33,945 nt of DNA from Oscillospiraceae bacterium. Lineage in GTDB: Bacteria > Bacillota > Clostridia > Oscillospirales > Acutalibacteraceae. The stretch spans positions 1 through 33,945 of the forward strand of contig SVQE01000028.1 in the NCBI GenBank assembly GCA_015065505.1, read 5' to 3'. Position numbers and translations under genes: made by a program. How positions within the stretch are numbered: position 1 is the stretch's first letter; every line of letters begins with the position of its first letter. The notes beneath the pieces were generated by a model. It had not been told where the DNA came from. It ran no database searches and was given only the letters and a program-made list of their open reading frames with translations. This document shows positions 1 through 33,945 of this stretch, in pieces.

Positions 1-103
1 GCTCAAATTAAATAACTAAGAGCAATATATTTCAATCACGCAGGATGTTTTGACGAGGCAGCGGTCGCAAACGAACCGTTTCTCATCCCATCTGTGACGA
101 GAA

Positions 104-134
104 AAGCACAAAACCGCCCCTAAAGGACGGTTTT
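104..134 (-). terminator. Rho-independent terminator of the tRNA-Arg gene
   Basis: On the minus strand, AAAACCGTCC and GGGGCGGTTTT pair around a TTTA loop about 10 bases past the tRNA 3' end. A T-rich tail follows. It closes a single-gene tRNA transcript. Confidence 0.8.
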
Positions 135-143
135 GGCATTTCT

Positions 144-220
144 TGGCGTCCCCGGCGAGATTCGAACTCACGGCCTTTCGCTTAGGAGGCGAACGCTCTA
201 TCCTGCTGAGCTACGGAGAC
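144..220 (-). tRNA. tRNA-Arg (anticodon CCU)
   Basis: Read on the minus strand, this 77-nt sequence folds as a full cloverleaf. The acceptor arms GTCTCCG and CGGGGAC pair with one G-U. The D arm is GCTC/GAGC. The anticodon stem TTCGC/GCGAA holds the loop CTCCTAA, so the anticodon is CCT and it reads AGG. The T arm GTGAG/CTCGC holds the loop TTCGAAT. The discriminator is G and the terminal CCA is encoded. It decodes a minor arginine codon, which fits a genome that uses AGA and AGG alongside CGN. It has its own promoter and terminator. Confidence 0.96.
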
Positions 221-231
221 ATTTCTTAAAT

Positions 232-260
232 ATTATATATACAGAAGTGTTATTTGTCAA
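232..260 (-). promoter_or_regulatory. Sigma-A promoter of the tRNA-Arg gene
   Basis: On the minus strand, a perfect TTGACA (255-260) and a perfect TATAAT (232-237) are 17 bases apart. The predicted start lies only a few bases upstream of the tRNA 5' end. A consensus promoter is usual for a stable RNA gene. Confidence 0.85.
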
Positions 261-648
261 TTCTAAATAACATATATTATAAGATATAAATTATATAATT
301 CTTTTCATTATATATTGCAATACGGGGAGGGGATAATGAACAACCTATGCAACAATAGTCTATTTTTGTAAGAATTAAGTGTTCATATTTTGCGTCAACA
401 TATTGGAAATGCAGTGGCGTATACCGAGGGCGGTAACAATATATTGTATAAATAATGAAAAATCGCCTTAAAAAGTTACAAACTGTAAGTTTTCTGTAAG
501 CTCTTTTTTCATTTTTTACCAAAAAATCACTTTATCGCTTTTATGTGATAAAGTACGAAACCACTATATTTGGGATGCAATCGTTATTGTATACTAATAA
601 CCGACGGTGCATTTGTGCAATATTACTAAAAAGTTGAGCTGTTTTTTG
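261..648. other. Intergenic stretch without a supported gene
   Basis: This AT-rich region lies between the tRNA promoter and the next rightward promoter. It holds a short inverted repeat (CTTTATC near 532 with GATAAAG near 548) and an 11-codon frame after a purine-rich GGGGAGGGG at 324-332, starting ATG at 336. Neither is convincing as a gene. I see no conserved RNA element. Confidence 0.5.
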
Positions 649-676
649 TTGACAATTGAGATAATAGTGTTATAAT
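649..676 (+). promoter_or_regulatory. Sigma-A promoter of the 3D-domain gene
   Basis: TTGACA at 649-654 and TATAAT at 671-676 are separated by 16 bases. The predicted start near 683 gives a leader of about 80 nt before the ATG at 766. Confidence 0.85.
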
Positions 677-682
677 GACCAC

Positions 683-765
683 GCTTCAGGGCAATATTGA
701 TATAGGGGGCTGCCCCAAATAAAGCCCGAAAGACCTCGAAATGAGGTCTGGAAAAGGAGAAAGAA
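683..765 (+). promoter_or_regulatory. Structured 5' leader of the 3D-domain gene
   Basis: The leader can form an outer GGGC/GCCC stem (689-692 with 724-727) that encloses a GGGG-GCUG-CCCC hairpin (705-716). A perfect 7-bp hairpin AGACCTC/GAGGTCT follows (731-749), just before the ribosome site AAGGAG (754-759). This compact structure upstream of a wall-remodelling gene could be a cis-regulator. It does not match the c-di-AMP, c-di-GMP, fluoride or ZTP aptamer cores that I know. Confidence 0.45.
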
Positions 766-1989
766 ATGAGTAAGTTATCAGATACTGCTAAAAATATATC
801 GCTTAGAAAAGTATTAGCAGCAGTAATTGCAATAGTGCTCGTTATAACAGTTTATACATCAACAGCATTCGCTGATTCAGGCAAAAGATATGATGTAACA
901 GTTATTGATGCAGGTGAAACTCTCACCGTATCAACAAACCTCAGTCAGCCGCTTGAAATTCTCAGCAATGCAGGCATCACCGTTAATTCCGATGATAAAG
1001 TCGATGTTTCGGCTTTCACAGAGGGTGAAGGCGGTGAAATCGTAATCAACAGACTTAACACAGTAAGCATTGATTTTGAAGGCAATATTCAGGCTTACGA
1101 GGTTTATTCAACAACTGTGGGCGACGCACTTAATGAAATTGGTGTTCAGCTCGGCGAAAAGGATGAAGTAAGCTATTCATCGGATGCCAAGGTTGAAAAC
1201 GGAATGGTTATCAAAATTAAGGCTGCTCTTTCTGTTTCACTTGAAGCAGACGGAAAGAAAGCTAAATATGCTATCACCGAAGGAACAGTTGCAGACCTTA
1301 TTAAGCTTGCAGGCGTTGAGCTTGCAGCGGCAGACTACACAGAGCCCGCTCTTGATAAGAAGCTTAAGGCAGATATGAAGGTTAAAGTGTTCAGAGTTGA
1401 ATACAAAAAAGAAACCAGAACGGAAAAAATCAAGTTCAAAACCGAAACAAAGAAGGATAAGAAGCTCAGCGAAAGCAAAAGAGAGGTTCTTACAAAGGGC
1501 AAAAACGGCTCTAAGGATGTAACATATAATGTTAGATATGTTAACGGCAAGGAAGAGAGCAAGGAAAAGCTTTCAGAGGTTGTTACAAAAGAGGCTGTAA
1601 CAGAGGTTGTTAAGGTTGGAACCAAAAAGGATGCCGTTAAGTCAAACGGCGTAACCTCAAAGGGCGGCTTCACCGTTGGTCAGAAAATCAGCGGAAGATA
1701 TACCCACTACTGTGCATGCTCAACCTGCAACGGCTCAGGCTCGGGCGTAACCTCAAGCGGAAGAAGAATCCGCAACGGTATGAGCAATCCTTACTACATT
1801 GCTTGTAACTGGCTTCCCCTCGGCTCTGTTATCAAGGTTAAGGGTCATAACTACACTGTTGTAGACAGAGGCGGCAGCGGACTTTCAAGAACAGGAAGAA
1901 TTGATATCTTCACTCCCGAAGGTCACTCAGCTTGCTACAGATACGGAACAGGCTCCTGCGAAATTGAAATTGTAAGACTTGGCTGGTAA
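766..1989 (+). CDS. Secreted DUF348-G5-3D domain protein (YabE/Rpf-like cell-wall enzyme)
   Basis: This 407-residue exported protein is likely a peptidoglycan-remodelling enzyme. A basic N terminus and a hydrophobic stretch (about 16-36) act as a signal or anchor. Two or more ubiquitin-like DUF348 repeats follow (about 43-160), then a lysine-rich G5-like segment (about 205-287) and a C-terminal 3D (double-psi beta-barrel) domain (about 308-407). The 3D domain shows a CACSTC cysteine cluster (316-321), VDRGG (D367) and RIDIF (D380). The first aspartate of the usual three appears as Asn in ACNWLPLG (residue 348). The architecture resembles B. subtilis YabE and Rpf/Sps proteins; the catalytic role is inferred from MltA-like 3D folds. 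The start is set by AAGGAG six bases upstream. It is a single-gene unit with its own promoter and terminator. Confidence 0.88.
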   Translation: MSKLSDTAKNISLRKVLAAVIAIVLVITVYTSTAFADSGKRYDVTVIDAGETLTVSTNLSQPLEILSNAGITVNSDDKVDVSAFTEGEGGEIVINRLNTVSIDFEGNIQAYEVYSTTVGDALNEIGVQLGEKDEVSYSSDAKVENGMVIKIKAALSVSLEADGKKAKYAITEGTVADLIKLAGVELAAADYTEPALDKKLKADMKVKVFRVEYKKETRTEKIKFKTETKKDKKLSESKREVLTKGKNGSKDVTYNVRYVNGKEESKEKLSEVVTKEAVTEVVKVGTKKDAVKSNGVTSKGGFTVGQKISGRYTHYCACSTCNGSGSGVTSSGRRIRNGMSNPYYIACNWLPLGSVIKVKGHNYTVVDRGGSGLSRTGRIDIFTPEGHSACYRYGTGSCEIEIVRLGW

Positions 1990-1999
1990 TGCCTATAAT

Positions 2000-2033
2000 A
2001 AAATCCCACGGATTTGAAACCGTGGGATTTTTT
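2000..2033. terminator. Terminator after the 3D-domain gene, shared with the converging gene
   Basis: AAATCCCACGG and CCGTGGGATTT form an 11-bp stem around an 8-base loop, followed by TTTTTT on the plus strand. The A-run on the left gives a T-run on the minus strand, so it can also stop the converging gene that ends at 2042. Confidence 0.85.
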
Positions 2034-2041
2034 GCGATTAT

Positions 2042-2821
2042 TCAGTAGCAAATAACCTCTTTTTCAACTTCTTCAATAATGCTTTTATCAATGCTATCGG
2101 CGTTGAGAATATAAACACAGTTAAGTTTTGGATTGAAAAAACCGATTTTATTAATACCGTTGAAGATTTCATTTTCTGAATGCTTGCCCATTATGTAATA
2201 CATAAGGAGCTGGAGCGTGTGCTTGCTTTTAATCGGGCTTTTTGAAACCTTGAAATCCCACATTGTGTCCTCTGTGAGAAAATCTCCGTCACCCGAGCTT
2301 ACCTTTAAAGAATAACCGTTAGGCTTAAAGGTAAAGCCGTCCTTTTTAATCGGTCCGTATTCGTCAAAGAAGCGAACGCCGCGATTCACCATTATTCTGA
2401 TGTCGTTAACGGTATTCTCATCGGGATTTGTGTCGCTGTGAGTTTTTGCCATTGCGGCAGCTTTGGTGTTTCTTATCCAAACATCAAAGGTGGCAAGCTT
2501 GCAGGCATTTATAATTGATTGGTCGTCAAGACCTGTTATACCATCCAAAAGCCCGTCGGCAACTGCCTCGGCATCCTCAACGCCGCGCTCCTGTGCTCTT
2601 CTTGCGCCCGACATTGAAATGCCGAAAGCGTCCTCCTTCGGAGTTCCTATGGCAAACCTTGTCAGATAGTCAACGGCTAAGCCCACTATTATGGGTGAGA
2701 TGTTGTTTAAATCTTTGAGTTCCTGCTCATCCTCAAGCTGAATCAAAGTGAATTGTGAAGGCTTGATATAGCCTCCTCTGGGTTGTTTTGTTTTTTCCGC
2801 TACAAATGATACGGGAAACAT
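2042..2821 (-). CDS. Orphan protein with a PD-(D/E)XK (RecB/Cas4-like) nuclease signature
   Basis: This 259-residue soluble protein has no name that I recognise. Its C-terminal third carries the order of residues typical of the PD-(D/E)XK superfamily: GDGDFL (177-182, candidate metal aspartate D180), WDFKVSK (188-194, the D189-x-K191 element) and QLLMYYIMG (204-212, the glutamine helix of RecB/Cas4-type members). The N-terminal half holds GLAVDYLTRF (47-56) and is mostly helical. A DNA-processing role is inferred from these motifs only. The start follows an AGAAGGAA ribosome site. There is no partner helicase, methylase or cas gene beside it, so it appears to stand alone. A minus-strand promoter and a palindrome lie upstream. 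Confidence 0.75.
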   Translation of the reverse strand: MFPVSFVAEKTKQPRGGYIKPSQFTLIQLEDEQELKDLNNISPIIVGLAVDYLTRFAIGTPKEDAFGISMSGARRAQERGVEDAEAVADGLLDGITGLDDQSIINACKLATFDVWIRNTKAAAMAKTHSDTNPDENTVNDIRIMVNRGVRFFDEYGPIKKDGFTFKPNGYSLKVSSGDGDFLTEDTMWDFKVSKSPIKSKHTLQLLMYYIMGKHSENEIFNGINKIGFFNPKLNCVYILNADSIDKSIIEEVEKEVICY

Positions 2822-2848
2822 AAATATTCCTTCTTTCTTTGAAATTTC

Positions 2849-2869
2849 TGAAAGCGTTTTGTGCTTTCA
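2849..2869. promoter_or_regulatory. Palindrome in the leader of the PD-(D/E)XK gene (possible cre/operator)
   Basis: TGAAAGC and GCTTTCA form a perfect 7-bp inverted repeat around GTTTTGT. It lies between the promoter (2875-2903) and the start codon (2821). The left part, TGAAAGCGTTTTGT, fits 12 of 14 positions of the Firmicute CcpA cre consensus as I recall it. It could be a protein-binding operator or an RNA hairpin. Confidence 0.4.
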
Positions 2870-2874
2870 AGGCA

Positions 2875-2903
2875 TACATACCACAAAGAAAAATGAATGT
2901 CAA
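2875..2903 (-). promoter_or_regulatory. Sigma-A promoter of the PD-(D/E)XK gene
   Basis: On the minus strand TTGACA (2898-2903) and TATGTA (2875-2880) are separated by 17 bases, with a TGG immediately before the -10 box. Confidence 0.65.
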
Positions 2904-2984
2904 TACATCGTATACAGCCGAAATTCGTTAATTCTTTCCTTAGCCGCGCCTCTTATTTCCTACCTTATTTTTTCATAAAATCTG

Positions 2985-3317
2985 CTCTTATTTGTGCTCT
3001 TATTTCTTTCGTTATTTTTCGCTGTTAACAAGTGTTTTAAAGAAAAAACGGCTCAATAAAGCCATTTTTTGAAAGAGGGTAATTTCTCGGTAAAAAAGGA
3101 CTGAAAATGCCGCTTGCTCTGAGCCGACCGAAAAGAGGCCTGTATATTTATGCATTTTTCATACAAAAAATTTTTTGAAAATTTTTTAAGAGCTTTGCTT
3201 AACGAATATATAAACGAATGAATTAAAAAAGCGATAAAAATGCAGATATCTTAGTGAAATAAGAACGCTGTTAACGAATGAAATAACGAAAGGAATAACA
3301 GCGATAAATAAGAACGC
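2985..3317. repeat. Degenerate direct and inverted repeats in a 600-bp gene-free stretch
   Basis: The stretch 2822-3425 has no credible gene. A unit of roughly 45 bp beginning TTAACGAAT and containing AAATAACGAAAG and AGCGATAAATAAG occurs near 3271-3317. A looser direct copy lies near 3199-3243. An inverted copy (AAATAACGAAAG on the minus strand) lies near 2985-3029, next to short GCTCTTATTT repeats. The copies are diverged. No transposase is present, so this could be a decayed miniature element or repeated binding sites. Confidence 0.5.
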
Positions 3318-3333
3318 AAAACAAAATGATTTA

Positions 3334-3362
3334 TTGACTATTACGGTATTTAATGCTATTAT
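3334..3362 (+). promoter_or_regulatory. Extended -10 promoter just before the truncated peptidase gene
   Basis: TTGACT (3334-3339) and TATTAT (3357-3362) have a 17-base spacer, with TGC before the -10 box. It shares 27 of 35 bases with the aroF promoter region at 6146-6180, including ATACCAAA just past the -10 box. Confidence 0.65.
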
Positions 3363-3425
3363 ACCAAAGCAAGCAGAGAACATTGGCTTGCCTCAGGTCC
3401 GTTAATTGAAAATGCTATTACTGAT

Positions 3426-4502
3426 ATGCTTGCTTATCCAACAAACAATGAACTTAGACGTTATTTAAGAGGAACCGATTGTTCATCATCGGTTTGCTAT
3501 GCTTGGAGAGCAGCATTAGGACATCCTGAGAGAACATGCGGAATACTAATGTCAACAGTACAACACAACAATCAATTTTGTTCTGCATATACCTGTGAAA
3601 AAATAGTAAAGGACGGAAATGACACTCGAGCACGAAATGGGTATGGTGATTATGTTAATTATGTTGGCAATTATACCCCTTCCGGTTCAAATACATATGT
3701 TAATTTAAGAGATAGTATAGACGATGTTTATTCTGATGTATACGCATATATGCAACCCGGAGATTTTCTGGTTCAGAATACAGCAACTAGGTCTCATGTA
3801 AGGCTTGTTGAAAAAGTTGTTATAAAGCGCAATAGTAACAATTCAATAAACCCATATAAAAGCTATGTAGTTATTTCTGACCAAGGATCAACAATTAAAG
3901 ATTGTACTAATAATGCATATACAAATGATGATGAGAAATATTACAAAACAACATGGCATGTAGGATATAGCGGCGGTAAATATACAGCTCCTTCAGGTAC
4001 GAAGTATAATAATTATAACTTTTATAAACTTGCAGGTAAAAATAATGATGGCGAAACACGAGTTTACTATCTTCCATACAGATATAACGGTCATACAGCT
4101 AATTATGTAATTGGATTTATTCCAGGTAATATTACTGAAAGTGAGATTGAGCTCAATTGGAATGAACAAAATCCCGAATATTGCAATGGCTTTGAATTGG
4201 TTTATGCAACCGATGCCGATTTTTCAGATGCACAAACTCTAATCTTCAACAATCCTAAAAAGAACAATTGCACCCTTAGAAACCTAGAAAAGGGCAAGAC
4301 ATATTATATCAAAATGAGGGCATATAATATTCACGAGGATGGAAAGAAGGAATATTCAGGCTACAATAACTGGCTTAGAATTAATACCAATACTAAAGAT
4401 GTTTACAGACAAGACGCGCCAAATCCAAAGGAAGTTTCACAAAAAGAATATAAAGAATATGTCTATGATGATATTTCATATGAATATGAATTAGACAAAT
4501 GA
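3426..4502 (+). CDS. NlpC/P60- or CHAP-like cysteine peptidase with fibronectin III tail, probably missing its N terminus
   Basis: The frame encodes 358 residues. GTDCSSSVCYAW near residues 16-27 looks like the catalytic-cysteine loop of an NlpC/P60-type peptidase. PGDFLVQ and RSHVRLVEKV (about 111-130) supply the likely histidine strand. A single Fn3-like module follows (about 230-320, with KGKTYYIKMRAYN), then an acidic tail. Such proteins normally have a signal peptide and more sequence before the cysteine; here there is neither. The first ATG has no ribosome site, and the open frame continues upstream without a start codon to a stop at 3351, reading protein-like residues (EHWLASGPLIENA). 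I infer a 5' deletion that placed the 3' part of the gene next to a promoter. It lies 49 bases before a BspA-like gene and could be co-transcribed. Confidence 0.6.
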   Translation: MLAYPTNNELRRYLRGTDCSSSVCYAWRAALGHPERTCGILMSTVQHNNQFCSAYTCEKIVKDGNDTRARNGYGDYVNYVGNYTPSGSNTYVNLRDSIDDVYSDVYAYMQPGDFLVQNTATRSHVRLVEKVVIKRNSNNSINPYKSYVVISDQGSTIKDCTNNAYTNDDEKYYKTTWHVGYSGGKYTAPSGTKYNNYNFYKLAGKNNDGETRVYYLPYRYNGHTANYVIGFIPGNITESEIELNWNEQNPEYCNGFELVYATDADFSDAQTLIFNNPKKNNCTLRNLEKGKTYYIKMRAYNIHEDGKKEYSGYNNWLRINTNTKDVYRQDAPNPKEVSQKEYKEYVYDDISYEYELDK

Positions 4503-4551
4503 CGCACAAATATTATTAACTGTTTATTTCAAGAAAGGTTGTGAAAATATT

Positions 4552-6090
4552 ATGAAAAAAGCACTATCAATTCTATTATCCGTATTAATACTTTTCAGCG
4601 TATTTTCATCTTTTACCGCTTTTGCTGTAGAAACTTCGGGTAAATGCGGTGAAAATGCAACCTATGAGCTTAAAGACGGCGTTTTGACAATATCGGGTAA
4701 AGGGGAAATGGAGGATTTTTCCGAAGACTTATCAGCAGGCAAGAGACGCAGCATATGGAAAAACAACACAAAAATTACAAAGGTTGTTGTTAAAAGTGGA
4801 ATTACAAGCGTTGGCGGAGAAGCATTTGTTAACTGCACGAATATTGCAAGCATTAGTCTTCCAAAAACCATTAAGAAAATTAAATACTATGCATTTCAAG
4901 GATGCTCGGGATTAACAAAAGTAACCCTGCCCGAAAAACTTGAAATAATCGGTAAAAAGGCTTTTGAGGGCACAGGATTGGAAACAATAGTTATTCCTAA
5001 AAGCGTTCAGCAAATAGGCGACACTGCTTTTTATAGATGCAAAAGCCTCAGCAAAATTACACTGCCCGATACCGTTAAAGATATAGGAAATGCGGCGTTT
5101 AGTCAGACAGCGTACTTTAAAGATGAAAACAATTGGGAAGACGACGCGCTGTATATAGGGAAAACATTAATAAAGGTTAAAAAAGCGAGCCATGAAGTAT
5201 ATAAGATTAAAGACAGAACGCTTACCGTTGCCCGAAAGGCGTTTGAAGCTTCGGACAAGGTATTAAAGAAAATTGAATTTCCGACAAGTTTAAAAAATCT
5301 TCCGCTGAGTGTTTTTGGCACATTTATCAATCCGAATGTTAACGAGGGCAAATCCTATGATGTTTTTATTCCGAAAAGCATTACATATATAATCAATGAT
5401 TATATTGTTGATACAGGAGGAATAAACAGTGTTAAGGTTTCTTCAAAAAACACCCATTATGACAGCAGAAAAAGCTGCAATGCGATTATTGAGACAAAAA
5501 CTAATACGCTGATTTTTGGATGTGAGAAATCCACTATTCCCAACACTGTTGAAAAAATAGCAGAATATGCGTTTTACAGTGTTAATAAAGAATATCTCTT
5601 TATTCCGAAAAGTGTTAAAAAAATTGAGGACAAAGCGTTTAAGGATACTTTTATTGGAACAATTTACTACAGCGGCAGCACTTCTGACTGGAAAAGGGTT
5701 AAAGTTGTTTACGATAAAATCGGCGATAAAGAGATTTATGATTATAAATACAGCAAAAGCATAGAAAATGAAACTATTTATACGGCTGTTAAATATTATC
5801 ATAGCACTCCGATTAAGGTCAAGAAGCTGACATCAGGAAAAAAGAGTTTTAAAGTAACATTTAACAAGCTCGGCGGAGCAAAAGGATATCAGATCCAGTA
5901 TTCGACCGATAAGAAATTTAAAAAATATGTTCACAAGGTAACGCTTAAGGGCAACAAAACCTTCTCCAGAACCGTTAAAGGTCTTTCGGCAAAAAAGAAA
6001 TACTATGTTCGGGTAAGGGGTTATAGCGTTAAAAACGGAAAAAACATCTATGCCAATTGGTCTAAGAGCAAAAGCATTAAAACAAAATAA
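4552..6090 (+). CDS. Secreted BspA-type leucine-rich-repeat protein with Fn3 domain
   Basis: This 512-residue surface or secreted protein starts with a clear signal peptide (1-25, cleavage after AFA). A short N-terminal BspA module follows (CGENATYELKDGVLTISGKG, about 32-51). LRR_5 repeats of about 23 residues (for example IPKSVQQIGDTAFYRC) run to about 220 and resume at about 315-385, broken by an irregular segment. A C-terminal Fn3-like module (about 420-512) ends in a basic WSKSKSIKTK tail. There is no LPXTG, SLH or transmembrane anchor. BspA-type LRR proteins are usually adhesins or protein-binding surface factors; the ligand cannot be told. AAAGG 13 bases upstream of the ATG is a fair ribosome site. 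It pairs with the truncated peptidase upstream. Confidence 0.88.
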   Translation: MKKALSILLSVLILFSVFSSFTAFAVETSGKCGENATYELKDGVLTISGKGEMEDFSEDLSAGKRRSIWKNNTKITKVVVKSGITSVGGEAFVNCTNIASISLPKTIKKIKYYAFQGCSGLTKVTLPEKLEIIGKKAFEGTGLETIVIPKSVQQIGDTAFYRCKSLSKITLPDTVKDIGNAAFSQTAYFKDENNWEDDALYIGKTLIKVKKASHEVYKIKDRTLTVARKAFEASDKVLKKIEFPTSLKNLPLSVFGTFINPNVNEGKSYDVFIPKSITYIINDYIVDTGGINSVKVSSKNTHYDSRKSCNAIIETKTNTLIFGCEKSTIPNTVEKIAEYAFYSVNKEYLFIPKSVKKIEDKAFKDTFIGTIYYSGSTSDWKRVKVVYDKIGDKEIYDYKYSKSIENETIYTAVKYYHSTPIKVKKLTSGKKSFKVTFNKLGGAKGYQIQYSTDKKFKKYVHKVTLKGNKTFSRTVKGLSAKKKYYVRVRGYSVKNGKNIYANWSKSKSIKTK

Positions 6091-6099
6091 TAGTAAAAT

Positions 6100-6132
6100 G
6101 AGCGTGGCTATGCCGCGCTCAAACGTTTTTTA
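6100..6132 (+). terminator. Terminator after the BspA-type gene
   Basis: GAGCGTGGC and GCCGCGCTC form a 9-bp stem (one G-U) with a 3-base loop, followed after AAACG by a T-run at 6126-6132. Confidence 0.75.
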
Positions 6133-6145
6133 AGGATATTTTTAT

Positions 6146-6174
6146 TTGACTATTTCTTATATAAATGCTATCAT
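6146..6174 (+). promoter_or_regulatory. Extended -10 promoter of aroF
   Basis: TTGACT (6146-6151) and TATCAT (6169-6174), spacer 17, TGC before the -10 box. The predicted start near 6181 leaves only about 15 bases before the ATG, so there is no room for a leader attenuator. Confidence 0.75.
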
Positions 6175-6195
6175 ACCAAATCAGAGGTGAAAACT

Positions 6196-7236
6196 ATGGA
6201 TAATATGGTAAATACGGATTTCAAGAGAAAGCTTCCTATTCCGCAGGAAATAAAAGAGCAGTTCCCGTTATCAGCGCAGGCAACTGCAATTAAGGATGCG
6301 CGCGACAGAGAAATTGCAAGCGTATTCAAGGGCGAAAGCGATAAATTTTTACTTATTATAGGTCCGTGCTCGGCTGACAGAGCGGATTCCGTTTTGGATT
6401 ACATACACCGTCTTAAAGATGTTCAGAAGGAAGTTGAGGATAAAATCCTCATCATCCCGAGAATATACACGGGTAAGCCGAGAACAACGGGTGCAGGCTA
6501 TAAGGGAATGCTTCATCAGCCCGACCCCGATAAGAAGCCCGATATGCTTGAGGGCATTATTGCAATAAGAAATCTTCACAAGGATGCAATCGAGCAAACA
6601 GGCTTTGCGTGCGCCGATGAAATGCTCTATCCCGAAAACGCAAGATATCTTTCAGATTTGCTTTCATATATCGCAGTGGGCGCAAGAAGCGTTGAAAACC
6701 AGGAGCACCGCCTTGTTTCAAGCGGACTCAATATTCCCGTTGGTATGAAAAACCCGACAAGCGGCGATTTTTCAATTATGCTCAACGCAATCAAGGCGGC
6801 TCAGGGCTCGCACACCTTCCTTTACAGAGGCTGGGAGGTTGAAAGCAGGGGCAATGAGCTTGCACACGCAATTCTTCGCGGCAGCGTTGATAAGCACGGC
6901 ATTAACCATCAGAACTATCACTACGAGGATTTACGAATTCTTTACGATATGTATTGCTGCGGCGGATTTGAAAACCCTGCCGTAATCATCGATACAAACC
7001 ATTCCAATTCGGGTAAGAATTATCTTGCACAGATAAGAATTGCAAAAGAGGTTATTCACTCAATCCATAATAACGATGATATAAAGAATATGGTTAAAGG
7101 CTTTATGATTGAATCGTATATTGAGGACGGCTGCCAGAAGATTGAGGACGGCGTTTACGGCAAATCAATCACCGACCCCTGCCTCGGATGGGACAAGACC
7201 AAAGAGCTTATTTATACAATAGCGGAAAGACTTTAA
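6196..7236 (+). CDS. aroF: 3-deoxy-7-phosphoheptulonate (DAHP) synthase, class I AroFGH type
   Basis: This is the first enzyme of the shikimate pathway: it condenses phosphoenolpyruvate and erythrose 4-phosphate. The 346 residues match the E. coli AroF/G/H length. Visible landmarks are IIGPCSAD (54-61), RIYTGKPRTTG (89-99, substrate phosphate and PEP binding), VGMKNPTSGDF, HTFLYRGW, DTNHSNSGK (metal and substrate ligands) and the C-terminal GKSITDPCLGW. The start is ATG at 6196, because AGAGGTG at 6183-6189 serves as the ribosome site; the in-frame GTG at 6187 lies within that site and is unlikely to be used. It is a single gene on its own promoter, with no other aro gene beside it. Which aromatic amino acid inhibits it cannot be read with confidence. 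Confidence 0.95.
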   Translation: MDNMVNTDFKRKLPIPQEIKEQFPLSAQATAIKDARDREIASVFKGESDKFLLIIGPCSADRADSVLDYIHRLKDVQKEVEDKILIIPRIYTGKPRTTGAGYKGMLHQPDPDKKPDMLEGIIAIRNLHKDAIEQTGFACADEMLYPENARYLSDLLSYIAVGARSVENQEHRLVSSGLNIPVGMKNPTSGDFSIMLNAIKAAQGSHTFLYRGWEVESRGNELAHAILRGSVDKHGINHQNYHYEDLRILYDMYCCGGFENPAVIIDTNHSNSGKNYLAQIRIAKEVIHSIHNNDDIKNMVKGFMIESYIEDGCQKIEDGVYGKSITDPCLGWDKTKELIYTIAERL

Positions 7237-7237
7237 A

Positions 7238-7297
7238 GCTGCGAGTTGCGAGCCCCAAGTTCCGAGTTCTTGGTTACTCGCTTCGCTCAAACAATTA
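7238..7297 (+). repeat. Dispersed heptad repeat, copy A
   Basis: The copy starts 2 bases after the aroF stop codon. It is built of near-tandem 7-base units of the form GAGYTSC, ending GGTTACTCGCTTCGCTCAA. The RNA can pair GCGAG with CTCGC and, inside it, CCAAG with CTTGG. A weaker inverted stretch with AACTCGGAGCTCGG lies at 7323-7336, so copy A may be part of a larger foldback up to about 7356. Confidence 0.75.
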
Positions 7298-7358
7298 TAA
7301 TAAGCCGTGCGCAGCACCATTAAACTCGGAGCTCGGCACTATGTACTTGAAACTCAAA

Positions 7359-7397
7359 AAAATAAATCCCCGATTTCTCGGGGATTTTATTTTTTTG
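7359..7397. terminator. Bidirectional terminator between aroF and gap
   Basis: AAATCCCCGA (7364-7373) and TCGGGGATTT (7378-7387) pair around TTTC. T-runs follow on both strands, so it can end both converging transcripts. Confidence 0.88.
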
Positions 7398-7398
7398 T

Positions 7399-8427
7399 TT
7401 AGCCAAGCTCTGCGAAGTACTTGATTGTTCTAACCATCTGTGATGTGTATGAATTTTCGTTATCATACCAAGAAACAACCTGAACTTCGTATTTGCCGTC
7501 GCCGATGGGAAGAACCATTGTCTGAGTAGCATCAAAGAGTGAGCCGTATCTCATACCAACGATATCCATTGAAACGATGGGATCGGTGTTGTAGCCAAAG
7601 CTTTCGTTTGAAGCAGCCTTCATTGCAGCGTTGATGCCGTCAACTGTTACGTCGTCGCCCTTAACAACAGCTGTAAGAATAGTTGTTGAACCTGTGGGAG
7701 TGGGAACTCTCTGAGCAGCGCCGATAAGCTTGCCGTTGAGCTCGGGAATAACAAGACCGATTGCCTTAGCTGCACCTGTTGAGTTAGGAACGATGTTAGC
7801 AGCACCTGCTCTTGCTCTTCTGAGGTCACCCTTTCTGTGAGGACCGTCAAGAATCATCTGGTCGCCTGTGTAAGCGTGGATTGTGCACATAATACCGCTC
7901 TGAATCTCAGCATAATCGTTGAGAGCCTTTGCCATAGGAGCAAGGCAGTTTGTTGTGCAGGATGCAGCAGAAATGATTTTGTCGTCTGCAGTAAGTGTTT
8001 CGTGGTTAACATTGAAAACAACTGTGGGAAGGTCGTTTCCTGCGGGAGCAGAAATAACAACTTTCTTAGCGCCTGCATCAATGTGAGCCTGAGCCTTATC
8101 CTTTGAGCAGTAGAAACCTGTGCACTCAAGAACAACGTCAACATCAAGCTCGCCCCAGGGAAGCTCTGCAGCGTTGGGTTTTGCGTAGATAGTGATTTCC
8201 TTACCATCTACGATGATTGAATTCTCAGTAGCCTCTACAGTGTGTTTACCTTCGCCGATAACACCTGCATAGCCTCTCTGAGCTGTGTCGTACTTAAGGA
8301 GATGAGCAAGCATTTTGGGATCTGTAAGATCGTTGATTGCAACAACCTCATAACCCTCAGCTTCAAACATCTGACGGAAAGCAAGACGTCCGATACGGCC
8401 GAAACCGTTAATAGCAACTTTAACCAT
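7399..8427 (-). CDS. gap: Glyceraldehyde-3-phosphate dehydrogenase, type I
   Basis: This 342-residue enzyme oxidises glyceraldehyde 3-phosphate to 1,3-bisphosphoglycerate with NAD+ in glycolysis. The N-terminal Rossmann motif is INGFGRIGR (6-14). D33 in INDLTD indicates NAD+ rather than NADP+. The catalytic loop SAASCTTNC has C157, and H184 in CTIHAYT is its partner. SWYDNENSY near the C terminus is the family signature. The start is ATG at 8427, preceded by AGGGGGT; a longer in-frame reading from 8481 would add 18 residues that the family lacks. It is a single gene between its own promoter and the bidirectional terminator, with no pgk or tpi beside it. Confidence 0.97.
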
Positions 8428-8486
8428 TGGAATTACCCCCTGTAAAATTAAATTAAAAAATAATTGTTTATTTTTTAGCAATTAAT

Positions 8487-8515
8487 ATTCTATAACATTT
8501 AATAGGAATAATCAA
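8487..8515 (-). promoter_or_regulatory. Promoter of gap
   Basis: On the minus strand TTGATT (8510-8515) and TAGAAT (8487-8492) are separated by 17 bases. The leader is about 55 nt. Confidence 0.55.
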
Positions 8516-8575
8516 GAAAAAAATGTAAGTTTTACATATTATACAAAATATTTTCTACAAGAGCAAAATATTTTA

Positions 8576-8604
8576 TTGCATTAAAGCGCTAAACCTGCTA
8601 TAAT
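8576..8604 (+). promoter_or_regulatory. Extended -10 promoter of the putP-type symporter, with a cre-like spacer
   Basis: TTGCAT (8576-8581) and a perfect TATAAT (8599-8604) with TGC before it, spacer 17. The spacer contains AAAGCGCTAAA (8583-8593), which resembles the core of a CcpA cre site and would fit catabolite control of a solute importer. The cre reading is weak. Confidence 0.7.
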
Positions 8605-8646
8605 TATTGCATTCTTGTTTAAATAATGAATAAAAGGAGGGTTTTT

Positions 8647-10248
8647 ATGGATAAGGCTCAGATAGGTATTATGATTTCAATCGTTGCTTATCTTTCGGTT
8701 GTTGTCATTATTGGAGTTATTTATTCAAAAAGAACAAAAAACGTTGGAGATTTCTATCTCGGCGGCAGAAAATTAGGTCCGCTTGTAACCGCAATGAGCG
8801 CGGAGGCGTCGGATATGAGCAGCTGGCTGCTTATGGGACTTCCCGGCGTTGCATATTTAACCGGTATTGCAGACGCAGGCTGGACTGCAATCGGTCTTGC
8901 ATTCGGTACATATGTTAACTGGCTTGTTGTTGCAAAGCGCCTTCGTAACTATTCCGAAAAAATCGGTGCAATAACAGTTCCCGATTTCTTTGCAAAAAGA
9001 TATAAGGATGACAGTAATATCCTTCTCGGTCTTTCGGCGCTTGTTATTATAATTTTCTTCGTTCCTTACACCGCATCGGGCTTTTCAGCCTGCGGAAAGC
9101 TTTTCGCAACACTTTTCGGAATCAGCTATCATAAGGCAATGATTATTTCGGCAATCGTTATTGTTGCTTATACATCACTCGGCGGTTTCAACGCTGCTTC
9201 AACAACCGACTTTATTCAGTCTGTAATTATGACGGTTGCGCTTATCATCGTTTTGGTTTTCGGCGTTTCAAAGGCAGGCGGTTTAGGGGCTGTTGCAGAT
9301 AATGCAAAATCGCTTCCTGGATTCCTTGATATGTTTAATATGCATAGTGTTACTGCCGATGAAAAAACCGGAATAATATCGGGCGGTTCGAGTCCGTATA
9401 CAGTATTAACTATTTTCACAACACTCGCGTGGGGACTCGGCTACTTCGGAATGCCCCATATTCTTCTCAGATTTATGGCTATTGAAGATGCGAAGAAGAT
9501 TAAACTTTCAAGAAGAGTTGCATCTGTTTGGGTTGTTATTTCAATGGGAATCGCCGTATTTATCGGTGTTGTAGGAAACGCACTTGTTAAAGCAGGAAAA
9601 ATCAGCATTGATATTATCTCTAAGCTTGATAAAACAACCGGCACTTATAATCTTGATGATACGGATAAAGAAACCGTTATTATTAAGATTGCAGATTTGC
9701 TTTCAAATCAAAGCTTTATCCTTGCGCTTGTTGCAGGCATAATCCTTGCAGGCATTCTTGCAAGCACAATGAGCACGGCAGACAGCCAGCTTCTTGCAGC
9801 TTCATCATCAATGAGCGAAAACATTATGGGCGGTCTGTTTAAGTTTAAACTTTCGGGAACCGCACAGATGGTTGTTGCAAGAGCTACTCTGATTGTTGTT
9901 TCTGTTATCGCAGTTATAATAGCATTGAATGAAGAATCAAAGGTATTTGAAATCGTTTCGTTTGCGTGGGGCGGCTTCGGCGCAGCGTTCGGTCCTGCAA
10001 TGCTTCTTGCACTGTTCTGGAAGAAATCAAACAGATACGGGGCAATGGCCGGTATGCGTACGGGCGTTGCAACAATCTTCATCTGGAAGTTTGTTGTAAG
10101 ACCCATGGGCGGAATCTGGGATATTTACGAGCTTCTTCCCGCATTCATCATTGCGCTTGTTGCAAATGTTATTGTTTCTCTTATTTCCAGGGATACCAAC
10201 GACCCTGAAATGGTTGAAACCTTTGAAGAAGTTAAAGCAATGAAATAA
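8647..10248 (+). CDS. putP: Sodium/proline symporter-type transporter (SSS family, PutP-like)
   Basis: This 533-residue inner-membrane protein has about 13 hydrophobic segments. It belongs to the sodium:solute symporter family and most resembles PutP, which imports proline with Na+. The first loop carries DFYLGGRKLGPLVTAMSAEA and the DMSSWLLMGLPG stretch expected around TM2, including the PutP-type serine-rich sodium site. LGGFNAASTTDFIQS is the TM5 region and ILASTMSTADSQLLAASS the TM8-9 sodium site. ATG 8647 lies six bases after AAGGAGG; a start at 8626 would precede that site. It is a single gene. The substrate is not certain: proline is the best guess, with other amino or organic acids possible. 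Confidence 0.9.
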   Translation: MDKAQIGIMISIVAYLSVVVIIGVIYSKRTKNVGDFYLGGRKLGPLVTAMSAEASDMSSWLLMGLPGVAYLTGIADAGWTAIGLAFGTYVNWLVVAKRLRNYSEKIGAITVPDFFAKRYKDDSNILLGLSALVIIIFFVPYTASGFSACGKLFATLFGISYHKAMIISAIVIVAYTSLGGFNAASTTDFIQSVIMTVALIIVLVFGVSKAGGLGAVADNAKSLPGFLDMFNMHSVTADEKTGIISGGSSPYTVLTIFTTLAWGLGYFGMPHILLRFMAIEDAKKIKLSRRVASVWVVISMGIAVFIGVVGNALVKAGKISIDIISKLDKTTGTYNLDDTDKETVIIKIADLLSNQSFILALVAGIILAGILASTMSTADSQLLAASSSMSENIMGGLFKFKLSGTAQMVVARATLIVVSVIAVIIALNEESKVFEIVSFAWGGFGAAFGPAMLLALFWKKSNRYGAMAGMRTGVATIFIWKFVVRPMGGIWDIYELLPAFIIALVANVIVSLISRDTNDPEMVETFEEVKAMK

Positions 10249-10263
10249 AATAGTATAAAAGAG

Positions 10264-10302
10264 AAAACGAGTTACCTCGGAAGAGGCAACTCGTTTTTTG
10301 TT
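10264..10302. terminator. Bidirectional terminator between putP and the ABC permease gene
   Basis: AAAACGAGTT and AACTCGTTTT pair, extended by CCTC/GAGG around GGAA. A T-run follows on the plus strand and an A-rich left side gives Ts on the minus strand. Confidence 0.88.
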
Positions 10303-10305
10303 TTG

Positions 10306-12177
10306 TTACTGCTGATAATTCTTTAAGAATTCCACAGTCTTTGAATTATCGGGAAGACGATAGATATTTATTTCAAAACTATAACTATTTCTTGTGTCAA
10401 TATCGTAATCATAGCAGTTGATAAAACCTTCAATAAAGTCGTTGTACTGATAATCCATCGAAAGCATTTCCATACTCTCTTTTTTAACGGAATCCTTGGG
10501 AACAGTGCATCTGATATAGAAATTAACATTCTCATTCATATTATTGCTGTTTTTCTTCAGTGAGGAATAGTTGTCGGTCATAGTGCCGATATCCTCTTTA
10601 AGAAGGGCAATAACCTTATCGAAATCCTGATGGTTAATTTCAATTTCATTTAAAGCTTCCTCGTTGGTGTAATCATCAACGGTGATGTCGCTGACGCTGT
10701 AATCAATGTTGAGGATGTCAAGGTAATCAAAGCAGTTAAGATATTCGTTTTTCGTTTCAATCTTTGAAATCAGCGAATTAATTTTCTTGCTGTCATAATA
10801 ATACTCATATTCTCTTGTGACGGTGTTGCCGTTTTTAAGGGCATATGAAATGCTGATAAGTGCATAATCATCGGTGCCGACATAGGATGAAACCTCGTAA
10901 TCATAATCCTTGATAGTTTTAGGGGTATGCTTGAAGCTTAGAAATTCTTCGTCCTTGGTTGAATACTTAATAAGCTCTTTTTGAAGCTCGATAGTATTTT
11001 TTATGGTTTCTTCATCATAGCTGATAATATCGTATGTTACGCTTGCTTCAGCATTTTTAATCTTATTTATATTCGGAATATAATTTGTCTGACAAACCGC
11101 AACTCCGATTGCCACTCCAATGCTCAGCGCACAGCATAAAACCCATCTTAAAATCAGTTTTACTGAAAAGATATTGAATTTCTTTTGCAGAATCATCTCT
11201 GTTGCAAAGTATATGATGAATGAGAATACAACATAGAAAACAACATATCCGATTCTGCCGAGCGAGAATATTTCTCCTATGATAAGTGAAATTAAAGAAG
11301 CACCTATTACCGAAACAATAACTCTGATAAATGGGTTCTCAATTTCAAATGCAACCATTTCGCCCGCACATTCAAGCTCTCTGCGTTTATAGATTAAATA
11401 CGAAAGCGCGCAAAGTACAATTGCTGCAACAAAATAGATTGCAAGGTATATATAGAAGCTTTGAAAAGCTATAACATTGTCAACATCATAATCTATTATT
11501 TTTGCAAACAGGTTAACAACGGGGGAGAGCAGACCTACTGATTCGCCTATAAGAACGTTTTCGTTAAGTCCTATGCCGAAAACTGAAGCGAAAAAGCTTG
11601 CTATTTCAATAAGCCCTGAGTAAAGAAAGTGCAGAATGAAATATATTGCCGCTCCCGAAAATGCGTTGCCTGCAAGCATCATTGCAAGCGCTCCGATTGC
11701 AAGCATTATAAACGACATCAGGAAGATTGATGCAAGCTGCAAAAGCACAACGGTTAAAACAACCTCGCTGCCCTTTGAAAACAATGCAATTTCGGGAATT
11801 GCAACTGCAAAGCCGAACAGCTGAGGAACAACCAGAAGAACATATGCGCTGAGAATATTTGTTGAAAACAGCGCTTTTCTGCCAATCGGGAAGGCGTGGA
11901 GCGCGTTGCACTTATTTGTTGAAAACAGATAGCTGAAAACCAGAAGCGCAAAAGCGCCTGCAAAAATCAGTGCAAAGCCGTCCGATACAAGGCAGTATGA
12001 GGTTAAATCTTCAATATCAAGCTTATCGACGAAGTCGTAGCTGATTGTTTGAGACAACAGCAGACTTAAAGGCCAGATTATGAATTCGATAATTGCAAAC
12101 AGAATTGAAAACGGAAGAAATCTTTTTATGTTTGATTTAAACAGGGTGGCGTTAAATAAGGATTTGTTTGATTTCAT
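10306..12177 (-). CDS. ABC transporter permease of a YtrA-regulated system
   Basis: This 623-residue integral membrane protein is the partner of the ATPase encoded just upstream. It has an N-terminal cluster of about 6 hydrophobic segments, more around residues 220-360, then a long polar and acidic C-terminal domain (about 390-623) that probably lies outside the membrane. There is no substrate-binding protein. The start is taken as ATG 12177, inside the end of the ATPase gene and after GGGGGAAGAAG, so the two are translationally coupled with a 26-base overlap. GntR/YtrA-ABC sets in Firmicutes often respond to cell-envelope stress or lipid-II-binding antibiotics; that role is inferred here from context only. 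Confidence 0.82.
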   Translation of the reverse strand: MKSNKSLFNATLFKSNIKRFLPFSILFAIIEFIIWPLSLLLSQTISYDFVDKLDIEDLTSYCLVSDGFALIFAGAFALLVFSYLFSTNKCNALHAFPIGRKALFSTNILSAYVLLVVPQLFGFAVAIPEIALFSKGSEVVLTVVLLQLASIFLMSFIMLAIGALAMMLAGNAFSGAAIYFILHFLYSGLIEIASFFASVFGIGLNENVLIGESVGLLSPVVNLFAKIIDYDVDNVIAFQSFYIYLAIYFVAAIVLCALSYLIYKRRELECAGEMVAFEIENPFIRVIVSVIGASLISLIIGEIFSLGRIGYVVFYVVFSFIIYFATEMILQKKFNIFSVKLILRWVLCCALSIGVAIGVAVCQTNYIPNINKIKNAEASVTYDIISYDEETIKNTIELQKELIKYSTKDEEFLSFKHTPKTIKDYDYEVSSYVGTDDYALISISYALKNGNTVTREYEYYYDSKKINSLISKIETKNEYLNCFDYLDILNIDYSVSDITVDDYTNEEALNEIEINHQDFDKVIALLKEDIGTMTDNYSSLKKNSNNMNENVNFYIRCTVPKDSVKKESMEMLSMDYQYNDFIEGFINCYDYDIDTRNSYSFEINIYRLPDNSKTVEFLKNYQQ

Positions 12178-13051
12178 TATCTTCTTCCCCCAATTCATAA
12201 ATAAATATTTCCTCAAGTGTTAAGGGCAGCGCCTCAACAAACAAAGGATTAAATTCTTCAATTTTTTGTTTAATTTCCGCTTTATCACCGCTTACAACAA
12301 GCTCGTAAACTCTGCCGGTTTTCTTTTCCTTAAGAATATTAATTCCGATATCCGCTGTGTTGATTTCATCAGTGAATGAAACCTGAATTTTTGAAAGCTG
12401 GGTTTTCAAATCGTCAAGCGAGGCTTCAAGGAAAACTCTGCCCTTATTCATAATTCCGACGGTGTCGCAAACATCCTCAAGCTCTCTGAGGTTGTGCGAT
12501 GAAATCAGAACCGTCATTTCTCTTTGCGAAACCTCGTTTATGATAAGTCCCCAAATCTGGTGGCGCATCATCGGGTCAAGACCGTCAACGGGCTCATCAA
12601 GCACAAGAATATCGGGGTTGCAGCAAATTGCAATCCAGAAGGCAACCTGCTTTTTCATACCCTTTGAAAGACGGCGAACATTCATATTCGTGTTTATGCT
12701 CGGAAAATACTTTGCATATTCCTGAAATTTGTTTTCATCAAAGTTTTCATAAAGTCCTTTATAAAAATTCTTTAAGCTGTTTGCAGAAGAGTTATGAAAA
12801 TAGAAAACATCATCGGAAATATAAACTATTCTTTTCTTGATATCATTGTTTTCGTAAACGGGAATACCGTCAACGGTTATCTCGCCGCCAGCGGCTTTAT
12901 AAATTCCGCAAAGGGTGTTCATAAGTGTTGTTTTTCCTGCACCGTTGGGGCCGACAAGACCGTAGATGCTGCCGTCGGCAATATTCATATTAACGCCGTT
13001 GAGTGCATTAAAATCGCCGAAGGCTTTAACAACATTTTTAACCTCAATCAT
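12152..13051 (-). CDS. ABC transporter ATP-binding protein
   Basis: This 299-residue cytoplasmic ATPase energises the adjacent permease. It has Walker A GPNGAGKT (34-41), a somewhat divergent signature LSKGMKKQ (128-135, in place of LSGGQ), Walker B ILVLDEP (148-154) with the D-loop VDGLDP, and the switch histidine in SSHNL (H186). A C-terminal extension of about 80 residues is typical of DrrA/CcmA/YtrB-type exporters. AAGGAGGT precedes the ATG. Its first 8 bases overlap the end of the GntR gene, so the three genes form one operon. Confidence 0.93.
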   Translation of the reverse strand: MIEVKNVVKAFGDFNALNGVNMNIADGSIYGLVGPNGAGKTTLMNTLCGIYKAAGGEITVDGIPVYENNDIKKRIVYISDDVFYFHNSSANSLKNFYKGLYENFDENKFQEYAKYFPSINTNMNVRRLSKGMKKQVAFWIAICCNPDILVLDEPVDGLDPMMRHQIWGLIINEVSQREMTVLISSHNLRELEDVCDTVGIMNKGRVFLEASLDDLKTQLSKIQVSFTDEINTADIGINILKEKKTGRVYELVVSGDKAEIKQKIEEFNPLFVEALPLTLEEIFIYELGEEDNEIKQILI

Positions 13052-13418
13052 TTTGCAATACCTCCTTTTCTATTCTGTCGATTTCGTTTTTCAGCGTTTT
13101 TGCGTCCTCACCCGAGAAAAGCAGCTTTGCCGCAGCTTCTTTAAAATTGGTATAAAGCTCCTCGGTGTTGGGGCGAAAATGCTCCTGCGGAGAAACGAAG
13201 GTGCCTTTTCCCGATATCTTATAGATATATCCTTCGTTTTCAAGCTCTCTGTAGGCGCGCTGAATGGTGTTTGAGTTTATCGCAAGCTCAACCGCAAGCT
13301 CACGAACAGAGGGCAGCTGCTCGTTTTCGGAAAGCGAATTTGTCATAATAAGTTTAATTATGCTTTCCTTAATCTGTTCGTATAGCGGTCGCGAGTCGCG
13401 ATAGTTTACAGAAATCAT
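13044..13418 (-). CDS. GntR-family regulator, YtrA subfamily
   Basis: This 124-residue DNA-binding protein has an N-terminal winged helix (about 8-76). LPSVRELAVELAINSNTIQR is the helix-turn-helix, followed by the wing motif YIYKISGKGTFV. The C-terminal arm of only about 48 residues is the hallmark of the YtrA subfamily, which lacks a ligand-binding domain. It heads the operon with the ABC genes and probably represses it from the palindrome at 13439-13489. AAAGGAGC gives a good ribosome site. Confidence 0.92.
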   Translation of the reverse strand: MISVNYRDSRPLYEQIKESIIKLIMTNSLSENEQLPSVRELAVELAINSNTIQRAYRELENEGYIYKISGKGTFVSPQEHFRPNTEELYTNFKEAAAKLLFSGEDAKTLKNEIDRIEKEVLQND

Positions 13419-13438
13419 ATAATCGCTCCTTTCTCAAA

Positions 13439-13505
13439 AGTGTGCTTGAGTGTATTAATACGATTAGTACACTTATAACATAGCACACTATTTTTCGTTT
13501 GTCAA
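13439..13505 (-). promoter_or_regulatory. Promoter and nested palindromic operator of the YtrA-ABC operon
   Basis: On the minus strand TTGACA (13500-13505) and TATGTT (13477-13482) are 17 bases apart. Immediately downstream, 13449-13473, the arms AGTGTATTAAT and ATTAGTACACT form an 11-bp inverted repeat with one mismatch around ACG, the form expected for a YtrA-type operator. A second perfect inverted repeat, AGTGTGCT (13439-13446) with AGCACACT (13482-13489), encloses it and overlaps the promoter. Binding would block transcription initiation. Confidence 0.8.
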
Positions 13506-13515
13506 TACCTTTTTA

Positions 13516-13569
13516 TAGTCGGAGCGAAGCCACCCGAAAACTCGGAACTCGGGGCTTGCAACTTGCCGC
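13516..13569 (-). repeat. Dispersed heptad repeat, copy B
   Basis: On the minus strand it reads AGTTGCAAGCCCCGAGTTCC and on through TTCGGGTGGCTTCGCTCC. It follows the rpmA terminator in sense orientation. CCCGA pairs with TCGGG, and AAGC with GCTT outside it. It lies about 100 bases upstream of the GntR gene start. Confidence 0.7.
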
Positions 13570-13601
13570 TAAAAAATAACGGCTTGCCTCAGCAAGCCGT
13601 T
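13570..13601 (-). terminator. Terminator of the rplU-prp-rpmA operon
   Basis: AACGGCTTGC and GCAAGCCGTT pair perfectly around a 4-base loop, followed on the minus strand by ATTTTTTA. Confidence 0.88.
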
Positions 13602-13612
13602 CATTTTTTTAA

Positions 13613-13897
13613 TTACTGTTCAACAGGGTAAACAGAAACCTTTTTTCTGCCCTTGCCCATTTTCTCAAATCTAACGGTTCCGTCGATAAGAGCAAAGAGG
13701 GTGTCATCAGAGCCGATTCCAACGTTGTTGCCCGGATGAATGTGAGTTCCTCTCTGACGATAGAGGATGTTGCCTGCGAGAACGAACTGACCGTCTGCTC
13801 TCTTAGCGCCGAGTCTCTTGGATTCGGAATCTCTGCCGTTCTTAGTTGAACCCATACCTTTTTTATGAGCAAAAAGCTGTATGTTTAACTTAAGCAT
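13613..13897 (-). CDS. rpmA: Large ribosomal subunit protein bL27
   Basis: This 94-residue protein of the 50S subunit has an N-terminal tail that reaches toward the peptidyl-transferase centre. The sequence begins [14 protein letters not shown]. The first nine residues are the Firmicute-type extension, which is removed after the phenylalanine (F9) by the Prp protease encoded just upstream. The body ([18 protein letters not shown], then [11 protein letters not shown]) is standard. It is the last gene of rplU-prp-rpmA, two bases after prp, with GGAGGT upstream. Confidence 0.97.
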
Positions 13898-13899
13898 AC

Positions 13900-14214
13900 C
13901 TAAACCTCCGTTATAATCACTTTTATGTTGCTCGGATAATCCTTTTCAAGCTCTGTTAAATGAAGCTTCATTCCGTTAAGAATATCCTGAGCCGAGTCGT
14001 TAGAGCCTGTGATTTCAACTCTCATATATCCGTCGTCAACTGCGGTATCTGCTTCAAGACCGATTATTTCGGTTATAGTGTTTGCCGTCATATAGCAGGC
14101 ACTTGAAACAAATGCACAGATGATGTCGCTTCCGCGCTCGGCACTCATTGAATGCCCCTTGCACTCGAAGCCTGTGAGAGCTTCACCGCTCCTGAAAAAA
14201 TTAATTCTAATCAT
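13900..14214 (-). CDS. prp: Ribosomal-processing cysteine protease Prp
   Basis: This 104-residue cysteine protease (YsxB/DUF464 family) trims the N terminus of bL27 before ribosome assembly. The catalytic pair is visible: H21 in KGHSMSA and C33 in [10 protein letters not shown]. The gene overlaps the rplU stop by one base (TAATG) and lies directly before rpmA, the order in which the family is nearly always found. The matching cleavage motif is present in the neighbouring L27. Confidence 0.96.
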
Positions 14215-14522
14215 TATGCCTTGATTGAGGTAATCTCAACCTTTGTGTAAGGCTGACGGTGACCCATCTTGCGCTTTTCGTTCTTCTTGGGCTTATAGGT
14301 GAAAACAGTGATTTTCTTGCCTTTGCCGTTCTTGAGAACCTTAGCCTTAACGGAAGCCTTTGCACAATCGCTTCCTGCCTTGAAGCCCTTATCTGTGCTT
14401 ACTGCAAGAACCTTGTCGAAAGTTACTTCAGCGTTTTCATCAGCACCGAGCTTTTCGATGTAGAGAACGTCGCCCTCAGCAACCTTGTACTGCTTTCCGC
14501 CTGTTTCGATAACTGCGTACAT
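14214..14522 (-). CDS. rplU: Large ribosomal subunit protein bL21
   Basis: This 102-residue 50S protein binds 23S rRNA. It begins [14 protein letters not shown] and has the family ending [11 protein letters not shown] (the usual GHRQ.ytkv.i). It is first in the operon with prp and rpmA. A GAAAGGTTAAG ribosome site precedes the ATG. A leader of about 210 nt with strong hairpins separates it from its promoter at 14743-14770. Confidence 0.97.
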
Positions 14523-14567
14523 ACTTTTCTTAACCTTTCATAAGACTCGCTACGATAGGCGCGCAAA

Positions 14568-14717
14568 GTTTTGTTTTGCTCACAAAACAAAACAGTGAAA
14601 AATGAAGAGTGAAAAATGAAAAGTTTAGGGGAGCAAAGCTCCGATTATAATTGCAGTCTGCAAGACCAACAACTATTCACTCTTAACTTTTATCTCTTCA
14701 CTGTTGCTCTGCAACTT
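14568..14717 (-). repeat. Foldback heptad repeat within the rplU 5' leader
   Basis: The promoter implies that this segment is transcribed as the rplU leader. 14568-14593 is a perfect 11-bp hairpin (GTTTTGTTTTG and CAAAACAAAAC). Next to it, 14591-14634 contains 7-base units such as GTGAAAA and ATGAAGA in tandem. They are mirrored by an inverted stretch at 14670-14717 (AACAGTGAA with TTCACTGTT as the outer pair). Small hairpins GGAGC/GCTCC and TTGCA/TGCAA lie in the middle. It looks like a miniature inverted-repeat element inserted in the leader, or a leader regulator; no canonical L21 leader was recognised. Confidence 0.6.
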
Positions 14718-14742
14718 AAAGCCTATAATATGCGGCTTATAA

Positions 14743-14770
14743 ATTATATCATATAAAAGTGATTTGTCAA
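14743..14770 (-). promoter_or_regulatory. Promoter of rplU-prp-rpmA
   Basis: On the minus strand a perfect TTGACA (14765-14770) and a perfect TATAAT (14743-14748) have a 16-base spacer. TGA precedes the -10 box. Confidence 0.85.
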
Positions 14771-14846
14771 GCAAAAAATACAATATATTATATAATGTGC
14801 CAAAATCCAAAATACACCACAAGATATATGCTATAAAAAATAATAC

Positions 14847-14875
14847 TTTACAAATAATAATTTATATGTTATAAT
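14847..14875 (+). promoter_or_regulatory. Promoter of rpsO
   Basis: TTTACA (14847-14852) and a perfect TATAAT (14870-14875), spacer 17, with TG upstream of the -10 box. It diverges from the rplU promoter about 80 bases away. The leader of about 90 nt contains a CGGG/CCCG hairpin (14906-14922) that might be part of an S15 autoregulatory site; I cannot confirm that. Confidence 0.8.
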
Positions 14876-14970
14876 TCCATTCGCTGAAAACGAATTACTC
14901 GGTTTCGGGGTTCACCATCCCGCTACTGTGTTATCCGCAAAGGCAAATATTATGAAAGGTGGAAATGAAA

Positions 14971-15279
14971 ATGACTCAAGAGAAAAAGCAGGAAATCATC
15001 AAGGAATATGCTATTCACGAGGGCGACACAGGTTCTGCTCAGGTTCAGGTTGCTGTTTTAACATACAGAATCAACGAGCTTACAGAGCACCTCAAGGTTC
15101 ACAAGAAGGATCATCACTCACGCCGCGGACTTCTTAAGATGGTTGGTCACAGAAGAAATCTTCTCGCTTATATCTATAAGAATGATGTTAATGAATACCG
15201 TAGCCTTATTGCTAAGCTCGGTATCCGTAACACAATCGAGAGAAATTCAGCAGACGCTGCTGATAGCGCAGAGGCGTAA
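14971..15279 (+). CDS. rpsO: Small ribosomal subunit protein uS15
   Basis: This 102-residue 30S protein binds the 16S rRNA central domain early in assembly. Landmarks are [37 protein letters not shown] and [12 protein letters not shown]. It carries an extra acidic/alanine C-terminal tail (DAADSAEA) past the usual end near residue 89. Three in-frame starts exist (GTG 14959, ATG 14965, ATG 14971). AAAGGTGG at 14955-14962 places ATG 14971 at the right distance, giving MTQEKKQEI as in other S15 proteins. pnp follows, as in many bacteria. Confidence 0.96.
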
Positions 15280-15285
15280 AAAACA

Positions 15286-15312
15286 GCAGACGATACCCTG
15301 TGTATCGTCTGC
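15286..15312 (+). terminator. Hairpin after rpsO (partial terminator or processing site)
   Basis: GCAGACGATAC and GTATCGTCTGC form a perfect 11-bp stem with a 5-base loop. The following TTCGTTACTTTATTT is a poor T-run, so readthrough into pnp is plausible. No clear separate pnp promoter was found. Confidence 0.65.
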
Positions 15313-15333
15313 TTCGTTACTTTATTTGTTCAT

Positions 15334-15413
15334 AAAGGAGGAGCATTCAATAGTAGTAAATTGAGTGCATTTTGAAAAAAGTGCATTGACTTTATTACTA
15401 TTGCCCTCCTTTT
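15334..15413 (+). promoter_or_regulatory. Long imperfect hairpin in the pnp leader
   Basis: The left arm begins AAAGGAGG and contains AATAGTAGTAAA. The right arm (15382-15413) mirrors it with TTTATTACTATT and CCTCCTTT. The loop is about 12 bases. The result is a stem of about 30 bp ending some 40 bases upstream of pnp. By analogy with E. coli pnp, whose leader stem is cut by RNase III and then attacked by PNPase itself, this could be the autoregulatory site. It also buries an AAAGGAGG sequence that has no gene after it. Confidence 0.6.
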
Positions 15414-15452
15414 GAAATAGATTTTATGAATTTTAAATGAGAGGTAGAAAAA

Positions 15453-17672
15453 ATGTTTTTCAAGAATTTTAAAGTTTGGGAAACTGAACTCGCAGGCAGA
15501 AAGCTCACTCTTGAAACAGGCAAGATGGCAGGTCTTGCAAATGCATCTGTTTTAGCACGCTACGGCGAAACAGAGGTTCTTTGCAACGTTACTGCTTCTG
15601 CTAAACCCAGAGAGGGCGTAGACTTCTTCCCGCTTTCAGTTGACTATGAAGAGAAAATGTATTCAGTCGGAAGAATTCCCGGCTCCTTCCAGAGAAGAGA
15701 AAGCAGACCCAGCGAGAAGGCAATCTTAACTTCACGCTGCATAGACAGACCCATCCGTCCTTTATTCCCGAAGGATTTAAGAAACGATTGCTCGGTTGTT
15801 GCAACAGTTATGAGCGTTGACCCCGACTGTTCACCCGAGGTTACCGCAATGATTGGCGTTTCGGCAGCTATTGCTATTTCCGATATTCCGTGGGACGGAC
15901 CGATTTCAGGCGTTAACGTTGGTCTTGTTGACGGCGAAATCGTTATCAACCCCAACCTTGAGCAGAGAGCAGTAAGCGACCTTGTTTTAACAGTTGCTTC
16001 AACTGCAGACCTTGTTGCAATGATTGAAGCAGGCGCAAACGAGGTTGACGATGAAACAATGCTGAAGGCTATCGAGGCTGCACACGAGGAAAACAAGAAG
16101 ATTGTTGAGTTCATCAAAGGTATTGTTGCAGAGGTTGGTAAGCCGAAGTTTGAATATGAGTCCTCCGACCCCGACCCGGAGATTATGGCAGAAATCGAAG
16201 AATTCTGCATTGAGGACGTTAAAAAGGCTCTTGACACAGACGATAAGACTGTTCGTGACGCTGCGCTTCTTCCGATTTATGAAGCAGTTCACGAGAAGTT
16301 TGATGAGAGATTTGAGGATAACACCGCTAAGATTGACGAGATTATGTATCTTGTTCAGAAGCATGTTGTTCGCGCATGGCTTAAGGATGAGCACAAGAGA
16401 GTTGACGGACGCGGAATCGACGATATCCGTCCTCTTAACGCAGAGGTTGACCTTCTTGCAAGAGTTCACGGCTCGGGTATGTTCACCAGAGGTCAGACCC
16501 AGGTGCTTTCAATAGCAACACTCGGTCCTATGAACGACGCTCAGCAGCTTGACGGACTTGACGAACAGACCGAAAAGAGATATATCCACCACTACAATTT
16601 CCCCTCATACTCAGTTGGCGAAACAAAGCCCTCAAGAGGCCCCGGAAGACGCGAAATCGGTCACGGCGCACTTGCTGAAAAGGCTCTTGTTCCCGTTCTT
16701 CCGAGCATTGATGATTTCCCGTATGCAATCAGAGTTGTATCTGAGGTTCTTTCTTCAAACGGCTCAACCTCACAGGGCTCAATATGCGGCTCAACACTTG
16801 CTCTTATGGCTGCAGGCGTTCCGATTAAGGCTCCCGTTGCAGGTATCAGCTGCGGACTTATCACAGGTGATGAAGGCGTGTACGGCGACTTTATGACAAT
16901 GGTTGATATTCAGGGACTTGAAGATTTCTACGGCGATATGGACTTCAAGGTTGCAGGAACAAAAAAGGGTATCACTGCAATTCAGATGGACCTTAAGGTT
17001 CACGGACTTACATTTGATATTATCAAAGAGGCTTTTGCAAAGACTCACAAGGCAAGAAATTACATCCTTGATGAAATTATGCTTCCCGTTATCAGCGAGC
17101 CCAGAGCAGAGCTTTCACCCTACGCTCCCAAGATGGTTACTCTTACAATCAATCCCGACAAAATCGGCGATGTTATCGGCAAGGGCGGTAAGGTTATTCA
17201 GGAAATCCAGGAAGAATACGATGTTAAAATCAATATCGAAGAGGACGGAAGAGTTTATATCTCAGGTCTTGATGTTGATAAGTGCAACGGCGCGGCTGAG
17301 GTTGTTCGCCTTATTGCAACCGACCCCGAGGTAGGCGCTTTTTATAACGGCGTTGTTACAAGAATTATGAGCTTCGGCGCATTCGTTGAAATCGCTCCCG
17401 GCAAGGAAGGGCTTGTTCACGTTTCACGCCTTGATGTTAAGAGAACCGAAAAGGTTGAGGATGTTGTCAATGTCGGCGATTCAATCATAGTTAAGTGCAT
17501 TGAAATCGACGACCAGGGCAGAATCAATCTTTCAAGAAGAGATGCACTCATCGAGCTTGAAGGAATGACTCCCGAAAACGACCTTGAGGAAGAAGAAAAG
17601 AACCGCAAGCCGAGAAGAGACGGCGGCAGAGGTCACGGTCATCACCACCACAGAAACGATAAAAAAGACTGA
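15453..17672 (+). CDS. pnp: Polyribonucleotide nucleotidyltransferase (PNPase)
   Basis: This 739-residue phosphorolytic 3'-5' exoribonuclease acts in RNA decay. The order is the first RNase PH-like domain (about 10-145), a helical linker (about 150-300), the second RNase PH-like domain with the catalytic site GDMDFKVAGT (near 492-501), a KH domain with VIGKGGKVIQ (about 561-620), and an S1 domain (about 627-695, SFGAFVEIAPGKEGLVH). The C-terminal tail is basic and ends in a histidine cluster (RGHGHHHHRNDKKD) that might bind metal or RNA. AGAGGT precedes the ATG. It follows rpsO and a long leader hairpin. Confidence 0.97.
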   Translation: MFFKNFKVWETELAGRKLTLETGKMAGLANASVLARYGETEVLCNVTASAKPREGVDFFPLSVDYEEKMYSVGRIPGSFQRRESRPSEKAILTSRCIDRPIRPLFPKDLRNDCSVVATVMSVDPDCSPEVTAMIGVSAAIAISDIPWDGPISGVNVGLVDGEIVINPNLEQRAVSDLVLTVASTADLVAMIEAGANEVDDETMLKAIEAAHEENKKIVEFIKGIVAEVGKPKFEYESSDPDPEIMAEIEEFCIEDVKKALDTDDKTVRDAALLPIYEAVHEKFDERFEDNTAKIDEIMYLVQKHVVRAWLKDEHKRVDGRGIDDIRPLNAEVDLLARVHGSGMFTRGQTQVLSIATLGPMNDAQQLDGLDEQTEKRYIHHYNFPSYSVGETKPSRGPGRREIGHGALAEKALVPVLPSIDDFPYAIRVVSEVLSSNGSTSQGSICGSTLALMAAGVPIKAPVAGISCGLITGDEGVYGDFMTMVDIQGLEDFYGDMDFKVAGTKKGITAIQMDLKVHGLTFDIIKEAFAKTHKARNYILDEIMLPVISEPRAELSPYAPKMVTLTINPDKIGDVIGKGGKVIQEIQEEYDVKINIEEDGRVYISGLDVDKCNGAAEVVRLIATDPEVGAFYNGVVTRIMSFGAFVEIAPGKEGLVHVSRLDVKRTEKVEDVVNVGDSIIVKCIEIDDQGRINLSRRDALIELEGMTPENDLEEEEKNRKPRRDGGRGHGHHHHRNDKKD

Positions 17673-17675
17673 TAT

Positions 17676-17716
17676 AAAAAAGAAGTTTAAGGGTTCGTCC
17701 TTAAACTTCTTTTTTT
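17676..17716 (+). terminator. Terminator of pnp
   Basis: AGAAGTTTAAGG (17681-17692) and CCTTAAACTTCT (17699-17710) form a perfect 12-bp stem around GTTCGT. An A-run precedes it and TTTTTT follows. Confidence 0.92.
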
Positions 17717-17717
17717 G

Positions 17718-17773
17718 TTGCGAGCTGCGAGTTGCGAGCTCCGAGTTTTCGGTTACTCGCTTCGTTCAATTAA
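17718..17773 (+). repeat. Dispersed heptad repeat, copy C
   Basis: Begins right after the pnp terminator: GAGCTGC, GAGTTGC, GAGCTCC and GAGTTTT units, then CGGTTACTCGCTTCGTTCAA. It lacks one 7-base unit relative to copy A. The hairpin is GCGAG/CTCGC with CCGA/TCGG inside. It faces copy D across the BspA-type gene. Confidence 0.75.
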
Positions 17774-17799
17774 TTAAGCAGACCGCCATTCACTGACCG

Positions 17800-19428
17800 C
17801 TACTTTGTCTTTACTGCCAAAGTTTCAGACCACTTAGAATAGTATTTCTTTTTGTTTACCGTTTTGTATGTACGAATTCTTACATAATACTTCTTATTTG
17901 CTTTCAAGGATTTGATAGTTCTTGCTCCTGTTTTGTTTGATGAAATTGTAACAGTTTTTGCATTTTTTAAATCTTTGTATGTGCTGTATTGAATCTGATA
18001 ACCTGTTGTTTGAGTTGTTTTCTTTTTCCAATACGCTTTAAAACTCTTCGATCCTGGTGTGAGCTTTGTTATCTCCGTCGGCTTCGGGTTAATCTTAAAG
18101 GTCTTTTCAAGTGTGCCTTTATATGTTCCTTTGCCTGTAATCGTTACTTTTGCAGTGCCGACTTTGGTGTTATTAGAATACTTTACAGTATAATCTGTAT
18201 CTTTTTTCAGCGTTGTTCCTGCAAGCTTAACGGTAACGGACGGCTTTTTTGCGCTGCCGTTATAGGTTTGTGATTTCATTGTAACAGTAGCGTTTTTGAC
18301 ATCATACATATCAATGAATGTAAATCCGTTTTCCTTGCAATAATCAGTTAACGCCTTACACTTTTTGCCGTAAACCTTGAAATTTTTGATTTTGTGTTCA
18401 GATTTAATCTCTTTTGTTCCGCCCTCAGCAGTCTGGGTGACTTGGTCAACCGTTTCGTAATAGCCGAAAGCACGTTTTCCTACACTGTCAACTCCGTAAG
18501 GAAATTTAATCGATTTAAGTGATGTGCAGTTATAAAAAGCTTCCCTGCCTAAACTTTCAATTTTGCTTTGAATTTTAACGCTTTTTAACTCTTTACAGCC
18601 GTAAAATGCATAATTGTTTATGTTCTTTATGCTTTTGGGAAGAGTAATTTTTTCAAGAGATGTGCAGTTGTTAAAACCTCCGATATCTTCAACACCTTCA
18701 GAAATAGTTATATCCGTTAAAGATGTGAAATTATTAAATAATGCTCCTTCGATTCTTGTCATACTCGGCGGAATATATAGTCTCTTAACTCCTTCGCAAT
18801 AATTAAATATTGTTAACGGGCGTGAGCTTGTGAAATTATCAATTGTAAACCCATCCTCAAAATATATCTCTTCCAAGCCTCTGCAATAGCTGAAAGCATA
18901 CAATTCAATATACAGCTTTTTTCTTAAAAACAATGCACCTTTAGCGGATGAGCAACCACTAAAAGCTCCTCCGTATATTCTTTCGAGTTTTTCAGGAAGC
19001 TCTATTTTCTTTAATGCTTTACAATCCTTAAATGCGTTTTGTCCTATATATTTAAGATTCATTGGTAAATTGGCGGTTTCAAGACAATTGCAATTATAAA
19101 ATGCCAGTTTTTTTATTCCTGTCAGGCTTTCCGGCAGTATAGCTTCTTTAATTTTTGTGCAGTTTTTAAATGAATTCTCGCCTATTACAGTTACACCTTC
19201 ATTTATTATCACTTTGTTTATATTCGTTGTTTCAAACAAATTACACCAAGGATGTGATGTAATTTCACCTGTACCGGTAATAGTAAGCACACCGTCTTTT
19301 AATTCAAATGTTGCGTTATCACCGCAGGAACCGCTTGTTTGCTGTTCATTAGCCGCATATGAGCTGAACGGAACAGAAGTAGCAATAAGCATTAAGATAG
19401 ACAATAGAAATGATAAAGTCTTTTTCAA
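17800..19428 (-). CDS. Secreted BspA-type LRR protein with bacterial Ig-like and Fn3 domains
   Basis: This 542-residue exported protein has a signal peptide (1-25, ending SSYA). It is followed by the BspA N-terminal module (CGDNATFELKDGVLTITGTG), LRR_5 repeats (about 60-340, for example LPEKLERIYGGAFSGC), a beta-rich Ig-like module (about 365-435, containing YNGSAKKPSVTVK and GTYKGTLEKTF) and an Fn3-like module (about 440-542). There is no wall-anchoring motif. The start is taken as TTG 19428, because AAAGGA lies nine bases upstream and the signal peptide begins there; an ATG further upstream (19473) would add 15 residues and lacks a ribosome site. It resembles the BspA protein at 4552-6090 in both ends. 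Likely a surface adhesin; the ligand is unknown. Confidence 0.87.
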   Translation of the reverse strand: MKKTLSFLLSILMLIATSVPFSSYAANEQQTSGSCGDNATFELKDGVLTITGTGEITSHPWCNLFETTNINKVIINEGVTVIGENSFKNCTKIKEAILPESLTGIKKLAFYNCNCLETANLPMNLKYIGQNAFKDCKALKKIELPEKLERIYGGAFSGCSSAKGALFLRKKLYIELYAFSYCRGLEEIYFEDGFTIDNFTSSRPLTIFNYCEGVKRLYIPPSMTRIEGALFNNFTSLTDITISEGVEDIGGFNNCTSLEKITLPKSIKNINNYAFYGCKELKSVKIQSKIESLGREAFYNCTSLKSIKFPYGVDSVGKRAFGYYETVDQVTQTAEGGTKEIKSEHKIKNFKVYGKKCKALTDYCKENGFTFIDMYDVKNATVTMKSQTYNGSAKKPSVTVKLAGTTLKKDTDYTVKYSNNTKVGTAKVTITGKGTYKGTLEKTFKINPKPTEITKLTPGSKSFKAYWKKKTTQTTGYQIQYSTYKDLKNAKTVTISSNKTGARTIKSLKANKKYYVRIRTYKTVNKKKYYSKWSETLAVKTK

Positions 19429-19500
19429 AAAATCAAATCCTTTCTTATTCAATATCATCATCAGGCATTTCATGTTCTATACAAATATCATCATAAACAT

Positions 19501-19557
19501 ATTGTTCGAGCCGAAGGCGAGTAACCGAGGACTCGCAACTCGGAGCTCGCAACTTGA
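19501..19557 (-). repeat. Dispersed heptad repeat, copy D
   Basis: On the minus strand it reads AGTTGCGAGCTCCGAGTTGC and on through CTCGGTTACTCGCCTTCGG. It follows the capA terminator hairpin in sense orientation. CCGAG pairs with CTCGG and GCGAG with CTCGC. It is inverted relative to copy C. Confidence 0.75.
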
Positions 19558-19562
19558 AACTA

Positions 19563-19599
19563 TTAAAGGCGTTTAAGGAAACTCCTTAAGCGTCTTTAA
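19563..19599 (-). terminator. Terminator hairpin at the end of the ATP-grasp/capA operon
   Basis: Two 17-base arms (19563-19579 and 19583-19599) pair at 15 positions around a 3-base loop. The stem includes the capA stop codon. The T-run is weak (TTTAATAGTTT). Confidence 0.65.
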
Positions 19600-20809
19600 T
19601 CTGCCGTCCTCTATATAATGTTTTATATAAGAATCTGCCGCGGCGGTAGGTTCTTTTCTTTTTGTTCAAAACAGAGGAACCTGCTTTTCTTATCATCTTT
19701 TTGAATGAGGTTTTGCCCTTTGGAGCAGCAACGGCAGCCTCGCCGTCCTCTTCCTCATCATAATCGTCGTATTTCTTCTGAATGCCTATAATGCGCTCGG
19801 ATTCAGCTGCTCTTAATTCAGCCATTTCCTCGGTTTCTCTTTCACGAAGCTCGGTTGCTTTTTCAAGGGCTTCCTTCTTTCTTACGCACTGATAGGTCCA
19901 GTTAGCAGAGTAGTTAATATCCGCAAGGTTAACAAAATAGGGGTTTTCTTCTCCTGCTTTGATTGCCATGGTTTCTCTGTCGATATGAATGGGAAGATTT
20001 TCCCAGGTGATTTCCTTATCTGTGAAGGAAAGCTTAACAAGCATACCCTCGGTTGTTCCTTCCTGGGCACGCTGATAGGTCGTGTCGAAAATAAAGTTGC
20101 CGAGTGAATAGAAAATCGGCTTGCCTTTATAGTACTCATAGCCCTGAACAACATGGGGATGATGTGCAACAATCGCATCGGCGCCCATATTTGCAATTTT
20201 ATGAAGCAGCTTTTTGTTGAAGGGCAGGGGGCAGTTTAAAAATTCTTCGCCGCCGTGATAAACAACAACAACCCAGTTAACCTTTTCTTCCTGCTTCATA
20301 ATCCTGATTTTTTCTTCAAGCTCATCAAGATTAACCTCGCAAAACGGGGCAGCCCACTTCATTCCGTGGGGTCTGAACTTTTTATATTCAATAGAGATTA
20401 TGCCAACCTTAATATCCTCGCCGATAATAAGATATCTTGATGCTTCCTCTCTGTTCCTGCCGATGCCGATATAGGCGCAGCCGAATTTTTCAAGGTTCTC
20501 GCAGCTGTCGATAACGCCGATTCTTCCGTAATCAAGCATATGGTTGTTTGCAAGCGAAACAACAACATTCGGAATTGTTTTCTGAAAAAAGGGAATAACC
20601 TCAACATCACATCTGTGAGCAAGTCTTTTCTTATTAGTTATTCTGCACTCGGTTATCGGGCTTTCCTGATTGATAACATTTGCGTCGTTTCCTTCAAAAA
20701 AGCTTTTGATTTCGGGCGCTAAAAGGTTTTCGTTTTTATATGCATCTTTGAAAAATGCGCTGAAGGAAATATCTCCCGAAAAGCCGATAGTTGTTTTGTT
20801 ACTGCTCAT
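19586..20809 (-). CDS. CapA-family (PgsA-like) metallophosphoesterase-fold protein, soluble form
   Basis: The 407 residues match the CapA family: GFSGDISF (9-16), VINQESPIT (45-53), SLANNHMLDYG (85-95), YHGGEEF, a HHPHVVQGYE loop and YSLGNFIFD. Known CapA/PgsA proteins take part in poly-gamma-glutamate or peptide-capsule synthesis and export, and carry an N-terminal membrane anchor. This one has no signal peptide or membrane segment. It adds a charged helical stretch (about 300-365) and a basic C-terminal tail rich in K and R (about 365-407). ATG 20809 overlaps the upstream stop by one base (TGATG), after GAGGAG. It is last in the five-gene operon. Confidence 0.88.
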   Translation of the reverse strand: MSSNKTTIGFSGDISFSAFFKDAYKNENLLAPEIKSFFEGNDANVINQESPITECRITNKKRLAHRCDVEVIPFFQKTIPNVVVSLANNHMLDYGRIGVIDSCENLEKFGCAYIGIGRNREEASRYLIIGEDIKVGIISIEYKKFRPHGMKWAAPFCEVNLDELEEKIRIMKQEEKVNWVVVVYHGGEEFLNCPLPFNKKLLHKIANMGADAIVAHHPHVVQGYEYYKGKPIFYSLGNFIFDTTYQRAQEGTTEGMLVKLSFTDKEITWENLPIHIDRETMAIKAGEENPYFVNLADINYSANWTYQCVRKKEALEKATELRERETEEMAELRAAESERIIGIQKKYDDYDEEEDGEAAVAAPKGKTSFKKMIRKAGSSVLNKKKRTYRRGRFLYKTLYRGRQIKDA

Positions 20810-22032
20810 CACTTGGTTTCCTCCTCAGCCACATATTCATTATTTTTGATTAACTCGAGGCGCTCGTTTAATACATCCTCGGATATAATTCCTTCTTCAA
20901 ATTCCATGAAGGAATCAAATTCAGCTTCCATATTCTTATAAAGATAAAGTCTGCCGTTGAAATTGGTAAGCTGTGCAGAAACGCACTGCGGAGTTGCATT
21001 TCCTTCAACAAATATCCAGCCCTTATCGGTGTATGAAAGGTCCCAGCCTACAAGGCGTATCTGAGGAATAACATGGGAAAGCTTGTTAACGAGTTCAAGC
21101 AGCTTGTCCCATTCGGGAATTTGAAGTCCGATTAATTTTGCGCCCGTGTCGGGGTGGAAAAGGTGCTCTGCACCCAGCCAGTCCCTTCCGGGAAGATATG
21201 CAATACCCGTTTTCGGGTCAACCATAATTGCAAGACCGCCCGAGCTCATATTATCCGTGTGACTGCCGCCCATACCCATACGAAGGAAGCACCACTGAAT
21301 TTTGGTTTCTCCGCTCGGGGAAAGGAAGGCAACAACGCGCATCGTATTAACCGACGCGGGATGAAGCGATTTGATCGGGTCTGCCTGAACAATAAGCTCT
21401 TCAACAACACAGCAGCCGTTGAAAAGAATAACATCAAAGAGCTCTTTTAATGAGCCGTATTTTTTGGAATTGTAGATTTTAACGCCGTGTCCTCCGTAAT
21501 CGTCTGCTGGCTTATATATAAATCTTTCGTGCTTGCCTACGAATTCAACAAAGGCATCAAAATCGTTTTCATCATAAATGCAAAGAACATCTCTTTTATA
21601 GAATTCCTTGAACTTCTTGTAGGTTTCGGTTTTCTTGTTGAGATAGTCAACATAGTTCTGGTTGTTGAATTTTCTGTAGAAGGGATATTTGTTGTTCCTT
21701 GTTAAATAGGTTATTCTTGCCTCGTGAGTGAGCATTCTGAAATCAAACGAAAAATACTCCCTCGTAACAGTTCCGTACATAAATCTGCTGAAAAGAATAT
21801 CGTTATAGATTCTGCGAACTGTTCTGCGCGAAGCAAGCTCTTCCTCGGTTAAATAATCGCTCATAACCTTGAGCGCAGATTCAAAACGCTTTTTTGATTT
21901 TCCGAAAACAAAAAGCGCAAAGCGATATGTATTTGCTATTGCCCAAACAGCAAAATCAGAGTGGAAGCCTTTTTTCTGACACCACTTTCTGACCTTTTTT
22001 GATTGCTTTATGAGCGGATTGTTCTTTTTCAT
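20809..22032 (-). CDS. Sugar-transfer-associated ATP-grasp protein (first of three)
   Basis: This 407-residue cytoplasmic ligase-like protein is of the ATPgrasp_ST type. After a basic N terminus, the ATP-grasp fold shows KPADDYGGHGV (174-184, nucleotide loop), VVEELIVQ (209-216), SVNTMRVV (227-234), HPDTG (293-297) and the C-terminal metal site GWDLSYTDKG...FVEGNA (329-346). ATP-grasp enzymes activate a carboxylate as acyl-phosphate and join it to an amine. The substrate here is unknown; the neighbours point to an amino-acid or peptide addition to a surface polymer or its sugar precursor. The ATG follows AAGGGGT. There are 17 bases to the nucleotidyltransferase gene upstream. Confidence 0.88.
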   Translation of the reverse strand: MKKNNPLIKQSKKVRKWCQKKGFHSDFAVWAIANTYRFALFVFGKSKKRFESALKVMSDYLTEEELASRRTVRRIYNDILFSRFMYGTVTREYFSFDFRMLTHEARITYLTRNNKYPFYRKFNNQNYVDYLNKKTETYKKFKEFYKRDVLCIYDENDFDAFVEFVGKHERFIYKPADDYGGHGVKIYNSKKYGSLKELFDVILFNGCCVVEELIVQADPIKSLHPASVNTMRVVAFLSPSGETKIQWCFLRMGMGGSHTDNMSSGGLAIMVDPKTGIAYLPGRDWLGAEHLFHPDTGAKLIGLQIPEWDKLLELVNKLSHVIPQIRLVGWDLSYTDKGWIFVEGNATPQCVSAQLTNFNGRLYLYKNMEAEFDSFMEFEEGIISEDVLNERLELIKNNEYVAEEETK

Positions 22033-22049
22033 ATGATACCCCTTGTTTG

Positions 22050-22643
22050 TTAGTGCGCGCCTGAAATTCTCTGAATATCTTCAGGAGAATTAATGTTATA
22101 TGTTGAGTTTTTAAACTCGATAAATTTATCGGCAATCTGTTTTTTATCAAGGTCAAGATTCCGGTATGATAGATAAACCTGCCAGCCTATGCACTGCTTG
22201 ATTTTTCCTTCAACATAAAGCTGACGCACTCTTTCAAAGTGCTTTCTGAACAAACTGCCGTCCTTAATCTTAATCGCAACAATGCTTCTTTGCGTTCCGA
22301 AAAAAAGCATATCATCAACCCTGGTTTTAACTATCGTGTCAATCGCATCATCGGAATAATATGTGTCCCCATAAAGAAAACATATATCATCGTCTATAAG
22401 CTCTCTGGTGAAACGGTCGATTTCAAGCTCGTTATTCAGCGGCGCATAAAGAACAGCGCCCTCTGTTTCATAATCTTTATTATGAGTGGTGATGATTACT
22501 TCGGCGTTTTCATCATATTTTCTTATTAAATTGGTTGTTCTGGCAAGAAGCGTTATGCCGTCGATTTTTATAAGGTGTTTTGAAACATCCATATAATTAT
22601 CCCAGCGCTGACCCTTGCCGTCTGCCATAATAATATACTTCAT
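22050..22643 (-). CDS. Small nucleotidyltransferase (NTP-transferase fold)
   Basis: This 197-residue protein begins KYIIMADGKGQRW (2-14), a variant of the GxGxR nucleotide loop, followed by SKHLIKIDG (21-29). FLYGDTYYS (89-97, D93) is the metal-binding aspartate element. These are the features of MobA/IspD/LicC-type cytidylyl- or guanylyltransferases, which make NDP-activated building blocks. It is shorter than most (about 230). Beside a CDP-glycerol glycerophosphotransferase homologue, a CDP-alcohol or NDP-sugar product is plausible but unproven. It lies six bases after the ATP-grasp gene upstream, with a weak ribosome site, which suggests translational coupling. Confidence 0.8.
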   Translation of the reverse strand: MKYIIMADGKGQRWDNYMDVSKHLIKIDGITLLARTTNLIRKYDENAEVIITTHNKDYETEGAVLYAPLNNELEIDRFTRELIDDDICFLYGDTYYSDDAIDTIVKTRVDDMLFFGTQRSIVAIKIKDGSLFRKHFERVRQLYVEGKIKQCIGWQVYLSYRNLDLDKKQIADKFIEFKNSTYNINSPEDIQRISGAH

Positions 22644-22649
22644 TTCAAG

Positions 22650-23696
22650 CTACTTTCTGATTACTTTATGATAACGGTAAAAGTCTCCGAGTTCGCCGTT
22701 TCGCTGACCGCCCCAGAGCTGAATAATGTTAACGCCCGAGGAGGTGTTGGCTTCAATTATGCATAAGCCCTCTTCTGTTACAAGAATATCCCACGCAACA
22801 AAATTCATAAACGAAACCTTGTTTGCAAGCGCAAGGATTTCTTCCTTGATTTTATCCCAACCCGGAACAAATGCACCCTTAATCGGAGCACTTGTGTCGG
22901 GATGATATTCATAAACATTGTGGTTGTGAAGCGTTCTTGCCTCTGAAAGCTCGCCCGTTTCAAGGTCGATTTTTGAAATAAGCGCGCCCTCGCTTCCGTT
23001 GTCAACGGGAACGGTTTTTGAAGTGCCTATTCTCTGAACGGCAAAGAACACCTTAATTTTCTGCGTTTTGGGGTCGCGCAGGGTTATAAGCCTTATGGTG
23101 TTTGCAGTTTTATCAAAAATATCGTTGAGATATTTGTGCTGATTGATGTATTCAGTGAGCATCCAGTTGTCGTTTTTCTTAAGAACATCAATAATACCGA
23201 GCTCGTCTGTTTCATCAAGCCCGATATAAAATCTGCCGTTTTCATATTTAAACATATAAACGCCGATGCCCTTGCCCCTGCCGTAGGGCTTGATAATAAG
23301 CTTTCTCTCTCTTTTTAAAAGGTTGATGATATCCTCGTAAGTTGTGATTTTATCATCATCAGAGGTTATGTGCTTTCTGTTTTTAACGGCATAGGTTTTT
23401 GCAACCCTGATATACTGACCCAGAACAAGCGAACAAACAACCTTGTTGTTGAGCATAAAATCAAACGGCTCGTTGATATATCTTGATTTATACCAATCGA
23501 ATTCCGAAAGATATTCGTGCCTGTCGTTATGGTCGAAATCGTAAAGTGCATACTGGTCGGCAAGATAGCCGCCGAAAAGATTTGCCTTAAGCTTCTTGTA
23601 AAACGGCACCTTGAAATGATTTTTAGCAAAAACAATCCGAACGAAATAAAGAACGAAAAGCTTTAGCTTTTTTATAACTGCTTTAATAAACTTCAT
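22650..23696 (-). CDS. Sugar-transfer-associated ATP-grasp protein (second of three)
   Basis: This 348-residue ATP-grasp protein parallels the 20809-22032 product. It has IIKPYGRGKGIGVY (134-147), NTIRLITLRD (199-208), YEYHPDTSAPIKG (262-274), AWDILVTEEG (301-310) and IIEANTSSGVNI (313-324). The N terminus has a short hydrophobic, basic stretch (about 8-25) that may touch the membrane. Its divergence from the other ATP-grasp copies suggests a different acceptor or amino acid, not redundancy. The start codon overlaps the stop of the preceding gene (ATGA). Confidence 0.87.
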   Translation of the reverse strand: MKFIKAVIKKLKLFVLYFVRIVFAKNHFKVPFYKKLKANLFGGYLADQYALYDFDHNDRHEYLSEFDWYKSRYINEPFDFMLNNKVVCSLVLGQYIRVAKTYAVKNRKHITSDDDKITTYEDIINLLKRERKLIIKPYGRGKGIGVYMFKYENGRFYIGLDETDELGIIDVLKKNDNWMLTEYINQHKYLNDIFDKTANTIRLITLRDPKTQKIKVFFAVQRIGTSKTVPVDNGSEGALISKIDLETGELSEARTLHNHNVYEYHPDTSAPIKGAFVPGWDKIKEEILALANKVSFMNFVAWDILVTEEGLCIIEANTSSGVNIIQLWGGQRNGELGDFYRYHKVIRK

Positions 23697-24817
23697 TTTC
23701 TTTTACCTAAAGAGTCAATAATATAATCGCCTATGGCTTTTGTTGAGGTTCCGAGATTTTCGGGAAGGAACTTCTTTTTATAGTTTTCAAGAGCTGCAGC
23801 AGGATAATCCTTTTCAAGCGCCTCGGTTAAAGACTCGGCGTTTTCAAAAACACATCCCGGCATTTCTTCAAACAAATCAATGTTCAAGCCGTTGTTTTCC
23901 TTATACTGCTCGTAGTCATAAACATAGTAGAAGGTTTTAACATCAAGCAGAGCGCCTTCAACGGCGATTGCCGAATAATCTGTTATAAGATAATCGCAAA
24001 CGCTGAGAAGCTCAACCGATGAAAATTCATCACAGGTTAAGCAATCAGCGGTTAAATTAAGCTTCTGATTGGGATGGTTTTTAACAATCAGAGCGTATTT
24101 ATTAAAGTCTAAAAGCTCGGCAAAACTATCCCATTCGGCGTTCCAGCCCCTTCTAAAAGTCGGAGCATAGAGTAAAACCTTTTTGTTTTCAAGCTCGGGA
24201 TATGCCTTGAGAATTCTTTCTTTGTTTTCCTCTTTTGTTGCAAGAAGATAGTCAATTCTCGGAAGTCCGCAGTTTAAAAGCACATCTTCCGAAACATCGA
24301 AGGATTCGCAGTAGAATTTGTTCCAAGCCTTGCCGCCTGCAATAATAACATCGTAATTTCTGTGCATTGCCATGGCTTTTGCGATTTTGGGATTTCTGCC
24401 GCTCTTTTTATTAAGCGCCTTATATCCCGATTCCTTGATTTTGCCCATAGCGTGCCATATCTGAACAACGGTGAGCGTTTTTTTGTGCTTAAGCATTGAA
24501 ACTGCAGGCCAGTAGCCGTCTATAACGCAGACTCTTGAAGTTGCAAGGTGATAAACGGAGCGGAGAATGTTTTTAAGGAAAATAACATATTCAATATTGC
24601 CCTTTTCCTTTTTCTCGTATCTTCTGCATATGCTGACGATTTTTATATCGGGCTTCTGCTCTTTCAGATAATCCTGAATAAGCCTGTAGTCAAGGCTTGC
24701 GCCATTTGTCTGCCGGCTTAAGAAAATAACCTTATTCTTTTTTGAGGGAAGCAGCTTTAAGGGCGCATAAATTATTGCAAGAAAAACCCTTAAAACATAG
24801 ATGATAAAAACTTTCAC
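23693..24817 (-). CDS. CDP-glycerol glycerophosphotransferase family protein (TagB/TagF-like)
   Basis: This 374-residue glycosyltransferase-fold protein carries QIWHAMGKIKESGY (near 119-132), APTFRRGW (near 218-225), KNHPNQ (near 247-252) and ITDYSAIAVEGALL (near 278-291), the motif set of TagB/TagF enzymes that transfer glycerol phosphate from CDP-glycerol in teichoic-acid synthesis. It lacks the long N-terminal region of polymerising TagF, which fits a primase-like or single-transfer role; family members also use other CDP-polyols. The first 20 residues are hydrophobic and may associate with the membrane. It begins with GTG, after AAGAGGAA, and heads the five-gene operon. Confidence 0.88.
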   Translation of the reverse strand: MKVFIIYVLRVFLAIIYAPLKLLPSKKNKVIFLSRQTNGASLDYRLIQDYLKEQKPDIKIVSICRRYEKKEKGNIEYVIFLKNILRSVYHLATSRVCVIDGYWPAVSMLKHKKTLTVVQIWHAMGKIKESGYKALNKKSGRNPKIAKAMAMHRNYDVIIAGGKAWNKFYCESFDVSEDVLLNCGLPRIDYLLATKEENKERILKAYPELENKKVLLYAPTFRRGWNAEWDSFAELLDFNKYALIVKNHPNQKLNLTADCLTCDEFSSVELLSVCDYLITDYSAIAVEGALLDVKTFYYVYDYEQYKENNGLNIDLFEEMPGCVFENAESLTEALEKDYPAAALENYKKKFLPENLGTSTKAIGDYIIDSLGKRK

Positions 24818-24870
24818 TTCTGTTCCTCTTAAATCAATAAAGTATAGTACTACTTATAATATAAAGTGAG

Positions 24871-24899
24871 TTTAACACAATACTAATAATTATGTCAAT
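24871..24899 (-). promoter_or_regulatory. Possible promoter of the ATP-grasp/capA operon
   Basis: On the minus strand TTGACA (24894-24899) and TTAAAC (24871-24876) are 17 bases apart, in a very AT-rich stretch. The -10 box is poor, and other placements are possible. Confidence 0.4.
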
Positions 24900-24929
24900 A
24901 TTTATTATTTTATAAAGAATACTGTGTCA

Positions 24930-24958
24930 GTCAAAAATCCCCTTTGTCAAGGGGATTT
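24930..24958 (-). terminator. Terminator of the transglutaminase-like gene
   Basis: AAATCCCCTT and AAGGGGATTT pair around a 4-base loop, followed by TTTTTGA on the minus strand. It separates this gene from the operon downstream. Confidence 0.85.
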
Positions 24959-24965
24959 CTGCATT

Positions 24966-27668
24966 TTATTTACAGGTTATGTTTTTAACCGAAGAATATG
25001 CGGAATAAATCTTCTTTGAGCCGACAGTTTTGTAGGCTCTTACTTTGTAGTAATATTTTTTGCCCTTTTTAAGCCCTGTATTCTTGAAAGTTAAGGTTGA
25101 GGCGCTGCCCTGCTTAACTGTTTTAACAAGTCTGTATTTTCCGCCGGAGCTTGTTGCCCTGTATACCTCATAGCCTGTAACATTAGCGATTTTCGGGAAG
25201 GAAACGGAAACATATTTGCTTCCTGTTTTAAGCGTTACCTTCGGAGTCGGAGGAACAACCTGCTTTGAAACAATGGCAGAATTTGTGCTCACGGGCATAT
25301 AGCTTGCACCGCTAACATTCTTGTATGCAACAACATAGTAGTAATAGGTTTTGCCCGTTGTGAGCCCCGTTTTGGTAACCGAGGTTGTTGCATTGCCCGT
25401 AACCTTTGTTCCAACATATCCGCTGTTTTTGGAAGTGCTTTTGTAAACCCAGTAACCGTCGGCATAGTTAACCTTATCCCAGCTGATTTTCTGAGCAGTG
25501 GGCGAGGCTGCGGTGATTTTAACATTCTGCGGTGTGCCGAGTTTAACAAATTTTGCAGTATAAGTGAAAGAAGAGGTTGTTGAGGTTGTGTATTCAGCGG
25601 CAGAGCTTAACTTTGTTCCGCTTGAATTAAACCAACCGGAGAAATAATATCCCAAATCGGCATAAGCCTTCATATTGTGTTTGCCGTTTTCATAGCCAAC
25701 ATAGAAGGTTCCGCCCTTTGTTGCGGTGATGCTTGCAGTTTTGTTTGTTTTGAAGGTGTATTTTGCCGAGGTGAGGGGATTGAATTTTGCATTTAAGGTT
25801 GTTATTGACTTGCAGCCCGTTGCGTCAACCTTTGTTAATCCGCACGAGGAAGCAAACGCCGAAAGCAGCTCCGTATTTCCCGAAAGATTAAGCGAGGTGA
25901 GCTTTGTGTTGTTTGAAGCCGAAAACCACTTAAGTCCATTGCAGTTTGAAAAATCAGCTGCGCCTGCAAGTGTTGTAACCTTTGTGAAATCGATTTTTTC
26001 AATTTCACCCGTCAGATAGTTTGCGTAGAAAATATCCGAGTTCCAGGTGGGTATGCCACTGTTGGCATTGAAGGTGCTGCTTGAGCCGAGAAGCTTTGCG
26101 TTGGTTGTGCTTCCTGATTTCTGATTAAGGAATGCCGAGAGCTTGTTTACATCGTTTTGCGCTGCGATAACAGTTCTTGAGTAAACGCCGAGGCAGCAGT
26201 GTGAAACTGCAAGCTGTTCGGGTGACGGGTCGAAATATGTGAAGCTGTTTTGCGCTTTTTCACCTGCGTTGCCGCCCTCAAACTGCGATTTATCGCGGTA
26301 CCACTTGTTTGAGGTTCCCATATTTGCGTCGGCAATAATCCATCTTTCGCCGTCGAAAAATTCAACCCAGTAGTGTTCGTCTTCCTTCTGATTTTCAGGG
26401 TCGATATTACAGTTCCACGATTCTTTCGGAAGGCTGAGGTGAATTCCGTATACAACCCTTGTTGGAATATCAAGTGCGCGAAGCATTGCGCACATCATTG
26501 ATGCATAGCCTACGCAGCAGGTGAACGCATTTTCACCGTCGGAAATCTTTTTAAGGTTTGTATAGGGGTTGTTTATTGTTTTAACTGCTGAGTGATTGTT
26601 TGAATAATCGTCGTAATATGTGTTGGCACTTACATAGCTGTATATTGCCTTTGCCTTGTTGTAAACGCCCTCGCTGTTCTTTGTTTTATCCTTTGCAAGA
26701 TTTTCAATGAATTTAAGCTGAGTGCTTGTTAAGGATGCTTTTTCCGATTCAAGCTTTGTTGGCTTTGTTGCCCCTGTGTCGTTAACAAGATTGTGAAGGC
26801 AGAAGGGAACATCTTCCATTGTTTTATCGGTGTAGAATTCGGGATTGAGATAAAGAGGATTTGTGTAAACAGATTCATTTTGCGCCTGAATATCACAGTA
26901 ATCAACGAACGAAGCCTCGCCGTTTTCATCAATGTTGATTAAAACATTTCTGTAGCAGTTGCCGACGTCGCCGAAAGAATAATGGTCCTGCTGTTCTTCG
27001 TTTCTGGCTCTTGCTATCTGAATATAATAATTGCCCTCTTCAAGACCTGCACCCTCAAGGTTTACGCTTGCCGAAAATCCGTTGCAGGTAACTTCTTCCG
27101 TGCTTCTGTCCTCGGGATCTGCAAAACACAGAGTTTTAAATCCGCCGCCAACTTTTGTTAAACCCACTCTGTATTCAACTGCTTCAATCTCGCAGGTGTA
27201 ATCAACATTAAGAACCGTCATTTTGCCGGGCTCTTCGGGGTTTTCAGGCTCTTCAGGATCTTCAGGATCGGGATCCTCAGGATCAGGGTCTTCGGGATTT
27301 ACTGCAATGGGCTCGGTTTCCCAATCGACGGATTCATTTGGCGTTGTGTCATCGCCGCCGGGTTCTTCCGGATCAGGGTCTTGCGGATCGGGGTCTTCCG
27401 GGTCGGGATCTTCCGGGTCAGGGTCTTCCGGGTCGGGGTCTTCGGGTTCCTCCGGTGTTGGTTGCTCGGGCATTTTGTCGGTTATTGACAGAGTAACTCT
27501 GTTAACGCTGTCCGAGGGTGCATTTTCGTTTATGCTGCTGAATTCATATGTGCTTTCGGTGCTGATTTTATCCGAAATATCAACGCTTGCGCTAACCGAA
27601 AAAGGTATGCACTGCGCTATAAGCACAGCCGAAAGAAAAACAGCTAAAATTCTCTTAATCTTTTTCAT
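24966..27668 (-). CDS. Secreted transglutaminase-like protein with acidic Pro/Asp linker, LRR-like segment and Fn3 domains
   Basis: This 900-residue exported protein has a signal peptide (1-27, ending SVSA). A low-complexity PEDPDPEDP linker follows (about 65-150), then a beta-rich domain. The transglutaminase/protease-like core has FTCCVGYASMMCAM (C385), EHYWVEFFDGERW (H432) and IIADANMG (D447) as the Cys-His-Asp triad. A short LRR-like stretch follows (about 560-640, SLNLSGNTELLSAF), then a B-repeat-like region (about 650-690) and two Fn3 modules (about 690-900). It has no LPXTG or SLH anchor. Such triads cross-link or cleave surface proteins; the substrate is unknown. ATG 27668 is chosen since AAAGGA is nine bases upstream; TTG 27677 lies too close to that site. 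It has its own promoter and terminator. Confidence 0.86.
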   Translation of the reverse strand: MKKIKRILAVFLSAVLIAQCIPFSVSASVDISDKISTESTYEFSSINENAPSDSVNRVTLSITDKMPEQPTPEEPEDPDPEDPDPEDPDPEDPDPQDPDPEEPGGDDTTPNESVDWETEPIAVNPEDPDPEDPDPEDPEEPENPEEPGKMTVLNVDYTCEIEAVEYRVGLTKVGGGFKTLCFADPEDRSTEEVTCNGFSASVNLEGAGLEEGNYYIQIARARNEEQQDHYSFGDVGNCYRNVLINIDENGEASFVDYCDIQAQNESVYTNPLYLNPEFYTDKTMEDVPFCLHNLVNDTGATKPTKLESEKASLTSTQLKFIENLAKDKTKNSEGVYNKAKAIYSYVSANTYYDDYSNNHSAVKTINNPYTNLKKISDGENAFTCCVGYASMMCAMLRALDIPTRVVYGIHLSLPKESWNCNIDPENQKEDEHYWVEFFDGERWIIADANMGTSNKWYRDKSQFEGGNAGEKAQNSFTYFDPSPEQLAVSHCCLGVYSRTVIAAQNDVNKLSAFLNQKSGSTTNAKLLGSSSTFNANSGIPTWNSDIFYANYLTGEIEKIDFTKVTTLAGAADFSNCNGLKWFSASNNTKLTSLNLSGNTELLSAFASSCGLTKVDATGCKSITTLNAKFNPLTSAKYTFKTNKTASITATKGGTFYVGYENGKHNMKAYADLGYYFSGWFNSSGTKLSSAAEYTTSTTSSFTYTAKFVKLGTPQNVKITAASPTAQKISWDKVNYADGYWVYKSTSKNSGYVGTKVTGNATTSVTKTGLTTGKTYYYYVVAYKNVSGASYMPVSTNSAIVSKQVVPPTPKVTLKTGSKYVSVSFPKIANVTGYEVYRATSSGGKYRLVKTVKQGSASTLTFKNTGLKKGKKYYYKVRAYKTVGSKKIYSAYSSVKNITCK

Positions 27669-27719
27669 AATTCTCAATCCTTTCTAAAGAGCATTTGCAA
27701 AAATTTGTTGCTTAAATAT

Positions 27720-27748
27720 ATTATATAATAATTTTCTTATAAATTCAA
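27720..27748 (-). promoter_or_regulatory. Promoter of the transglutaminase-like gene
   Basis: On the minus strand TTGAAT (27743-27748) and a perfect TATAAT (27720-27725), spacer 17. Confidence 0.75.
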
Positions 27749-27826
27749 GTGCCTGCACCCTTCAAATGCGGAATTTGAGCAGGAACAATCTGCCTTATCA
27801 GGAACACTTTCACAAATATAATAATA

Positions 27827-27855
27827 TTGACAAAAAGACCGAAATTTATTAAAAT
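27827..27855 (+). promoter_or_regulatory. Promoter of the 942-residue ATP-grasp gene
   Basis: A perfect TTGACA (27827-27832) and TAAAAT (27850-27855), spacer 17. AAGGAG (27875-27880) precedes the ATG at 27888. It diverges from the transglutaminase-like gene. Confidence 0.82.
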
Positions 27856-27887
27856 ATTAAGTTAGATGAACTTCAAGGAGAAACGCT

Positions 27888-30716
27888 ATGAGAATACCTG
27901 CTAATGAAATAAAAAATGTTGCTAAAAAGGCTGATATTTCATATTTTGAAGCCAACAAAAAAATGCTTGCCGCAAGAAAGGAATACGGCATTTCCTACAG
28001 CCTTTATAACAAGCTTGAGCTCTGGAAATTATCCGATAATGAGTTCAAGGCAAGGGCAAAATCAATAAACAAAAGGCGCAACAGAATTGAAGCGCTTATG
28101 CAGAAAAAAGGGCTTTCATATGAAGACGCTGTTAAGCTTGCTGATTATGTAAAAATGCAATATGGAATTTCGCTTGAGGATTTCCTTTCCAAAAAGCTTT
28201 ATGAGCTCAGTGATTATGAGCTTGCAGTTTGGGCGGAAAAGAAAAATGAGGGCAAGGCTCCGGGCGGAAGAAAAAAGTGGATATTAAGAGTTGCCGATAA
28301 AACAGGCTGGTCCTTTGAAGAAGCAAGCGAAAAGGTTACAAGGGCGCAGGCTGCTTTCGGCGTTAAGGCAAAAGCATATTACACCCATAAAATGTATGAA
28401 ATGTCCGAAACCGAAATGGCAACGGTTGCGCTTCGTCTCAGCAGGCAGCAGGCACGCAGGGATGAGGTTTATGACAAAATCTATGAAATCTGCTCGAAAA
28501 CCAAAGAGGAAGTCAGAGCGGAAATGGAAAAAATCCGCCTCAAGCAGCCGTTTTTCACCGTTGGCGTTAACTGGTATTTTGATTACGGAATCTATGAGCT
28601 TGACCTTGAAAAGGATAACTATGAGGTTGACAGAAGAATTCAGACAACTATCTGGATTTGGCAGCTTGCATCAAGGATAAGAGAAAAAATTGTCTCTATC
28701 GAAGATGGCAAAATGAACTATGCGGAGGTTGAAGACGAGGTTAACGAATTCTATGAAACCGTTGACAAGGTTCTTTCAAACGGCAAGAGGGAAATGCTTA
28801 TTGAAACCGTTAAATATGCAGTTCCAGAGGTTGAAACCGATGAAAAAATCAGGCACGATGTTGCGCTTGATATGCGAGTTACCGAGCTTCTTCTTAAATT
28901 CAATCCCGATGAATATGTTTCTTTCCATTTCTACGGAAAAAGCATCATGGAAAAGCAGACATATGTTTCAAGCGTTATGAGGGCACAGGTTATTGAAACC
29001 CTTAATCCCCAACACATCAAGGATATGTTCAACAACAAATTTGCCGCATACAGCGCGCTAAGCAAATATTACGGCAGAGAGATTGTTCTTGTTGACGGCG
29101 AAAACGCAAGGGATATTTTCAAGGATTTCTGTGCAAGACACAAAACCTTTGTTAAGAAAAACAACTACGACGCTTTAGGAAGAGGCGTTGAAAAAATTGA
29201 AATAACTCCGCAAACCGATGTTGACGCACTTTACGAGGAGCTTTCAGAGGGCGGAAAGCTGATTATTCTTGAAGAGTTAATCAGTGCTCACGATGAAATC
29301 AAGAAGCTCAACAGGGATTCAGTTAACACGGTCAGAATCATTACATATGTTAAGAACTATAACGCAGAGGTTATCAGCACCTTTATGAAAATCGGAAGGC
29401 AGGGTGCATTCGTTGATAACGGCGGTGCAGGCGGTATTCTTGTTCATATTGATAAAGAAAACGGCGTGCTCGACAGCAACGGAATAGATGAACGCGGAAT
29501 AGTTTACGAAACCCACCCCGATAACGGCTATCAGTTCAACGGCATTCAGCTTCCCGACTGGGATAAGGCACTCAGACTTGCAAAGAAAATTGCGCTTGAA
29601 ATCAAGGATGCAAGATTTATCGGCTGGGATTTCACCTACACCGATGAGGGCAAGTGGGTTGTTGTTGAGGGTAACGCCTTAACTCAGTTCTTTGCTCAGC
29701 AGGCAACTGTTGGCAGGGGAATTAAGCGTGAATTCCTTGAGCAGATAGGCTATGATGAGTTAAAGCTCATCCATGAAAGCAAGCTTGAAGCCGAGTCATA
29801 TGATGAGGACGAGGTTTACGAATTCGAAAGAAGCGACGAAAAAGAATTCTTCTTTATGGAAGGTAAAGTAACGCCTCAGATGAAGCGCCATTATCTTGAG
29901 GAACGCGGATTTGCCGAAATGAAGTATTTCCCGAATCTCAGCGACCCCAAAACAATAAACGAAAAAATTCTCTGGCTTGCGCTTAATTTCAAGCATCCCG
30001 ATATTGCAAGGGCTGCCGACAAAACAACGGCAAAGGATTATATTGCTGAGAAGGTTGGCAGGGAATATACCGTTCCAACCTACGGTGTTTACGATAATGC
30101 TTCGGATATAGACTTTGACTCGCTTCCGAGGTCGTTTGTTATCAAGCTTAACGACGGCTGGGGCGCATCAAGCGTTAAGGTTATTAAGGATAAGGATGCC
30201 GAGGATATAGACAGCCTTAAGGCAGAGCTTACCTCGTGGCTCTATCCGTGGAACAACTATTACTACAGAAATATGTTAGTAACCGACGAGAAGGTTGAAA
30301 AGCCTGCTCTCATAGTTGAAAAGATGCTTAAAAACGAGGGCAGAGCTTCGCTTAACGATTATAAGATTTACTGCTGTAACGGCGAGCCGAAGTATGCGCT
30401 TGTTGTAAGCGACCGCTTAACAAATATGGAAAGCCGAACCTTTGTTGATATGGATTGGAACATTCTTCCAACGGGAAGAAGGGGAAAGAGATTTTCAGAT
30501 AATCCGCCGAAGCCCGAAAACCTTGATAAAATGCTTGAGCTTTCGCGTATTCTCAGCAAGGAATTTCCGTATGTAAGAATTGATTTCTACGAGGTTGATA
30601 ACAGGGTTTACATCGGCGAACTTACCTTCACACCGGGAATGTTTATGCGTTTCACAACTCTTGAGTGGGACCGCAAGCTCGGCGACTTGCTTGATTTATC
30701 GGCTTATATTAAATAA
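27888..30716 (+). CDS. Fusion of four helical repeats, ATP-grasp (sugar-transfer type) and TupA-like ATP-grasp
   Basis: This 942-residue cytoplasmic protein has no membrane segment. Residues 7-247 hold four tandem repeats of about 57 residues, with a pattern like SYEDA, then YGIS, then KLYELSD (units near 7-60, 64-118, 129-185, 190-247). Residues about 330-610 are an ATPgrasp_ST domain: FVKKNNYDALGRG (421-433), SVNTVRIITY (478-487), ETHPDNG (541-547), GWDFTYTDEG (579-588) and VVEGNALTQ (592-600). An acidic linker follows. Residues about 665-942 match TupA-like ATP-grasp: DPKTINEKILW (686-696), SFVIKLNDGWGASSV (749-763), LNDYKIYCCNGEP (822-834), VRIDFYEVDNRVYIGELTF (896-914) and EWDRKLG (926-932). 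TupA acts in teichuronopeptide synthesis in an alkaliphilic Bacillus. I infer a two-step ligase for an amino-acid-bearing wall polymer. Confidence 0.85.
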   Translation: MRIPANEIKNVAKKADISYFEANKKMLAARKEYGISYSLYNKLELWKLSDNEFKARAKSINKRRNRIEALMQKKGLSYEDAVKLADYVKMQYGISLEDFLSKKLYELSDYELAVWAEKKNEGKAPGGRKKWILRVADKTGWSFEEASEKVTRAQAAFGVKAKAYYTHKMYEMSETEMATVALRLSRQQARRDEVYDKIYEICSKTKEEVRAEMEKIRLKQPFFTVGVNWYFDYGIYELDLEKDNYEVDRRIQTTIWIWQLASRIREKIVSIEDGKMNYAEVEDEVNEFYETVDKVLSNGKREMLIETVKYAVPEVETDEKIRHDVALDMRVTELLLKFNPDEYVSFHFYGKSIMEKQTYVSSVMRAQVIETLNPQHIKDMFNNKFAAYSALSKYYGREIVLVDGENARDIFKDFCARHKTFVKKNNYDALGRGVEKIEITPQTDVDALYEELSEGGKLIILEELISAHDEIKKLNRDSVNTVRIITYVKNYNAEVISTFMKIGRQGAFVDNGGAGGILVHIDKENGVLDSNGIDERGIVYETHPDNGYQFNGIQLPDWDKALRLAKKIALEIKDARFIGWDFTYTDEGKWVVVEGNALTQFFAQQATVGRGIKREFLEQIGYDELKLIHESKLEAESYDEDEVYEFERSDEKEFFFMEGKVTPQMKRHYLEERGFAEMKYFPNLSDPKTINEKILWLALNFKHPDIARAADKTTAKDYIAEKVGREYTVPTYGVYDNASDIDFDSLPRSFVIKLNDGWGASSVKVIKDKDAEDIDSLKAELTSWLYPWNNYYYRNMLVTDEKVEKPALIVEKMLKNEGRASLNDYKIYCCNGEPKYALVVSDRLTNMESRTFVDMDWNILPTGRRGKRFSDNPPKPENLDKMLELSRILSKEFPYVRIDFYEVDNRVYIGELTFTPGMFMRFTTLEWDRKLGDLLDLSAYIK

Positions 30717-30730
30717 AAAAATAATTTTAT

Positions 30731-30759
30731 TTGACAAATACTAATCCCGGTGATATTAT
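30731..30759 (+). promoter_or_regulatory. Promoter of thrS
   Basis: A perfect TTGACA (30731-30736) and TATTAT (30754-30759) with TGA before it, spacer 17. It lies 15 bases past the stop of the upstream gene, and no terminator was seen between them. Confidence 0.8.
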
Positions 30760-30765
30760 ATACCC

Positions 30766-30984
30766 GATATTGAAATCGCTGAGGGGAACAATGCGTTGAT
30801 ATCAAAGCTTCAGAGAGCGCTTGGCAGGTGAGAAAGCGCGCAGAGATTTTAACGATACCAACCCCGAGAGCGCATAGGAAATGATGCGCCGTATGCCTGC
30901 GTTAAAGGCTTTGAGTGGCACAATTATTTGTGCAATTCAGGTGGAACCGTGTTTAAGCACCCTGAAATTCAGGGTGCTTTTTAT
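30766..30984 (+). promoter_or_regulatory. T-box riboswitch of thrS, with terminator
   Basis: The leader of about 240 nt contains the T-box core AGGTGGAACCGTG (30939-30951). Before it is a stem III-like hairpin GCACAA/TTGTGC (30918-30933). After it is an intrinsic terminator, AAGCACCCTG (30955-30964) with CAGGGTGCTT (30970-30979) and TTT. CAGG (30938-30941) can pair with CCTG (30961-30964) as the antiterminator. The stem I region begins near 30810 (GCGCTT/AAGCGC). ACC at 30857-30859 is the likely threonine specifier codon. Uncharged tRNA-Thr would switch on thrS. Confidence 0.93.
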
Positions 30985-31007
30985 ATTGAAAAACAGGAGG
31001 AAATGAA

Positions 31008-32942
31008 ATGAAGATTACACTTAAAGACGGCAGTATTCTTGAGTATTCAGAGGCTAAATCCGCTGCTGATATATGCAAGGATATTTCAATGGGGCTTTTC
31101 AGAAATGCCTGCGCCTGCAAGATTAACGGTGCTGTTGCAGATTTGAGAACGGTTATTGCCAATGATGCAGCCCTTGAAATATTAACCTTTGATGATGAGG
31201 ACGGAAGAAAGGCGTTTAACCACACTGCATCCCACATTATGGCTCAGGCTGTTAAAAGATTATATCCCGATGCAAAGCTCACTATCGGTCCTGCAATCGA
31301 AAACGGCTTTTTCTATGATTTTGATGTTGAAAACACCTTCTCTCCCGAGGATTTGGAGAAAATCGAGAGCGAAATGAAGAAAATCATTAAGGAAAACCTT
31401 GAAATTGAAAAGTTCGAGCTTCCCGTTGATGAGGCAATCAAGCTTATGGAAGAAAAGAACGAGCCCTATAAGATTGAGCTTATCAAAGAGCACGCAGATA
31501 AGGGCGAGGCTATCAGCTTCTATAAGCAGGGCGAGTTCACCGAGCTTTGTGCAGGTCCCCACATCTTTAAAACAGGCAACATCAAGGGCAATGCGTTTGC
31601 GCTTATCAGCAATAACGCTGCATACTGGAGGGGCGACTCAAAAGGAAAGGCGCTTCAGAGAATATACGGAATTGCATTCCCGAAAAAAGAGCAGCTTGAC
31701 GAATATCTTCAGAAGCTTGAGGAAGCAAAAATGCGCGACCACCGCAAGCTCGGAACAGAGCTTGGCCTCTTTATGACGGATGAGCTTGTCGGCAAGGGAA
31801 TGCCGATGTTCCTTCCCAAGGGCTACACACTTTGGCGCATTCTTGAAAACTATATTCGCGATAAGGAAATTGCTTCGGGCTATCAGCATGTTTTAACTCC
31901 CTGCGTAGGAACAGTTGATTTATATAAAACCTCGGGTCACTGGGAGCATTATCAGAACAATATGTTCCCTGCAATGGAGGTTGAGGATGAGGTTTATGTT
32001 TTAAGACCGATGAACTGCCCCCATCATATGAGAATTTATGCAAACACCCGTCATTCCTACCGTAATCTTCCCGTTCGTATCGGCGAAATTGCCCACGATT
32101 TCCGCTTTGAAGCATCTGGAACACTCAAGGGAATTGAAAGAGGCCGTCATTTCTGCCAGAACGACGCGCATCTTTTCGTAACACCCGAACAGATTAAGGA
32201 TGAGTTTGCAAAGGTTGTTGATTTAATCTTTGAAACCTATAAGGATTTCGGAATTACGGATTATCGCTGCGTTCTTTCGCTGCGCGACCCCGAGGATACC
32301 GATAAATATCATCAGGATGACGAGATGTGGAACACTGCCGAGGATGCTCTCAGAGAGGTGCTCAATGAGCTTGAGCTCGATTACACCGAGGAAATCGGCG
32401 AGGCTGCATTCTACGGACCGAAGCTTGATGTTAATGTTAAGCCCGCTGTCGGCGCAGAGTACACACTTTCAACCTGTCAGCTTGATTTCTGTCTGCCTGC
32501 AAAATTCGGCTTAACTTATATAGATAAGGACAACACGGCGCACACACCCGTTGTTCTTCACCGTGCAATTCTCGGCTCACTCGACAGATTCATGGCTTAT
32601 CTTATTGAGGAAACAATGGGTGCATTCCCGACATGGCTTGCTCCCGTTCAGGTTAAATTCCTTCCGATTGCAGACCGTCATCAGGACTATGCAAGAGAAA
32701 TGATGCAAAAGCTTGAAAATATCGGCGTTCGCTGCGAAATCGACGACAGAAGCGAAAAAATCGGCTTCAAGATTCGCTCGGCTCAGATGGAAAAAATTCC
32801 CTATATGATTCTTGTTGGCGATAAGGATATTGAAGCCGGCACAATCTCTGTTCGTTCAAGAAAGAATGGCGACGAGGGCGCAACCTCAATCGATGAATTT
32901 GTTGCAAGAATCAAGGAAGAAATTGAGAATAAAATCAGATAA
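31008..32942 (+). CDS. thrS: Threonyl-tRNA synthetase
   Basis: This 644-residue class II synthetase charges tRNA-Thr. The TGS domain is about 1-62. The editing domain shows HTASHIMAQAV (H71, H75) and LCAGPH, which clear mis-attached serine. The catalytic core has MNCPHHM (zinc cysteine), the motif 2 region FRFEASGTLKGIERGR, QNDAHLF (zinc histidine; usual form QDDAH) and the motif 3 region VVLHRAILGSLDRFMAYL. The anticodon-binding domain begins at WLAPVQVKFLP (about 543). GGAGG precedes the ATG. Expression is under the T-box leader just upstream. Confidence 0.97.
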   Translation: MKITLKDGSILEYSEAKSAADICKDISMGLFRNACACKINGAVADLRTVIANDAALEILTFDDEDGRKAFNHTASHIMAQAVKRLYPDAKLTIGPAIENGFFYDFDVENTFSPEDLEKIESEMKKIIKENLEIEKFELPVDEAIKLMEEKNEPYKIELIKEHADKGEAISFYKQGEFTELCAGPHIFKTGNIKGNAFALISNNAAYWRGDSKGKALQRIYGIAFPKKEQLDEYLQKLEEAKMRDHRKLGTELGLFMTDELVGKGMPMFLPKGYTLWRILENYIRDKEIASGYQHVLTPCVGTVDLYKTSGHWEHYQNNMFPAMEVEDEVYVLRPMNCPHHMRIYANTRHSYRNLPVRIGEIAHDFRFEASGTLKGIERGRHFCQNDAHLFVTPEQIKDEFAKVVDLIFETYKDFGITDYRCVLSLRDPEDTDKYHQDDEMWNTAEDALREVLNELELDYTEEIGEAAFYGPKLDVNVKPAVGAEYTLSTCQLDFCLPAKFGLTYIDKDNTAHTPVVLHRAILGSLDRFMAYLIEETMGAFPTWLAPVQVKFLPIADRHQDYAREMMQKLENIGVRCEIDDRSEKIGFKIRSAQMEKIPYMILVGDKDIEAGTISVRSRKNGDEGATSIDEFVARIKEEIENKIR

Positions 32943-32954
32943 ATCCTAACACAT

Positions 32955-32970
32955 TCCCCTGAGGGGGAAG
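32955..32970 (+). terminator. Weak hairpin after thrS
   Basis: TTCCCC and GGGGAA pair around TGAG, 13 bases past the stop. There is no T-run until GAATTTTT 17 bases later, so its role as a terminator is uncertain. Confidence 0.35.
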
Positions 32971-32993
32971 GCAATCAGGTTGAATTTTTCTAT

Positions 32994-33021
32994 TGAAAAA
33001 TTAATTATATAATGCTAGAAT
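32994..33021 (+). promoter_or_regulatory. Promoter of the aldehyde dehydrogenase gene
   Basis: TTGAAA (32994-32999) and TAGAAT (33016-33021) with TGC before it, spacer 16. Confidence 0.7.
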
Positions 33022-33050
33022 AGTGTCAAATAAAAAAGAGAGGTAAAACT

Positions 33051-33945
33051 ATGGAAAAGCTCAAATATTTTGTAAACGGTGAGTTCAAAGACTCCAAAAC
33101 AGAAGTTTGGTACGACCTTCACAACCCTTCAACAGGTGAAGTAACAGGTCAGGCCCCCTGCTGCACCAACGATGAGGTTTTAGAAGCTATTGAAGCTGCT
33201 AAGGCTGCATATCCTGCCTGGAGAGCAACTCCCGCAAGAAAAAGAACTCAGATTCTCTTCAATGTAAGAGACCTTCTCATTAAGCATATGGACGAGCTCA
33301 CAATGATTGTTTGTGAGGAAAACGGTAAAACCTGGGCAGAGGCTCTCGGCGATGTTGGTAAGGCTCAGGAAGGAACCGAGCTTGCAACTCAGGCAACATC
33401 GCTTATGATGGGCGAAAGCCTTATGGATGCTTCAACAGGCTTCGATACAGTTAAATACCGCGAGCCCATGGGCGTTTTCGCAGGCATTGTTCCCGTAAAC
33501 TTCCCTGCAATGATTCCCTTCGGCTGGATGGCTCCCGTTTGCCTTGCATGCGGTAATACAATGGTTCTCAAGGCTGCTTCCCTTACTCCCAGAACAGCTA
33601 TGAGAATTGCAGAGCTCTATAAAGAAGCAGGTGTTCCTGACGGCGTTATCAACGTTGTAACCTGCTCAAGAAACGAAATCAACACAATCCTTGAGCATCC
33701 CGATGTTAAGGGTATCACCTTCGTTGGTTCAACTCCCGTTGGTCTTAAGATTTACGAAAAGGCTGCTTCAACAGGTAAGAGATGTCAGGCTCTCTGCCAG
33801 GCCAAGAACCACGCTCTTGTTATGGAAGACTGCGCTCTTGAAAGAACAGTTGCAGGTGTTATCAACTCAGCATTCGGCTGCGGCGGTCAGAGATGTATGG
33901 CTCTTTCGGCTTGCGTTGTTGAGGAATCAATCGTTGATAAATTCG
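33051..33945 (+). CDS. mmsA: CoA-acylating (methyl)malonate-semialdehyde dehydrogenase, partial (window edge)
   Basis: The first 298 residues are present; the 3' end lies outside the window. The ATG follows GAGAGGT. It is an aldehyde dehydrogenase superfamily member: FAGIVPVNFPAMIP (about 143-156) is the N-terminal cofactor region and TFVGSTPVG the Rossmann loop. AKNHALVM (near 250) replaces the usual ELGGKSP, and the catalytic loop is GGQRCMAL (C282). The AKNH plus GQRCMAL pair is typical of MmsA/IolA enzymes, which turn (methyl)malonate semialdehyde into propionyl- or acetyl-CoA in valine, pyrimidine or myo-inositol breakdown. Without its neighbours I cannot tell which pathway. Confidence 0.85.
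   Translation, partial: MEKLKYFVNGEFKDSKTEVWYDLHNPSTGEVTGQAPCCTNDEVLEAIEAAKAAYPAWRATPARKRTQILFNVRDLLIKHMDELTMIVCEENGKTWAEALGDVGKAQEGTELATQATSLMMGESLMDASTGFDTVKYREPMGVFAGIVPVNFPAMIPFGWMAPVCLACGNTMVLKAASLTPRTAMRIAELYKEAGVPDGVINVVTCSRNEINTILEHPDVKGITFVGSTPVGLKIYEKAASTGKRCQALCQAKNHALVMEDCALERTVAGVINSAFGCGGQRCMALSACVVEESIVDKF

Follow-up and report, generated by a model that had tools for sequence, protein, structure and literature searches.

The 33,945-nucleotide window analyzed here, from an Oscillospiraceae bacterium, contains a block of seven genes that is confirmed as real and, by its distribution, supported as a single accessory evolutionary unit. It combines a TagB/F-like gene, two ATP-grasp ligase genes (AG4 and AG2), a small nucleotidyltransferase gene (NT), a CapA gene, a transglutaminase-like gene and a fusion of helical repeats with two further ATP-grasp domains. 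The favored reading, held tentatively, is that this module produces a surface polymer with amide decoration and phosphodiester links, or the head-group of such a polymer, on the cytoplasmic side of the membrane. The component families are known, and no description of the combination was found in the literature searched; a 2009 survey of amidoligases may discuss these families and predict parts of it.

Five of the genes run leftward on the minus strand, and the fusion is divergent from them, with the transglutaminase gene between. The first gene of the TagB–CapA operon encodes the TagB/F-like CDP-alcohol phosphotransferase (23693..24817; start codon GTG), which scores 170 bits against PF04464 (Pfam cut-off 22.1). 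It is followed by AG4 (22650..23696), NT (22050..22643), AG2 (20809..22032) and the CapA/PGA_cap metalloenzyme (19586..20812; likely start ATG at 20809), which scores 173.8 bits against PF09587 (cut-off 27). AG4, AG2 and the fusion match PF14397 (ATPgrasp_ST) with 132, 154 and 150 bits (cut-off 31.4). The fusion gene (27888..30716, plus strand) was resolved by Pfam and repeat analysis into four helical repeats of about 62 residues, a linker, an ATPgrasp_ST domain (residues 364–616) and a TupA-like ATP-grasp domain (residues 692–935; PF14305, 173 bits, cut-off 25). The open reading frames of a preliminary description of this DNA were borne out in position, and their families exceed the Pfam cut-offs except for NT. 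That description had the five leftward genes overlapping; their order stands, but overlaps occur at only two of the four junctions (ATGA at TagB/ATP-grasp, TGATG at ATP-grasp/CapA), the others being spaced by 6 and 17 bp. It also placed the fusion 3 kb away but did not list the gene that fills this gap, a secreted transglutaminase-like gene (24966..27677, minus strand; PF01841, 65.5 bits) with a signal-peptide-like start, a PED-rich stretch, a Transglut_core domain and fn3.

A promoter-like site matching the consensus (TTGACA, 18 bp, TAAACT; 24869..24898, minus strand) precedes the TagB–CapA operon; its TTGACA is kept at all five loci that carry the block and a −10-like box at four of them. 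A terminator-like hairpin (24939..24953, minus strand) stands 3′ of the transglutaminase gene, and reading the window and the other loci by eye places one at the equivalent position in all five. Three of the genome’s four PF14397 matches fall inside the block, within 8.8 kb, which is above chance for four random positions (p ~1.7e-4); the fourth lies on a contig that also carries a PF04464 gene, at a distance of about 12 kb. A BspA-like LRR gene (17800–19473) was excluded as a part of the block; in one carrier (G135), CapA abuts PNPase with no LRR gene.

Among 80 genomes sampled from the genus, five have full-length orthologues of the fusion, namely the window genome and four other species (carriers G000, G135, G161, G166 and G175); none was found outside the genus in samples of 130 genomes of the family and 391 of the class. 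The carriers are a few related bacteria of the ruminant gut. All five keep the TagB/F-like, AG4, AG2, CapA and transglutaminase genes beside the fusion (identity 52–93%; AG4 80–87% in the four other species). NT is present in three and missing from G135 and G166, both of which have a scar, and its optional nature had also been overlooked before. In G161, the block occupies a different chromosomal site (fusion on contig C25, ThrRS on C19). Because the genes are linked in all five carriers (NT in three) and lie at another site in one, they are considered one evolutionary unit, as the preliminary description held; unlinked homologues, named beforehand as evidence against it, were absent among the orthologues. 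Values of dN/dS are low: against the window genes they are 0.04–0.20 where dS is finite, and 0.04–0.14 between the two carriers that lack NT.

Relatives of ATPgrasp_ST are common across the sample of the family Acutalibacteraceae: at 1e-10, P0004 has matches in 44 of 130 genomes. At E ≤ 1e-45, P0002 has matches in 4 of 391 class genomes, and in the three others no CapA, TupA or TagB/F-like gene occurs within the fetched stretch. The TupA and PF14397 loci outside the module were a selection from the hit lists, with fetched stretches of 4 to 20 kb; 26 PF14397 loci were fetched, one of which (L016) gave no annotated open reading frame, and the stretches of the remaining 25 contain no TagB/F-like gene, which speaks against linkage beyond the module. 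Identities within the genus cannot show horizontal exchange because ThrRS itself occurs there as two divergent versions (54–64% versus 86–96%). The trees are mixed. In the tree of the concatenated cluster, G135 pairs with G166 (0.996), whereas the ThrRS tree groups the window genome with G135 (0.998) and G166 with G175 (0.946). Among single genes, only the fusion supports G135 with G166 (1.000), CapA (0.640) and AG2 (0.767) place the window genome with G135 as ThrRS does, and AG4 and TagB give neither grouping clearly. Therefore, the claim is limited to patchy presence and one other chromosomal site, with horizontal exchange of the block a possibility.

The TagB/F-like protein matches TarL, Cps3D and TagF in the PDB. 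Its H122 (QIWHAMG) and H248 (KNHPNQ) align with histidines of TagF (3l7i), whose active-site pair is catalytic. It scores 139.8 bits against the NCBIfam TarB equivalog, below the 500-bit cut-off; a second TagB-like protein of this genome, whose gene neighbors TagD, also falls short (137.2 bits). NT has a sub-threshold Pfam match to IspD only (19.7 of 27 bits), and its AlphaFold model has a nucleotidyltransferase fold. VIA-align ranks LicC and PntC first with GlmU tied, and Foldseek ranks RmlA first; a resemblance of NT to LicC/PntC is tentative.

Across 13 aligned ATPgrasp_ST proteins, AG2 included, the Lys, Glu, Arg, Asp and Glu-x-Asn columns, which have catalytic roles in ATP-grasp enzymes, are invariant, and orthologues of AG4 and of the fusion retain the same residues. 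The Lys, Glu, Asp, Arg-x-Asp and Glu columns of the TupA domain are likewise invariant in an 11-row alignment. Sequence searches gave no convincing solved relative of ATPgrasp_ST, and no use of the family’s Pfam names was found in the literature searched. Fusions and gene neighbors in relatives support a functional link among these families. A single polypeptide in G189 (L059) joins the same repeats and ATPgrasp_ST to CapA, TupA adjoins ATPgrasp_ST in G015, CapA adjoins TupA at G166:C59, and an amino-acid permease adjoins ATPgrasp_ST at L048, L078 and L079.

The pathway was earlier held to be incomplete or shared with another locus, and this agrees with what lies outside the block in the same genome: TagD and TarI exceed their curated cut-offs, a TarL-like gene is present, and matches to Bac_transf (initiating sugar transferase), Polysacc_synt (flippase) and Wzy_C (Wzy-like) exceed theirs. 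The block may instead be teichuronopeptide-like, with the ATP-grasps attaching peptides or amines to the carboxylates of a uronic-acid polymer. The TupA domain recalls teichuronopeptide of alkaliphilic Bacillus, the TupA-like capsule enzyme Cj1438C of Campylobacter jejuni acts on glucuronic acid (PMC11800379), and TupA genes outside the module share their fetched stretch with a UDP-sugar dehydrogenase at seven of nine loci (L021, L054, L055, L056, L057, L058 and L061). However, the block has no uronic-acid gene and, by profile searches, no glycosyltransferase match, and PF03721 dehydrogenases exceed the cut-off (27 bits) in only two of the five carriers (G161 and G166). None does in the G000, G135 and G175 drafts (89, 97 and 95% complete), where the matches reach 20–21.5 bits in the first two and are lacking in the third. 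Moreover, the closest TupA relative in the surveys (G076, L013; 54%) comes from a locus that lacks a dehydrogenase match, as just one other of the nine does; its neighbors are LicD, CTP-transferase-like and Asn_synthase-like genes. The teichuronopeptide analogy of the preliminary description is thus weakened because three carriers show no dehydrogenase above the cut-off. As an obligate model it is rejected on that ground, this reading is judged unlikely, and phospho-alcohol chemistry is preferred over uronic-acid chemistry for the block.

It is similarly improbable that successive ATP-grasps build a small non-ribosomal peptide on which the CapA-like protein acts as an epimerase resembling MslH, the lasso-peptide epimerase (PDB 8gq9). 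MslH is a PGA_cap-like relative found by sequence, and D14, E50, N90, H91, D94, H186, H218 and H220 of CapA are kept in all five aligned orthologues. The Ca ligands of MslH are Glu44, Asn87, His259 and His261 (PMC10406935). Three have counterparts in CapA, E50 by inspection and N90 and H186 by alignment, but His261 aligns with Gly188, a glycine in all five orthologues, and CapA has histidine at 218 where MslH has Gly293. CapA was rejected as an MslH-type epimerase on account of the absent ligand. In addition, profile searches of the block gave no transporter match, no lasso-peptide family is among its matches, and the TagB/F-like gene, with the hydrophobic N-termini of the TagB-like protein and AG4, points to a membrane acceptor. 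The proposed link from CapA to a poly-gamma-glutamate capsule comes down to the family name: the protein, which has a basic C-terminal tail, shows no signal-peptide-like, membrane or strongly hydrophobic segment and is probably cytoplasmic, and block proteins gave no match to CapB or CapC models.

The transglutaminase-like protein occurs in every carrier, with two copies in G166, and one Cys, the His and the Asp are kept in the six copies from five species; the window’s protein has a hydrophobic N-terminus. Its presence, with weak TIGR02291 (RimK-related) matches at 33–56 bits versus a cut-off of 314, would suit protein modification of the RimK/TTL kind, with amino acids attached by the ATP-grasps to some protein of the surface or cytoplasm, which the transglutaminase would cross-link. 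This is quite improbable: the block has no conserved candidate substrate protein, the scheme leaves the TagB-like and nucleotidyltransferase genes unexplained, and the transglutaminase shows a signal peptide whereas the ATP-grasps show none. Still less probable, despite separate promoter- and terminator-like sites and a fusion on the opposite strand, is a chance juxtaposition of the TagB–CapA operon with the transglutaminase and fusion genes, which (NT aside) stay together in all five carriers, even at the different site in G161.

Surface-polymer assembly, the earlier reading, is partly supported: it fits the families, the Cj1438C precedent and the pathway parts elsewhere, with its teichuronopeptide link weakened and its poly-gamma-glutamate link a matter of the family name. 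The wall teichoic acid pathway is not known to include ATP-grasps or CapA. An identity of 38% between the block’s TagB-like protein and the one beside TagD recalls TagB/TarB priming with TagD, although the block has no TagA, TagO or TagD match. The account of C. jejuni HS:2 capsule amidation (Cj1438C/Cj1435/Cj1437) has the TupA-like domain of Cj1438C form amides on a capsule sugar using ATP and (S)-serinol-P or ethanolamine-P, after which Cj1435 removes the phosphate (PMC11800379). The block likewise links a TupA domain to a phosphoesterase-type CapA, with a nucleotidyltransferase in three of five carriers. Unlike Cj1438C, which is a GT2 glycosyltransferase fusion, TupA is here fused to ATPgrasp_ST and repeats; the block gave no glycosyltransferase match and three carriers no dehydrogenase above the cut-off, as noted above. 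The surface-polysaccharide operon CA_C2186–2196 of Clostridium acetobutylicum also pairs an “ATP-grasp amino acyl ligase” with a sugar-phosphate nucleotidyltransferase, but it is rich in glycosyltransferases and includes sialic-acid-type genes, and the accessible text names no CapA, TagB or TupA (PMC4000134).

In the favored scheme of an amide-decorated, phosphodiester-linked product, the TagB-like enzyme would take a phospho-alcohol off a CDP carrier and place it on a membrane acceptor; TagD (C71) could supply CDP-glycerol and NT, where present, perhaps a second CDP-(amino)alcohol. AG4, AG2 and the fusion’s ATPgrasp_ST and TupA domains, four ATP-grasps in all, would attach carboxylates and amines to this acceptor as amides, with amino acids or phospho-amino-alcohols as candidate partners. 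CapA, by its phosphoesterase-type motif and by analogy with Cj1435 acting after Cj1438C, may remove phosphate or trim the product, and flippase and wall attachment would be shared with other loci. Outside, in the weakest step, the transglutaminase may cross-link an amine-bearing polymer to protein. A bolder version, which we consider unlikely, is a new kind of surface polymer: on a membrane acceptor primed with a CDP-alcohol, the four domains would work as an assembly line that forms amides. The product would be a polyamide or an aminoacylated polyphosphodiester, cross-linked to surface proteins by the secreted transglutaminase, and the fusion’s helical repeats would dock the other ligases.

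The module offers a small, testable set for finding ATPgrasp_ST substrates, and the fusions and neighbors in relatives tie this family to CapA and TupA. The survey also divides TupA genes accompanied by a uronic-acid supply from a TupA seemingly without need for one. Should the product prove to be a teichoic-acid-like polymer bearing amides, the block would give rumen bacteria an added way to alter their surface.

The gene block reported in the preliminary description stands: its open reading frames and Pfam families were found between positions 19586 and 30716. ORF and Pfam searches place five genes in a leftward run (24817 to 19586) that encode, in order, a TagB/F-like transferase (PF04464), the ATPgrasp_ST ligase AG4 (PF14397), a small nucleotidyltransferase (NT), a second such ligase (AG2) and CapA (PF09587). 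The overlaps ascribed to this run, ATGA and TGATG, are present but join only two of the four junctions; the other two are gaps of 6 and 17 bp. Divergent from the run lies the gene for a 942-residue fusion protein (27888–30716), in which four helical repeats of ~62 residues (27888–28630), without a Pfam match, form the N-terminus and precede an ATPgrasp_ST domain (residues 364–616) and a TupA-like domain (residues 692–935; PF14305). A secreted transglutaminase-like gene (24966–27677) fills the gap between the TagB/F-like gene and the fusion. Between the transglutaminase gene and the TagB-like gene lie a hairpin resembling a terminator and a promoter-like site, so the module probably forms three transcription units, a call made from consensus matches alone. 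The promoter-like site has TTGACA in all five loci compared and a –10-like box in four. A T-box leader (30770–30967; RF00230, 102.9 bits) upstream of the ThrRS gene adjoins the module's right edge. Elsewhere in the window are two BspA-type leucine-rich repeat proteins with fn3 domains (4552–6090 and 17800–19473), the second located between PNPase and the module and missing from that place in the relative G135, and an ABC transporter ATPase with a 636-residue neighbor lacking a Pfam match (10306–13051), with relatives in G135.

The module consists of known families, and no description of their arrangement here was found in the literature searched, which did not extend to the 2009 amidoligase survey. 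The pairing of ATP-grasp and nucleotidyltransferase genes has a precedent in the polysaccharide operon CA_C2186–2196 of C. acetobutylicum (PMC4000134). Among 80 genomes of the genus, five encode a full-length orthologue of the fusion; of the 130 family and 391 class genomes sampled, only the window genome does. The four other carriers (G135, G161, G166 and G175) are recorded as ‘Eubacterium sp.’ MAGs, three naming rumen or reticulum and one red deer. All five carry the transglutaminase, TagB, AG4, AG2, CapA and fusion genes in identical arrangement, and the block adjoins ThrRS in four; in G161, it lies on contig C25, flanked by an AI-2E transporter gene and by a gene run that includes a nickel-insertion protein, with ThrRS on contig C19. 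In comparisons with the window that gave a finite dS, dN/dS was 0.04–0.20, rough figures because many dS values exceed 1. One carrier, G166, has two adjacent transglutaminase-like genes in its module (locus L041, 5122–9686), the second lacking the fn3-type tail that the others carry. Further PF04464 genes adjoin ThrRS in G138 and G161 and the module in G175 (loci L030, L035 and L046), so genes of this family may recur at the flank of ThrRS.

Presence of the module is patchy among the genomes surveyed, and its phylogeny is mixed. G135 and G166 group together in the tree of the concatenated cluster (support 0.996) and in that of the fusion (1.000), whereas the ThrRS tree groups the window with G135 (0.998), as do the single-gene trees of CapA (0.640) and AG2 (0.767). 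Exchange of the module between species is possible. NT is found in three of the five carriers, and a search of the 80 genus genomes returned those three plus two weak matches at 7–8e-4. Its 3′ end is kept in the short spacer of the two carriers that lack it: in G135, 23 of 25 bases are identical, a score equalled by 0 of 2000 mononucleotide shuffles; in G166, 19 of 22 are, a score that 6 of 2000 shuffles equalled with the whole gene and 1 of 2000 with its last 60 bases. Since the trees conflict, a single loss of NT and two losses are both possible. The other six genes appear to be useful without NT because their dN/dS stays at 0.04–0.14 between G135 and G166.

The surface-polymer pathway proposed earlier is still the best reading at the level of families, although its specific analogies need correction; its substrates and product, like the part played by the transglutaminase, are inferred. 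Nor is the pathway, which had been taken to be either incomplete or shared with another locus, necessarily incomplete, since TagD, TarI, initiating transferase, flippase and Wzy-like genes are present on other contigs of the same genome. Four more PF04464 genes occur there: a TagB-like gene on C71, next to TagD (TIGR01518, 195.8 bits, cut-off 165.4); a TarL-like gene on C95, where TarI (356 bits, cut-off 166) and an alcohol dehydrogenase are its neighbors; a third gene on C28; and a fourth on C81, in an exopolysaccharide locus that also encodes a flippase, an initiating sugar transferase and a Wzy-like protein.

In relatives, links of ATPgrasp_ST to CapA or TupA are confined to a minority of loci. 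Outside the module, 26 ATPgrasp_ST loci were fetched and 25 of them gave annotations; among these 25, CapA occurs in two (one broken) and TupA in two, and none has a TagB/F-like gene within the fetched stretch. A 1172-residue protein of G189 (locus L059, 8615–12133) unites fusion-type repeats, ATPgrasp_ST, CapA and BspA-type leucine-rich repeats, and three neighboring ORFs match ATP-grasp families, two over the cut-off. CapA adjoins TupA on contig C59 of G166, ATPgrasp_ST adjoins TupA in G015, and both lie within one run of genes in G183. In three genomes (loci L048, L078 and L079), an amino-acid permease adjoins ATPgrasp_ST, with a second ATP-grasp gene nearby. ATPgrasp_ST genes at loci L049, L050 and L051 adjoin a protein of 755–821 residues and one of ~355 residues. 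Two of each were scanned: the longer proteins gave no Pfam match, and the shorter ones were dockerin-like.

The likely acceptor can be approached through TupA. A UDP-sugar dehydrogenase (PF03721) lies in the same stretch in seven of nine fetched TupA loci outside the module, as expected if TupA enzymes near a dehydrogenase amidate uronic acids. The TupA-like enzyme Cj1438C of Campylobacter jejuni amidates uronic acid and uses serinol-P and ethanolamine-P (PMC11800379). Only two of the five carriers, G161 and G166, have a dehydrogenase over the cut-off, and that of G166 sits in the separate TupA locus on C59; the other three are draft genomes 89–97% complete, so absence from them is not proof. 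Among the TupA matches surveyed, the nearest to the fusion's own domain (54%) is in G076, at one of the two TupA loci without a dehydrogenase match, where LicD, CTP-transferase-like, Asn_synthase-like and TupA genes, the last with three TupA domains, stand in a row (locus L013, 6185–11683). The scarcity of dehydrogenases among the carriers, these neighbors, the use of serinol-P and ethanolamine-P by Cj1438C and, more weakly, the resemblance of NT to LicC and PntC point to a phospho-(amino)alcohol chemistry for the module.
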